47,949 bases of DNA from a virus. The stretch is taken from positions 1 to 47,949 of the IMG/VR virus record IMGVR_UViG_3300022693_001195. One strand, 5' to 3'. Of the stretch, positions 1-47,949 are shown in pieces (position 1 is the stretch's first letter; every line of letters begins with the position of its first letter). The notes beneath the pieces were generated by a model. That model saw only the letters and a list, made by a program, of their open reading frames with translations, did not search any database and was not told the origin of the DNA. A program made the position numbers and the translations under genes.

Positions 1-144
1 AAGCTACTTCCCTGTTAGCAATTCTTTGATTTCATCAATACTCTTTACATTGTAAAATTGACACACATTTGCTTCGAGTGTCTTTATGTTATTTGAATAA
101 ATTATCCACCCACGTCTAACCATTTCACGTATTGGAGCTAGTGA
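1..144. repeat. Terminal direct repeat, left copy
   Basis: Bases 1-144 are identical to bases 47806-47949. Removing one copy closes the sequence into a circle of about 47,805 bp. The repeat covers the 3' part of the HigA-like gene. On the circle that gene's stop lies 3 bases before the HNH start at 47805, so gene order is natural across the join. This looks like redundancy from assembling a circular or circularly permuted molecule. A true short terminal repeat is possible but less likely because it would end inside a gene. Confidence 0.95.
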
Positions 145-429
145 ATAGAGCTTAGCTCGGCGCTGGATAGCTTTATCGGTATTATTTTTTACAATTGTTA
201 GGTCGTATGATGATTGTAGATTTAACCAAGACTGTGCACTTGTGCCCAAGGCTTGCGACAATAGCCTAGCTATTCGAGTAGTTATTCTACGACGCCCATT
301 TATAATATCGCATACGAGAGAGTTTGGTTGTCCAAGAATCTCCGCAAAGTCTACTTGAGACCATTCGCGAGCCTTTATTTCTTCTGCAAGATATTCACCT
401 GGCAGAAATGCTTCAGGTGTTTCTAACAT
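4..429 (-). CDS. HigA-like XRE-family DNA-binding regulator, orphan and possibly truncated
   Basis: 141 aa. Residues 10-75 match the HigA antitoxin pattern: PGEYLAEEI, SQVDFAEILG, the recognition-helix region DIINGRRRIT, then LGTSAQSWLNLQSSYDL. The family is a helix-turn-helix repressor that normally binds its own operator and a HigB toxin. No HigB-sized gene lies upstream: only 183 bp, holding a structured element, separates it from the 62-aa gene. The C-terminal half (about residues 85-141, including RRAKLYSLAPIREMVRRGW) resembles the linker of longer HigA proteins that I recall as fused to an ImmA/IrrE-type protease domain, but it stops before such a domain. It is followed 3 bases later, across the circular join, by the HNH gene. 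It is the only clear phage-repressor candidate here. Family call is firm; truncation and regulatory role are inference. Confidence 0.85.
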   Translation of the reverse strand: MLETPEAFLPGEYLAEEIKAREWSQVDFAEILGQPNSLVCDIINGRRRITTRIARLLSQALGTSAQSWLNLQSSYDLTIVKNNTDKAIQRRAKLYSLAPIREMVRRGWIIYSNNIKTLEANVCQFYNVKSIDEIKELLTGK

Positions 430-450
430 ACCAAAACCTCATAGATATTG

Positions 451-513
451 CGGCGCCAACGGGGATGCGAACGAAGCAAGCATGGAGCTTGATAGGTCTC
501 CCCGAGGACGCCG
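451..513 (-). other. Structured intergenic element upstream of the HigA-like gene
   Basis: Nested complementary blocks: 451-455 with 509-513 (5 bp), 460-465 with 499-504 (6 bp), and an inner hairpin 477-481 with 487-491 around a 5-base loop. It occupies most of the gap between the 62-aa gene and the HigA-like start at 429, so on the transcribed minus strand it is a leader of that gene. It resembles a tRNA superficially, but the T-arm does not pair, so a tRNA call fails. It could be an RNA control element or an operator region. Confidence 0.4.
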
Positions 514-612
514 ACTTATTTATATGTTATTGTTTGATTTCCATGTTCACTTTCGTTCGCAGTTTCAAGCTAAACTATTGTTGAGCGCATAGCAAGCGTT
601 ACTTTGGGTTAA

Positions 613-801
613 TTATTTGTCAGGGTACGGAACGCCATGAAGCTCTGCGAGTTCACCATCCCAAGGTATGAAACTTTTAACCCTGTCGTTCATACCAAAG
701 GTCTTTGGGCAGCGGCGACAACCTACGCGCCTTGTCTCATTTGAGAACTTTTGAACCACATAATACTTATGCTCGAATATCCAACACCAAATCTTATTCA
801 T
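613..801 (-). CDS. Small phage protein with a CxxC knuckle (DUF1660-like)
   Basis: 62 aa beginning MNKIWCWIFEHKYYV, with CRRC at about residues 28-31. The pattern of an N-terminal C-x-x-F-x-HK followed by a short Cys knuckle resembles DUF1660-type phage proteins, probably a small zinc-binding fold of unknown function. The start is preceded by AAGGAG close to the end of the 41-aa gene. It is the last small gene before the HigA-like regulator in the leftward unit. Family resemblance is from memory of the pattern. Confidence 0.75.
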   Translation of the reverse strand: MNKIWCWIFEHKYYVVQKFSNETRRVGCRRCPKTFGMNDRVKSFIPWDGELAELHGVPYPDK

Positions 802-804
802 CCC

Positions 805-930
805 TTATGCCTCCTTATCCCTAAATATATTCGCAAACCGCTTCTCCTCCTGCCACCCTAGCCTCAGCAGCTCCTTGTTGAGCCGCTTGATCTGCTCCTC
901 AAGCTCACGGATGCGCGCGTCCTTGTCCAT
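805..930 (-). CDS. 41-aa coiled-coil peptide
   Basis: The 126-bp frame encodes a charged helix with heptad-like spacing (RIRELEEQIKRLNKELLRL from about residue 6), ending FRDKEA. It starts by TGATG overlap with the 116-aa gene upstream (stop 932-930, start 930-928) and its end supplies the AAGGAGG ribosome site of the 62-aa gene, so it fits the tight operon exactly. Function unknown; a small coiled-coil adaptor or DNA-mimic-like peptide would be guesses. Confidence 0.65.
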   Translation of the reverse strand: MDKDARIRELEEQIKRLNKELLRLGWQEEKRFANIFRDKEA

Positions 931-1280
931 CACTCCTTCGCCCTCGCCCGTTGGATCGCGGCTACTTCACAATGTGGCTCACGGCAAACACTGTCCTTAT
1001 AGTCTCTATTTGAACGAGGGTCAAACTCCCAACCACAGGTACAGTTAGTGGTGTCGTCTGTTCCATCATAGTGTGTGCGGTTTTCCACTATCCAATCCTC
1101 CAGCAGCCTCACACGCGCATCCCGCTCGGCGTTGGATACTCCCAGGGCGGTGAGGATTAGTTCGTATAGGCTGTCTTGGTCTTGCTTCCTTTTGTCGATA
1201 CTGTAAGGGTGTTCAGTGGAAGGCAGGTCGGGGTAAGCAGCTTGCGCCACATCCCTCGCTCTAGTCTTGTTACTTGGCAT
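930..1280 (-). CDS. Hypothetical protein with Cys motif
   Basis: 116 aa. Not recognised. The middle contains RDARVRLLEDWIVENRTH, and the C-terminal third has CTCGWEF and a later CREPHC, suggesting a small zinc-binding region. It overlaps the downstream end of the 114-aa gene (1270-1614) and hands over to the 41-aa gene by TGATG. The start ATG is the first in frame and overlaps the previous gene, supporting translational coupling. Confidence 0.75.
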   Translation of the reverse strand: MPSNKTRARDVAQAAYPDLPSTEHPYSIDKRKQDQDSLYELILTALGVSNAERDARVRLLEDWIVENRTHYDGTDDTTNCTCGWEFDPRSNRDYKDSVCREPHCEVAAIQRARAKE

Positions 1281-1614
1281 CGGTGGGTTCCTTTACGCGC
1301 TCATATGTGGCCTCAAATATGTCTGGCTTGCATGGGTAGTATTCGCCTTTAATGCCTTTGATTATCCAGTCGCCGACACAAACACGGTGCCCAGCTTCAA
1401 GCGTGTCTACCCAGCCGTGTTTATCAAAGCTGTTATGACAAAAAGAGCAATTAGTTTCTCTGTTAATCGTAGGGTTGCGGAAATAGCGAACAATCTCCCC
1501 CTCGGATAAGGAGTGGTCTTCTGGGCTTATTGGTTGGGAGTTGTCTTGAGGGATATCCCCATTCTTAAACCATTGCCATGCTTCAATCACGATTGGTTTC
1601 TTTCTAAATTTCAT
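1270..1614 (-). CDS. Phage hypothetical protein starting MKFRKKPIVIEA
   Basis: 114 aa. The N-terminus (MKFRKKPIVIEAWQW) is a pattern seen in many small phage proteins of unknown function, and the Cys/His pairs (CSFCHNSFDKH) suggest a metal site. The frame is open to 1668, but I place the start at 1614 because GGAAGG sits just upstream and the family begins there. It overlaps the 116-aa gene by 11 bases. Confidence 0.8.
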   Translation of the reverse strand: MKFRKKPIVIEAWQWFKNGDIPQDNSQPISPEDHSLSEGEIVRYFRNPTINRETNCSFCHNSFDKHGWVDTLEAGHRVCVGDWIIKGIKGEYYPCKPDIFEATYERVKEPTDAK

Positions 1615-1664
1615 ACCATTCCTTCCGTTAAAGTTTCGAGCTGCCATCATCAGGCCGCAGTGTC

Positions 1665-1739
1665 TCAATCTGCGGCGACTTCCCCGATATATTGCTCAAG
1701 CAAAGCAGTGTCCAGATTATCGGGAAAGTTTCGGCTCAT
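1665..1739 (-). CDS. Possible 24-aa peptide
   Basis: A short frame with a strong CGGAGG ribosome site 8 bases before ATG, encoding MSRNFPDNLDTALLEQYIGEV and ending AAD. It fills part of the 190-bp gap between the 67-aa membrane protein and the 114-aa gene, where operon neighbours are otherwise nearly contiguous. The ribosome site is the main evidence. No homolog recognised. Confidence 0.4.
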   Translation of the reverse strand: MSRNFPDNLDTALLEQYIGEVAAD

Positions 1740-1804
1740 TGGCGAGTCCTCCGTGTTTCAGGTTGCGCGTGGCGGTTTAGCTTCCTTGCGCGGCCACTGT
1801 TAGG

Positions 1805-2008
1805 CTATTGATTCCTTTCGTTGAGATACATGAATCTGCCAGCGACATAAAAAATACTCAGCGCAAAAAGAATGCTATAATATCGGCTAGTGCTTGAATA
1901 GAAATAGCACCTCTCAACATCTACTTCCATCATTATCAGCGACCCCATTAACGCTACGGCCATCACAATTACCACTAAGAAGCAAATTGTATCTAAAACT
2001 TTAATCAT
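1805..2008 (-). CDS. Small two-helix membrane protein
   Basis: 67 aa with two hydrophobic stretches, about residues 7-28 (CFLVVIVMAVALMGSLIMM) and 44-58 (YSILFALSIFYVAGRF), typical of an inner-membrane hairpin. It overlaps the exonuclease stop by 4 bases (ATGA). Position among recombination genes gives no clue to its role. Function unknown. Confidence 0.75.
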   Translation of the reverse strand: MIKVLDTICFLVVIVMAVALMGSLIMMEVDVERCYFYSSTSRYYSILFALSIFYVAGRFMYLNERNQ

Positions 2009-2676
2009 CTTTGTTCCTCCGCTTTGTACTTGGCTATGATTTCTGTCTTGTCGATGCCGATGTCGCGGCCTTCGATTTCGCTTAGTTGTTCAACCTTTTC
2101 GTCCAGTCTCATACATAGGATGTTTAAGCCTCCCTGTAGCGCGAGTATGATATCCTCATCACGCTTAACTCTGACAACCAGTGGCTTTGCTGTCGGATGC
2201 CAGCTAACAAAATCCCACCACTTGCGTCCTGTCACTAGCATCGAGCCTTGAACCTGTAGCAGGTACTTGGTTGGTAGTTCGTCCTTGATTAGATAGTCAA
2301 GGTGGGTTACCATTGCTGGAACCTTGATCTCGCAACCGCCTTCATCGCCTACAAGCGCATCAGGAGAGCAACCGTATCTCTGGTCGTCAGACATGCAGAA
2401 GCCAGTTGTCTCTACTTCCTCCGAGACTCCAAGTTCGTACCAAGCCAAGGCTTCAGCCTCAAGCTCTTTGCCGCGCTCCATGAACTGTGAAGAGTCAGAA
2501 TCGATTGGACCACCGTAGTACAATTCAGCCAGTAGGTGTGACGAATACAATTCAACGGAAGTGCTTACTGCGAATTTCGCTGGTGTTATGACTTTACTGA
2601 ACTGTGAGGCTGTTGGCATTCCTGCTCGTATCAGTAGCCAGTCGGCTCCACCTTGAGGCATGTTGAGTCTTATCAT
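2005..2676 (-). CDS. YqaJ/lambda-exonuclease family 5'-3' DNA exonuclease
   Basis: 223 aa. The core signature of the YqaJ/lambda Exo PD-(D/E)xK fold is visible: RGKELEAEA at about 68-76, SPDALVG with D106, the E116-x-K118 pair in GCEIKVP, and the LLQVQGSM segment at about 139-146 that follows in this family. The fold is known to resect double-stranded DNA ends and to work with a single-strand annealing protein. The gene upstream, overlapping by 4 bases, is an ERF-type annealing protein, so the pair forms a standard phage recombination module. Size matches the family. Confidence 0.9.
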   Translation of the reverse strand: MIRLNMPQGGADWLLIRAGMPTASQFSKVITPAKFAVSTSVELYSSHLLAELYYGGPIDSDSSQFMERGKELEAEALAWYELGVSEEVETTGFCMSDDQRYGCSPDALVGDEGGCEIKVPAMVTHLDYLIKDELPTKYLLQVQGSMLVTGRKWWDFVSWHPTAKPLVVRVKRDEDIILALQGGLNILCMRLDEKVEQLSEIEGRDIGIDKTEIIAKYKAEEQR

Positions 2677-3422
2677 TTACCGTTGCCTCTCTTCGCTACG
2701 AATCCTTGGGCTTCTTTGTATTGCGCTGAGGTGATTTGTTCTAAATTTTCAACGCGGAAGAATTTCAATAGCTTAGGCATATCGATACCAACACGTTCAA
2801 TTTCTTTTTCCAACCCTACTATCAAATCAGATTTGATTAGAGGTTCGTTATTGGCTTCACCTAAACCGTCCTCGTCTGGATCACCAACGCGCAAGCCAAA
2901 CACCATAATGATAGCTTGTCTCTGCGCATAGGTAAGAGTGGCGCCCATCTTCTGAGTGGCTGACACCCTCTTATTATCTCTAGCGTCAATTTGGCCAGTG
3001 AAAGAGCTTGATTCAGAGTGTCCAGATTCATGTGTTACGGTGCATGTGACGATTGTTAGGCCGTCCTTGGTTGTCGAGTCAAACCTAAATATGAATCCGT
3101 GAAGGCCACAAAGGCGACCGACAACTGGAAGTATGTCTATCCTGAGATCGGTGTAACATCCAGAGTTCCTTACTCCTTCGGTTGTCAGATTACGATTACG
3201 CCCCGACTGTAGTATTGTCGGGCAGTCCTGTTGGAAATTGCACATTGCTGTGACGTATTCTTTTCTAGCGGCATTAGCTTCAAATCTCTCCTGTAGCTCG
3301 AAAAGCGTCTTGAGTTGTTCTACTCCTAAGCCTGACGCTAGAGATTCCTTAATTAAGTCCTTGTAGCCGCTTGTCGAAACCGCAAGCTCAGCTTTTATCG
3401 GTTCTTCTGATTGTTTGGTCAT
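2673..3422 (-). CDS. ERF-family single-strand DNA annealing protein
   Basis: 249 aa. Residues about 45-190 carry the ERF pattern: the F-x-x-AMxxFQxDCP segment, GxYTDLRIDILPVVGRLCGLHGFIF, CTVTHESGHSE, and the conserved MGATLTYAQRQAIIMVFGL. In the family these form a ring-like annealing core that pairs complementary single strands during recombination. The C-terminal tail (about 200-249) is a less conserved helical region that may contact partners. It is translationally coupled to the YqaJ-type exonuclease that follows. The start at 3422 has a well-spaced purine-rich site. Confidence 0.9.
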   Translation of the reverse strand: MTKQSEEPIKAELAVSTSGYKDLIKESLASGLGVEQLKTLFELQERFEANAARKEYVTAMCNFQQDCPTILQSGRNRNLTTEGVRNSGCYTDLRIDILPVVGRLCGLHGFIFRFDSTTKDGLTIVTCTVTHESGHSESSSFTGQIDARDNKRVSATQKMGATLTYAQRQAIIMVFGLRVGDPDEDGLGEANNEPLIKSDLIVGLEKEIERVGIDMPKLLKFFRVENLEQITSAQYKEAQGFVAKRGNGK

Positions 3423-3446
3423 GGGGTGTTCCTCGGTTTGGGTTAC

Positions 3447-3770
3447 TTAGGTGAAATCGGCTTCGCAGAAATAGTTTCCTTCCCTATCTCTCCAATCGTA
3501 GCTTCCGTGGTCTGCTGTTTCCTGGCGGCGACTCTCAATAACTTCTTTGAATTTATCGACAGTTATAGGTTCGCCGTATTCATTTTCAATCAAACCATCC
3601 TTAAAGGCTATTTGCCACTCATGGAAAGAGATTATTGTAGGTTTCTCTTCCTCGTTTCGGTAGCCATGAAACATGAAAGGCCACCCGAACGAAGCCTTCC
3701 CTATGTGCCTCGTTTCATACCTATCACATGAATCGCAATGGTCTGTCTTGAGATAATAGTTAGTTCCCAT
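3447..3770 (-). CDS. Conserved phage protein of the MGTNYY type
   Basis: 107 aa. It begins MGTNYYLKTDHCDSCDRYE and continues RHIGKASFGWPFMF, a combination recurring in many phage and bacterial proteins of unknown function, with a CxxC knuckle near residue 12. The HIGK and GW residues are the family's most constant positions. It lies 24 bases upstream of the ERF gene in the same direction. Biochemical role unknown. Confidence 0.85.
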   Translation of the reverse strand: MGTNYYLKTDHCDSCDRYETRHIGKASFGWPFMFHGYRNEEEKPTIISFHEWQIAFKDGLIENEYGEPITVDKFKEVIESRRQETADHGSYDWRDREGNYFCEADFT

Positions 3771-3809
3771 TATAACACCCTCCAGTGGTTTATGGCCATG
3801 ACTGCGTAT

Positions 3810-4175
3810 TTATTTAGTGGCATCGGTGGCCTCACATAGGTCAAGTATTGCCCTTGCCTCACAACATCCCGTTTGTTCTCCGAATTTCTGAGCGCTAGAT
3901 GTAATGAATTTGCAATCACAGCGCGAACCACCACCGTAACCACAGAGGGCTTTTAGTAGTGTCTTTGCATAGGGCTTAATTTTATCAAACCTCTCATCCT
4001 TGAGCTTCGCCTCTGCGGTGGGTTTCACGCGGCTGTCGGCTATTAACTGCTTGAGGCCTTCAACGCTTCCAATCGTATTCTTTGGGTGAGCATTGAGTAA
4101 GTTGAAAACATCAAGGCCTAGGTTCTCATCCGCCTCAGTCGGCGTGGTTGGCGCAGTGGCCTTGTTAAAACTCAT
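3810..4175 (-). CDS. Hypothetical protein
   Basis: 121 aa. Not recognised. A polar N-terminus (MSFNKATAPTTPTEADENLG) leads into a mixed helical region and a Cys-rich part (CGYGGGSRCDCK, later GCCEAR), suggesting a small metal site or disulfides. It overlaps the 81-aa gene by 11 bases. Nothing indicates catalytic activity. Confidence 0.75.
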   Translation of the reverse strand: MSFNKATAPTTPTEADENLGLDVFNLLNAHPKNTIGSVEGLKQLIADSRVKPTAEAKLKDERFDKIKPYAKTLLKALCGYGGGSRCDCKFITSSAQKFGEQTGCCEARAILDLCEATDATK

Positions 4176-4410
4176 TAGTCACACTCCCTCTGACATCCAC
4201 GTTTACGGTGTCCTCTTTTGTGTGCATCTTCTCCAGCGCGTCCGCGATTCTCTCTAGCTGTTTAGTCTGGCGTTCTTGTTCTAATAGGGTTTCGTTTTGC
4301 AGCCCAGCCATGACAAATGCAGTGTGCGCCGAAAAGGTTTCTTCCTTGACGCACTTATCGCCAAATTCGCTCATCGCATTCTTAATATCTTCGCGTTTCT
4401 TGTCGTCCAT
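4165..4410 (-). CDS. Small helical hypothetical protein
   Basis: 81 aa, largely charged helix (LLEQERQTKQLERIADALEK at about 41-60), probably a coiled coil. Its end overlaps the start of the 121-aa gene and its start lies 2 bases from the end of the 60-aa gene. Not recognised. Confidence 0.75.
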   Translation of the reverse strand: MDDKKREDIKNAMSEFGDKCVKEETFSAHTAFVMAGLQNETLLEQERQTKQLERIADALEKMHTKEDTVNVDVRGSVTNEF

Positions 4411-4411
4411 C

Positions 4412-4594
4412 CTAGCTCATCATCCTTTCATCAAAACATTCACCGCACAACCAGCCGAATACAGTCCACTCGGTTCCATCGGGTAGCTCGGCTCCGCAAG
4501 TGCAGGTGTCTGGATAGGCCTTAGCGGCAGAGATAATGCGCTGACGGGCGGCTGAGGCTGCTTGTGGGTCGTCTGAGACTGTGGCTAATTGCAT
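4412..4594 (-). CDS. Small zinc-ribbon-like protein
   Basis: 60 aa. Two Cys pairs, CTCG at about residues 32-35 and CGEC at about 50-53, flank WTVFGWLC, the layout of a small zinc ribbon. It overlaps the 82-aa coiled-coil gene by 10 bases. A nucleic-acid or protein binding role is plausible but not shown. Confidence 0.75.
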   Translation of the reverse strand: MQLATVSDDPQAASAARQRIISAAKAYPDTCTCGAELPDGTEWTVFGWLCGECFDERMMS

Positions 4595-4833
4595 AGGGTT
4601 CTCCCCTCTGCAATTGCATTCATTTCTCCTCTAAAGCTGACCATGCGTCTTTCGAGGCCGTCCATACGCTTTTTGAGAGTATCCAGTTCGACAGCTTCCA
4701 GTTTCAGGGTTTCGACATATAACTTCACTTTAGCTAGTTCTTCGATAGTTTGCAGAGAAACTTCCTGTAAGTCCTTAACGGATTGGGTAATTTGTACAAC
4801 AAACTTTAACTCGGCTTTTTTGGCTTCGTCCAT
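4585..4833 (-). CDS. Coiled-coil hypothetical protein
   Basis: 82 aa, almost entirely heptad-patterned helix (TIEELAKVKLYVETLKLEAV, then LDTLKKRMDGLERRM). No enzymatic motif. A purine-rich site (GAAAGGATG) precedes the start at 4833, downstream of a small intercistronic hairpin. Confidence 0.75.
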   Translation of the reverse strand: MDEAKKAELKFVVQITQSVKDLQEVSLQTIEELAKVKLYVETLKLEAVELDTLKKRMDGLERRMVSFRGEMNAIAEGRTLCN

Positions 4834-4857
4834 TGTGTGGCATCCTTTCGGTTATGG

Positions 4858-4885
4858 GCCAGCCCCGTCGTGCTGTGAGGCTGGC
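4858..4885 (-). other. Intercistronic hairpin
   Basis: GCCAGCC (4858-4864) is the exact complement of GGCTGGC (4879-4885), giving a 7-bp stem with a 14-base loop between the 101-aa and 82-aa genes. No T-run follows on either strand, so it is not a standard terminator. It may stabilise or help process the polycistronic transcript. Confidence 0.5.
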
Positions 4886-4896
4886 GGTGGGTGTGG

Positions 4897-5202
4897 TTAT
4901 TCAAGCTGGCCTTTAAGGCTCCGTGTAAGATTTTCGCATTCAGATAAACGGCCAGATATAGAGTCCGACTTTGAGTTAAACGTAGACCACATGCCCCCTA
5001 GTTTTGTGGTTAGTGTCGGGTCTCCTTTTGTGTTCACTGGTTTGCCCGACCCTATAAGAATATCGAGACATGTGTTTAAGTCACCTTCTAAGATAGAAAG
5101 TCTTTTCTCAAATTCGCCCAACGTGTTCTCGTGAGCCTCTCTTGGGGTAGTTTCTCTGTCGGTAGCTGGCGCTTCCATTGAAGCCATTCCTTCATCTCTC
5201 AT
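4897..5202 (-). CDS. Hypothetical protein downstream of the structured RNA region
   Basis: 101 aa, not recognised. The polar N-terminus is followed by a helical stretch (ENTLGEFEKRLSILEGDLNT). Start ATG 5202 is preceded by GAAGGAGATTGACACG, a strong ribosome site. It is the first gene after the ORF-free structured segment (5262-5524), so it is the one most likely to be controlled if that segment is a cis-acting leader. Confidence 0.75.
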   Translation of the reverse strand: MRDEGMASMEAPATDRETTPREAHENTLGEFEKRLSILEGDLNTCLDILIGSGKPVNTKGDPTLTTKLGGMWSTFNSKSDSISGRLSECENLTRSLKGQLE

Positions 5203-5261
5203 CGTGTCAATCTCCTTCGTTACTGCGTTATGCTCCTAGCTCTAGGGGCGGTTGTTTATGG

Positions 5262-5524
5262 TCGGGGAGAGCAGGTTGCCAGTGGTAGCAAGTCACTGTA
5301 AAGATACCTTTCGGTGTGAAGACCTTAGGGAACTTTTAGCCCTTGGTCGCAACCTTGCCATCCCCGATAATTTGTAGCGACTGGCTGATTTGCCTAGACC
5401 TGCCATCACATATATAGCAATGCGGTACGTTTCTAATCAGCTCCCATTACATCGCCTGATGCTCAAGGTAGTGGCAAACAGGCAGTTGACATTTCACCCC
5501 GACGCTACCACGCCGCAGTCGCTA
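5262..5524 (-). ncRNA. Candidate structured RNA of about 260 nt inside the early operon
   Basis: The 319 bp between neighbouring minus-strand genes (5203-5521) contains no convincing frame. Two domains are visible. Domain 1 is closed by a perfect 9-bp pairing, 5375-5383 with 5516-5524, and contains 5384-5390 paired with 5433-5439 (7 bp) plus a GCCTG/CAGGC hairpin. Domain 2 is closed by 5262-5268 with 5361-5367 (7 bp), extended by 5274-5279 with 5349-5354, and contains a CAGTG/CACTG hairpin (5280-5284 with 5294-5298). The block 5282-5289 is also the exact 8-base complement of 5503-5510, so the domains could pair with each other. Strand is chosen from operon direction. Family unknown; conservation is untested. 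Confidence 0.5.
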
Positions 5525-5677
5525 GTTTAGTTTGGCTGCTAACACTCCCAAGTTATAGAGAAAGTGATACACTGGAACGAGGGATGCAATGAAAAGCATT
5601 GCGTAGAATATGTATTTCAAGTTAGTCGCTACGGCTAGAATAGCCTGTGTCAGTTTCTCGCATTGTTTGTAGTCCAT
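5522..5677 (-). CDS. Small membrane protein
   Basis: 51 aa with one long hydrophobic segment, about residues 23-42 (FYAMLFIASLVPVYHFLYNL). The frame is open to 5755, but I choose ATG 5677 because AGGGAG lies 5 bases before it and the longer version lacks a ribosome site. Its stop codon forms part of the 9-bp closing stem of the structured RNA region. It could be a holin-like or superinfection peptide; no family recognised. Confidence 0.7.
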   Translation of the reverse strand: MDYKQCEKLTQAILAVATNLKYIFYAMLFIASLVPVYHFLYNLGVLAAKLN

Positions 5678-5851
5678 AATCTCCCTTTCTTTATAACAGG
5701 TTCCCTCTGAGGCTGATTTACCCCCTCCTATTCCAGCTTTTGCCCACACGTCCATGACCCTTATCCACCATCTTGCATTTTCGGTGGCAGGCAGCTACGG
5801 TGGCGCAGCGGAGTATCAAGCTCCATCCACGCCGCTCAGAGGGTTCCTGTG

Positions 5852-5983
5852 TTAATCTTTCTCGTTCTCGTTGTCAGCTATCCAATAAATTGTGTCGAGC
5901 GCATAGATTACGAGGGCTATCCATCCTATCCATGCAATATCTAACACTCTGTTAACCAACTCACCTGCCTGTATCTCAGTCAT
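5852..5983 (-). CDS. 43-aa single-pass membrane peptide
   Basis: The start overlaps the stop of the 145-aa gene as ATGA (5983-5980), a strong sign of coupling. The peptide starts MTEIQAGELVNRVLDIAWIG, has a hydrophobic middle (IAWIGWIALVIYAL, about 16-29) and an acidic end (DNENEKD). One transmembrane helix is likely. Function unknown. The 170 bp between it and the next gene shows nothing I can assign. Confidence 0.65.
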   Translation of the reverse strand: MTEIQAGELVNRVLDIAWIGWIALVIYALDTIYWIADNENEKD

Positions 5984-6417
5984 TCACTCTTCTCCTTCAT
6001 CGGTATGCGCTCATCGCTATCCTCTGGGACTATTTCAAACTGAGACACTTCCAGCCAGTCACCAAGAGACAGCGCATCGTCTCCACTTACACGGGTTACA
6101 TGGTGTATAATAGCTTGCTTGCATTCTTCTGTCAGTGGCCCATAGTTTGGTGTCGGTTCGGGTTGGGGTGCCTCAAGAGCGTCGTTGACCAATGTCTTTA
6201 GGTCACCCATCAGCTCCAACACTTCGACTATCCCTCGTGTCTCTGGTGGATTGTATAATAAGACCTGAATAGCCTCCAGCGTCTCTCTGAGGATCACTGG
6301 AGCGTGATCGCGCTTGGATGGGGTTGTGGGGCTAGGTTTATCACATTCGGCGCAAAGCATGTCGCTTAGGTCGCCTATCAGTTCATCACATTCGGCGCAA
6401 TATATGTCTATACTCAT
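5980..6417 (-). CDS. Hypothetical protein with twin Cys knuckles
   Basis: 145 aa. The N-terminus repeats a short motif, CAECDELIGDL then CAECDKP, giving two CxxC pairs about 14 residues apart, the arrangement of a small zinc ribbon. The rest is acidic and helical. It shares one base with the 112-aa gene upstream and leads by ATGA into the 43-aa membrane peptide. No function assigned. Confidence 0.75.
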   Translation of the reverse strand: MSIDIYCAECDELIGDLSDMLCAECDKPSPTTPSKRDHAPVILRETLEAIQVLLYNPPETRGIVEVLELMGDLKTLVNDALEAPQPEPTPNYGPLTEECKQAIIHHVTRVSGDDALSLGDWLEVSQFEIVPEDSDERIPMKEKSE

Positions 6418-6755
6418 TAACTCGGCTCGCTTTCGGTTGGGGTGGAGTTGATGGCGGCTTTGAATTCGTCACGCAAATCACCGTCAATGTAGCGTCCAGT
6501 ATCTAGCTTAGTTACATACTCCTTAGCTAGGCCCAACAACTCATCACGCTGACGCTCAGTCTCGATGGATTGGTTGAGGTAGGCGGCTAGTCTAACGAAG
6601 TCGTCTAAGGTCTGAAAGTATTGTCGTGCGCAGACTATACGCCCATCTGCATCCTCTATAGTCGGCGTACCTCCGTCGGTGTGGACCTTGAACGGCGCAT
6701 TAAACTTGCGCTTGAACTTATCGGCTTGCTTTTGTTGCTCGGTTGGGTTGCTCAT
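6417..6755 (-). CDS. Hypothetical protein
   Basis: 112 aa, not recognised. The segment FNAPFKVHTDGGTPTIEDADGRIVCA parallels a similar segment in the 109-aa neighbour (YKLPFKVAQLDLVDSDNRVF followed by LAAYLN-like and CAILND-like parts), so the two genes may be diverged duplicates. A charged helix follows. Coupled on both sides within the operon. Confidence 0.75.
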   Translation of the reverse strand: MSNPTEQQKQADKFKRKFNAPFKVHTDGGTPTIEDADGRIVCARQYFQTLDDFVRLAAYLNQSIETERQRDELLGLAKEYVTKLDTGRYIDGDLRDEFKAAINSTPTESEPS

Positions 6756-6758
6756 GGC

Positions 6759-7088
6759 TTAGTCGCTCTTGGTTTCTGTGATTAGTTTTTGTGCGTCTAG
6801 GATTACCTTTTCTTGCTCTGGTGTTACTGCAAACATGACAGATTTATTGTTCTCAAATAGCTCAGCAAAGAATCTGATACCTGCTTCAAGCTCCGCTATG
6901 CGCCCCTGTTGCTTGGGGCGGTCGTTGAGGATGGCGCAGATGGCGTGTATGTTAAGCTCTCTGAAGCTGAAGCCACTGAGTCGGAACACTCGATTGTCGG
7001 AGTCAACTAAGTCGAGTTGAGCCACCTTGAACGGCAACTTATACTTACGCGCATCAAACGCGGCGATGGCTTGCTCTTCTGGCGTCAT
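6759..7088 (-). CDS. Hypothetical protein, probable paralog of its neighbour
   Basis: 109 aa. The layout mirrors the 112-aa gene downstream: a short helix, LPFKV, a D-rich turn, then an aromatic/hydrophobic helix ending AILNDRPK and a long helix (RIAELEAGIRFFAELFE). This resembles accessory phage proteins that record a value-plus-availability pattern, but I cannot name the family. It overlaps the 194-aa gene by 4 bases. Confidence 0.75.
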   Translation of the reverse strand: MTPEEQAIAAFDARKYKLPFKVAQLDLVDSDNRVFRLSGFSFRELNIHAICAILNDRPKQQGRIAELEAGIRFFAELFENNKSVMFAVTPEQEKVILDAQKLITETKSD

Positions 7089-7669
7089 CGGCTGGCCTCT
7101 GCGTTCTTAATGGCGTCCTCAAGAGCGTTTTGCGCTTCGCTGGGCAGATACAAATCTTGGCTTTTGGAGCGTTTTTTTAAGATTGCCAGCTTAGCCGCTT
7201 CCAGTAGTTGGTTGCATTGTTGCGCGATGGCTGGGGCGTCTGCTATGAATTTGGCATTGGCCGCCGCTGGCTGTCCTATATTATGAAAGGTTTTTGCGAT
7301 ACCTATATCATGGTCCGTTGTAACTACAAGATGGCCTCTTGCGGTCCAAGGTCCAGCCGTATGCGCTCCTGCTGGCTCGGTGGCTGGCTCTGAGGTGCGA
7401 GTAGCCTCACAAAAACTACAAGATTCTGCCCCTGAGCCATCAAAGAGTTTATACCATTGATGTTGGCAGTCTACAATCAGCGATGGCTCTGCTGGGGTGA
7501 GCGGTGGAATGCCGATCAAGTCTCGTGGTGTTACTTCCGACAGCTCAAGCGCTGAGGTGTCTAGGGCGGTGTTGACTAGCTTCTCAATACGGTCACACTG
7601 TTCTCCCCATTCATCGGTATCCGAATTTAACTCGGCCTTAATGGCCTTTAGGGTGGCTCGGTCGCTCAT
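7085..7669 (-). CDS. Phage protein with HTAGPWTA-type C-terminal domain
   Basis: 194 aa. The C-terminal half contains HTAGPWTARGHLVV and, about 35 residues later, ANAKFIADAPAIAQQCNQLL. This pairing recurs in many small phage proteins of unknown function. The N-terminal half adds a coiled helix and a C-x2-C knuckle (CSFC, about residue 82). It may be a fusion of two accessory modules. The start at 7669 is the first ATG and lies 12 bases after the 58-aa gene. Confidence 0.8.
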   Translation of the reverse strand: MSDRATLKAIKAELNSDTDEWGEQCDRIEKLVNTALDTSALELSEVTPRDLIGIPPLTPAEPSLIVDCQHQWYKLFDGSGAESCSFCEATRTSEPATEPAGAHTAGPWTARGHLVVTTDHDIGIAKTFHNIGQPAAANAKFIADAPAIAQQCNQLLEAAKLAILKKRSKSQDLYLPSEAQNALEDAIKNAEASR

Positions 7670-7681
7670 TGGGTGCGCTCC

Positions 7682-7858
7682 TTATGCTTGTGGTGGTGGA
7701 ACTGTTCTTCTTATTAAGCCATTCACAGCTTCTCTTAACATAAACTTACTAGCATGAAAACTTAATGATGGCTTCTCGTTATTTGCAGGCTGGTCTCGCT
7801 CCAAGTCGTCGAGCGCGTCCCTTATTTCTGATATGTATTCATGTATCGGCGGTCGCAT
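7682..7858 (-). CDS. 58-aa hypothetical protein
   Basis: The frame starts at ATG 7858 with AAGGAG 6 bases before it and encodes MRPPIHEYISEIRDALDDLE, continuing through FHASKFMLREAVNGLIRR to a Pro-rich end. The codons of the preceding 28-aa gene supply its ribosome site. The MLREAV and final basic segment suggest a folded helical peptide. No family recognised. Confidence 0.65.
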   Translation of the reverse strand: MRPPIHEYISEIRDALDDLERDQPANNEKPSLSFHASKFMLREAVNGLIRRTVPPPQA

Positions 7859-7868
7859 ATCATGCTCC

Positions 7869-7955
7869 TTAAAGTATAAAGATTTGCCACAGCAAGATGG
7901 CTGAGCCTACTGGGATTGAGGCTAGGTGGATGCGTTGGCGGCGTGTGAGGGTCAT
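7869..7955 (-). CDS. 28-aa membrane peptide
   Basis: ATGA overlap with the stop of the 66-aa gene (7955-7952) supports translation. The peptide starts MTLTRRQRIHLASIPVGSAI and ends LLWQIFIL, a basic N-terminus followed by one hydrophobic helix. Such miniature proteins are common in phage early operons. Function unknown. Confidence 0.5.
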   Translation of the reverse strand: MTLTRRQRIHLASIPVGSAILLWQIFIL

Positions 7956-8152
7956 TTGCGTTTCTCCAACTGACACTTAGTACAATACTCTTGAATGTAC
8001 GGATGCTCAGATGTGCCTACGGAGTGTTGTCTCCAAGTATGCTCACAGTGTTCTTGGATATGTGCTTGCAGGTCACATTCAAGCTGGTCAAGGTTAGCTC
8101 GCTCACGCTCAATCTGAGCTTCTAGGTCTATTTGGAACTGGTCTTTGCTCAT
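7952..8152 (-). CDS. Small coiled-coil protein with Cys/His pairs
   Basis: 66 aa: a charged helix (FQIDLEAQIERERANLDQLE) followed by H-x3-H and C-x2-C elements (EHCEHTW, then EYCTKCQ), a probable small zinc finger. It hands over by ATGA to the 28-aa membrane peptide. Not assigned. Confidence 0.75.
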   Translation of the reverse strand: MSKDQFQIDLEAQIERERANLDQLECDLQAHIQEHCEHTWRQHSVGTSEHPYIQEYCTKCQLEKRK

Positions 8153-8187
8153 CTGTTCGGTCGCTCCTTGTTAGGGTTGGTTAGGCT

Positions 8188-8541
8188 CTATGCTTTGATG
8201 GGTGTGTATGTTAGGTTGAACTGATGGGCGACAATCTTAAGCCGATGAGGCCAGTCGGCTATTTCGGCATCGTCATGTACGACTTGCAAGTCATTCAACA
8301 ATGAAAAGCTATAGCCTTCAAAGAAATCTTCGAGTTGAGGAGTACACCTTAGCGCCGTACCAACCCCTTTTCCTTCCATTCTTTGGTCGTATTTATCATC
8401 AGGTACTAAGGCGCCAATGGCGCATTTTAGACCTCTTGGGCCTCGGTATCCACAGGATGAATTTGTGCCAGCTCTTATAGATTTCTCGCTCTGCTTTATC
8501 AGGTGTGCGTGGACTGTGTCGAATATCTCTTGGTTATTCAT
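8188..8541 (-). CDS. Conserved phage protein with CxYRGPxGLKCAIGxL motif
   Basis: 117 aa. The central motif CGYRGPRGLKCAIGALVPDD (about 30-49) followed by MEGKGVG recurs in small phage and bacterial proteins of unknown function; the two cysteines and the AIG turn are constant in those I recall. The N-terminal helix (TVHAHLIKQSEKS) is also typical. It is a stand-alone gene with its own purine-rich ribosome site. No activity is assigned. Confidence 0.8.
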   Translation of the reverse strand: MNNQEIFDTVHAHLIKQSEKSIRAGTNSSCGYRGPRGLKCAIGALVPDDKYDQRMEGKGVGTALRCTPQLEDFFEGYSFSLLNDLQVVHDDAEIADWPHRLKIVAHQFNLTYTPIKA

Positions 8542-8573
8542 GTGGTATCCTTGTTAGTGTTAGAGGCGGTCAA

Positions 8574-8783
8574 TCAGTTCTTCTTGGACTCACGCTTCAA
8601 CAGAGCCTCGTAGGCGTCATTGACGAGTGAGGTGATAAACTTCTGACCGCTGAAGTTGCCAGTGGGGTCTACATGGTCTGCGGTGCGTAGACGGTCGACC
8701 TTGTAATCTAATGTGTATGGACACCAGTTCATACGCGCTGGAATCTTGAGCTTCTTCGGTGTTTTTGGGGCTGCTTTAATCAT
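8574..8783 (-). CDS. Small basic hypothetical protein
   Basis: 69 aa with a Lys/Pro-rich N-terminus (MIKAAPKTPKKLKIPARM) and a C-terminal helix (SLVNDAYEALLKRESKKN). Net positive charge could suit nucleic-acid binding, but no fold is recognised. It is the second gene of the leftward early unit, 3 bases after the 148-aa gene. Confidence 0.75.
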   Translation of the reverse strand: MIKAAPKTPKKLKIPARMNWCPYTLDYKVDRLRTADHVDPTGNFSGQKFITSLVNDAYEALLKRESKKN

Positions 8784-8786
8784 GTA

Positions 8787-9233
8787 TCAGGCTCCTAGTA
8801 TCAAAAGTTTAGCTTGTACGATTTCACGCTCGGTCGTTAGTTCATCTCTTTGAGATTGAAAGCCCTTGCGTAACTGGCCGTTCTTCTTGTGAGACATTGA
8901 GCCAAGGCTATTGATGAAGTCGGTCTTGCTACCAATGACTTGCAACTGGCTCTCGGCTTGTTTGACCTCGTGTCTACGTGTACGGTCAAGCATCTCTTGT
9001 TTGACATACTCACCGTCGGGGTCTACAATATCACCACTAAGAATTAGCTCGCGATAGTCTGCTTTGGCTCGGCTGTTGCGGTCCATGCGGTCCAGTAAGG
9101 CCAAGGTGCTACGCTTCTCGCCTATCTTAGTTCTCCGACCGCTTGGCGAAAGACTGCTATGGTCTGTTATGCAGTAGTCGCTGGGTGCGCCTTGACTGAT
9201 GGCGTATTGGGTGAAGTTTAGTTGTTGTGGCAT
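8787..9233 (-). CDS. Hypothetical protein, first gene of the leftward early operon
   Basis: 148 aa, not recognised. Highly charged and mostly helical (EMLDRTRRHEVKQAESQLQV), with a polar N-terminus containing SLSPSGRRTKIGEKR. As the promoter-proximal gene of a 17-kb unit it is likely to be made early and in quantity, so a host-takeover or regulatory role is possible by position only. The start at 9233 follows an AAAGGAG site. Confidence 0.75.
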   Translation of the reverse strand: MPQQLNFTQYAISQGAPSDYCITDHSSLSPSGRRTKIGEKRSTLALLDRMDRNSRAKADYRELILSGDIVDPDGEYVKQEMLDRTRRHEVKQAESQLQVIGSKTDFINSLGSMSHKKNGQLRKGFQSQRDELTTEREIVQAKLLILGA

Positions 9234-9290
9234 TGTGCTGCTCCTTTTATCTGTTAAACATCGGGGCGACTAGCCACCCCTTGTAACTGT

Positions 9291-9319
9291 ATGATACAAC
9301 ACGCCTCAACGTGTGTCAA
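9291..9319 (-). promoter_or_regulatory. Sigma70-type promoter for the leftward early unit
   Basis: On the minus strand, TTGACA (9319-9314), a 17-base spacer and TATCAT (9296-9291) form a near-consensus housekeeping promoter. Transcription would begin about 50 bases before the 148-aa start at 9233. It is the only strong minus-strand promoter I see before 40032 on the circle, so it probably serves the whole early unit. Confidence 0.75.
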
Positions 9320-9351
9320 GGGTTTTATCGGATAAAAGTGAAGAAAGATTA

Positions 9352-9360
9352 GGGGGGGGG
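9352..9360. repeat. G9 homopolymer in the control region
   Basis: Nine consecutive G residues lie between the early promoter and the operator-like repeats. A tract of this length can vary by slippage and alter spacing between control sites. It could also be a sequencing-length artefact. Confidence 0.6.
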
Positions 9361-9365
9361 ATAGA

Positions 9366-9406
9366 TAACTATACTTGGGCGGTGGTGAGGTATAGGTAAC
9401 TATACC
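9366..9406. promoter_or_regulatory. Operator-like paired repeats
   Basis: TAACTATAC occurs at 9366-9374 and again at 9397-9405, exactly 31 bp apart, about three helical turns, so both copies face the same side of the DNA. The second lies within an inverted repeat, GGTATA (9389-9394) and TATACC (9401-9406). They sit between the leftward promoter and the rightward gene at 9610, the expected place for a divergent operator. The HigA-like protein is the obvious candidate binder, by inference. Confidence 0.5.
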
Positions 9407-9418
9407 AACAGGATCATA

Positions 9419-9484
9419 ATGGGGAGAATTGATGTTATAGCTATGAAGAGTAACGAGTTAGGGCGCGGATTATGCAAGCATTAA
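9419..9484 (+). CDS. Possible 21-aa leader peptide
   Basis: A short frame encodes MGRIDVIAMKSNELGRGLCK and a final His, with AGGA 5 bases before the start. It ends 3 bases before the first of three hairpins that precede the 382-aa gene. The layout resembles a leader peptide plus attenuator, but no run of regulatory codons is evident. Coding is uncertain. Confidence 0.3.
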   Translation: MGRIDVIAMKSNELGRGLCKH

Positions 9485-9487
9485 AAA

Positions 9488-9581
9488 GGACCACATCGTC
9501 GAGCATGCAAACTCTAGTGGTCCTGAGTCAAGCAACTAATTCGGAGCCTGTCGCTCCAATCACGGGTCGAAATGCCCCCGT
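9488..9581 (+). promoter_or_regulatory. Three consecutive hairpins before the 382-aa gene
   Basis: GGACCAC (9488-9494) pairs with GTGGTCC (9517-9523); GGAGC (9543-9547) with GCTCC (9553-9557); ACGGG (9562-9566) with CCCGT (9577-9581). None is followed by a T-run, so they are not ordinary terminators. They occupy the untranslated segment just before the gene at 9610 and may be an RNA control region. A weak TATAGC -10 lies at about 9590. Confidence 0.45.
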
Positions 9582-9609
9582 ATTTCAAGTATAGCACAGT
9601 AGAGCGGAC

Positions 9610-10758
9610 GTGTCAACCAAAGAAAAGGCAAGAAATAGCTTGACAGGAAGCCCTCTAACGAGCGATAAAGTAAGTATGGAAACTAATAGAGAACATAAGT
9701 CGGTAGAAACTAGGAACGGAATGACAGAGCTTCAAACACTGAAGGAAGCTAGGTGCTTGGCAGTCATGCGGTTACAGATGACGGGAATGACTTATGAGGA
9801 AATTGCAGAACAATTGAGTATTGGAGTTGCAACAGTAGGACTCGATATAAGCCTATTTAAGGCCAAGGTCGCCCCCTTCATTAAGGACATTCCGAGTATG
9901 CAAGAAATGGTCCGTCCGCTAGCATGGAAAGCCAATCGAGCCATTGATCGTGGCCTCGAAGCCGGCAATGTAAGCGCAGGTAGACTAGGCGTGGAAGTCC
10001 TGAAAGGACTGAACGTATTCACCAATGACGTGAACGTGAACGCAAGTATCAATCAGAACCCAGTGGAAGCTGTGATTGAGGGTATGCTAGAGCTGCTCAA
10101 AGTGCCTGAGCTAAAGCGTCAGCTAATGACTGCGCTTGCAGAAGCCGATAGCACACTGTTACCAGCTCCAGTTGACCTGAACGCAGCCAAGGAGCGTATC
10201 GCTAACAGTGTAACCGAGTCATTAGAGGAGCAGACACTCAACGGAAAGCCAACACAGCCTAATGATATAGAGCAGGAAGAGGCTATACCTAGTAAGCAGA
10301 GCAAGGCATTCTATGATGTAATGATACCACAGCCAGCAGCCCCTATAGATATAGTGAAGGATAGTGAGCCAAGGCAGACAGTCAGAGCAACAATGGCAGC
10401 TATAGCCACCCAGCTTAGAGAGTCAGGCAGCTATGACGGAGACACTGACACCATTACTAACCCAGCAGGCAAGACCGTGAGCGTAAGCTCGGAGGCTATG
10501 CGCCTGTATCAGTACGAGCTTTCCCAACAGACCCCCCACACACCCCAGCAGGATCAAGTACCCCAACGTGAGGGAGGGGGTCAACCTGAGACCTTACCAC
10601 CTCTAAACCCTCCTGTGACTCTTTCTGACAACGATTCTGATATTACTTCTCATCGTCAGCTAGAGGTACCTGAGACCTCGGACCCTACTTTTGATTCTGA
10701 GATTTCCTCAAACCTTTCTGTGACAAACCCTGACAAGGAGGATAATACTGATGTCTAG
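9610..10758 (+). CDS. HTH protein, putative terminase small subunit
   Basis: 382 aa. Residues about 40-75 form a helix-turn-helix (ARCLAVMRLQMTGMTYEEIA then QLSIGVATVGLDI). The next part (AIDRGLEAGNVSAGRLGVEV to LKGLNVFTNDV) resembles the oligomerisation region of small terminases, which bind phage DNA and present it to the large subunit. The C-terminal half is an unusual low-complexity, Ser/Thr/Pro/acidic tail of about 200 residues. Start is GTG 9610. The large terminase lies 3.8 kb away, separated by a block of opposite-strand genes, which is atypical. It could instead be a transcription regulator. Confidence 0.55.
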   Translation: MSTKEKARNSLTGSPLTSDKVSMETNREHKSVETRNGMTELQTLKEARCLAVMRLQMTGMTYEEIAEQLSIGVATVGLDISLFKAKVAPFIKDIPSMQEMVRPLAWKANRAIDRGLEAGNVSAGRLGVEVLKGLNVFTNDVNVNASINQNPVEAVIEGMLELLKVPELKRQLMTALAEADSTLLPAPVDLNAAKERIANSVTESLEEQTLNGKPTQPNDIEQEEAIPSKQSKAFYDVMIPQPAAPIDIVKDSEPRQTVRATMAAIATQLRESGSYDGDTDTITNPAGKTVSVSSEAMRLYQYELSQQTPHTPQQDQVPQREGGGQPETLPPLNPPVTLSDNDSDITSHRQLEVPETSDPTFDSEISSNLSVTNPDKEDNTDV

Positions 10759-10975
10759 TCAGATTATATGGTGCCATCCAAGCGAGGTGGCTTGGTGTAA
10801 GCAGCACACTCAGCATGAGGTTATGGTTGGGCAATTCATACAACCTGGGATTATGTTTATGACTCCTGCTTCTTTATTAGATACGATGCGTGAATGTGTT
10901 GAGCGTGACGCTACGCAATTCTGGAGTAAGATTAATTCTGATAATTTGAAATCTGGAGATGCGGATGATTCATGA
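10751..10975 (+). CDS. Small hypothetical protein
   Basis: 74 aa, overlapping the 382-aa gene by 8 bases with ACAAGGAGG just before the start. Contains CHPSEVAWCKQH, a possible metal site, then a Met-rich hydrophobic stretch (VGQFIQPGIMFMTPASLL). Not recognised. It is the last rightward gene before a convergent leftward block. Confidence 0.75.
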   Translation: MSSQIIWCHPSEVAWCKQHTQHEVMVGQFIQPGIMFMTPASLLDTMRECVERDATQFWSKINSDNLKSGDADDS

Positions 10976-11013
10976 TTTAACTTCTTTGGGCTCCGTTAAT
11001 ACTTGATAGTTAC

Positions 11014-11223
11014 TCATATCAACGCCCATCTCGGCCATCTCTCTTCCTTGGTTCTTATGGTTGCTTCCGTTCCACATAATTCACAGAAATACTTTATATC
11101 GGAGGTAAGTGATGCTTCGCAATGAAACTTCAGTTCATCTTGATTCCCACAGTTGCTACAGCTTTCATGTGGCCTACAGGCTCGCCATCTTGGCGTAGTT
11201 GGCGCTCTAGTTATTAGTATCAT
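11014..11223 (-). CDS. Small zinc-ribbon protein
   Basis: 69 aa. C-x2-C (CSNC, about residues 22-25) and a second C-x2-C (CELC, about 47-50) are spaced as in a zinc ribbon. It closes the leftward block and overlaps the next gene by 17 bases. Likely nucleic-acid or protein binding; otherwise unknown. Confidence 0.75.
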   Translation of the reverse strand: MILITRAPTTPRWRACRPHESCSNCGNQDELKFHCEASLTSDIKYFCELCGTEATIRTKEERWPRWALI

Positions 11224-11416
11224 CCTGTTCCTTTCTCGCCGATGGCGGCTGTGTAATAGTCCAGATGTTTTCCGGTATAGGGTTTATGGGCTGATAGCGA
11301 TGTCCTCCATAATGCCAACCTTTTGGTAGTATTGAATCTGCAAGTACTTTGGTCATCACGGAGATCCTCTTTTTCATATACAATTCATCTAGTGTGTATA
11401 AAAGTTTTTTAATCAC
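11207..11416 (-). CDS. Hypothetical protein
   Basis: 69 aa in frame. The first good start may be internal (Met14 or Met21), as the N-terminal 20 residues lack a clear ribosome site while a GGAGGAAAG sequence precedes the first ATG at 11416. Contains WHYGGHRYQPINPIPENIW. Not recognised. Confidence 0.65.
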   Translation of the reverse strand: MIKKLLYTLDELYMKKRISVMTKVLADSILPKGWHYGGHRYQPINPIPENIWTITQPPSARKEQDDTNN

Positions 11417-11448
11417 TTTCCTCCTACGGGGCTAATCGCCCCCTGTGT

Positions 11449-11889
11449 TTAACCTAATGTAACTTCCACGCCTATAACGTGGAGAGCTTGCCTGATTGGT
11501 TCGCGTTCGGATTTCATTCTATGCAGTGGCTTACTGCCGCGTTTCTTAGACTTGTAATCTTTCCAGGTGGGCCTGTTATCCGATGCCTTTTCAAGAACTT
11601 TCATTGCTTTGATTAGTATCCCCCTTCTAGCCAATCCTGCTGGCTTAGCCCCACCACGCTCCTCATTGCAATCAGGGCAGACCACGACTATTCGTAAGGG
11701 ATGGTTATAGTCTCGATGCTCGTAATGCTCCGCTGGGCATTCACAATCAACACAGGTCAGTAATTTGTGCTTTAATGTCGGAATAATACCGAGAGTCTTG
11801 CATAACCAGACGATTCGGTGACTTAAGAGTTGGCCAGTCGGGTCTTTCGAGGGGATGTACTTACCTACAATTTCTTCCTGTTTTTTCAT
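11449..11889 (-). CDS. HNH-like zinc-binding protein
   Basis: 146 aa. CVDCECPAEHYEHRDYNHPL followed by VVVCPDCNEERGG is a recurrent phage form of the HNH/treble-clef fold: CxxC, YEHRDY, then CxxCN. The usual catalytic His pair is partly represented (HYEHRD), so nuclease activity is possible but not assured. The basic C-terminus (DYKSKKRGSKPLHRMKSERE) suits DNA binding. It is preceded by AAAGGAGAGAC at the start. Confidence 0.75.
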   Translation of the reverse strand: MKKQEEIVGKYIPSKDPTGQLLSHRIVWLCKTLGIIPTLKHKLLTCVDCECPAEHYEHRDYNHPLRIVVVCPDCNEERGGAKPAGLARRGILIKAMKVLEKASDNRPTWKDYKSKKRGSKPLHRMKSEREPIRQALHVIGVEVTLG

Positions 11890-12096
11890 GTCTCTCCTTT
11901 AGATTAAAGATCAAAGCACCACCGTGAAGGCTACGCCCCTACGCCCCAGACAAACCTTTCGATACTAGATACAGTACGACCAATTATTATTAACCCATAC
12001 TTGCAAATGAGCATGGATTGCCCGGCGTCAAGATTTTCCCCAGTTAGTCGGTGGATATTGACTTTGCCGCGCCTGTGTAATTTGAGTCTGCTTTTC

Positions 12097-12573
12097 TCAG
12101 GTGCCGGTTTCAGCGCTGATTACTTCAGCATTTACTACCGTTGACTCAATAGGGTCAGGACTTCTTCGTACTCGACCGCCCGTCTTCCATTTGCATGGCT
12201 TGTGCGGTTTTCTCTTACCTAAAGCTCTAAATGATGTACTTAAACTTCTCGAACCAGAACTTAATTTCATCCTAGGACGCTTATTTCTATTCGTCTTCTT
12301 AGAAATGCTCTCAGGAACCTTAATGCCACAAGCCCGGAGGATATGCTCATTACTGCAATCTTTTAACGCTATCATCATTTCAACCCGGGGCATTGCTAGA
12401 TATTCCTGAATAATCCTATATCGCTTCATAGCAGCCTTAGTGCGGCCCCTCTTACGCTTCCAGCCCTTAGGCTTGGCCGTACCGGTGGTTAAGTAGCTTC
12501 CCGGGTCAAACCCCTGAGCTATCGATGCCGCTGCCTTATGGCGTCCAAATGCTCTAGGATTCACCACGTCCAC
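12097..12573 (-). CDS. Highly basic hypothetical protein
   Basis: 158 aa from a GTG start that overlaps the 96-aa gene by 13 bases. Very rich in Lys and Arg (GWKRKRGRTKAAMKRYRIIQ, KKTNRNKRPRMKL, GKRKPHKPCKWKTGGRVRR), so DNA or RNA binding is likely. A helix resembling YLAMPRVEMMIALKDCSNEH is followed by a helix-turn-helix-like turn. Its position in the leftward block near the terminase suggests it could be a DNA-packaging or regulatory factor; unproven. The 207 bp after it hold no gene I can support. Confidence 0.7.
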   Translation of the reverse strand: MDVVNPRAFGRHKAAASIAQGFDPGSYLTTGTAKPKGWKRKRGRTKAAMKRYRIIQEYLAMPRVEMMIALKDCSNEHILRACGIKVPESISKKTNRNKRPRMKLSSGSRSLSTSFRALGKRKPHKPCKWKTGGRVRRSPDPIESTVVNAEVISAETGT

Positions 12574-12851
12574 CCTGCGCGCTTGAATCGTGGAGTTGGG
12601 TCAACACAGCATTCGGGATAGCCTTTGAATATAGGCTCAATGGCATCATGGAACGAAATAGGCTTGTACTCGAATGATTGAGCCAACTCTACGAGTGGTG
12701 GAACCTTTGGCGGCACATCCATTTGAGGAAAGTTATTGGGAATATAAGAAATTGTCCCATGATACGTTTTAAAGTGCTTCACTTGACTTTGGCCATGTTT
12801 TATGGCTGCAGCGAATGCTTTTTTGGCTGCCTCTTTTTTTGCTCTAGTCAT
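12561..12851 (-). CDS. Hypothetical protein
   Basis: 96 aa. Basic Ala/Lys-rich N-terminal helix (MTRAKKEAAKKAFAAAIKHG), Pro-rich middle and an aromatic Cys-pair end (YPECCVDPTPRFKRAGWTW). Not recognised. Overlaps neighbours on both sides (8 and 13 bases), a sign of genuine coupling. Confidence 0.7.
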   Translation of the reverse strand: MTRAKKEAAKKAFAAAIKHGQSQVKHFKTYHGTISYIPNNFPQMDVPPKVPPLVELAQSFEYKPISFHDAIEPIFKGYPECCVDPTPRFKRAGWTW

Positions 12852-13104
12852 CGCAATGCTTCCTATGGCAATTCGGATGCTCGCAAGCCAGATACTCGAC
12901 TAGAGTGTCTGTGATCGTGATGGTGTCTGGGCCTATCCACACGCTATCGCTATAGCATTGACACTCATGCTCGTGACCGCACACCTCAATGTCAACCGAA
13001 TTGACCGTGTTCGTGGTCTCCTTGTCGGAGCAGGAGGTGGCCGTAAATACAATAACGGTCAAAATTGCTGCTGCTAATGACGTATATTCAAACAATGCTC
13101 TCAT
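12844..13104 (-). CDS. Putative exported lipoprotein
   Basis: 86 aa. N-terminal hydrophobic segment (about 8-22, SLAAAILTVIVFTAT) ends in the lipobox-like ATSC, with Cys25 as the likely lipidated residue, followed by SDKETTNTVNS. The mature part is Cys/His-rich (CGHEHECQC, then CEHPNCHRKHC), which could bind metal or form disulfides. Phage lipoproteins often act as spanins or superinfection blockers, but neither is shown. Confidence 0.65.
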   Translation of the reverse strand: MRALFEYTSLAAAILTVIVFTATSCSDKETTNTVNSVDIEVCGHEHECQCYSDSVWIGPDTITITDTLVEYLACEHPNCHRKHCDD

Positions 13105-13144
13105 TTCGTCTACCCTCCGTCCTCATCACCCAATATCTTCCAGT

Positions 13145-13345
13145 TCATTTCTTCTTTCCTTTATCTAATATGTCACAGTCAGGATATAGCCCTGAGCTAA
13201 TCCGACGTTTCAATTCTTCGCGTGAAATTACTACTGACGTAAAGCCTTCAGGCGGCTTATCTGGCCATGGAGTCCAAGGCTGATACGGAACTATACGAAT
13301 AGGCATCCTATTTATACCAGCCGTCTTTGTCTTGCGTGTGCTCAT
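13145..13345 (-). CDS. Small hypothetical protein beginning MSTRKTK
   Basis: 66 aa. I place the start at ATG 13345, which overlaps the preceding stop as ATGA. Pro/Trp-rich middle (PIRIVPYQPWTPWPDKPPEG), basic end. The first 16 coding bases repeat those of the upstream 58-aa gene. Confidence 0.7.
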   Translation of the reverse strand: MSTRKTKTAGINRMPIRIVPYQPWTPWPDKPPEGFTSVVISREELKRRISSGLYPDCDILDKGKKK

Positions 13346-13523
13346 ATTGAACAATCCCCATAAGTCCGGAATAGGGAAGCGTCATCAATAATATACCTGA
13401 TCTCGTTTTCCATATCGCGCAGAAACCAAAAACAATACTTATGTTCATGTCGGCCTGGCCAACCACCGTCCTTCATACGTAGAGCCAATCGCTCTTCCCA
13501 TTTCTTGCGTGTGCTCATGTTGA
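13330..13523. repeat. Duplicated gene-start sequence
   Basis: The bases around the starts at 13345 and 13518 share ATGAGCACACGCAAGA plus TTCAA immediately upstream (one mismatch), on the minus strand 173 bp apart. The two proteins differ after MSTRK, so this looks like a duplicated translation-start cassette or a recombination scar. Confidence 0.7.
13342..13518 (-). CDS. 58-aa hypothetical protein beginning MSTRKKW
   Basis: ATGA overlaps at both ends (start 13518 with the stop at 13515; stop 13342 with the next start at 13345). Sequence includes ERLALRMKDGGWPGRHEHKY and DMENEIRYIIDDA. Possibly a small metal-binding or nucleic-acid-binding protein. Not recognised. Confidence 0.7.
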   Translation of the reverse strand: MSTRKKWEERLALRMKDGGWPGRHEHKYCFWFLRDMENEIRYIIDDASLFRTYGDCSI

Positions 13524-13754
13524 ATAGCTTCCCAGCTCAAGCGTTAATTCGTCCTGTAACCTACTGAAACTCCAATTCATAGCATGGTACTCATAAGACG
13601 ATAAATAGAACCTGTGTTTTGCAAGCGCAAGTTTACGCATTGAACCAGGCCACACACAACCCACTGAGGCGCTGTCCGAATGCGCCCCAGTGGTATTCAC
13701 CCCAACGGAATAAGAACCGCGTGTATGCGCGATTGTCTTGTTAGTCATTGTCAT
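13515..13754 (-). CDS. Hypothetical protein
   Basis: 79 aa if started at ATG 13754 (13748 is an alternative; both overlap the upstream gene). Ser/Gly-rich N-terminus then an aromatic helix (LAKHRFYLSSYEYHAMNWSF). Not recognised; leads by ATGA into the 58-aa gene. Confidence 0.65.
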   Translation of the reverse strand: MTMTNKTIAHTRGSYSVGVNTTGAHSDSASVGCVWPGSMRKLALAKHRFYLSSYEYHAMNWSFSRLQDELTLELGSYST

Positions 13755-14007
13755 AATACCGTCCATCACCATGCCATGCTATGTGCCAGATTGCTTCGAG
13801 GCGGTCCGCTGTTTCAGCCAACGTATCTCGTAGACGTGTCTTAAAAGGTGGGCGTTTGTGCAACATGACTGGAATTCGCCCACCAACCTTGTCGCATCTT
13901 CCAGTTGCAGTGACAGTACCATACGGTTCGCCATTCTCAAAGCGCATTACATCGCCTGCCTTGAAATGTATAAAATCAGGTTCAGTCATTTGGTTACCCA
14001 TGCCCAC
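13741..14007 (-). CDS. Hypothetical protein with SH3-like segment
   Basis: 88 aa from GTG 14007; ATG 13989 (MTEPDFIHFKAGDVMRFENG) is a plausible alternative start. FKAGDVMRFENGEPYGTVTA looks like a small beta-barrel motif, followed by a helix (RDTLAETADRLEAIWHIA). Unknown function. Confidence 0.65.
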   Translation of the reverse strand: MGMGNQMTEPDFIHFKAGDVMRFENGEPYGTVTATGRCDKVGGRIPVMLHKRPPFKTRLRDTLAETADRLEAIWHIAWHGDGRYYDND

Positions 14008-14100
14008 AATACTACTAGCCAGCTTGGGCGCGTAGGCATATCTTTGATATGGACATGGAAACGTCTGCTTTTAACCATATTCATTAAATACCAATTAGGA

Positions 14101-14328
14101 TTATATGTCATTATTACCCACCTTCGGACGGCCATCCACCATATTACGATTACCACGCTTAACCTTTGCCTTAGTTCGGCTGCGTGTACGCTTCATGTCC
14201 TCAGAAAGAACACCAACTCCTGCATACATAGCTGTCAGTTCGGCGGAGTCAGTCATGGTGACTGTGGTTCCTACGATAGCAACCTCGACTAGAGGCTTAT
14301 TGAGCGACGGGCTGAAAAAGTATTTCAT
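14101..14328 (-). CDS. Small basic hypothetical protein
   Basis: 75 aa from ATG 14328 (the frame is open to GTG 14346, but that codon lies inside a terminator stem). Hydrophobic beta-like N-terminus (VEVAIVGTTVTMTDSAELTA) and basic C-terminus (KRTRSRTKAKVKRGNRN). First gene of the leftward block; lies directly after an intrinsic terminator on its own strand. Confidence 0.6.
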   Translation of the reverse strand: MKYFFSPSLNKPLVEVAIVGTTVTMTDSAELTAMYAGVGVLSEDMKRTRSRTKAKVKRGNRNMVDGRPKVGNNDI

Positions 14329-14334
14329 AGTATT

Positions 14335-14388
14335 AAAAAACCCCACGACCTAGTGATGTGCGACTAAACACAAAACTAAGTGCGGGGT
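14335..14388 (-). terminator. Intrinsic terminator or attenuator on the minus strand
   Basis: Minus-strand ACCCC-g-CAC pairs with GTGGGGT across 8 bp (one bulge), extended internally by TAGT/ACTA and TGTG/CACA, and is followed directly by six T residues (14340-14335). This is a textbook Rho-independent terminator. It lies 7 bases before the leftward gene at 14328, so it would stop antisense readthrough from the late region or attenuate the leftward block. Confidence 0.75.
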
Positions 14389-14499
14389 CTCCATTCTTCC
14401 CAATTCTAGTCTTTATGTATAGTCTAACCATCACATCGCCATTATCGGGAGTTTTTTACGAATCCGCAAGCCTTTTCTGAAAATAGTTGAAGAAAAAGG

Positions 14500-14528
14500 T
14501 TGACACGACGCTCTACACAGCGTAGAAC
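14500..14528 (+). promoter_or_regulatory. Late-operon promoter with an inverted repeat in its spacer
   Basis: TTGACA (14500-14505), a 17-base spacer and TAGAAC (14523-14528) form a sigma70-type promoter pointing at the large terminase. The spacer contains ACGCT (14508-14512) and AGCGT (14519-14523), a perfect 5-bp inverted repeat with a 6-base gap where a regulator could bind. No other strong rightward promoter is visible before the terminase. Confidence 0.65.
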
Positions 14529-14543
14529 TACATTGCAGGGCAT

Positions 14544-14621
14544 ATGTTGTGCCCGAACAAGTGCATGCCACAATATATAGTGGTTTCCAGAAAGGCGGTC
14601 CAGTATTACTCAAAAGTTTAG
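14544..14621 (+). other. 25-codon leader frame overlapping the terminase
   Basis: ATG 14544 opens a short frame (MLCPNKCMPQYIVVSRKAVQ, then YYSKV) ending at TAG 14619-14621, overlapping the start of the terminase frame, which is open from 14581. A +1 shift near its end (GTT-TAG to TTT-AGT) would join it to the terminase. No ribosome site is clear. It may be chance. Confidence 0.25.
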
Positions 14622-16218
14622 TTTTACTGCGAATATAGATGAAGCTTTACGCCAGCTTAAATTTGGACTAATCAATGGATATGTACCTCATCCCAAGCAA
14701 GCAGAGTTCCATCAACTAGTAGATCGTGGCATAGAGGTATGGTTTCTGGCTGGCAATCGCTCAGGCAAGACCTACGCTGGCGCTGTAGAGGATATATGGT
14801 GGGTGTCTGGCACACATCCCAAATTCACTCCAATAGCAGACCGTGACCCCGATAAAGGCTTCTGGCTCAATATGCGCGAGGAGTGGGCCAAGAACGGTTG
14901 GAAAGACTGTCCAAAGCCATCCGACTGGGGAGAGGCTCAACCATTCGAGGGTCAAATAGTATGGAGAGTCCTGTGTACCGATATTGATATAGTTGCCAAT
15001 GTCATGGTTCCATTATACCAAAAGCTCATAACAGCGGATATGCTGGCCTGTAAGAACTGCGGAACTTCAAAAGGCGGTCCGAATCACCCTCATAAAGGGA
15101 ATTGGATGGAAGCCTACAATAAAGAATTCAAGCAAATCAGGTTTTCCGAGAAATACAACAGTTCCATAATCGAATTTAAGACCTACCAGCAATTCAAGAA
15201 CAATCCATTATCACACGATTCAGCCACCCTTCATGGAATTCATTTCGATGAAGAATGTCCACACGAATGCTATCAGGTCAATAGAGGAAGACTTGCCTCA
15301 ACAGGTGGCCCAGTCATCGGTTCCTTAACACCAGCGCAGCCATCGGAATGGATAGTGAATGATTTGCTTGAAAAGTCCGCTGATCATCCGCGTCTCCATG
15401 TATTGCACATGAGTATCCATGATAATCCTCATTTAGATAAACAAGCTACCCAAGATTTCTTAGACACTATTACAGACCCAGCTATACGACAGGCAAAAGA
15501 GTTCGGAACGCCAGGATACCTGCAGCATAGAGTTTTCAAAGAATACGGCGATGAGCATTATATCGACCCGCCTCCGAACTTCTTCAGGGATATCAGAGAG
15601 CAGCATTGGCCCATTACCCTTTGTATCGACCCCCATGACTCTAAACCAACATTTGTACTCTGGACGGCATGGGATATAAACGTCGACGACCCAATACCTT
15701 ATGCGTTTCAGGAAAGAAACTACAAAGGAGACGTCCAGTCCGTTTGCTCTGGCATACGAGCCGACAATGCAGGAATGAATCTGGACCTGCAGCTAATTGA
15801 CCGTTCCTCAATGAGACCTTCTCAACTAATGAATACCGACCCAGATATTGACCTAATATATGAGATGTTCAAGAAGTTCTTCCCCGATATACAGCCAGTT
15901 GGCGGCGCTGGGACATATGATTATAGGATTGAAGAAATGCACAGGCTATTTAAGGTGAATCCAGCGACAGGCGTTCCCAATGCTTTCATTTTAAGGACTT
16001 GTCCGATACTCAATTGGCAGATTCGTCATTATAACTATAAAGCTAATCCACCTTCAGGTGAGGACAGAAAGTATGCCATGGTAATCAAGAAGAATGACGA
16101 TTACTTAGATGATTTTGGATACACTGTTTCCAGGGGAGCCAGCAAGTCAGTGCCCCTATCCAACAAGCCATTCTACGCCGCTCCACCATTGTACGACCAT
16201 AGAGATAGGGTAATGTAA
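14605..16218 (+). CDS. Terminase large subunit (packaging ATPase and nuclease)
   Basis: About 537 aa from a proposed ATT start. The enzyme pumps phage DNA into the prohead and cuts it. Walker A AGNRSGKT is at about 49-56, Walker B GIHFDEE at about 211-217, a coupling motif SLTPAQ at about 240-245, and the RNase H-like nuclease acidic residue in CIDPHD near 341, with a later DDYLDD cluster. The PHPKQAEFHQL lead-in upstream of Walker A is typical. No ATG, GTG or TTG exists between the in-frame stop at 14578-14580 and Walker A: the first GTG (14803) would remove it. AAAGGCGG lies 8 bases before ATT 14605. A frameshift from the leader frame or a sequence error are alternatives. Overlaps the portal by one base. 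Confidence 0.93.
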   Translation: MTQKFSFTANIDEALRQLKFGLINGYVPHPKQAEFHQLVDRGIEVWFLAGNRSGKTYAGAVEDIWWVSGTHPKFTPIADRDPDKGFWLNMREEWAKNGWKDCPKPSDWGEAQPFEGQIVWRVLCTDIDIVANVMVPLYQKLITADMLACKNCGTSKGGPNHPHKGNWMEAYNKEFKQIRFSEKYNSSIIEFKTYQQFKNNPLSHDSATLHGIHFDEECPHECYQVNRGRLASTGGPVIGSLTPAQPSEWIVNDLLEKSADHPRLHVLHMSIHDNPHLDKQATQDFLDTITDPAIRQAKEFGTPGYLQHRVFKEYGDEHYIDPPPNFFRDIREQHWPITLCIDPHDSKPTFVLWTAWDINVDDPIPYAFQERNYKGDVQSVCSGIRADNAGMNLDLQLIDRSSMRPSQLMNTDPDIDLIYEMFKKFFPDIQPVGGAGTYDYRIEEMHRLFKVNPATGVPNAFILRTCPILNWQIRHYNYKANPPSGEDRKYAMVIKKNDDYLDDFGYTVSRGASKSVPLSNKPFYAAPPLYDHRDRVM

Positions 16219-18065
16219 TGGCCGATAATAGCATATATCAAAAAGATTTAAGCGGTGTTGAGAAGGTCCAACGCGCATGGGACATATCTGACCAGTACAT
16301 GGAGCAGAAGTTCAGACAATGGGAGCGAATGGATCAGCTTTATCGCGGACATCAAGATCTCAGCAACCGCGATCCATATCTAGCATATCCGAAGTCGTCT
16401 ATGCCTTTCTCAATGATTGAGTCACAGACTGCTAGAGACGTGAACGCGGTCTTTAGTTCATCTCCTTGGGTGCCTCTTACTTCTACGCTATTAGAGAATC
16501 GCGCTCAAAGCAAACATTTTGAATCAGCGTTCCAATGCCTGGCCGAACTTGGTTCATTCAAAGAGCAGATGTATAGAGCCGCTAAGATGCGTAGACTCAA
16601 TGGATTATCCTACGTTGAGGTCACCCCTAGGTGGGACGAAATTGAGATAATGCAAGAACGTGCAATAACTACTCAAGGTATTGTTACGGATATTGAAAAG
16701 GTGCCTCAAAAGGTTAGGCGATTCCGCTTAGACTTCCATGCTTTTGCGCCTTATGAAGTTTATCGTGACCCGTTCGCGGCAAACCTTGAAGATTCAAGAT
16801 GGGTCATTAAGATGTTTGTGTCCTCAAAGCATGAACTCAAGAAGATGGCTGAGGCAGGCAAGTTTGGTGATAACTTCGATGTTGATAAACTGGATTCTGA
16901 TGCTGCTAGTTCAGGTAGTGATATAACCGAAGCATGGTCGCACAAGATAAGAGAGTCATTACATCTGTCTGGCGCTGAGGCTGATTCTGATATTGGGATA
17001 TACTTAGAGTTTGAATCACCTGAAGAATATATCAAGATTTGGGATTTCAGGGTAGAACTCTCGCGAGGTCCGAATCCATACAAACATGGAAAAGTCAACT
17101 TAACCGCTTTAATCAACAACTTTGACCCCAATCCAGCGATGGCCTTTGATGGTATCCCAGAATTAAAGCCAGTCGAATCCACAATATCAATGCTAGACTC
17201 TAGTTTAGGGCAGCTAGTTAACAATGCTAATGCCTCCCAGCATAAAGTATTACTTTTCCGTAAGGATTCCGTTTCGCCAGACCAATTAAGAATGACAGCT
17301 CATAATAGGATACAGATTTCCAATCTTCCTGCATCATCTCCATTGAATAGCGCTGTTGAAGAATTACGGGTCACTCCATTAGGTCCAGATTATTACAATC
17401 TACCCGCAAAGCTAGAATCAATGATACGAGGTGGTCTTGGTATTTTTGAGCAAGACGAAGGTTCGGCTGGTACATCTCAGACTGCTACAGGAGATGCTTT
17501 ACGTCGTCAGCAATCAGATTCACGCAAGAAAATGACCATTGACTTATATCTATTACAGGTGACTCGGATAGCTGATTTAGGGTTCTCACATATGGACCAG
17601 TTCATGGATACCGATGATTGGGCCGCTCTAATAGGCGAGGAAGCCGCCAATGAAATGGAAGTTACCCACCCTAATCATATAGCAGGTGGCTGTATTTATA
17701 GCCACGTAGGCGCTGACAAAGCCTCTCAGAACCTCATCGATACACGAGAGTTGATTGATTCAATGTCAGTATTGACTCAAGTGACTAATCCCGTGCTTCG
17801 TAGAAAGTATTTCGAACTCAAGCAATGGACGCCTAATGATATAGAAGAGTATGAGCGATTTGAAGCAGAGGCTCAGCAACAGGCCGCCCAACAAGCGCAA
17901 CAGCAAGCAGATAATGAGATTGAGAATTTCACAGAGAAGAAACAGATTACAGCAAGAGTTGATATAGAGAAGCAAGTAGTTGAAGTGGGGATGGGGTTAA
18001 AGTCGCTCCCTGGAGATCAAACCACTAAACCAGCGACACAGGCCAAGGCCAAGAAGGGGGCATAG
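16218..18065 (+). CDS. Portal protein (head-tail connector)
   Basis: 615 aa. Position directly after the large terminase, size, and the opening pattern (YRGHQDLSNRDPY, then SMPFSMIESQTARDVNAVF) fit the portal of podovirus-like phages, a 12-subunit ring through which DNA enters and leaves the head. Residues about 390-410 (LPAKLESMIRGGLGIFEQDE followed by SAGTSQTATGDALRRQQSD) match the wing/crown helix region of such portals. The C-terminus is Gln/Ala-rich (QQQAAQQAQQQADNE) and then Lys-rich. Translation is coupled to the terminase stop (TAATG). Confidence 0.88.
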   Translation: MADNSIYQKDLSGVEKVQRAWDISDQYMEQKFRQWERMDQLYRGHQDLSNRDPYLAYPKSSMPFSMIESQTARDVNAVFSSSPWVPLTSTLLENRAQSKHFESAFQCLAELGSFKEQMYRAAKMRRLNGLSYVEVTPRWDEIEIMQERAITTQGIVTDIEKVPQKVRRFRLDFHAFAPYEVYRDPFAANLEDSRWVIKMFVSSKHELKKMAEAGKFGDNFDVDKLDSDAASSGSDITEAWSHKIRESLHLSGAEADSDIGIYLEFESPEEYIKIWDFRVELSRGPNPYKHGKVNLTALINNFDPNPAMAFDGIPELKPVESTISMLDSSLGQLVNNANASQHKVLLFRKDSVSPDQLRMTAHNRIQISNLPASSPLNSAVEELRVTPLGPDYYNLPAKLESMIRGGLGIFEQDEGSAGTSQTATGDALRRQQSDSRKKMTIDLYLLQVTRIADLGFSHMDQFMDTDDWAALIGEEAANEMEVTHPNHIAGGCIYSHVGADKASQNLIDTRELIDSMSVLTQVTNPVLRRKYFELKQWTPNDIEEYERFEAEAQQQAAQQAQQQADNEIENFTEKKQITARVDIEKQVVEVGMGLKSLPGDQTTKPATQAKAKKGA

Positions 18066-18479
18066 GTGCTTACAGTAGTCCGCGAAAGATTGTCTCTGAT
18101 ACAGAAACTCAGGATGAAAGTTGGGGGGGCAGATTATACCAGTAAGGCGCGATTACATCTGAACTCATTACTGGTCGAGGACGCGGAACTGTTCAAGACT
18201 GACGCATGGAAACGTATGTGTGTCATGCTTGAAGACACCATATCTAATTGTAAGGGCGAAGTATTTAGAAATGCCCTAAACCATAACGCTAAAAATGAAG
18301 TTTTGTTACAAACCGCAATAGCGGAAGTATGTATGAAAATGTTGAGTCTGACTCAGCAAACAAAAGAAGAGGGCATAGAGGCCCTCGCCAACTCTAAAAT
18401 AGTGGAGAAGATGGAAGAAACTGGAGCAAATGCTTCAGTGAGTATGCTGTCGGTCCTCCAAGGAGTGAAACGTGACTGA
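18066..18479 (+). CDS. Hypothetical protein between portal and scaffold
   Basis: 137 aa from a GTG directly after the portal stop. Mostly helical (LSLIQKLRMKVGG, then EVLLQTAIAEVCMKMLSLTQ). Genes in this place often encode head-assembly factors, but no motif is recognised. Overlaps the scaffold start by 8 bases. Confidence 0.75.
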   Translation: MLTVVRERLSLIQKLRMKVGGADYTSKARLHLNSLLVEDAELFKTDAWKRMCVMLEDTISNCKGEVFRNALNHNAKNEVLLQTAIAEVCMKMLSLTQQTKEEGIEALANSKIVEKMEETGANASVSMLSVLQGVKRD

Positions 18480-19326
18480 AGTAAAAGAAGTTGTAACTGA
18501 AGATGTTGTTGAAGAATCTGGTGAATTTGCTGAAAAGGTAGAGACATCCGAGGCTGATACGACTGCTGAAGAACAACCAGGTGTTACAGATGAAGCATTA
18601 GAGACTGCGCAAGCAGAGGAGAAGCAAAAGCAGAGCGACTTTGATTATTCCAAGGAGATGTCAAAGAAATGGGATAGTAAGATGGCTGACTTAAAGGCCG
18701 AATATCCTACCGCTGATTTGACAAGGCAACAGGAGAAATCTCAACAGGAGAAAAAGACCACCACTGAGGAAGTAGGCTACGACCCTGATGGCTTAGTCAC
18801 TAAGGCTGACCTTAAGGCATTAGTGGAAACTATGGGGATGCAATTTGATGAAGTCAAAGCGGATTCTAGGTCAACTGCATTTAAGGAGCAGGACGACAAA
18901 GCCACTGCTTTAATCTCTGGAATGCTTCACGATTATGGATATATGGAGGATGGATTGTATTTGCATGAAGCAACTCCAAGGACATTTACGACTCAGGCTG
19001 AGATAGATACTGATGCTGCTAAACGCCAAGAGTCTAAGAGTGTCCAGTCAATCCTTAGAGAGCATATGTCCATGATGCACGTAGACGTATCACCCGCTCA
19101 AGCAGCAGCGTCATTTAAGCGTGTTATTGATGGACAGTTTGCAAGAAAACAAACTGCTGGTAAGCAGAGACGGATAGAGGAGAAGGCCGTGAAAGAGAAA
19201 AAGATTGAAAATACTCTGGCGCGACCAAGCACGTCTTCTGCCCCAGCGCAACAAAAAGAAGAAATTGACCCTGTTATACTTTCTAATCGTAGGGCCAGGA
19301 AATTGATGGGCCTAGATCAAGACTGA
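18472..19326 (+). CDS. Putative capsid scaffolding protein
   Basis: 284 aa, start GTG 18472. Strongly acidic N-terminal 60 residues (VVTEDVVEESGEFAEKVETS), Gln/Lys/Glu-rich middle, and a basic C-terminus (KQRRIEEKAVKEKK and NRRARKLMGL). This polarity, and the position immediately before the major capsid gene, is typical of scaffolding proteins, which nucleate the prohead and leave before DNA filling. There is no sequence signature for the family, so the call rests on composition and place. No protease gene is visible nearby. Confidence 0.75.
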   Translation: MTEVKEVVTEDVVEESGEFAEKVETSEADTTAEEQPGVTDEALETAQAEEKQKQSDFDYSKEMSKKWDSKMADLKAEYPTADLTRQQEKSQQEKKTTTEEVGYDPDGLVTKADLKALVETMGMQFDEVKADSRSTAFKEQDDKATALISGMLHDYGYMEDGLYLHEATPRTFTTQAEIDTDAAKRQESKSVQSILREHMSMMHVDVSPAQAAASFKRVIDGQFARKQTAGKQRRIEEKAVKEKKIENTLARPSTSSAPAQQKEEIDPVILSNRRARKLMGLDQD

Positions 19327-19355
19327 GGCTGGCAGGGTCGGGAGACCAATAAGTT

Positions 19356-20552
19356 ATGCCAGATTTAATAACTACTCCTAAAGGTACTGGTGATTTAGCT
19401 GGTTCGTTAGGTGTTGATAGAATAAAGCGGTCGGTAGCTGACGAGATATTCTTCGTTGAAGCCGACGCTATGCCCCTGACGGCGATGGTTCGTCGGGCGC
19501 GTAAGATAACGATTAGCGCAATCAAGCGCGAGTGGGGCGAAGATGAGCTGTATCCAGAGACATTTCTTAGCGCCGCTGCAGGTCAAACAACCACAAACCT
19601 TAGACTTGATACAGGTCTAGGAGTTACGGTTCACGTAGGGGATATCCTTTGGGACCCGTCAGACCGTGAATCAGCTCGTGTATTGTCGATAGCCACAGAT
19701 GACGTGACAACTACTACCAAGGCAAGCGCCTGGAATGTTACTGTCGATGTTTTGAGACTTGGTAATGCGATGTCCCAAGGTTCGTCTACGCCATCATTGA
19801 AGCAGACAGTCGAAGTGTTTAGAAACAACTTTATCCAGCGTATGCGTAAGCCATTCTCATTAACCATTGAAGCCGAGAATACAGCAATGTACGGTGAAGA
19901 TGAAAAGGCTCTTTCAAAGCGCGAGAAACTTATTGAGATTATGCGTGAGATGGAAATGACCAACTTGCTTTCTGAGGTTGCTATCGCTGGTACGCAAGTA
20001 CAGGGCGGCACAGCATCGATAGCTATGGGTGTCGCTGGTTTCTTAGAAGCTAATGCACCCGCAGCTCTAAAGGTTGACCATGCCGCTTCAGCGCTAACTA
20101 AAGATGAGTTGAATGTATTTATTCGCAGCGCCTTTGTTAATAGAGGCGATTCACAGGCCGCCACTAAGGTTCTTTTTGCTGCTCCTGCAATCATTGAGGA
20201 TATTCAAGCCTTTTCTGAGGTTAGTGGGGCGCAGCGTTTCGGAGCTACAAGCACCAAGTTTGGTGTTAAGGTTGCTATGTGGCAGACATCATTTGGTGAT
20301 ATCAGTGTGGTTCCTCATCCGATGCTTGCTACTCGCGGTAGTACCAATACTAACCAGAATCAGGCTTTCATGCTCGATATGTCTCAAGTCGCTCAAGTCG
20401 TACAAAGCAACTTGGATTTGCAGTATACCGAGTTTAGTAAGAGGCAGACCACTGGTGAAGAAGTTGTTGAAGGAGCGTGGAGTATCTCCCAGTGTATCCA
20501 GATTAAGGGTTCCACTGGACTGCACGGATATTTCTATAACGTAAACGATTAA
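19356..20552 (+). CDS. Major capsid protein, HK97-fold (DUF5309-like)
   Basis: 398 aa. The N-terminal region (VADEIFFVEADAMPLTAMVR, then ITISAIKREWGEDELYPETF) and the C-terminal VAQVVQSNLDLQYTEFSKRQ followed by GEEVVEGAWSISQCIQIKGS resemble DUF5309-type capsid proteins of podovirus-like phages, which use the HK97 fold to form the icosahedral shell. Position after scaffold and a strong hairpin directly downstream fit a highly expressed gene. The start ATG 19356 follows GGTCGGGAGACC. Family assignment is by pattern and context. Confidence 0.85.
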   Translation: MPDLITTPKGTGDLAGSLGVDRIKRSVADEIFFVEADAMPLTAMVRRARKITISAIKREWGEDELYPETFLSAAAGQTTTNLRLDTGLGVTVHVGDILWDPSDRESARVLSIATDDVTTTTKASAWNVTVDVLRLGNAMSQGSSTPSLKQTVEVFRNNFIQRMRKPFSLTIEAENTAMYGEDEKALSKREKLIEIMREMEMTNLLSEVAIAGTQVQGGTASIAMGVAGFLEANAPAALKVDHAASALTKDELNVFIRSAFVNRGDSQAATKVLFAAPAIIEDIQAFSEVSGAQRFGATSTKFGVKVAMWQTSFGDISVVPHPMLATRGSTNTNQNQAFMLDMSQVAQVVQSNLDLQYTEFSKRQTTGEEVVEGAWSISQCIQIKGSTGLHGYFYNVND

Positions 20553-20558
20553 CTCAAA

Positions 20559-20600
20559 CATTCCCCCTCCCCTCCCTAAAAATGGGGGGGCGGGGGAATG
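20559..20600 (+). terminator. Strong hairpin after the capsid gene
   Basis: CATTCCCCC (20559-20567) pairs with GGGGGAATG (20592-20600), extended by more C/G pairs to roughly 16 bp around a TAAAAAT loop. No T-run follows, so it may act as a partial terminator or protect the capsid mRNA 3' end. Confidence 0.6.
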
Positions 20601-20621
20601 GATTAAATGAAAGTTGTGTAA

Positions 20622-21017
20622 ATGAAAAAGACAATATGGGTTTTTGCTAGAGACCAGCACGGTATGGTTAAGATTTCAGAACCATATGAGATTCCTGCAC
20701 ATTTTGAAGACGGCGGTAAGAGTTGGATTAGAGAAAAGAAATTTAAGACTCAATGGGCGATATTCCCAAAAGGCACGAAAACACTTATAACGACTGATGC
20801 AGATTTAGCAAAAGGCATCATGGAACATAAGTATTTCAAGACCACCAAGAACAAGGATGGCTCGATATGGTTGGTTTCTGAGGATGTAATCGAGAAGGAA
20901 GTCGGTGAGCCAATAGTTGAGCCAGCGCCAGAACCTATTCCTACGGTGCTAACGGTGCAAGAAGCCAAGGGAACTGGCAGCAACACTCTAGCAAGGGCTA
21001 GAGCGAAAAGGAAGTAA
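20622..21017 (+). CDS. Hypothetical virion-associated protein
   Basis: 131 aa. The core (YEIPAHFEDGGKSWIREKKF) is beta-rich and is followed by a Pro/Glu-rich linker (VEPAPEPIPTVLTV) and a basic tail (LARARAKRK). Place after the capsid gene suggests a head decoration or completion protein. No family recognised. Confidence 0.7.
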   Translation: MKKTIWVFARDQHGMVKISEPYEIPAHFEDGGKSWIREKKFKTQWAIFPKGTKTLITTDADLAKGIMEHKYFKTTKNKDGSIWLVSEDVIEKEVGEPIVEPAPEPIPTVLTVQEAKGTGSNTLARARAKRK

Positions 21018-21020
21018 CCG

Positions 21021-21704
21021 ATGGAAGCAAAAGACGTAGCAAAATTAGCCTATAATCTATGGGATGCTAGAGGTTTGAAGGGCAACAAAGACCAAATGCT
21101 AAAGCTCTTGGAGAGTTCCGTGCAACTCGCTGTAGATAAGGTTGCAGCAATGTCAACTGAGTTTACCTTTGCTATCGATAACGATATTATCCCGTTTACA
21201 ACTGGCGACTCCAATACAGTTGAAGTGTTCGGAAAGAACTCTAATGCCAGAGCTGTATATACTGTCCTATGGGGTTCTGCCGATGGCACCACTGCCGTCA
21301 ATAGGTTGCTGCGTAAATATAGCGAATATGAGAAGGACTTTACTTTCTCCAATTCCATCATATCTGGACAACCTGTTGGTTGGGTCGATAGGGGCACTGG
21401 GGCTAGTGGTTTCCCTAGCGTAGAGATACTTGGGGGAGCTGTTGTTACTGGAGATTCAATAACTGTCCGCTTTTTCAGGAATGATATCGTGATGTCGGAG
21501 TGGCCGCCTCAATTTGAGTATGTCATTAGGGATAAGATTCTTGGCGATGCCGATAGAAATACATTTGGCTTTCTCTCTACTGATTCAGTAAGGAGCATGA
21601 TTGATTTCTACACTACCCCTAGAAAGGGAGGCGAACAATCACTCCCCGATAGCAATATCATTCACGATAATCTAAGAAGGGCGGGGGACTTAAATGTTGG
21701 CTAG
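21021..21704 (+). CDS. Putative head-tail connector protein
   Basis: 227 aa. Starts MEAKDVAKLAYNLWDARG, with a central beta-rich region (SVEILGGAVVTGDSITVRFF) and a hydrophobic FEYVIRDKILGDADRNTFGF stretch. It lies between the capsid and the adaptor-like gene where head-completion or connector proteins are normally found. It lacks a signal peptide, unlike the next two genes. Function inferred from place only. Overlaps the next gene by 11 bases. Confidence 0.65.
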   Translation: MEAKDVAKLAYNLWDARGLKGNKDQMLKLLESSVQLAVDKVAAMSTEFTFAIDNDIIPFTTGDSNTVEVFGKNSNARAVYTVLWGSADGTTAVNRLLRKYSEYEKDFTFSNSIISGQPVGWVDRGTGASGFPSVEILGGAVVTGDSITVRFFRNDIVMSEWPPQFEYVIRDKILGDADRNTFGFLSTDSVRSMIDFYTTPRKGGEQSLPDSNIIHDNLRRAGDLNVG

Positions 21705-22398
21705 AATACTCATAGCGTTTCTGTTGCTAACCGTGACAGCCTCCGCACAGACCAATGGTTTGACTCAGTTGAATCATTTCAAGAACGAGGCTTATCGTTT
21801 GATGCAAATAGATACAACTGGCGCTAGTAATATCGTTCCCCTTGCCGATATGAACCAGTTCGTGCGTAGAGCGGTAGACCAAATGCCTACGTTTGTAAGG
21901 GGCAGAGAATTAGTCAAGCAGGTGATTATAACTGACTCCACGTCTAATGTTTTCTTGGATTCGCTTGTTCAATCCGTAAAGATTGTGATTAAGACCGACC
22001 ATGATTCGTTGTTAATTATCCAGCAAAGACCAGTAGGTATTGTAGGTGTTGATTTTTCAACGGGAACACATGGTGAGGACGATCAAGATATTAGGTACTT
22101 CCATTATTTTGCTGATACTCTTTATTTCTATCCACAAAAGACCAATAAGAAAGATGACACTCTGAGGGTCTATTACTATCAGACACCAATCTTCGCGGAC
22201 CAAACCAACGCAGCCCCTATTACAATGGCTAGACCATTTCAATTAGGAGTGGTCTATTACACTGTTTACTTAGCTGAAATCCGTAGAAATATCGGCAAAG
22301 AAGCAGAAGCATGGAAGAGATATACCGATTGGTTGTCTGCTGTTATTCCTAATGTAATCGGTCGTCCAATAGACTTGTTGAGGGATGAAAAGCCGTAG
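21694..22398 (+). CDS. Tail adaptor (gp11-like) protein with Sec signal peptide
   Basis: 234 aa. The mature part (NEAYRLMQIDTTGASNIVPL, then MNQFVRRAVDQMPTFVRGRE, and later LGVVYYTVYLAEIRRNIGKE) has the helical-bundle plus beta-insert layout of podovirus tail adaptor proteins, which join the portal to the nozzle. The N-terminus is a classic signal peptide: MLARILIAFLLLTVTASA then Q, with a predicted signal peptidase I site after ASA (residue 18). Export of a virion adaptor is unexpected. Start ATG 21694 follows GGGCGGGGG. The shared final base with the next gene shows tight coupling. Confidence 0.65.
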   Translation: MLARILIAFLLLTVTASAQTNGLTQLNHFKNEAYRLMQIDTTGASNIVPLADMNQFVRRAVDQMPTFVRGRELVKQVIITDSTSNVFLDSLVQSVKIVIKTDHDSLLIIQQRPVGIVGVDFSTGTHGEDDQDIRYFHYFADTLYFYPQKTNKKDDTLRVYYYQTPIFADQTNAAPITMARPFQLGVVYYTVYLAEIRRNIGKEAEAWKRYTDWLSAVIPNVIGRPIDLLRDEKP

Positions 22399-25300
22399 TG
22401 AAACATACGTCAAAAGAAATGATAGGGCTATTTGCCTTATTCCTATTAGTTGTCTTCTTGGTACTTTTCGGCCTTTGGTTTGATAATGCCAAGGCGCAGG
22501 GGCGTCCTCCAGATATTACAATCGCGGATTGGTCTGGTGGAATTAACTCCAAGTGGAGTCCATTCCTACTTGCCCCTAATGAGATGCTGGAATGTAATAA
22601 TTACATGCTGAATCTCGAACGAGGTTCGCTTGTGTTGAGGAAAGGCGATATAAAGCGCACTGATTCACTCGACCAGATATTCATCAATTCTACCCCAGGT
22701 GTTGGAGTTCTGAATCAGACTGGAGTAGTTACCAGTGTCGATTCGTTTACTAATCTTTCCGTCGATAAGTGGCGTTCGTACAATCTAACCGTCGATGATA
22801 CCAACGATGTTCAACCTACTGGCTTTTGGGAAGCTGACACCGCTTGGCTGGTTTCCGATAGTCTGACTTTTGCGGTAATAGTGCAATACTCGAAGTTCGA
22901 GGCGACTAAGTATACTATTTCATTCCCTAGTACGTCAGTTGTTTTTGATGTGGATGACCAAGTAACTATGGGCCTTGCTGGAACATCTGGCTCTGTAGAC
23001 ACCGTATCTGTTGGCGCTGGTGGTATCACTGGTATTTATGCGTTTTATGAGAAACCTAGAGACAAGAAGTTGTTGGCCATTACACCTGGATTTGGTGAGA
23101 ATAACGCTAGATGGTCTACTTTGCTTTCATCGCTTACCAATAAGTATCAACCCGAAGTATTTCTTGCTGACTATATCAGTTTTGGGGAAACACCAATTTG
23201 GGCAACTTTTGGTGGGAATGTTTTTCTGGCGCTACCAGAGCAGAGGCCAATTGTCACCAATGTCACTAATACTTCAAGGCTTGTGCCATTAGCTCCTGGA
23301 CAGTCTGAGATTGTACCTATTCGATTTAAGGGTGTTGATTCTGTATATTGGGGCAAGGCAAATGATGGAGCTACTGACACTTCGATGCAGAGAGATACTA
23401 CTGGATTTGGGCTAGTCGGAGGCTCTTCGAGTTGCTGTGATTCCGTCATAGACAATGTTTATGACCAAAACGGAACATTTAGATATACGACTTATAGTCG
23501 TCCATTCTTCTCTGGCGCAGTAGATACATCTCCTGATTCTCTGGTTGACTCGCTTTATGACCGTATGGGATACGTGTCACACGAAGTTACATTATTTGAC
23601 CAGAACGCGCTATTAGTAAACGCCACTGCGCAGGTCAATGATTCAGTCGAAACCTCTCAGGCTGATAGTATTATAATTGTCTTTGCCAGAACAAAAGGTT
23701 ATCAGAATGAAATTAGACCTGACGTTGATAGTTTCTACTGGATAAGTTATTTAATCAGCGACGACCTGTCCATCTTAGATACATTCAAGCTTATTGATAG
23801 CATCCCTGATGATTCGCTTGGAAGTCGTGATTATCCATTTGTCGGCGCTCCTAGGGGGATTCTGCAAGCCGACACTTCTTTTATTGATAGTGTTTATGAT
23901 TTGCAAGACCCGACCTCATTCGACAGGCATTTGACTTATACTGCTCCTGGTATGCCTAAGTTTGTGAGTAGGACGTCTGCTGCAAACCTTGATAATGATT
24001 GGTGGCCACTTGCTATAGATATTGACTCGTCGGGTCAGAAAGAACATCGCGGCTGGGCTATCATGGTGACTGTTGTTGATACGGTACTGCTTGGACTATT
24101 CTCTGACTCATCTGCAAATCTTGTAATTCCGACTGGATTCTCTGCATTACTCGGTGGTGATGACAGTACTTCGAGTATGACGTATAACATCCCTAAACTA
24201 CCTATACGTGAGACAAACAAGGTTCGCGTGGTTTGGAGGGCTGAGTTTAAGTTACAACCTGCTCCTGACAGTTTTATTTTTATAACTGACACAATTCTTA
24301 TAGTAAATCGTGATATAATTAAAGAGTTTGTTATACAAAGGGAGGAACTAGAAGGGCGAGAGTTTGTTCAATCATTCTCTTCTGATGGTAGATTTGAGAA
24401 TCTGACATTTAGAGAAAGCGTTCCTGGTGACTCTACTATAGTCCAGTCGGCCTTCTTCCCTGTTGGCATTATACGTGACCCTGCGCAAACCCAGTTCATA
24501 GATAGTTTATCTTATGAATCATGGCTGGGAGGTGGAATTAGAGATAATTCTATAGAAATTGACAATCGTTGGACCCCCACCGACAATCGCATGGATATTG
24601 TTAAGGGTTTCTACGCGTTCAAGGACAATCTCTTTGCATGGACCGATAGTAGGTTGTTCCGCTCAGAGCTTGGCGACCCTAGATTCAAACCGTTTAACGA
24701 CATCCTATTCGACCCTGGGAATGGCGATGTGATCATACAGGTGTCCAGTATTGGGCCTAATCTGGTTGTGTTTTGGTCTAGTGGCTTGGCTGAATTGTTT
24801 GACCCTGTTGGCACGTTACCGACCAAGGGTTCGCCCGTTGAAGGCATAGGTTGCATAGCAGCCCATAGTTTAGTGAATTTCGGCGGTACGATTTACTTCC
24901 GAGCCAAGGATGGTATCAGGACTATAACGTCTAGTCCTCTAAAGAACTTTGGAGTTGCCAACACTGTCATATCGGCCAAGATAAATGACAAGATTGTAGA
25001 TGGAATTTCAGACTCAATTGCTACTACAATGGTTGTGGCTGTGGATGAGAGAGATGGAACTATCATTTGGTCTTATCCGTCGATAGACACAATGTTTGTG
25101 TACTATCCTTCATTAAGTCAGGGTGGTATCGGCCCTTGGACTACTAGAAGTGGGGCGATGAATCAGGCCACACATTACGATACAACCGCAGTGGCCAACC
25201 TGATTAAATCGTCTTCGTTATTGTATGCCAAGGCTGGCGACCAGCGAATCTTTGAAATGTTCGGCAGTCCTAATTCGTTTGATTCTGGAGTTGGTGGTTC

Positions 25301-25628
25301 TTACGCTGGGAGAGTCTTAACTCGACCACTATTTGCCGATTGGCGAGAATGGAAATTACAAAGACTTGCTATACGCAACACGGCCAGCACTAGAGATGCA
25401 AGTATTCTTTATAGAAACGATAGGTTAGTCTCTTTGCCAACGATACCGCAACTATTATCATTGAATGATTCTACCTATCAAATAATTAGCATTGCGTCAT
25501 TAGAGCCATCTTCATATTGGTCACTTGACTTTAGGGGTGGGGTTGATATAGGAGCTGGAACAGATACAGATACTTTACGGACATTTTATATTTGGGGCTC
25601 ACATGCAGGTGAGGTCGACACAAAGTAA
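22398..25628 (+). CDS. Large tail nozzle (gp12-like) protein with signal peptide
   Basis: 1076 aa from GTG 22398. Residues about 10-34 are hydrophobic (MIGLFALFLLVVFLVLFGLW) and end NAKAQG, a probable signal peptidase site. The following segment (ITIADWSGGINSKWSPFLLA, then PNEMLECNNYMLNLERGSLV) is the recognisable opening of tail tubular protein B/nozzle proteins, where a Ser-Gly-Gly-x-N motif and a MLNLERG repeat occur. The middle is very rich in D, S and T with many VDSI-like repeats, and the C-terminal 250 residues look like a beta-propeller-like platform. It is expected to form the short tail's tube. Confidence 0.7.
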   Translation: MKHTSKEMIGLFALFLLVVFLVLFGLWFDNAKAQGRPPDITIADWSGGINSKWSPFLLAPNEMLECNNYMLNLERGSLVLRKGDIKRTDSLDQIFINSTPGVGVLNQTGVVTSVDSFTNLSVDKWRSYNLTVDDTNDVQPTGFWEADTAWLVSDSLTFAVIVQYSKFEATKYTISFPSTSVVFDVDDQVTMGLAGTSGSVDTVSVGAGGITGIYAFYEKPRDKKLLAITPGFGENNARWSTLLSSLTNKYQPEVFLADYISFGETPIWATFGGNVFLALPEQRPIVTNVTNTSRLVPLAPGQSEIVPIRFKGVDSVYWGKANDGATDTSMQRDTTGFGLVGGSSSCCDSVIDNVYDQNGTFRYTTYSRPFFSGAVDTSPDSLVDSLYDRMGYVSHEVTLFDQNALLVNATAQVNDSVETSQADSIIIVFARTKGYQNEIRPDVDSFYWISYLISDDLSILDTFKLIDSIPDDSLGSRDYPFVGAPRGILQADTSFIDSVYDLQDPTSFDRHLTYTAPGMPKFVSRTSAANLDNDWWPLAIDIDSSGQKEHRGWAIMVTVVDTVLLGLFSDSSANLVIPTGFSALLGGDDSTSSMTYNIPKLPIRETNKVRVVWRAEFKLQPAPDSFIFITDTILIVNRDIIKEFVIQREELEGREFVQSFSSDGRFENLTFRESVPGDSTIVQSAFFPVGIIRDPAQTQFIDSLSYESWLGGGIRDNSIEIDNRWTPTDNRMDIVKGFYAFKDNLFAWTDSRLFRSELGDPRFKPFNDILFDPGNGDVIIQVSSIGPNLVVFWSSGLAELFDPVGTLPTKGSPVEGIGCIAAHSLVNFGGTIYFRAKDGIRTITSSPLKNFGVANTVISAKINDKIVDGISDSIATTMVVAVDERDGTIIWSYPSIDTMFVYYPSLSQGGIGPWTTRSGAMNQATHYDTTAVANLIKSSSLLYAKAGDQRIFEMFGSPNSFDSGVGGSYAGRVLTRPLFADWREWKLQRLAIRNTASTRDASILYRNDRLVSLPTIPQLLSLNDSTYQIISIASLEPSSYWSLDFRGGVDIGAGTDTDTLRTFYIWGSHAGEVDTK

Positions 25629-25637
25629 GGAGTTTAT

Positions 25638-26156
25638 ATGCCACACGGTCATAATACTAACAATCAGTTCAATCAGGAACCAGGATTCCTGAATATACAG
25701 AACTTAGAACAACAGCAGGGAGGCGGAATCAACGCTTCACAGATTGGTGGTCTTGTTGGGTTACTTGGTGGTCCTGCTGGTGGTATCGTAGGCGGCGCAG
25801 CAGGCGCAGGGTTTGACGCATTGGCTAGTTTGTTTAGTGGTGATGGAGGATTTAAGAAGCGCCGTAGAGAGGCTCAGAATGCCTTCAGGGGGTTGCAGGG
25901 TTCTACGATAGATGAGAACTTCCTGACTCGTAGCGCTGGACAATTTCAGAGAGCTAACTTGCCAGGATTACAGAAGTTATTTCAGCGGTCGGCCAGTAGA
26001 GTTGGGCTTGGCTCTGGGATTGGTCAAAGCGCTGCTTTAGAGCAGTTCTCAGAGTTATTAGCCAGATTCAACAGTCAAAATCTATTACAGGAAAGACAAC
26101 GGGTTTCAAGAGACAGAAGGGTCGGAGCGCAGGGCTTGGCTTCATTGGTGGGGTAA
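25638..26156 (+). CDS. Internal virion protein with glycine zipper (gp14-like)
   Basis: 172 aa. A glycine-zipper hydrophobic stretch (IGGLVGLLGGPAGGIVGGAA, about 37-56) can insert in membranes, as known for T7 gp14-like ejection proteins that form a channel. The rest is Gln/Arg-rich helix (RFNSQNLLQERQRVSRDRR). Start follows AAGGAG. It opens a run of three presumed ejection proteins. Confidence 0.65.
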   Translation: MPHGHNTNNQFNQEPGFLNIQNLEQQQGGGINASQIGGLVGLLGGPAGGIVGGAAGAGFDALASLFSGDGGFKKRRREAQNAFRGLQGSTIDENFLTRSAGQFQRANLPGLQKLFQRSASRVGLGSGIGQSAALEQFSELLARFNSQNLLQERQRVSRDRRVGAQGLASLVG

Positions 26157-26159
26157 GAC

Positions 26160-27068
26160 ATGGCACATGACCCAAGAGAACAATCAGGATTTCAACGCTT
26201 CGCCGAAACGCTATTAAGTGGATTTGGTGATGTAGCTAGAGATGCGCCTGCGCCGATACGTCGGGCTAAACAGCAAGAGCGTCTGCGCAAGCGTCAGGAT
26301 TTACAAGATTTGGTGAGTTCTGAGAGACTGAGGTTCGCGCAAGAAAATAGGGCTAATGAACAAGCCGCTTTTGAGCGAGCACAAGTTGAGGGCGTTGCCG
26401 ATAGGGCTTCTACTATAAGAGATTTAATTGGAGGAGACCCACAGAATCTGTTGCCGTCGGGTAATCGTCAGTTCTCAATTAACCCCGATGCGTTTGACCC
26501 AGGACGTTCGTTAGAGTCCTTAACTGAGCAAAGAGATTTTGAGCGTGGGGCGCCGAAGAGGGAATTAGCTAGACAGTCCACACAAGCGTTGATAGGTTCT
26601 AGGCTCAGAGCCAACCAACCTAAAGCTAAGGTTGCCCCTGGTGCTACCGATGGTGTTAGCGCAGGCGCAAAACGTAGAGTCGTATTTGTAAGCGAAGAGT
26701 TTACCAGACAAAAGAATACTCAGCTAGATAACATCCAGTCTGGATTACAGGCTAAGGGCGTGAAGTTTAGTAGTAATGATTTACATAAAGATGGCACGGT
26801 TAAATTCGCAGCCTTAAAGCGTGAAGCATTGAAATTCTTTAATCCCAAAGGCGATAGGCCCGGTATTGGCTTTTTTGAGGAGTCCGTTGATCCATCTTTC
26901 ATGCAAGCGATACGTGATTTTGAGGATTTCCAGAAGACTGGCAGAAAAGCGGTGTCTGACGATTTAGAGACTACATTCCCATCTTTAAGCGGTGGCATAG
27001 ATGCTCAAATAGCAAATATGAAGAAGCGGATAGCAGAAAAGAAGCGTAAACTTGGCCAGTCTAAATGA
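26160..27068 (+). CDS. Internal virion protein (gp15-like)
   Basis: 302 aa. Mostly helical and Arg/Gln-rich (RLRKRQDLQDLVSSERLRFA), with a C-terminal coiled region. Place between a gp14-like and a giant gp16-like protein suggests the second ejection protein, which in T7-like phages lines the DNA channel. No sequence signature proves it. Ends in a 17-bp overlap with the next gene's proposed start. Confidence 0.55.
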   Translation: MAHDPREQSGFQRFAETLLSGFGDVARDAPAPIRRAKQQERLRKRQDLQDLVSSERLRFAQENRANEQAAFERAQVEGVADRASTIRDLIGGDPQNLLPSGNRQFSINPDAFDPGRSLESLTEQRDFERGAPKRELARQSTQALIGSRLRANQPKAKVAPGATDGVSAGAKRRVVFVSEEFTRQKNTQLDNIQSGLQAKGVKFSSNDLHKDGTVKFAALKREALKFFNPKGDRPGIGFFEESVDPSFMQAIRDFEDFQKTGRKAVSDDLETTFPSLSGGIDAQIANMKKRIAEKKRKLGQSK

Positions 27069-30000
27069 TTTAGAAAAGCAATTAGAATTATTGCAATTGC
27101 AGAAAGAATTTAACTCGCTTGGTGGTGATTCTACTCAAGCCGAGGCTCCTACACTTGCGCCTGATGTTTCACGGGAAACACAGGATATCAATACCCAAAG
27201 GCTTCTACGTCAGCAATTCCCTGCGTCCGCTTCATTGGCTGGCGATGCTCCTTTATTGGTACCACAATCTCCATTTGCGCCAGAATCGGCCGTACCTTCA
27301 ACAACTGCGAGACAGGCGCCCATACAAGACTTTACCGACCGAGGACAGCAGATTACCCCCACTGGAAGACAAGACGAGGGGGGCACATTCTTTAATGTCA
27401 GAGAAGATAGTCCAGGATTTGGCGCTGCATTTAGCTCTGCTCTAGGGGCTGCGGCTGAAAGAGCCAGTACCCGAGATATTGGCGGGTTGGCCCGTTCATT
27501 AACATTGCCATTTGGTGTAGCTCAAGAATTTGCCAAACAGGGTAAATCTCCGATTGAGTTCGCTGGGCCTGGAGGTAAATTAGCTGATGAACTAGTTAGC
27601 GCTCTCACGAATCCACTAGGTTCCGCTGCTTTGATAGGAGCCGAAGGCGGTTCCTTGATACCATCGCAAGAGGATATCGGCAAGAAAGTCCCAGGTTCCG
27701 AAGGTCTGGTCGGCGACATAGCTGGGTTGGCTGGGTTCATTATAGGTAAAATCCCTGAGTATTTAGCTACTGGCGGCCTTGTTAGTGGCATTACAAACCC
27801 TGCTCTTAGATTGGCCGTACAAGGCGCTATAGAGGGCGCTGGTGAGGCTGGTGGTGAAATAGGTAAAGTGGCTCGTGGGGAATTAACTGCCGCTGAGGCA
27901 GCCCCTATAATAGCTGCTAGTGTATTAGCTGGAGCTGTGCTGAACCCTGCTCTGAGCAAAGCTGGCCGTTCCAGTGTGAAGAGTATTGTTCGCGGTGAGA
28001 CTCAGAAGACATTTGAGGCTGCTCAGAAGATTGAGAAGATTTCAAGAGATTTCAAGCCAAAGCCGAAGAAGACCGCTGATGTACTTGAGAGTGTTAGGTC
28101 TGAACCTGCTGGCACACGGCCAAGAACGCAGAAACTAGATATAGACCTGACTCCGTTCCCTAAAGATGCTCCGCCAAGTACTGTCCGTAAGGTGGCTGCT
28201 AGTAACGCTGAGAAGGTCACTACCCAGCAATTAGTAGAAGCCAAGGCTGTTGGCAAGGGTCCGACTTCTAAGCCTAAACCTAGTTCGGTCGAGGCCAATC
28301 CTGAAGTATCCCTGCTCAACAAGTCTACTGATACAAAGCTCAGGGAGAGTTTACGGGCTAAGAATGCCGCTCCATTCCAAAAAAGAAGCCACGAAGAGGC
28401 ATTGGAGATAGCCAAGAAAACAGGCGCGGTTGAAAATGCTGAAAAGAATGCTGATGAAATCATCAAGTCGCCCAGGTCGATTACTGATATAGAGCAAGTG
28501 GCACTAAAGGCTAGAAATGCAGAGCTTGAGATTGATATTGACCGTTCTGCGAGGGAGGCCTTAAAACTATCTGAAGCTGGCAATGTTAAGGGTGAAGCGA
28601 TTGAAAGAGCCAGATTAGCAGATTTAGAGCATAGACGAGCAAGGCTTGTTGAAGCTGATGATATAGTAGGTACTTTAGAGGGGAGGGCTTTCGGCGCCCG
28701 TAAGGTAGCATTAGACAGAGAGACTTTGACTGTTGCCAAGACTCTTGCCAAGACTAGAGATATTAAAGGCTCTAAACTCACAGCAGCCGAAGAGAACTTC
28801 CTTACTAGCAGTGTGATACGGGAGCAGAAACTAACCCCTGAGATTCAGGCTCTAATAAAGAAAGAAGTCCAACGAGCCGATATTGCAGAGCGTAGATTAG
28901 CAGAGTTGCAGTTTAGCCGTGAAGTTAAGAGTGGTAGAATAACCAGTAGGGCTAAGGGTTCCTTTGAGAGAATCAGGGCCGAGCAAGGTGATATTCTTAA
29001 ACAACTCGGAGCTTTGGGATTTAGGGCTAATGATATTATTGGGGTGACTTTGGAGGGTTCTTTCCTGATAGGTCGATTAGCGAAGACCTACATACAATTA
29101 GGGGCTATAACTCTTGATGAAGTTATTAGAAAAGTCCTTAATGATATTCCCAATATCGAAGAGAAAGATATCATACGTTCGTTGAATCAGCGTAATCCGA
29201 AATTGCAAAAGAAGGCAAAAAGCGCCGCTCAGCAACGTGAGGCAGTCTTAAAATCTCAAGCTGGACTTATTACCAAGATTGATGATGCTTTGAATGGCAT
29301 TACTGTTACGGCATCAAAAGCAAAGGTTGAAGCTGGAGTCAGAGCATTGCGACGAGCGCTTAGTAGGTTACGTCCTCAGTTGAGATCATCCGAGTTGAGA
29401 GGCAATGAGTTAGAGAGAGCATTACAGGTGGTTGCTGAGCTTGAGACACAGCTCAAGAATGAGTTCCGCAATATCCCCAAAGGCAAACGTATTGTACCCG
29501 CTGAATTAGCTCAAGTTAATAGTCAGATTAAAGAGTTGAAGCAGGTTATGCGACTAAATGACCAAATGGCTATTATTAAAGAACAGTTTCGCTTGAATGA
29601 CTTTGGTCCACCTAAAGATGCTTTACCTAAAGCTCCCACTTCGCCTGAGATACAACGTAAGCAGATTAAATTATTAAGTATGAGAAAAGAGCGTGCGCAA
29701 TTTCAAAGACAAACCGCAAAGACTAAATTTCGCCAGATAGTAAGCGCTTTTGTCAATACACCCCGAACTCTCCTTTCTACTGCGGATGTCTCTAGTGTTT
29801 TAAGACAGGGGTTCTTCTTATCTGCCCGTAGGCCAATAAAGGCATCTAAGAACTTTGTTCGTTCCGTAAAGGCTATGTTCAATGAGAACACAGCTCTTGA
29901 GATAGAAAACGAGATAACATCTGCGCCACATCACTATATTAGACAAAAAGCAAAGCTGTTTATAGCTGAAAGAGGTAGTGACCTGAATAAGGCCGAAGAA

Positions 30001-30885
30001 AACTTCCTGGCTAGATATCTAGGAAAGATTCCAGGTCTCGGTAGTGTGGTTAAGGGTTCTGAACGTCAATTTGTTACTTTTCTGAATCTTATGAGAGTAG
30101 AAGCCTTTGATGGTTTCCTGCAAAGGTTTCCTAACGCAACCCAAAAAGAACTCTCAGCTTGGGCAAGTTTTGTAAATGTTGCTTCTGGCAGGGGTTCTCT
30201 CAGCGGTAGGGTTGTAGGCAAGGAAGTAAATTTTGAAGGGGCCGCTGATTTGCTGTCTAGTGTTTTCTTTGCTCCGAGATTTGCGATTAGTAGGATTCAA
30301 ACTCCACTCAAGATATTCGGCAGGTCCGCAGATGGTACAACTACACGCGTACGCAAAGAGATAATCAAAGACATGGTTGCCGCTGTCAGTGTTGGCAATG
30401 CAGCCTTACAGTTAGCTGAGTTAGCTGGAGCTGACGTAAGTTTTGACCCTAGTAGTTCGGATTTCGGTAAAGCGGTGATTGGCAATACTGGCTTCGACCC
30501 TTGGGCTGGAACACAGCAACCATTCAGGGTTATAACGCAACTACTCGGAAGAGGAGGCGAAAGACTAGGGTTGAAAGAGGCTCAGAAGATTGCCTTTGGT
30601 CATGGCTCAGTAGACCTGCTTACACGGTTTGCAGAGTTTAAGATTTCACCACATGTGGCTCTCTTCTTTGAACTACTTGACGAGAAAGACTTGCTGGGCA
30701 GGCCTATAACGCCCACTCAGGCTATCGCGGGCAAGGTTGTGCCATTGAGTCTACAGGAAATGACCGACGCTATTCTTGATGCCGACTCTGCCCCACTGAC
30801 ACTGGTTGCGCTTGCATCCCAATTGGGTATTAGTGTTAGTACATTCCCAAGGAATAAGAAAACCCCACAGTTGAGGACTAAATAG
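27052..30885 (+). CDS. Giant internal virion protein (gp16-like ejection protein)
   Basis: 1277 aa from TTG 27052. Domains seen: Gln-rich N-terminus; Gly/Ala-rich amphipathic region at about 215-305 (LRLAVQGAIEGAGEAGGEIG and AAPIIAASVLAGAVLNPALS); long charged helices; then a C-terminal domain (TPRTLLSTADVSSVLRQGFF, followed by YIRQKAKLFIAERGSDLNKA and ASFVNVASGRGSLSGRVVGK) that I recall in large phage polyvalent or internal proteins. It likely travels with DNA into the cell. No lytic transglycosylase motif was seen. Spacing and size fit a gp16 equivalent. Confidence 0.65.
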   Translation: MASLNDLEKQLELLQLQKEFNSLGGDSTQAEAPTLAPDVSRETQDINTQRLLRQQFPASASLAGDAPLLVPQSPFAPESAVPSTTARQAPIQDFTDRGQQITPTGRQDEGGTFFNVREDSPGFGAAFSSALGAAAERASTRDIGGLARSLTLPFGVAQEFAKQGKSPIEFAGPGGKLADELVSALTNPLGSAALIGAEGGSLIPSQEDIGKKVPGSEGLVGDIAGLAGFIIGKIPEYLATGGLVSGITNPALRLAVQGAIEGAGEAGGEIGKVARGELTAAEAAPIIAASVLAGAVLNPALSKAGRSSVKSIVRGETQKTFEAAQKIEKISRDFKPKPKKTADVLESVRSEPAGTRPRTQKLDIDLTPFPKDAPPSTVRKVAASNAEKVTTQQLVEAKAVGKGPTSKPKPSSVEANPEVSLLNKSTDTKLRESLRAKNAAPFQKRSHEEALEIAKKTGAVENAEKNADEIIKSPRSITDIEQVALKARNAELEIDIDRSAREALKLSEAGNVKGEAIERARLADLEHRRARLVEADDIVGTLEGRAFGARKVALDRETLTVAKTLAKTRDIKGSKLTAAEENFLTSSVIREQKLTPEIQALIKKEVQRADIAERRLAELQFSREVKSGRITSRAKGSFERIRAEQGDILKQLGALGFRANDIIGVTLEGSFLIGRLAKTYIQLGAITLDEVIRKVLNDIPNIEEKDIIRSLNQRNPKLQKKAKSAAQQREAVLKSQAGLITKIDDALNGITVTASKAKVEAGVRALRRALSRLRPQLRSSELRGNELERALQVVAELETQLKNEFRNIPKGKRIVPAELAQVNSQIKELKQVMRLNDQMAIIKEQFRLNDFGPPKDALPKAPTSPEIQRKQIKLLSMRKERAQFQRQTAKTKFRQIVSAFVNTPRTLLSTADVSSVLRQGFFLSARRPIKASKNFVRSVKAMFNENTALEIENEITSAPHHYIRQKAKLFIAERGSDLNKAEENFLARYLGKIPGLGSVVKGSERQFVTFLNLMRVEAFDGFLQRFPNATQKELSAWASFVNVASGRGSLSGRVVGKEVNFEGAADLLSSVFFAPRFAISRIQTPLKIFGRSADGTTTRVRKEIIKDMVAAVSVGNAALQLAELAGADVSFDPSSSDFGKAVIGNTGFDPWAGTQQPFRVITQLLGRGGERLGLKEAQKIAFGHGSVDLLTRFAEFKISPHVALFFELLDEKDLLGRPITPTQAIAGKVVPLSLQEMTDAILDADSAPLTLVALASQLGISVSTFPRNKKTPQLRTK

Positions 30886-31212
30886 ATGACGAACCACATT
30901 AAAGAACATTGGGGCAAGTGGTTGACTGGTACTGGTGGCTTGCTAGGAGCGGTATTGGCTGCATTTGCCATATTAGGCGTATGGCCCGCTGATATAACAG
31001 CAATCCCTAAAACGAATACAATGGTGGTAGAGCATCAAGACAGATTAGGCAAGCTGGAAAGTTGGAGAGAGGCGATGCACCAACAAGACTTAAATTTGCT
31101 AGGGGTCATAAAGGAAAATACTGATGCTGTAAATAATTTAGCTTTGCAAATACAGCATTTAACAACTATGCAAGGCGTTATCATAAAAGATTTAGGGGAG
31201 CTAGAACGATGA
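30886..31212 (+). CDS. Membrane-anchored coiled-coil protein (spanin- or holin-like)
   Basis: 108 aa. One hydrophobic segment (GTGGLLGAVLAAFAILGVW, about 15-33) then a polar helical region with heptads (ENTDAVNNLALQIQHLTTMQ). An N-terminal anchor plus periplasmic coiled coil is the layout of an inner-membrane spanin, but no partner lipoprotein gene overlaps it. It overlaps the next gene by 4 bases. Confidence 0.6.
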   Translation: MTNHIKEHWGKWLTGTGGLLGAVLAAFAILGVWPADITAIPKTNTMVVEHQDRLGKLESWREAMHQQDLNLLGVIKENTDAVNNLALQIQHLTTMQGVIIKDLGELER

Positions 31213-31520
31213 AATGCTGGATGAGAAGATTAACTGGAACGGTAATAATAGTTACATGGATAGCAATAGCGAGCGCTGGCAATATCAACGCTGGCGGCGC
31301 CCTTTCAATACTTATGTCCAAGGCTGGCATGAGCGACGAAGAAGTTGAGCACGTTCTGTCATTACCAACGAATTACAATATCAGTGACGATATCGAGATG
31401 ATACTCCCTGGCAAGTTCATGGTGTACTCTAAGGACGGCCTCAAAGGCGTTGAATACTATGTGAAAGACACCGTACCAGGCAGAGTAATCTACCATTTGA
31501 AATACGAGGACAAGAAATGA
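31209..31520 (+). CDS. Small exported protein
   Basis: 103 aa with a likely signal peptide (MKCWMRRLTGTVIIVTWIAI followed by ASA then GNINAGG). The mature 80 residues are acidic and include MSDEEVEHVLSLP. Not recognised. Lies in a cassette of exported proteins. Confidence 0.6.
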   Translation: MKCWMRRLTGTVIIVTWIAIASAGNINAGGALSILMSKAGMSDEEVEHVLSLPTNYNISDDIEMILPGKFMVYSKDGLKGVEYYVKDTVPGRVIYHLKYEDKK

Positions 31521-32371
31521 GCCGCCTGCTTCTGGCCATAGGCTTTGCTTTGTGCGCTGCGACCTCGTGGGGCGACCAGATCAACTTTCAGGGCACCCCT
31601 GACCCTAATGGGCATTTATTCTTTACCTTTAATACGACCGTAGCAAGAACATCACCCCAAGGGAATAGCGCGACATTTAGATTTGGTTGGGTTGTGAATA
31701 AGGACACAAACATTGTTATGATTGGGTTGGACCCTGATACTCTGATTGCACTGGGAATAGATAGTAGCCAGTTTGATTCAGCAAAGATTATTATCAGGGA
31801 AATTGTTAATGGCACATGGGTAATGAATATGAGTGGTTCCGACCCTGACAGTGTTTATCTGACTTGGCATTTAGTTGTACCCGATGATAGCGCTACGGTT
31901 GAAGATCAGAGTACATTTACAATCTCGCGCACAGGTAAGAATTGGGATACGGAGGGGCCGTTTTTAGATGCAAGCGGAGATGATATTGTCGAGGCTCCGT
32001 CTGCGGTTTTTAATGCCGCCGACACTCAAATGATATTCTACGCTACAACACTTGCTTTTGGCGCGGAAGGAGCAATGAGGACTCAAACGGGCACCTTAAT
32101 TACTTCCCTGAAAAACGAAATTGGGGGCGACAATCCCTTCCCGTTATATATCCCCGTGCAAGAGTTCAAGGAGCATCTAGCTGCGGGTCAATTTGCGAAG
32201 TGGGCCATCATCCCTACTCGCGTACATGACGCTGACGGGGATAATAAAGCAGGATTCCAAGCCAACAGTGATGATGCAATTGGAGCATTACAACTTGACC
32301 TGTTTGTGTATTTCACACCCCCCCCTGATGCTCCATCGGGCAAGCGCAGAAAGGCTGCGATGAATGACTAG
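31517..32371 (+). CDS. Exported fibre-associated beta-rich protein
   Basis: 284 aa. Signal peptide MSRLLLAIGFALCAATSWG then DQINF. Mature protein is beta-rich with D/S/T-rich turns. Near the 3' end a run of eight C (about 32318-32325) encodes Pro-Pro-Pro before SGKRRKAAMND. Likely a tail-fibre accessory by location; no family. Overlaps both neighbours. Confidence 0.6.
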   Translation: MSRLLLAIGFALCAATSWGDQINFQGTPDPNGHLFFTFNTTVARTSPQGNSATFRFGWVVNKDTNIVMIGLDPDTLIALGIDSSQFDSAKIIIREIVNGTWVMNMSGSDPDSVYLTWHLVVPDDSATVEDQSTFTISRTGKNWDTEGPFLDASGDDIVEAPSAVFNAADTQMIFYATTLAFGAEGAMRTQTGTLITSLKNEIGGDNPFPLYIPVQEFKEHLAAGQFAKWAIIPTRVHDADGDNKAGFQANSDDAIGALQLDLFVYFTPPPDAPSGKRRKAAMND

Positions 32372-32981
32372 ACTGAAATGGTATCATTGGGTCGCGGTAA
32401 TTCCCCTCTCTATATTCTTCGTGGTTATAGGCTGGGGATTGTCGCTGGGCGCTATCATAGGCAATTCAAACATAGAGACACCTACGGTAACGGCATTCCC
32501 TGGCAGAGGACTTGCAACTGCCAGTCTCACTCCTGGTGATAATGCTGGTATTTACACAGCTATCGCAGGTGACAATGTTGACACTCTTGCATGGTACGGT
32601 AATTTTGGCACTGACGCTACTGACTTAACAGTTGAAATGGGTATTTACACTGTCAGAGACGATAGTATCCCTGACGTATTGATTGACTCGGCTTCCGTTA
32701 CAGTAAGTAGCGGCACAGACCAGTGGTGGCCAGTAGTTGTTAATATCCCGCTAACCGCTGGTGTGAAATATATTTGGACATGGGTTTCTAGGAATTCCCA
32801 TTCCTATGAAGGTCGCATATTTAGTTGTCTTGGCTGTGCTCCACAAACCATAATATCTGGAGGGGCTTTAGAGAGTCCTTGGAATGATTTTGGAACTGAC
32901 TTTGGGGTAGCGTTCTCTGGCTATGGATTCGTCTCAAATACTCCAGCGCCTACAGGTGATAGGGTGATGGTGTTAGATTGA
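32364..32981 (+). CDS. Membrane-anchored beta-sandwich protein
   Basis: 205 aa. N-terminal hydrophobic helix (AVIPLSIFFVVIGWGLSLGA, about 11-30) without a clear cleavage site, followed by a beta-rich domain with VEMGIYTVRDDSIPDVLIDS and a WTWVSRNSHSY aromatic patch, resembling carbohydrate-binding or receptor-binding sandwiches found in phage tails. No catalytic residues visible. Presence of a membrane anchor on a fibre-region protein is unusual. Confidence 0.6.
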   Translation: MTRLKWYHWVAVIPLSIFFVVIGWGLSLGAIIGNSNIETPTVTAFPGRGLATASLTPGDNAGIYTAIAGDNVDTLAWYGNFGTDATDLTVEMGIYTVRDDSIPDVLIDSASVTVSSGTDQWWPVVVNIPLTAGVKYIWTWVSRNSHSYEGRIFSCLGCAPQTIISGGALESPWNDFGTDFGVAFSGYGFVSNTPAPTGDRVMVLD

Positions 32982-34612
32982 AACAACTAGCTCTCACATT
33001 TCTAGGCTTCGTGTTGTTGCTCAGCATCGCGCATTCGGCTCCTCCCGATACTGTGCGAGTACGCTTTATTATAGATGATACAACATCTCTATCCGATGAC
33101 ACTATCCTTGGTAATTACATCGAGGACAGTCTTACTAATTCAGCGGTTGAATATATCGTGGATTACAGGGATGAGACTGATAACCCTTTTGAGACCGATT
33201 CATTTAATCTAGTGATTGTTTCTTATGGCAATGGAAACATCACTAGCGCTGAACATATCTGGTTACTCGACAGCGTTGTTAATGTACTGTCATATAACCG
33301 CCACAGCTCTAGTGGTTTGAAACTAGGCAATGGAAATGTTCTAGCGACCAACTTCAGAACAATGGCTCGACTAGATACTAGCTGGGTTAATAAGAACCGA
33401 AACTGTGGTTGGGATTCCGTGATAGTCTTTAGTCAAGTTGCTTTTGTATGGGAGTTGACTCTGGCTGGGTCAGGGTCGGTACAGAAGCTATACTTGCGTG
33501 ACTCATCTACTTTTAATAGCTCAACCTTCCAGAGAGATAATAATGATACGGCGCTCATAGTTTCGATTGACTCTAATCTGACACTGGATGACGGCTCAAC
33601 CTTATCTAAGGGCAGGTATCTCTACGATGGAACTATAGCTAATGGTAACTGCGCTCAATGTGATGAACTTGGCGCAGGGCAGGCTCTACGCTTCCTGAAT
33701 GAAGTGTTGTGGTGTGTAGGTGATACGTTACACAGGTTTAATCGCAAGAAAGTATTTGAGGGATACAACCTTACTCACTATTGGGCTGAATGGGGATTCA
33801 CTGGCCGTCACGAAGCCTATGGGAATAGTCCGACAGGTGGCGTGGCCATGCGTCTCGGCTTTGATGGTAATATACCTGATACTTCTTATTTCAAAGGCTT
33901 TGGCTATTGGTTCCTGCATGGAACTGAGACTGTGTTGGCTGGCTTACAAGTTGACTCTTCGTGGTTGAAGATGCCTGTAGCGCAGTTCTTTCAGAATAGT
34001 GATAACAATTACGGTTACCAATTTGATGTGGACTTATTCTTACTTGAACATAGCGCTAGTCCATTCAAGATATTCGACTTGAATCAAGACCCTATGAATA
34101 CAGCAGCTCAAGCTGATAGCACATTGGTGACTGACAGCCTGTCTATCACACGCTATGCTTTCAAGGGATATGATACGTTGTGGAGCGGTGGCGGTGTGAA
34201 GCAATCTCTGCCATTGGCTGGCACTGATTATAACGCCACTCTGTTTGCTACCCAGTTTTTAGATTCTACGACTTATGGTCACTTTGAGCTTTCAACTACT
34301 ACCGATACTGTGTACAAGGATGAAGTAGTATTTGTCATGCCTAATGTGACTATCGAGGACTGGAAGACCACTAACAATGGCTTCTTCTCTTTGACTGACT
34401 CGCAGGACGTTGATGTTACTACTTGTGATTGTGACATGGAGCTTGTGATGTCTGCTTCTAGTGATGTAAGTGGTACATTCCCTAGTCGTGGCAGGGAGAG
34501 CGCGGATAACGCCAAGACTTTAAGTGAAGATTTTGCTACTAGAATTATAGTGTGGACGCAGGATTCCGTAACAGTAACTGATTCAGGCTCAAGGGTAAAG
34601 GTTAAGAAATGA
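32978..34612 (+). CDS. Large exported fibre-like protein
   Basis: 544 aa from TTG 32978 (overlap TTGA with the previous stop). Signal peptide MKQLALTFLGFVLLLSIAHS then APPDT. The first 100 mature residues form an alpha/beta unit (VRVRFIIDDTTSLSDDTILG, then SFNLVIVSYGNGNITSAEHI), possibly a flavodoxin-like fold; the rest is D/S/T-rich beta. Place and composition suggest a tail spike or fibre part. Function not proven. Confidence 0.65.
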   Translation: MKQLALTFLGFVLLLSIAHSAPPDTVRVRFIIDDTTSLSDDTILGNYIEDSLTNSAVEYIVDYRDETDNPFETDSFNLVIVSYGNGNITSAEHIWLLDSVVNVLSYNRHSSSGLKLGNGNVLATNFRTMARLDTSWVNKNRNCGWDSVIVFSQVAFVWELTLAGSGSVQKLYLRDSSTFNSSTFQRDNNDTALIVSIDSNLTLDDGSTLSKGRYLYDGTIANGNCAQCDELGAGQALRFLNEVLWCVGDTLHRFNRKKVFEGYNLTHYWAEWGFTGRHEAYGNSPTGGVAMRLGFDGNIPDTSYFKGFGYWFLHGTETVLAGLQVDSSWLKMPVAQFFQNSDNNYGYQFDVDLFLLEHSASPFKIFDLNQDPMNTAAQADSTLVTDSLSITRYAFKGYDTLWSGGGVKQSLPLAGTDYNATLFATQFLDSTTYGHFELSTTTDTVYKDEVVFVMPNVTIEDWKTTNNGFFSLTDSQDVDVTTCDCDMELVMSASSDVSGTFPSRGRESADNAKTLSEDFATRIIVWTQDSVTVTDSGSRVKVKK

Positions 34613-37600
34613 TTAAAAAGATATTATTGGCATTAGGATTGTTGGCGTTTGGCGTAGGGGATGTTCAGGCGGCAGCTAACCTTGGTGCGAAAAAGGCTAC
34701 GGAGTTTGTTTCATTCTTTCTTAAGGCCGTTGACTCTGGTGGTATTAAACAGAAGCCTGACTCCGTACATATATTCACATATATTGACGAGGCGACTACT
34801 CCACAGATTACTTTGCGAAATACAGTATTCCCCTTTATTGGCGCCAATCCAGATATTCTGCCGATTGACACTACCAAAAGGCTGGGCGATACAATCTATC
34901 TGTTTTCGGACCAGATTCAAGACATTGACGGAACACCAACGCCTCCGACTTACGTACTCAAAATAAATGTCATATTCTTTACTGCTGGAATCCCTTGGGA
35001 TAATGAGGCGTATGTCCAAGTAATAGCTGATTCGTTGAATGAGTTCTCTAAGTTTACGTCCGCAACTGACTCTGTGGTTGTCAATGTCACTGCTGCCATA
35101 GCTTCCAACTTAACTGATTCCATCGCCTTCAGGACTTGGGATGAGATACTCACTGGTGGCACACATAATCTCAACAATAGCTCCGGACGCGACCTTCGTG
35201 AATTAGCCAAAGCAGGTCTTATACATACAGGACAAAGTGATAATACACCAGCAAACACCGTTTCTACAATATCACTTGAAAGTGGTGGTGGCTCCCCTAC
35301 GGCCTCAACAGTCAATAATTTTTATAATGGACAGCGGATTACGATTACTAGCGGTACTGGCTCCGACCAAGCTCCGAGGATTATAAGTGATTATATTGGT
35401 TCAAACCAATCGGCTGTGGTGGCCCCAGATTGGACAACTATTCCAGATGCAACAAGTGATTATAGTATCACGCCAGCCAATGTCCATGCAGAAACTCAGG
35501 CTGGCACTTATGCTGGTGGGGCGGTCTTCATTAGCCCTAACGGTGTGACTACGGCCAATATCGGAGTCGATGGTACATCACAGAGACCTATTGATGATGG
35601 TTCTTTAGCTAACGCAAGGCTCATAGCTGACGCTTTGAATCTTACTCATTTCACCCTGTCGGCTGGAGCCTCTATAACTCTGGACGCTAACTATGACCAA
35701 TGGAGATTTACGGGCGGCGGTTATTCTGTGGCTCTGGGCGGTCAGTCAATATCTGGGTCAAGATTCTTCAATGGGTTTATCTCTGGAGTCGGTACTGGCG
35801 CTAGTCGCATAGTTTTCACGAGTTGCCTCATGGGTGACATTGAAGCTCAGCCATTTGCTTTAATAAATTGTGGTCTCACGGGTCAAGTGAAGATGTCCGC
35901 GTCTGGAGCTTATCGCATCTTTGGTTCCAACGCTTCTGGTCCAAACGGTGAGGCTAGGATTAGTTTTGGAACGGGAGCGGGTGGCTCCCAAACTATAGTC
36001 CTAGAGGATTGGAACGGCAAGGTTGTTATCGATTCTATGGGCGTAGATGGCACCGACAGCTTACAGTTGGACGGCAGGGGGGTGCTACTCTTTGAAGCCT
36101 CTAACGTGGCAGGTGTTGTTGTTGCGAGAGGAATAGTTGATGTAGTTGATACATTGGGGGCTACACTTACAAGCGTGGATGAAGCTCTAGCAATAACGCT
36201 TCCAAAGGTTGCGAGTCATACTTCGGACTCTGCCTACCAGAAAGATACAGCAAGTGCTTTTGCGTTGGCTGGGAGTGTTGGTGAATTTATTAAAGATTCG
36301 CTTACTGGCGCTAGTTCAATTTTAGCCGCTGGGCAGTTCAGTAAGATCAGTGATTCGGTCTGGTTGAGGCTATTCGCTACTGTGGCTGGCTCTTATATCG
36401 ATTCGCTGATACTGGCTAGTGAGTTAGCGACTAAGGAGGAATTAGCGGGGGAGACCGCTGATTCTACATTAGACAGAGACACGAGCGCCATTTCCGTAGC
36501 TAATTCATTCGGCTTAATGCTCAAGGACACTTCAGCTTATCAGGGGGCCGCTGGTGGTGGTTCAGATACAACAGCTATTAGATTGATGATGATTAACAAT
36601 CTCGATTCGATGCACAGAGGGATAGCGGCCTTTACTGCTGATTCGATGCTTCAGGCTGATACGGCTGGTCATAATAATGTAGCTGGCTCAATGGGTGAAG
36701 CGATACCGCTTGGCAACTTTGCAAGCGCCGCTACTGTAGCTGATACATTCCTCAACAGAGACACGAGTGACATTTCTACGGCTAATTCATTCGGACTGAT
36801 GTTGAAAGATACCTCAGCCTACCAAGGAGCCGCCAGTGGGCTTACAACGGGTGCTATCGCTGAAGCTGTGCTAGACACAATGGAGGCGTCTGAAACTAGA
36901 GACATAAAATTCAATTCCCTAGTAATCTCTAATTCCACTGGCGATGCGGTCCAGTTCACTTCTACTGGTGGTGGCGGCGATGGATTGCAGGTAACTGGAC
37001 AAGGCGCTGGCGCTGGTCTTAACGCTGTTGGTGGTTCGCTAGGCTCAGGCTTCAAGGGCGCTGGAAGCACTGGGGGCGATGGTATGGAGCTGGTAGGTGG
37101 GCCTACTGGCGATGGTTTGAATGCTACTGGTGGAGCTACTAGCGGCAAGGGTATTAACGCTATTGGTGGTGGTAGTGGCGCTGGTTTGAATATCACTGGC
37201 GGCACTGGCTCGGTACACTCTATGTTGATTACTACTCAGAATGCCAATGGTAACGCCTTGACTCTAATACCTGCTGGTACAGGTAAGGCGATTGCAGCTG
37301 ATATAGATTCAGCGGCTTTTGCTGATGACTTTTGGGAGGCCGCACGTAATCTCCCCGATTCAATTCTAGGGTTGGTGGTAGATTCTGCCCTGCTATCAAA
37401 GATTGTAGGTTCGATGACTTGGGGCATTCCTTTTGTTACCAGTAATGACTCCTCACTGCTCAACCAACGCAAGACTAATCTGGCTGCTATGGGTTCGTCG
37501 GAGCAAAGCGCTATTGATTTACAGGACTTTGCGGACGATGGATATGACCCTGTTGGTGATACCATTAACTTGAACATCGCTAGTGGTGGCGGTGGTGGTT

Positions 37601-38292
37601 CTGATACTGCCGCCATTAGGATTATGATGGAGGCTGAGTTTGGAGTTGGTAGCTATGTCGGTATCAGCGGCTCGGCTGGTAGCGGCTCAAATGCTGTCGA
37701 GATTGGGGCATTGGACACTTCGGGAGTAGATTCATTGGTGTCGGGAGTGGCAATTACTGTTAAGACCTTAGCGGGCATTACCATAGGTGTCCAAACGACT
37801 CTCTCCAATGGCTTTACCCCCCCCTGGAACCTTAATGTTGACACGTTCATAGTCAGGGCTGGCGGCTTACAATCCGACCATTTCTGGTCTGAATCCTTTG
37901 ATACGATTGTTGTAGTTACTGACCCTGACACGTTCTTTACGCCAGGCTTCGATATAGAGATTATTGGCTCAGGTTCGCCTAGCCTGTGTGTTGTTTACGG
38001 TTTTGTCTTTGACATTCATGGCGACCCTGTTAAGGGCGTGAGCGTTAGCGCATTACTGAGAGGTCGTAATCTGATTGATACGGTTGGATTGAATATTATT
38101 TTTGCAACAACGGTTGACACGGTGACCAATGACACTGGATATTTCCAGATGGAGCTTATCAGGACTTCGACGTTTAACACTGGCGGCAGGTACTATATCA
38201 AGGCCGTTAAGGATGGGAATGAATTCTTGAAGATTCCAGCATATATAGTTCCTGATTCAGTTTCGCATAGAATTAGGTCAGATAGGAGATAA
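34609..38292 (+). CDS. Giant exported tail fibre/adhesin protein
   Basis: 1227 aa. Signal peptide MIKKILLALGLLAFGVGDVQ followed by A then AANLG. After a beta-rich N-terminal third, two similar modules occur (NSFGLMLKDTSAYQGA at about 627 and 724). A Gly-rich stretch with an 11-12 residue period (residues about 786-866) looks like a beta-solenoid or triple-strand fibre. The C-terminal 110 residues (VVYGFVFDIHGDPVKGVSVS to YIKAVKDGNEF) resemble a carboxypeptidase-regulatory/Ig-like domain. Probably the host-binding fibre. It has an 8-C run at about 37816-37823. Confidence 0.7.
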   Translation: MIKKILLALGLLAFGVGDVQAAANLGAKKATEFVSFFLKAVDSGGIKQKPDSVHIFTYIDEATTPQITLRNTVFPFIGANPDILPIDTTKRLGDTIYLFSDQIQDIDGTPTPPTYVLKINVIFFTAGIPWDNEAYVQVIADSLNEFSKFTSATDSVVVNVTAAIASNLTDSIAFRTWDEILTGGTHNLNNSSGRDLRELAKAGLIHTGQSDNTPANTVSTISLESGGGSPTASTVNNFYNGQRITITSGTGSDQAPRIISDYIGSNQSAVVAPDWTTIPDATSDYSITPANVHAETQAGTYAGGAVFISPNGVTTANIGVDGTSQRPIDDGSLANARLIADALNLTHFTLSAGASITLDANYDQWRFTGGGYSVALGGQSISGSRFFNGFISGVGTGASRIVFTSCLMGDIEAQPFALINCGLTGQVKMSASGAYRIFGSNASGPNGEARISFGTGAGGSQTIVLEDWNGKVVIDSMGVDGTDSLQLDGRGVLLFEASNVAGVVVARGIVDVVDTLGATLTSVDEALAITLPKVASHTSDSAYQKDTASAFALAGSVGEFIKDSLTGASSILAAGQFSKISDSVWLRLFATVAGSYIDSLILASELATKEELAGETADSTLDRDTSAISVANSFGLMLKDTSAYQGAAGGGSDTTAIRLMMINNLDSMHRGIAAFTADSMLQADTAGHNNVAGSMGEAIPLGNFASAATVADTFLNRDTSDISTANSFGLMLKDTSAYQGAASGLTTGAIAEAVLDTMEASETRDIKFNSLVISNSTGDAVQFTSTGGGGDGLQVTGQGAGAGLNAVGGSLGSGFKGAGSTGGDGMELVGGPTGDGLNATGGATSGKGINAIGGGSGAGLNITGGTGSVHSMLITTQNANGNALTLIPAGTGKAIAADIDSAAFADDFWEAARNLPDSILGLVVDSALLSKIVGSMTWGIPFVTSNDSSLLNQRKTNLAAMGSSEQSAIDLQDFADDGYDPVGDTINLNIASGGGGGSDTAAIRIMMEAEFGVGSYVGISGSAGSGSNAVEIGALDTSGVDSLVSGVAITVKTLAGITIGVQTTLSNGFTPPWNLNVDTFIVRAGGLQSDHFWSESFDTIVVVTDPDTFFTPGFDIEIIGSGSPSLCVVYGFVFDIHGDPVKGVSVSALLRGRNLIDTVGLNIIFATTVDTVTNDTGYFQMELIRTSTFNTGGRYYIKAVKDGNEFLKIPAYIVPDSVSHRIRSDRR
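36450..36830 (+). repeat. Internal duplicated module in the giant fibre gene
   Basis: Two blocks, near 36463-36551 and 36737-36834, encode almost the same peptide (DRDTSAISVANSFGLMLKDT versus NRDTSDISTANSFGLMLKDT, then SAYQGA). Third-position differences show an older duplication. A more diverged copy (SDSAYQKDTASAFALAGSVG) precedes them. Confidence 0.7.
36966..37210 (+). repeat. Glycine-rich fibre repeat
   Basis: About seven copies of a unit of 11-12 residues with the form G-x-G-L-x-A-x-G-G, for example GAGLNAVGG, GDGLNATGG and GAGLNITGG. The DNA is GGT/GGC-rich. Such stretches are typical of fibre shafts. Confidence 0.75.
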
Positions 38293-38793
38293 ATGTATCG
38301 TTTAGGCAAAAGGTCGAGAGAAAAACTCTCTGAATGCCACCCGATATTTAAGGTCATACTTGAGGACTTGATTCAGTACATAGACTTCTCGATAATAGAG
38401 GGCCACAGGGGTCGTGAGGCCCAAGAGCTTGCGTACAGTAAGGGATTGAGTCAACTGCACTTCGGGTTCAGTAAGCACAACTCACAGCCCTCGGACGCTA
38501 TCCATGTGGTTCCGTATCCGATTGATTGGGGTGAACTTACCCTCTCGGAACTTTATGAGAGTGTTAAGAGTGGGGATGTTTCGCTAGACGAGTTCGTGGA
38601 GAAGTTGCACAAGTGGAAGGTTGCTTATGGTAGGTTTTCCTTTTTGGCGGGCCAGTTTATTGCGGTAGGTCTTAAGCATGGCGCTATAATACGTTGGGGC
38701 GGAGATTGGGATAGCGATGGAGAATTAAGTGATAATAGGTGGAATGATTTATGCCACTTTGAGTTACTGGAAATAAAGAAGGAGGATTCATAA
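38293..38793 (+). CDS. Endolysin, M15 (VanY/L-Ala-D-Glu)-type peptidase
   Basis: 166 aa. Cell-wall peptide hydrolase that cleaves peptidoglycan cross-bridge stems at lysis. The zinc site shows SKHNSQPSDAIHVVPYPIDW (about 60-79) and a late His in NDLCHFELL (H155). In the phage M15 relatives I recall, the position of H71 (AIHVVPYP) is usually Asp, and H62 plus H155 are the other ligands. R-x-W-G-G-D-W at 134-139 is typical. Position just before the holin supports lysis. Whether His can replace Asp is inference. Confidence 0.85.
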   Translation: MYRLGKRSREKLSECHPIFKVILEDLIQYIDFSIIEGHRGREAQELAYSKGLSQLHFGFSKHNSQPSDAIHVVPYPIDWGELTLSELYESVKSGDVSLDEFVEKLHKWKVAYGRFSFLAGQFIAVGLKHGAIIRWGGDWDSDGELSDNRWNDLCHFELLEIKKEDS

Positions 38794-39107
38794 TGGAAGC
38801 GCTTAAACCACTAACAGACATGTTGTTGAAAATGGGCACCAGCCTTGAGATACTGACGTCTGTGTCAGCGGCTACTTTCGTGATCGTCGCGGCTCTGAGG
38901 TTAAAATTGCCTAGCGATTGGACGGAAGGCCAGCTTAGTAATGCTATAGCGTTAGTTGTCAGCCTTGTATTATCGTTTGGGTTTGTCGAACAGGGAAACC
39001 TTATTGGTCTGGCCGTTACTGCTATCGGCGCATGGCTACTCCCAGCGTTGGCCCAAGGCGCGATGAAGGGCACAAGTCTAGAGATGAAACGTAACGGCTC
39101 AAAGTAA
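38793..39107 (+). CDS. Putative holin
   Basis: 104 aa with two to three hydrophobic segments (LTSVSAATFVIVAALRL; NAIALVVSLVLSFGFVEQ; LIGLAVTAIGAWLLPALA) and a charged tail (KGTSLEMKRNGSK). Placement directly after the endolysin, overlapping by one base, and small size fit a holin that forms membrane lesions to release the endolysin. Preceded by AAGGAGG. Class undetermined. Confidence 0.7.
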   Translation: MEALKPLTDMLLKMGTSLEILTSVSAATFVIVAALRLKLPSDWTEGQLSNAIALVVSLVLSFGFVEQGNLIGLAVTAIGAWLLPALAQGAMKGTSLEMKRNGSK

Positions 39108-39143
39108 AAGAATGGTCACGATAACTAACTAAAGGAGATTCAC

Positions 39144-39695
39144 ATGAAACGATTTCTAACAACTATTGGCTTGGCGTTGTGTCTTTTAGCATCATATCCA
39201 GAGGATACCGATGCAAAAGAAGGTCGATTTACCTTCTACGGTAACTTGGCCGCAACGAGTCAAGCAGGCAACGACTTCAGTCTGACCGAGAATGTATCTG
39301 GAGCTTTTGGCTTTGGAGTTAAGTACGCGATGGACGGTAATAATAGCTTCCGTGTTTTAGCGGGATTACGTAGAGTTGAAATGCCTCTAACTGATGGTCC
39401 AGGCATGGGCAAGGTTCAGTCTGCACAGATTGGCCTTGAGAAGGTTTACGACCTTAGGTTTAAGAAGGGGTTTCTACAAAACACTTCATTGGTTCTTAGG
39501 ATATCTGGCAGTGACGCTATGAATGACAGCGACGACTTTGACCTTGTAGGTGGCATTGGTATTGAAAAGAAGCTGAACGTAGAAAAGGGAGCTGCTACCA
39601 TATCGGTAATGCCTTACATGGATATTACCGATGTAGAGGGCGGCAACATAATCAGCATAGGGTTCCAGTTTAATATACGTCCACCAATCCAATAA
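39144..39695 (+). CDS. Phage-encoded outer-membrane-type beta-barrel
   Basis: 183 aa. Signal peptide MKRFLTTIGLALCLLASYPE followed by DTDA then KEGRF. The mature part alternates polar and hydrophobic/aromatic residues in about eight strands: RFTFYGNLAATSQ, GAFGFGVKYAM, SFRVLAGLRRVEM, VQSAQIGLEKVYDL, NTSLVLRISGSD, DLVGGIGIEKKL, ATISVMPYMDI, and NIISIGFQFNIRPP at the C-terminus. This is the shape of an 8-strand OmpA/OmpX-like barrel. A strong AAAGGAGAT site precedes it. A role in superinfection exclusion or host surface change is inference. Confidence 0.7.
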   Translation: MKRFLTTIGLALCLLASYPEDTDAKEGRFTFYGNLAATSQAGNDFSLTENVSGAFGFGVKYAMDGNNSFRVLAGLRRVEMPLTDGPGMGKVQSAQIGLEKVYDLRFKKGFLQNTSLVLRISGSDAMNDSDDFDLVGGIGIEKKLNVEKGAATISVMPYMDITDVEGGNIISIGFQFNIRPPIQ

Positions 39696-39706
39696 GGAGA
39701 CATACC

Positions 39707-39814
39707 ATGCCATCACATACTAAAACTGAGCGTGCTAAGAAGAAGCCGCCCAAGACATCACACAAGACATCACATACGACTGTTAAGAAGAAGCCTACGC
39801 GCAGAAAGCAGTAG
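39707..39814 (+). CDS. 35-aa strongly basic peptide
   Basis: ATG 39707 is preceded by AATAAGGAGACATACC, a strong ribosome site. The peptide has 13 Lys/Arg and one acidic residue (AKKKPPKTSHKTSHTTVKKK in the middle, RRKQ at the end), with a short TSHKTSH repeat. Such a charge could bind DNA or nucleoid. No family recognised. Confidence 0.65.
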   Translation: MPSHTKTERAKKKPPKTSHKTSHTTVKKKPTRRKQ

Positions 39815-39816
39815 CT

Positions 39817-39882
39817 ATGGATGACCAAGAAGCTGAAATGTTGGGAATAATGCTTGACGACGATGAATACTTTGATGTATAA
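39817..39882 (+). CDS. 21-aa strongly acidic peptide
   Basis: Follows the basic peptide by 2 bases. MDDQEAEMLGIMLDDDEYFD plus V contains 9 Asp/Glu and no basic residue. Start has no clear ribosome site of its own, but re-initiation after the preceding stop is possible. It could pair electrostatically with the basic peptide. Confidence 0.4.
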   Translation: MDDQEAEMLGIMLDDDEYFDV

Positions 39883-39942
39883 TGTATCAGGTAGAATCCT
39901 AAGTCCACACTGGGGAATGTATTTATTGTTACTTTTTTGCAT

Positions 39943-39977
39943 GCCACCCTCATCGTCCTAGCGGCGGTGGGGGCTTT
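39943..39977 (+). terminator. Possible terminator at the end of the late operon
   Basis: CCACC (39943-39947) pairs with GGTGG (39965-39969), followed after GGGC by TTTTAT. The stem is short and the loop is 17 bases, so it is weak. It lies where rightward late and leftward early transcripts meet. The rest of 39883-40031 holds no gene I can support. Confidence 0.3.
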
Positions 39978-40031
39978 TATAGCTAGCATCGTTCACGGGT
40001 TACGGCTCGATGTCCGCGTTTAAGGCCGCTC

Positions 40032-40202
40032 TCAATTTTCCTCTGGATTATTGGGGGTGGCCTTATTGGTTTGGGTGTCTGGATTTGGGGTAGAGGTTAG
40101 GAAGGGCATAATGACATTGTCTCTTGAACCATCAGTATAATCTATCGCAATAGGATTCCCGTCTTTGTCTCGAATGACTTCTTTGATAAGTTTTTCTTTC
40201 AT
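40032..40202 (-). CDS. 56-aa hypothetical protein, distal end of the early unit
   Basis: MKEKLIKEVIRDKDGNPIAI leads into a polar, Asn/Pro/Thr-rich tail (TSTPNPDTQTNKATPNNPEE). Start 40202 lies 18 bases after the 80-aa gene's stop, with AACGGG just upstream. It resembles short phage proteins with an IRDKDGNPIA motif. Function unknown. Confidence 0.6.
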   Translation of the reverse strand: MKEKLIKEVIRDKDGNPIAIDYTDGSRDNVIMPFLTSTPNPDTQTNKATPNNPEEN

Positions 40203-40220
40203 CCCGTTATACCTTTCGTG

Positions 40221-40463
40221 CTAGAGTTTACCCGACAGCTTCCTGTCTTCCGTTTGTTCGGAGGATGGGGGGTCTTTGTCTAACGTCCATGCTGGCGGTG
40301 GTACGTCCGCTATCAATACCCCAAACCAGAACCAAGCAAAGCCTGCAAATAAAAGAGCAATGTTTATATTGTCACTGAACATCCCAATTACGAACAGCGG
40401 CATTGGAGCCATTGCCATCATAGTCCACCCTATAACTTTCTTAATCTTCATCTCCCCCACCAA
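40221..40463 (-). CDS. Small membrane protein
   Basis: 80 aa with two hydrophobic helices (VIGWTMMAMAPMPLFVIGMF about 8-27 and ALLFAGFAWFWFGVLIA about 33-50) and a polar Pro-rich tail. Overlaps the upstream gene by 16 bases. Not recognised. Part of an exported/membrane cluster at the end of the early unit. Confidence 0.7.
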   Translation of the reverse strand: MVGEMKIKKVIGWTMMAMAPMPLFVIGMFSDNINIALLFAGFAWFWFGVLIADVPPPAWTLDKDPPSSEQTEDRKLSGKL

Positions 40464-40765
40464 TCTCGCACCATCACCTGCGCGGACCAGTCGAAGTTGA
40501 CTGTGACTAGTGGATGTGGCCTAGTCCGCATAATCCAAATAGTATCCACTTGTCGTTTTGGCCACGTGCTGTCGCGGTCAGCAAAATCAGCTCTAACTGT
40601 ATCCGTCCGATACTTATATTTCCCTGAAAGCTGAAAGTCCTTAAGAGGCAGATAGAAAATAAACATGTTAGTGTCCTCAACTGAATCTTCCACCGTCGTA
40701 TACGGAATCCAATCATCAGCCACACTCACACCCGCCAGCAACATCACCATCACCAATGCGTTCAT
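40448..40765 (-). CDS. Exported protein
   Basis: 105 aa. Signal peptide MNALVMVMLLAGVSVA then DDWIPYTT, with probable cleavage after VSVA. Mature 89 residues are rich in aromatic and charged residues (FIFYLPLKDFQLSGKYKYRT). Could be a periplasmic spanin-like or immunity protein. Overlaps the next upstream gene by 4 bases. Confidence 0.65.
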   Translation of the reverse strand: MNALVMVMLLAGVSVADDWIPYTTVEDSVEDTNMFIFYLPLKDFQLSGKYKYRTDTVRADFADRDSTWPKRQVDTIWIMRTRPHPLVTVNFDWSAQVMVRDWWGR

Positions 40766-40965
40766 TTGCCCTCCTGACTTACCAATACGAAGCCGCCTAG
40801 TAAGCCCAATACTACTATTATTATAAGTATCTCCCCCTCATTTCCATTTACTGCACCCGTAACAATAGAGACCACCATTAAACAAGCCCCTGCAATTGCA
40901 GTGACGACCGCTATTATCGCAACAGGAGCGAAGAGTACCCAGCCAACAACCTTCCTCCAGTTCAT
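40762..40965 (-). CDS. Small two-helix membrane protein
   Basis: 67 aa. Hydrophobic segments VVGWVLFAPVAIIAVVTAIA (about 6-25) and ILIIIVVLGLLGGFVLVSQ (about 47-65) around a short polar loop. Could be a holin-like or superinfection-block protein. Overlaps by 4 bases on both sides. Confidence 0.7.
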   Translation of the reverse strand: MNWRKVVGWVLFAPVAIIAVVTAIAGACLMVVSIVTGAVNGNEGEILIIIVVLGLLGGFVLVSQEGK

Positions 40966-41942
40966 CGCACCCTCTCCCAGCTAACGACCACAGTGTCGGT
41001 CACCCATGTGGTGTCGCAAACCGTCACTAATCCTATAAAGGCCGTCGTTACATCCCCAATGAGCACTATAGTGGACGTGTCAACTCCCTCTACCTTATAG
41101 CAATCTACTACCCGTCTCTCCGTAATCTGGCGGTACTTCACGTTGGCGTACAGGGGTTCGGGGAGATACATGATTGAATCGCGGTAAGTTCCTTTGACTG
41201 CTTCAGGCTGGGGGAATGCGCAGAAGTATTGACATATCTCAAGTTTGCTCGCGGGCAGATAGGGATTGGTAATCTTGGGGTACTGTATTAAGCATCCATT
41301 GCCAAGGAATGGGCATACGTAAGGCTTCGGGACTGGCTTGTAATGCTCAGTGCTAAAGAATCCCTTCACTACACCGTCTAACATTATCACCATGATTTCA
41401 TTCGCTGAATCCTTCACGCTGAATACAGCAACGCTGTCTGTATTAACCCAATAGACAGTGTCGGTGAGCAAAGGCTTCGGGTCGGCTGAGTCGGGTAGCG
41501 ACTTGAGCCTAGCCGAGTCTGGTGGAAACATTGCATCGCGTAACATTGTCCTAACCTTTGTCGAGCAAATATAAGTCGAATCCCAACCTCTAACCGCCCA
41601 TCCGCAAGTTTCACCAAGGCAGGTTTCTCCTTTGAAATGCAACGAGCCACAACTTTCTAACTCACTTTTTTCTACAAATGATGGTGTTTCGTGAACAATC
41701 CAAAAGCAAGTGTCGATATGGTCGAGCTTGCTGTTGATTGTATCCTGTCGGATAATGGTGTCTAGCGGTGGGAAGATTGTCTGCCCTATATAGCCCCACG
41801 CCCCCCATGAAGGTATGGTGTCAATGCGGGGATGCCCCTCAGCTTCCTCATTGCACATGCCCCACAGCAATGCTATGCTGGCTACAAGCAGAGCGGCAAC
41901 TAGCGGGCGCTTGGTTGGGAATAGTCCTGGTTTGTGGCTCAT
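40962..41942 (-). CDS. Large Cys-rich exported or membrane-anchored protein
   Basis: 326 aa. One hydrophobic segment (LVAALLVASIALLWGMC, about 14-30) is followed by a long extracytoplasmic part with about 13 Cys (CLGETCGW, CPFLGNGC, CQYFC), suggesting disulfides in the periplasm. WGMC resembles but does not match a lipobox. Asp/Thr-rich turns (DTIIRQDTINSKLDHIDTCF) recall the late exported proteins. Function unknown. Confidence 0.65.
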   Translation of the reverse strand: MSHKPGLFPTKRPLVAALLVASIALLWGMCNEEAEGHPRIDTIPSWGAWGYIGQTIFPPLDTIIRQDTINSKLDHIDTCFWIVHETPSFVEKSELESCGSLHFKGETCLGETCGWAVRGWDSTYICSTKVRTMLRDAMFPPDSARLKSLPDSADPKPLLTDTVYWVNTDSVAVFSVKDSANEIMVIMLDGVVKGFFSTEHYKPVPKPYVCPFLGNGCLIQYPKITNPYLPASKLEICQYFCAFPQPEAVKGTYRDSIMYLPEPLYANVKYRQITERRVVDCYKVEGVDTSTIVLIGDVTTAFIGLVTVCDTTWVTDTVVVSWERVR

Positions 41943-42130
41943 AATTTACCTTTCACTAGGGGGTTATAGCTTCTGTCTTTTCCTTTTTGGCGGTGATTTT
42001 TGTCAGAGGATTCATGGCCCATAACAAAGGCAGCCGCTACAGACGTCATAAAACCATAACCTAAGATACTAACATATGTTACTTGTTCCTTCTCTGTAAG
42101 CCCTTGAAAACATTCCCATAACTGTTCCAT
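41939..42130 (-). CDS. Small hypothetical protein
   Basis: 63 aa from ATG 42130 (the frame extends to TTG 42148, but AAAAGGTGACGAG lies just before the ATG). A hydrophobic middle (YVSILGYGFMTSVAAAFVMG) may be one membrane helix; the tail is basic (KNHRQKGKDRSYNP). Coupled to the exported gene by ATGA. Confidence 0.65.
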   Translation of the reverse strand: MEQLWECFQGLTEKEQVTYVSILGYGFMTSVAAAFVMGHESSDKNHRQKGKDRSYNPLVKGKL

Positions 42131-42134
42131 CTCG

Positions 42135-42692
42135 TCACCTTTTCTCAAACTGTTTAATGTTCACGCCGTCAAGTTTAGCATGGGCCAGCACAGCTATGGT
42201 GGCATCCATTGTGTCAGCGTGGTACAGGTTCACCGTTTTCTTGGTTTGCTTTACTTTTTGCAGCCCATTTAAATTGAAACGCTGTTGCAGTAGGATGTGA
42301 GCTTGGCCTTTCTTGTCTTTCCCTGAAATCTTTACATCGGGGAACACTAGCCTACGGGCGTCATCATCATGTAATACTGGTGGCGTCCAGTCCTTGCGAC
42401 CCTCAGTAAACAAGTTCTCAATAGCAAGTTGTGTCATGGCGTAAGTCTTGATGAACGTGAACAGAGTTTGAGTCACCGACTTTCCGCCATACTGGGTAGA
42501 AAGCATCAAGATAGATACGCTACCAGACCATTCTTGGGTAATTTTCACCAGTTCAATTTCAATCTTATCAAGCGTTCCTAGCATGGTAGGCGCCTTTGTA
42601 TTCACAGTATATGCAGTTAGCTTGTTGCCAACAATTATTGCTAGGCCCATCTTTCCGCCCGAATCGACCCCGATGTACATATCACTCGCCAT
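42135..42692 (-). CDS. RuvC-like resolvase fold protein
   Basis: 185 aa. RNase H-like opening MYIGVDSGGKMGLAI (D10) and the late pair in HADTMDATIAVLAHA (D160, D163) match RuvC-type Holliday-junction resolvases, which cut branched recombination or packaging intermediates. However, the second strand (ILMLSTQYGGKS) has Ser where these enzymes carry a catalytic Glu. Either the acidic residue moved or activity is lost. The helical KTYAMTQLAIENLF follows as in the family. Its place in the early unit fits the ERF/YqaJ pair. Confidence 0.75.
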   Translation of the reverse strand: MASDMYIGVDSGGKMGLAIIVGNKLTAYTVNTKAPTMLGTLDKIEIELVKITQEWSGSVSILMLSTQYGGKSVTQTLFTFIKTYAMTQLAIENLFTEGRKDWTPPVLHDDDARRLVFPDVKISGKDKKGQAHILLQQRFNLNGLQKVKQTKKTVNLYHADTMDATIAVLAHAKLDGVNIKQFEKR

Positions 42693-43023
42693 TCTTCTGC
42701 CCTTTCTCGTGTTCCTCGGCTGCTGCTCTCGCTTTTTGGATTTGTTCGCCGTACACCCTGAGCGCTCCCGTTGCGCGGTGGTATTTGTTATTCTCTACGA
42801 CACAATCCTCCATCTCCCTGAGCTGCTCCTTCATCTGCGACTGCTGCTGTTTGCGGTGGCTGGCGATGTCGATACCATACAGCTCCTCAGCCATGTCATA
42901 TTCAAACTGACTTTCAATGTAAGTATTCCCCTTACCGTCACTACATTCAACCCTGTGCATACATAGTCCAGTTGTCTTTATCAGAGCCTTCACCAGCTTC
43001 CTATCGTCGTCATTCGGTTCCAT
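42682..43023 (-). CDS. Hypothetical protein
   Basis: 113 aa from ATG 43023, chosen because AAGGAG lies 8 bases before it; the frame extends further upstream without a ribosome site. Mostly charged helix (RKQQQSQMKEQLREMEDCVV then NNKYHRATGALRVYGEQIQK), perhaps a coiled-coil. Overlaps the resolvase by 11 bases and the next gene by 14. Confidence 0.75.
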   Translation of the reverse strand: MEPNDDDRKLVKALIKTTGLCMHRVECSDGKGNTYIESQFEYDMAEELYGIDIASHRKQQQSQMKEQLREMEDCVVENNKYHRATGALRVYGEQIQKARAAAEEHEKGQKNGE

Positions 43024-43210
43024 TGTGTGTCTCCTTAGCTGAGTTAATAATGACTTGCGCCGACTCTGGTAAATTGGGTATACTCGCAAGCATCTCAAAT
43101 GCGAACTTCAATTTAGTGTTACGTTTTAACAGCGTCTTAATATCGCGCTCAAGTCGAGCTATGGTATCGAGTCCGCGTCCGAGATTAGGACTTCCTCTTC
43201 TCTGCCCCAT
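43010..43210 (-). CDS. Hypothetical protein
   Basis: 66 aa from ATG 43210, overlapping the upstream stop as TGATG. N-terminal GQRRGSPNLGRGLD then a coiled helix (TIARLERDIKTLLKRNTKLK). Not recognised. Confidence 0.7.
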   Translation of the reverse strand: MGQRRGSPNLGRGLDTIARLERDIKTLLKRNTKLKFAFEMLASIPNLPESAQVIINSAKETHNGTE

Positions 43211-43848
43211 CACTTCACCGCCTTCTCGTGGGCCTCGGCGAGCTTGAGGATGTCAATCACTTCTTGGAAGTCGCCTACGGCTTGCTTGAACTCACCCATT
43301 CGCTCACTTGGATATGTGCCGTCAGCATACTTACTTGCTATCCCGTAATGCTTATTCATGCGAAGCCTCAAGTCTTCAATATCTATCCCAGCGAATACAC
43401 CCTCCGTAGCGGCTGGGTCGGGCTGGAAGTGGCGTTGGATGTGCGTGGTGAGCCATTCTAACGCGGTATCATAGTCAGCGGGGCCATGCGGCAGACCTCT
43501 CGCTGTCAGTTCCGCGAGAGCATCCTTAGCGCACTCTCTGGCTGCGGCGCTTGGTGGTGGCTTATGAATAAAGTTGACAAAATCAACAAGTGCTTCATTG
43601 GCTTCATCTTCACTCGGCCCCCCCTGTGCGCTGTCGGGTGGTGGTGGTATACAGTCGCAGGGGTCAATGTGATTGCAAATAGCATCCGCTCCGAGGCCGC
43701 GCTGGCGGAGTTGCTTCTCTTCAAAATCCTTTTTTGCTATCTTACACTTCACACAACCCTCATACCACTCATCGGTGGTTGAACATATGGTTATTCCATC
43801 CCATACATGTTCGCACTTTTCATCACTCACATGCTTCTCGTCGCTCAT
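43210..43848 (-). CDS. Hypothetical protein with Cys-rich N-terminus
   Basis: 212 aa. N-terminal Cys/His cluster (CEHVWDGITICSTTDEW then CVKCKIAKK, and CNHIDPCDC) suggests zinc binding, followed by a Pro-rich linker (CIPPPPDSAQGGPSEDE) and a helical domain. Start has GGAGGTGAC before ATG 43848. No family recognised. It may be an adaptor or a host-interference factor. Confidence 0.7.
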   Translation of the reverse strand: MSDEKHVSDEKCEHVWDGITICSTTDEWYEGCVKCKIAKKDFEEKQLRQRGLGADAICNHIDPCDCIPPPPDSAQGGPSEDEANEALVDFVNFIHKPPPSAAARECAKDALAELTARGLPHGPADYDTALEWLTTHIQRHFQPDPAATEGVFAGIDIEDLRLRMNKHYGIASKYADGTYPSERMGEFKQAVGDFQEVIDILKLAEAHEKAVK

Positions 43849-43917
43849 GTCACCTCCAATAGCTTGCTCGTTCTCGTGTTGCCGTCCCTGAAGAGCCAGA
43901 GGCGGTTCTTTTGGGTG

Positions 43918-44220
43918 TTAGATTTGGTCATCGGCTGGCCCCTGTTCCATTTGCTTTTTTAATAGCCTTGCGCTTAGAATTGTCCCTGACCATTTGCAAG
44001 TGTCGTCTTGATTTTTTTGTTGTCCCTGTCTACACCAATACGTAACCGCCTGCCAAAATTTATGAGTATCACTAAGCCGCCTTTCACTAAGACTTACCTT
44101 ATTTATGGGCATCGGTCCACAGAAACGGTGCATCTCAAAATAGATAGTTTCGCCTCCAACGTTTAGCTGGTGGGTTTCACCGCCTACCGATATATGAATC
44201 AGACCTTTCATCATGTTCAC
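43918..44220 (-). CDS. Hypothetical protein
   Basis: 100 aa from GTG 44220, which overlaps the DnaA-like stop (GTGA); ATG 44214 is an alternative start. A beta hairpin region (LIHISVGGETHQLNVGGETI) leads to a helical part with WQAVTYWCRQGQQ. Not recognised. Confidence 0.7.
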   Translation of the reverse strand: MNMMKGLIHISVGGETHQLNVGGETIYFEMHRFCGPMPINKVSLSERRLSDTHKFWQAVTYWCRQGQQKNQDDTCKWSGTILSARLLKKQMEQGPADDQI

Positions 44221-44516
44221 ACTCCTTGCGTTTCGTTTAGCTGGCGCTCAATGCTCTTGATCTCTTCAGCGAAGCCAGCGTATTTTGCCATTAGCTCGTT
44301 TATTTTTCTAATCTGGTGAAGCGTCGCTGTGGGTTGCATGTTGAGGAATCGACCCGTTTCAGTTTTATTCATAGACGGTTTCTTAAAGACAAAATAGGCA
44401 GTCGTCCAACGGGCGTGGCAGTGGAGTCTCCGCTTACAGCCCGACAGGACATCCTCGGTCTTCACCTCGTAGTGGGCGCATACGGTTTTTAAGATTAGCT
44501 GGTTGCTTGGGGTCAT
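44217..44516 (-). CDS. DnaA domain IV-like DNA-binding protein
   Basis: 99 aa. HYEVKTEDVLSGCKRRLHCH followed by ARWTTAYFVFKK and SMNKTETGRFLNM-x-ATLHQIRKI lines up with DnaA domain IV (the DnaA-box binding region: HY-x-V, LSxxRR, A-R-x-x-A-x-Y and the final HxTVxHA-like turn). There is no AAA+ ATPase domain. It may mark or block the host or phage origin, guiding the replication-organiser gene two places upstream. Family call is moderate. Confidence 0.7.
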   Translation of the reverse strand: MTPSNQLILKTVCAHYEVKTEDVLSGCKRRLHCHARWTTAYFVFKKPSMNKTETGRFLNMQPTATLHQIRKINELMAKYAGFAEEIKSIERQLNETQGV

Positions 44517-44848
44517 TTGGGTGGCTCCGGTAGCCTCTTTTGAGATGCAATATAGGCAATCATCATTGCAAAATTAGCCACGTCTGCACACTCCATTTCA
44601 ACATGAGCCGATGTCACGTCTCCAAAATATGAGTTCGGCGAAGGCCGGGGACTGCTGATGTGTTCAGTCACTGCTTCTGCCAATTCACCAACCTCTTGAT
44701 GTAATCGCTCCAATAAGTGTGTATACCCACAGTCTTGCCAGCCTGGTTTGTGTGAATTAAGTCGCAACTTCAACTTCATTGTATTAGCAAAACGGTCAAC
44801 AGCTTTTTCCAACTTCCGAATCTTAACTTCTTTTTCTGTGTAATTCAT
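44513..44848 (-). CDS. MazG-like NTP pyrophosphohydrolase
   Basis: 111 aa. The MazG signature E-x2-E-x(n)-E-x2-D appears as QEVGELAEAV (E52, E55) and MECADVANFAMM (E86, D89). Such enzymes hydrolyse (d)NTPs and, in phages, are thought to clean modified nucleotides or lower host stress signalling. The 31 residues between the motifs are a long Pro/Ser-rich loop. It overlaps its neighbour by 4 bases. Confidence 0.8.
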   Translation of the reverse strand: MNYTEKEVKIRKLEKAVDRFANTMKLKLRLNSHKPGWQDCGYTHLLERLHQEVGELAEAVTEHISSPRPSPNSYFGDVTSAHVEMECADVANFAMMIAYIASQKRLPEPPK

Positions 44849-44885
44849 CTCATTTACTCCTTTATCTCGATTTGGCGCGTTAAGC

Positions 44886-45494
44886 CTAGTTGGGCGGCTC
44901 TTCTATTGATTTTAGTACTACAAGACTCTCAAGCCTTTTAACACCGTCATACGCGCTCCCTTGCTGTTTCTTGAGCATCTCAGCCACCTCCGAAGACACT
45001 GACAGCGGTATTTGAGCTTGAAAGAACCAATCATACATCAGATATATGCATTCGGCGGTGCTTGCAAGCGATTGTAGGCGGCCCCTAGCTCCAGCCGATG
45101 GTAAATGAGCTTGGTCGCAGATATTGGATATGTTTCGATACTGCTTGTCTTGGTTTTTGGCATACAAATTCCAGGACATTGCCGAGAAGCCCGCGAGCCA
45201 TTCAGTGAAATCGGGTCTAAACGGTGAGACTATAGTTTGCTGGCTCTGAGCGGTCTGCGGTGGCCGCCAGAGAGCCAACACCTCCCATGCCTTCGGGAGC
45301 TTCGGTAGTTGCTGGGCCTGGATGAACAGCCCCTCCAGCTTGTTGTTAGGCACTGGCCCAAGGTCGCGGACGAAGGACTCTAGGACCACGTTGTGTGACT
45401 CATCGGTATCTGGATTGAACTTCCTATTGCCGTGGATAGCGTAGAGACCTGCGACTAGCTTTTTGATGTATTGCTGGCGTTCTGGTTCTTTCAT
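44886..45494 (-). CDS. Hypothetical protein after the methyltransferase
   Basis: 202 aa, starting by ATGA overlap with the methyltransferase stop. Helical and aromatic (EWLAGFSAMSWNLYAKNQDK, then LMYDWFFQAQIPLSV), with a short N-terminal region (QYIKKLVAGLYAIHGNRKFN). Place between the methyltransferase and DnaA-like gene hints at a role in replication, possibly a helicase-loader-like factor, but no motif is recognised. Confidence 0.65.
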   Translation of the reverse strand: MKEPERQQYIKKLVAGLYAIHGNRKFNPDTDESHNVVLESFVRDLGPVPNNKLEGLFIQAQQLPKLPKAWEVLALWRPPQTAQSQQTIVSPFRPDFTEWLAGFSAMSWNLYAKNQDKQYRNISNICDQAHLPSAGARGRLQSLASTAECIYLMYDWFFQAQIPLSVSSEVAEMLKKQQGSAYDGVKRLESLVVLKSIEEPPN

Positions 45495-46537
45495 TTGGGT
45501 GGCTCCTTTTCTAGTTCATTTATTCCCATTGCAATCATGTACGGTATCTGCCACATCAATCCATTGCCGAGCGCTTTAAGTCTGTTGGTTCGGTTTTCTT
45601 TTGTTTGTGTGGTGCGCGGTAGTTCTTCAGGCTCGTCCATCCAAGAGGTAAGCCCATGAGATACACTTCCACCCAATCGGCGCTCAGGAACCCTGGCGTT
45701 GAGTCTGGCTTCACTGAGGTTGATAGGTCTATCTGCTTGCCTATCCGCTGGCGCCTCTGTACTGACGGGAGTGACATATTTTCCCTGTCTCTTATATCCG
45801 TTGCCGTTGGAGTTGGGAACATTCCTACCACAACCGTTAGGGTCGCTGTGTTTCTTGCTACTTGTGACGGAGAGTAACTTTCTTTCGCATCGTGAGCTTT
45901 TGGTGTTGGGAATTGATTGACTTGATTGTGTAGGCTTAGACTGAAATCCTCCCTGTCCTTGCCTGATATTTTGTTGGCTCTTGGTGTTGCCCACCAACTG
46001 CCCTTGTCTCGACTCCTCATTGACGGACTGTCTTGGTTGGCCGTACTCGTTGGTGTGTGCAATAATCCAGATTCGGTCTCTGCGGTGTGGCGCGTCAACG
46101 GCGGAAGCCGGAATACAATGCCAGCTCGCATCATACCCGAGCGAGGCCACTTCTGCGAGGATGGCAGCGAACCACTGTCCATCAGCTCCATTAAGGAGGT
46201 TTGTGACGTTCTCCATAATCCAGTATCTAGGTCGAAGCTCCCCAACGATTCGTGCGAACTCGTAGAATAAACCCGAGCGTGAGGCACTAAGACCCTTTTG
46301 GCTCCCAGCGACGCTAAGGTCTTGGCAAGGAAACCCGCCAAAGATTGCATCGACGTAGGGTAGGTTATGTTTACCGCAGTCTTTGACATCGTGATATCCT
46401 TTTGATTCAGGGAAGTTTCGTTGGTAGACTTTGTGTGGGTAGTCTTCGATTTCGACAAACCACTTGCCTTGCCATCCCGCTCGTTCAAATCCAAGCCCAG
46501 CCATTCCGACTCCTGCGAATAATTCTCCATAAGTCAT
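45491..46537 (-). CDS. C5 cytosine DNA methyltransferase
   Basis: 348 aa. Motif I FAGVGMAGLGFERAG binds AdoMet; motif IV FGGFPCQDLS carries the catalytic Cys71; motif VI is ENV (109-111); motif VIII is HRRDRIWIIA; motif X is RLKALGNGLMWQIPYM near the end. It transfers a methyl group to C5 of cytosine, often protecting phage DNA from host restriction. No cognate endonuclease is adjacent, so it is probably an orphan. The region 165-310 is poorly conserved, Gln/Ser/Asn-rich, and contains the target-recognition part. An overlapping frame (45556-46530) shares most of its DNA. AAGGAG lies 2 bases before its ATG. Confidence 0.93.
   Translation of the reverse strand: MTYGELFAGVGMAGLGFERAGWQGKWFVEIEDYPHKVYQRNFPESKGYHDVKDCGKHNLPYVDAIFGGFPCQDLSVAGSQKGLSASRSGLFYEFARIVGELRPRYWIMENVTNLLNGADGQWFAAILAEVASLGYDASWHCIPASAVDAPHRRDRIWIIAHTNEYGQPRQSVNEESRQGQLVGNTKSQQNIRQGQGGFQSKPTQSSQSIPNTKSSRCERKLLSVTSSKKHSDPNGCGRNVPNSNGNGYKRQGKYVTPVSTEAPADRQADRPINLSEARLNARVPERRLGGSVSHGLTSWMDEPEELPRTTQTKENRTNRLKALGNGLMWQIPYMIAMGINELEKEPPK
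45556..46530 (-). CDS. 324-codon frame overprinting the methyltransferase
   Basis: Starts at ATG 46530, 7 bases inside the methyltransferase, 9 bases after AAGGAG, so better spaced than the methyltransferase start itself. It stays open for 324 codons and shows a recurrent protein pattern I recall from many phages: FLAKTLASLGAK, SLGSFDLDTGLWRTSQTSL, WPRSGMMRAG, repeats of (F/W/H)PTP-x-A-x-D/N, and a final WVEVYLMGLPLGWTSL. Parts of this pattern are forced by the other frame (WPRSGMM reads from codons of VASLGYDA), so it may be a conserved shadow or a real second protein. Function unknown if real. Confidence 0.4.
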   Translation of the reverse strand: MENYSQESEWLGLDLNERDGKASGLSKSKTTHTKSTNETSLNQKDITMSKTAVNITYPTSMQSLAGFLAKTLASLGAKRVLVPHARVYSTSSHESLGSFDLDTGLWRTSQTSLMELMDSGSLPSSQKWPRSGMMRAGIVFRLPPLTRHTAETESGLLHTPTSTANQDSPSMRSRDKGSWWATPRANKISGKDREDFSLSLHNQVNQFPTPKAHDAKESYSPSQVARNTATLTVVVGMFPTPTATDIRDRENMSLPSVQRRQRIGKQIDLSTSVKPDSTPGFLSADWVEVYLMGLPLGWTSLKNYRAPHKQKKTEPTDLKRSAMD

Positions 46538-46543
46538 TTCTCC

Positions 46544-47377
46544 TTAATCCTCAGAATTTCGCATTCGTTCAAATAATCGCTCTGTCGCCAGCACTTCCTT
46601 GGACTTCTCGCCCTCCGCTGGCTCCTTAGCTAACCGCAGAAGCTCATTACATTCATCGGTTATGCAACTGAACCAAGTAGAACTCTTAAGCCTCTTCGAG
46701 TAGAAATCGCTCCGCTTGCTTAGCTTGCCAGCGATGAGAGCCGCGTATATGGTTTTTATTTCATCGAAGGTTATGTTACTATCAAGCATCTTCTGGATTC
46801 CATCATCTTGAAGTCCACGACCTTCGCGTATCATCTTGAATCCATTCTCGACTAGGAAGGTGTTTACGTATCTGGCTATTTGGGCTGGGAGATTTGGTTC
46901 TTTGGAAAAATTTTCCGTCGTCTCTTTATTAGAAGTTAAAGATGAATTAGAAGCTAAAGAGGAAGAGGAAGGACGACTAACTTTCTTTTTAATTGATTGT
47001 AATTGAAAAGAATTGTTTTCAATTAAGTCTATAGGCGGTGGTAGTATAGACTTAGCTTCTCCGTCTGGTATTTTCTGATAATCGTTAAGTCGAGGAATAA
47101 CTCCATATTCAATTTCGTCTATTTTGTAGCTTTCAATGCAACCAAATTCAATAAGTTGGTCAAAAGCCGCGATACAATCGTTCCAAGATTCGGGTTCTCT
47201 TGGCAAGATTTTAGCCGCCAAAAGCCTTGTATCGTACACAAATCGACCCTCACGGTCAGCAAGACACCAAAGCCCCATGAATAGCTCACGCGCTCTTAGA
47301 GACAGCTTGGCCCTTGTTTCGCTGTCCCACCATGCTTCTGCGATTACTCGGCGTCTGAATTTTAACACTGGAATCAA
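46544..47377 (-). CDS. Phage replication-organiser-like protein
   Basis: 277 aa. N-terminal part (about 10-100: AWWDSETRAKLSLRARELFM, then LWCLADREGRFVYDTRLLAA) forms a winged-helix pattern common to phage replication initiators or replisome organisers. A Ser/Thr/Asn-rich linker (SRPSSSSLASNSSLTSNKET) follows, then a C-terminal domain (ARYVNTFLVENGFKMI). It would bind the phage origin and recruit host helicase. No helicase or primase gene follows. Begins by ATGA overlap with the HNH stop. Confidence 0.7.
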   Translation of the reverse strand: MIPVLKFRRRVIAEAWWDSETRAKLSLRARELFMGLWCLADREGRFVYDTRLLAAKILPREPESWNDCIAAFDQLIEFGCIESYKIDEIEYGVIPRLNDYQKIPDGEAKSILPPPIDLIENNSFQLQSIKKKVSRPSSSSLASNSSLTSNKETTENFSKEPNLPAQIARYVNTFLVENGFKMIREGRGLQDDGIQKMLDSNITFDEIKTIYAALIAGKLSKRSDFYSKRLKSSTWFSCITDECNELLRLAKEPAEGEKSKEVLATERLFERMRNSED

Positions 47378-47805
47378 GTGTTGGCTCTCAATTCTACGTG
47401 GATATTAGAGTGGCACGGCCTACAAACCCATATCACTTCTAGGGGTTTAGCGTAGCTTGGGTGGTGAGCATCTATCTTCCCGCGTGTTTGGCAGATAGAG
47501 CAAACCTCTGGGCGCACAAGAATTCCTTTGGTTATAGCATAACTGACACGCATAACTGCTCGTTGTATATGTCGGTATTTGGCTCTTTGCCTTTTTTGGT
47601 AACCTGGGTCGCTTAGTTTCTTTGCTTCACGCCAATTTTTAACGCCCTGCCTATTCTTAACCTTGTTTTCATTATGGTGTCGGCGCATATAAATCTTTTG
47701 GCAGACCTTGCAATAGTATTGGAGACCATCGACCTCTTTCTTAGAGACGTGGAACTCATTATGGTTCTTAACCTCAAGGCATTTAGTGCAAATCTTGGTG
47801 TCCAT
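47374..47805 (-). CDS. HNH endonuclease with N-terminal zinc knuckle
   Basis: 143 aa. An N-terminal C-x2-C pair (CTKC) and another (CKVC) form a zinc ribbon; the C-terminal HNH reads CSICQTRGKIDAHHPSYAKP followed by LEVIWVCRPCHSNIH, matching the H-H...N...H phage form. Such nucleases may be homing-type free-standing enzymes or aid DNA packaging. Its start follows the HigA-like stop by 3 bases across the circular join, so it belongs to the same transcript. Its end overlaps the replication-organiser start. Confidence 0.85.
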   Translation of the reverse strand: MDTKICTKCLEVKNHNEFHVSKKEVDGLQYYCKVCQKIYMRRHHNENKVKNRQGVKNWREAKKLSDPGYQKRQRAKYRHIQRAVMRVSYAITKGILVRPEVCSICQTRGKIDAHHPSYAKPLEVIWVCRPCHSNIHVELRANT

Positions 47806-47949
47806 AAGCTACTTCCCTGTTAGCAATTCTTTGATTTCATCAATACTCTTTACATTGTAAAATTGACACACATTTGCTTCGAGTGTCTTTATGTTATTTG
47901 AATAAATTATCCACCCACGTCTAACCATTTCACGTATTGGAGCTAGTGA
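47806..47949. repeat. Terminal direct repeat, right copy
   Basis: Exact copy of bases 1-144; see the left copy. It holds the last 47 or so codons of the HigA-like gene, and any gene call made here would be a fragment of it. Confidence 0.95.

Follow-up and report, generated by a model that had tools for sequence, protein, structure and literature searches.

The window, as we call the whole stretch of DNA analysed, is a single genome of 47,949 bp from an IMG/VR virus record. Its predicted head, tail, ejection and lysis genes, named by position, are collected in Table 1. The order TerL-portal-scaffold-major capsid protein (MCP)-(131-140 aa)-adaptor-nozzle-(164-172)-(302-409)-(1277-1836) is common to the window and about 15 relatives, and because the genes stand in the order seen in these relatives, a chimaera with host DNA is an unlikely origin for the region. 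The MCP (19356) matches phrog_1328 (E 9.5e-19) and TerL has a Bruynoghevirus-type match at about 25%, whilst the portal (16218) and scaffold (18472) were assigned by position and size. The putative ejection genes follow the order of the relatives' 164-409-1836 series, and 27052 shows C-terminal homology to other phages at 22-33%. The endolysin (38293) was assigned from phrog_465 (E 8.5e-20) and the holin-like 38793 from its transmembrane pattern only. The TerL frame (14605-16218, +) is open upstream of its listed GTG start at 14803; this upstream part includes an AGNRSGKT, Walker A-like and in register with the relatives, has no ATG, GTG or TTG start, and offers an ATT at 14605 behind AGGCGG as a candidate start.

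Table 1. Predicted features of the window discussed in the text, with the basis of each call.
Feature	Position	Strand	Basis
Head module, no signals: TerL, portal 16218, 18066, scaffold 18472, major capsid 19356, 20622, 21021	14605..21704	+	
Tail adaptor, SU10_adaptor type	21694..22398	+	PF24175; HMM rank; signal score 12.7
Tail nozzle (hub), GTG start	22398..25628	+	phmmer to L113 nozzle; alignment; no internal start
Three putative internal/ejection proteins, no signals (172, 302, 1277 aa)	25638..30885	+	Gene order
Anchor-like N-terminal segment	30886		Rule-based scorer
103-aa protein with predicted signal peptide	31209..31520	+	Cut near IASA^GN
284-aa predicted exported protein	31517..32371	+	Cut near SWG^DQ; virion status by position
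205-aa protein, hydrophobic N-terminal segment	32364..32981	+	Anchor-like by scorer
544-aa predicted exported protein, D/S/T-rich	32978..34612	+	Cut in SIAHSA region; virion status by position
Giant fibre-like protein, 1227 aa	34609..38292	+	Cut near VQA^AAN
Endolysin 38293 and holin-like 38793	38293..39107	+	phrog_465; transmembrane pattern
Small outer-membrane-barrel-like protein with predicted signal peptide	39144..39695	+	Sequence character; scorer

The predicted adaptor (21694) matches the Pfam SU10_adaptor family (PF24175) with an E-value of 1.9e-5 and 25.7 bits, just below the curated 27-bit cut-off, lies between the capsid and nozzle genes in the conserved order, and ranks first of all window ORFs, weakly (E 0.0074), against an HMM of 16 other adaptors. 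A profile of the adaptor and 15 relatives matches PDB 8jov, a 12-copy virion protein (E 8.8e-6), although the relatives dominate this profile and the match is mainly a test of the family; the same profile gave Tail tubular protein A as a weak match (E 0.11). Taken singly, the window adaptor gave only weak hhalign results against the relatives, and its assignment therefore depends mainly on Pfam, HMM rank and gene order. The predicted signal is MLARILIAFLLLTVTASA^QTN (18 residues, predicted cut TASA^QT, score 12.7). The Pfam alignment places adaptor residue 50 onward against profile position 19, and the first conserved helix starts past the predicted cut (ASA-QT), the mature part corresponding approximately to the canonical first helix; in the MAFFT adaptor alignment the first residues are stacked wrongly. 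Adaptors of the relatives start MPAEEFTHTGADVADRVRAQFGD, and no signal was found in about 30 other PF24175 adaptors. In one relative (L120, genome G024, 9031-9619, +) the adaptor gene is split into two adjacent ORFs that both match adaptors.

Just ahead of the adaptor, and following the post-capsid gene, the window carries an extra 227-aa signal-free gene (21021-21704, +) that is absent from the relatives. Its single-sequence model suggests two N-terminal helices followed by strands at low confidence, and no homology was detectable by hhalign or HMM; the idea that it is a second, head-sealing adaptor found no support in either search and is speculation. The AlphaFold models of both proteins are of low confidence (pLDDT 38 for the adaptor and 34 for 21021).

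The predicted nozzle (22398) has a phmmer match of 4.5e-7 to the gene right after the adaptor in two relatives (L113 and L114), and it directly follows the adaptor and carries the F/W-SGG-L/I-N start motif, here DWSGGIN at about residue 45 (residue 44 onward), past the signal. The motif is preceded by 43 residues, of which about the first 33 form the signal MKHTSKEMIGLFALFLLVVFLVLFGLWFDNAKA^QGR, ending AKA-QG (predicted cut NAKA^QG, score 15.6). In the relatives the same motif lies near residue 10-20 or at the start (e.g., MATEILRLGPFSGGLN, MPKQYLTIKDWSGGIN), and none of 24 nozzle-type starts carries a signal. No usable start codon is present in the window nozzle between the signal and the domain, so the signal is not an annotation slip and a signal-free nozzle could not be made by ordinary initiation; an internal start yielding a cytoplasmic nozzle was rejected on the same ground. 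The hydrophobic core, at about 21 residues, is long for a cleavable signal and could be an uncleaved anchor. The earlier note had allowed that the adaptor and nozzle might be mistaken product calls, which is disfavoured for the adaptor by the Pfam and PDB profile matches and gene order, and for the nozzle by the phmmer match and an equally concordant gene order; judged on sequence, both product calls stand.

All six proteins for which the earlier note proposed Sec-type N-termini or an anchor (21694, 22398, 31517, 32364, 32978 and 34609) were found at the coordinates it gave, and the five said to carry signals score from 10.4 to 15.6. For 31517 the signal is MSRLLLAIGFALCAATSWG/DQ (score 10.4; the scorer cuts after CAA and SWG is our choice), for 32978 it is MKQLALTFLGFVLLLSIAHSA/PP (score 11.4; the scorer cuts after SIA) and for the fibre-like 34609 it is MIKKILLALGLLAFGVGDVQA/AAN (score 12.1). 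The sixth, 32364, also scores, but with a long core and a poor polar c-region, and is probably an uncleaved anchor, as proposed. Signals on 31209 and 39144 had been missed, as had 40962 on the minus strand, which also scores. The fibre-like protein contains GDGLNATGG-type repeats and a weak C-terminal CarboxypepD_reg match, and profile searches returned no family matches for 31517 and 32978; 31517, 32364, 32978 and 34609 are putative virion proteins by their place in the gene order and the character of their sequences only. The product of 39144, just past the lysis genes, is likely a surface or exclusion protein rather than a virion component, possibly a Lom-like or superinfection-exclusion protein. 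The exported candidates have an E/(D+E) of 0.22-0.28 vs 0.33-0.72 in the other proteins (Mann-Whitney 0.0009), with 0.33-0.52 for nozzles and 0.26-0.48 for adaptors in the relatives checked. This composition may be the mark of a lineage whose tail proteins have long resided outside the cytoplasm, although beta-rich (fibre) folds may partly be behind the bias.

Signals were called with a rule-based scorer of Sec signals (positive n-region, uncharged hydrophobic core, small residues at -3/-1), which on E. coli K-12 detected 12 of 17 exported proteins and miscalled 1 of 38 cytosolic ones. Signal-like N-termini are in excess over chance in the window. Because the threshold of 9.5 was set post hoc, with the window scores already seen, the following Fisher and binomial values are indicative: 10 of the 57 window genes score above 9.5, against 4/376 in 20 relative loci (mostly small membrane proteins; Fisher 5e-7) and 4/302 in seven named phages (T7, SU10, crAss001, phi38:1, RM378, HTVC103P and VS-ABTNL-3; Fisher 3e-6), and in the block 21694-39695 the proportion rises to 9 of 14 genes (binomial about 1e-14 at the control rate). 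None of the four scoring genes of the named phages is an adaptor or nozzle, and of internal pseudo-N-termini taken from the window's own proteins, 1.7% obtain any score at all. The scorer found no signal in TerL, the portal, the scaffold, the MCP, 18066, 20622, 21021 or the three putative ejection proteins. The predicted signals thereby appear to track the division between the inside and the outside of the virion, occurring in the adaptor, the nozzle and distal genes only. They show the positive n-region, hydrophobic h-region (Kyte-Doolittle means of 2.8-3.3) and A-x-A type cut site of Sec/SPase I substrates, with predicted cut sites in the adaptor and nozzle, and not the weakly hydrophobic, Gly/Ala-rich uncleaved N-terminal segment of the signal-anchor-release (SAR) type. 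At the level of sequence three things are firm: the anatomy of the signals, their addition in front of canonical N-termini that are themselves intact, and the division between head and tail.

By adaptor family, nozzle motif and conserved gene order, the window encodes a podovirus tail of the SU10/LUZ24 type, which it shares with LUZ24-like/SU10-type modules along with a homologous TerL (25%). It lacks the signal-free cytoplasmic adaptor and nozzle usual for that type, which is not a formally defining feature: the adaptors and nozzles of those phages start with the folded domain or close to it, whereas those of the window carry signals, and the window nozzle is about twice as long and the gene 21021 is additional. 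The T7 tail tube proteins gp11 and gp12 correspond to the window adaptor and nozzle in position and role, but the T7 genes carry no signal according to the scorer. Relatives were sought via the adaptor, MCP, portal, nozzle, ejection protein and TerL, with tblastn in phages and plasmids, and by DNA-pattern searches (TerL, nozzle start, ejection motif), in which the nozzle-motif matches in genome contigs were attributable to chance. A second phage with the trait was not found among the relatives, phages and plasmids searched, which yielded distant kin at 20-33% identity, and PF24175 detected one adaptor, without a signal, across 395 genomes from the phylum of a Bacteroidetes MAG. No close relative came to light, and with no second carrier the trait and its predicted cut sites rest on one genome.

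Our data point, tentatively and with a little less than an even chance in our estimate, to a short-tailed podovirus-type phage in which Sec/SPase I signals have been added to an intact adaptor, nozzle and distal tail/fibre-like proteins, so that its tails are exported. Export of the tail proteins is likely. Signals on the adaptor, nozzle and fibre-like proteins, with none on the head or putative ejection proteins, suggest that tails form beyond the cytoplasm and meet heads only on cell breakage. Heads (portal, scaffold, capsid and terminase) and putative ejection proteins would be made and filled in the cytoplasm; the adaptor, nozzle and fibre-like precursors would be translocated by Sec, have their signals removed and then fold or form oligomers on the periplasmic side of the membrane; and DNA-filled heads, perhaps plugged by 21021, would acquire tails once the inner membrane is opened by the holin, or else in the lysate. 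In its full form, with cytoplasmic heads, the whole tail (adaptor, nozzle and fibres) Sec-exported and matured in the periplasm, and joining at lysis only, we hold this two-compartment assembly to be plausible, though less likely than not. Heads and tails of other phages are classically able to join in lysates. In podoviruses it is normally the adaptor that closes the packaged head, while still in the cytoplasm, and filled heads would therefore need another plug here, for which 21021 is only a guess. Assembly of a tail part at or across the envelope was one of three options in the earlier note and is the best supported of them, to which comes the finding that neither head nor putative ejection proteins bear signals; export, cleavage, the place of assembly and joining after lysis are what we infer.

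Hydrophobic N-termini might instead, as the earlier note also allowed, be retained in the virion and insert during DNA delivery, lining a channel as the tail opens. The long, strongly hydrophobic core of the nozzle and the apparently uncleaved 32364 would suit such a role, as would the need of podoviruses for a channel through the envelope, but the A-x-A-type cut sites of the adaptor and nozzle lie at the normal distance, the head-tail joint is a poor site for a segment of this kind, and exposed hydrophobic segments would be unfavourable on a 12-copy ring, so we regard retention as unlikely. It is less probable again that the adaptor and nozzle are the only virion parts, with their signals serving otherwise, and that 31517, 32364, 32978 and 34609 are exported proteins of the infected cell, serving at its surface or in exclusion. 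Searches returned no virion homologue for these four and the barrel-like 39144 indicates that surface proteins are encoded nearby, yet the four occupy the usual fibre position, from the ejection gene to the endolysin in one tightly packed operon, and the adaptor and nozzle signals would be left unexplained.

Endolysins use Sec export (fOg44 Lys44) and SAR domains to time lysis (PMC6116005), and signals in the window could similarly hold tail precursors at the inner membrane until collapse of the potential by the holin frees them, without full export. The holin-like and endolysin genes do come directly after the tail genes, but the signals of the adaptor, 31517 and 32978 look cleavable and not of the weakly hydrophobic SAR type, and we judge this distinctly improbable. 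The likeness between the two systems lies in phage proteins that use the host Sec and whose activity is tied to membrane collapse (PMC6116005); they differ in that Lys44 and SAR endolysins are lysis enzymes and no part of a virion. That the hydrophobic N-termini are unrelated to export or follow from wrong start codons, given that control genes also score at about 1%, is highly improbable in view of the proportion of scoring genes in the block, the nozzle's want of a usable alternative start and the ribosome-binding-site-like sequences upstream of most annotated starts.

Returning to exported tails, the earlier note knew of no described phage with an exported adaptor and nozzle, and our search of a partial literature library likewise gave no precedent (PMC13059738 was unrelated). 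Such export, if real, would mean that a membrane separates tail from head assembly and that lysis sets the timing. Head-tail joining in tailed phages is regarded as cytoplasmic. The order of podovirus maturation would have to be revised, disulfide-bonded or periplasm-folded tails would become possible, and a new way to seal packaged heads without the adaptor would be implied; under two-compartment assembly, the last step in making the virion would take place outside the cytoplasm. Virion proteins with cleaved Sec signals exist in the filamentous phages (coat proteins pIII and pVIII), but these leave the cell by extrusion rather than lysis and lack a head and tail, whereas the window is a tailed, lytic-type genome.

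Elsewhere in the window, an opposite-strand cluster at 40448-41942 (-) encodes membrane or exported-type proteins (40448, 40762 and 40962), with DTDTV-type stretches in 40962 (-). A small protein at 12844-13104 (-) has a lipobox-like N-terminus (TATSC) and may be a lipoprotein or part of a spanin. The C5 cytosine methylase gene at 45491-46537 (-) is overlapped by a second long frame on the same strand (45556-46530).
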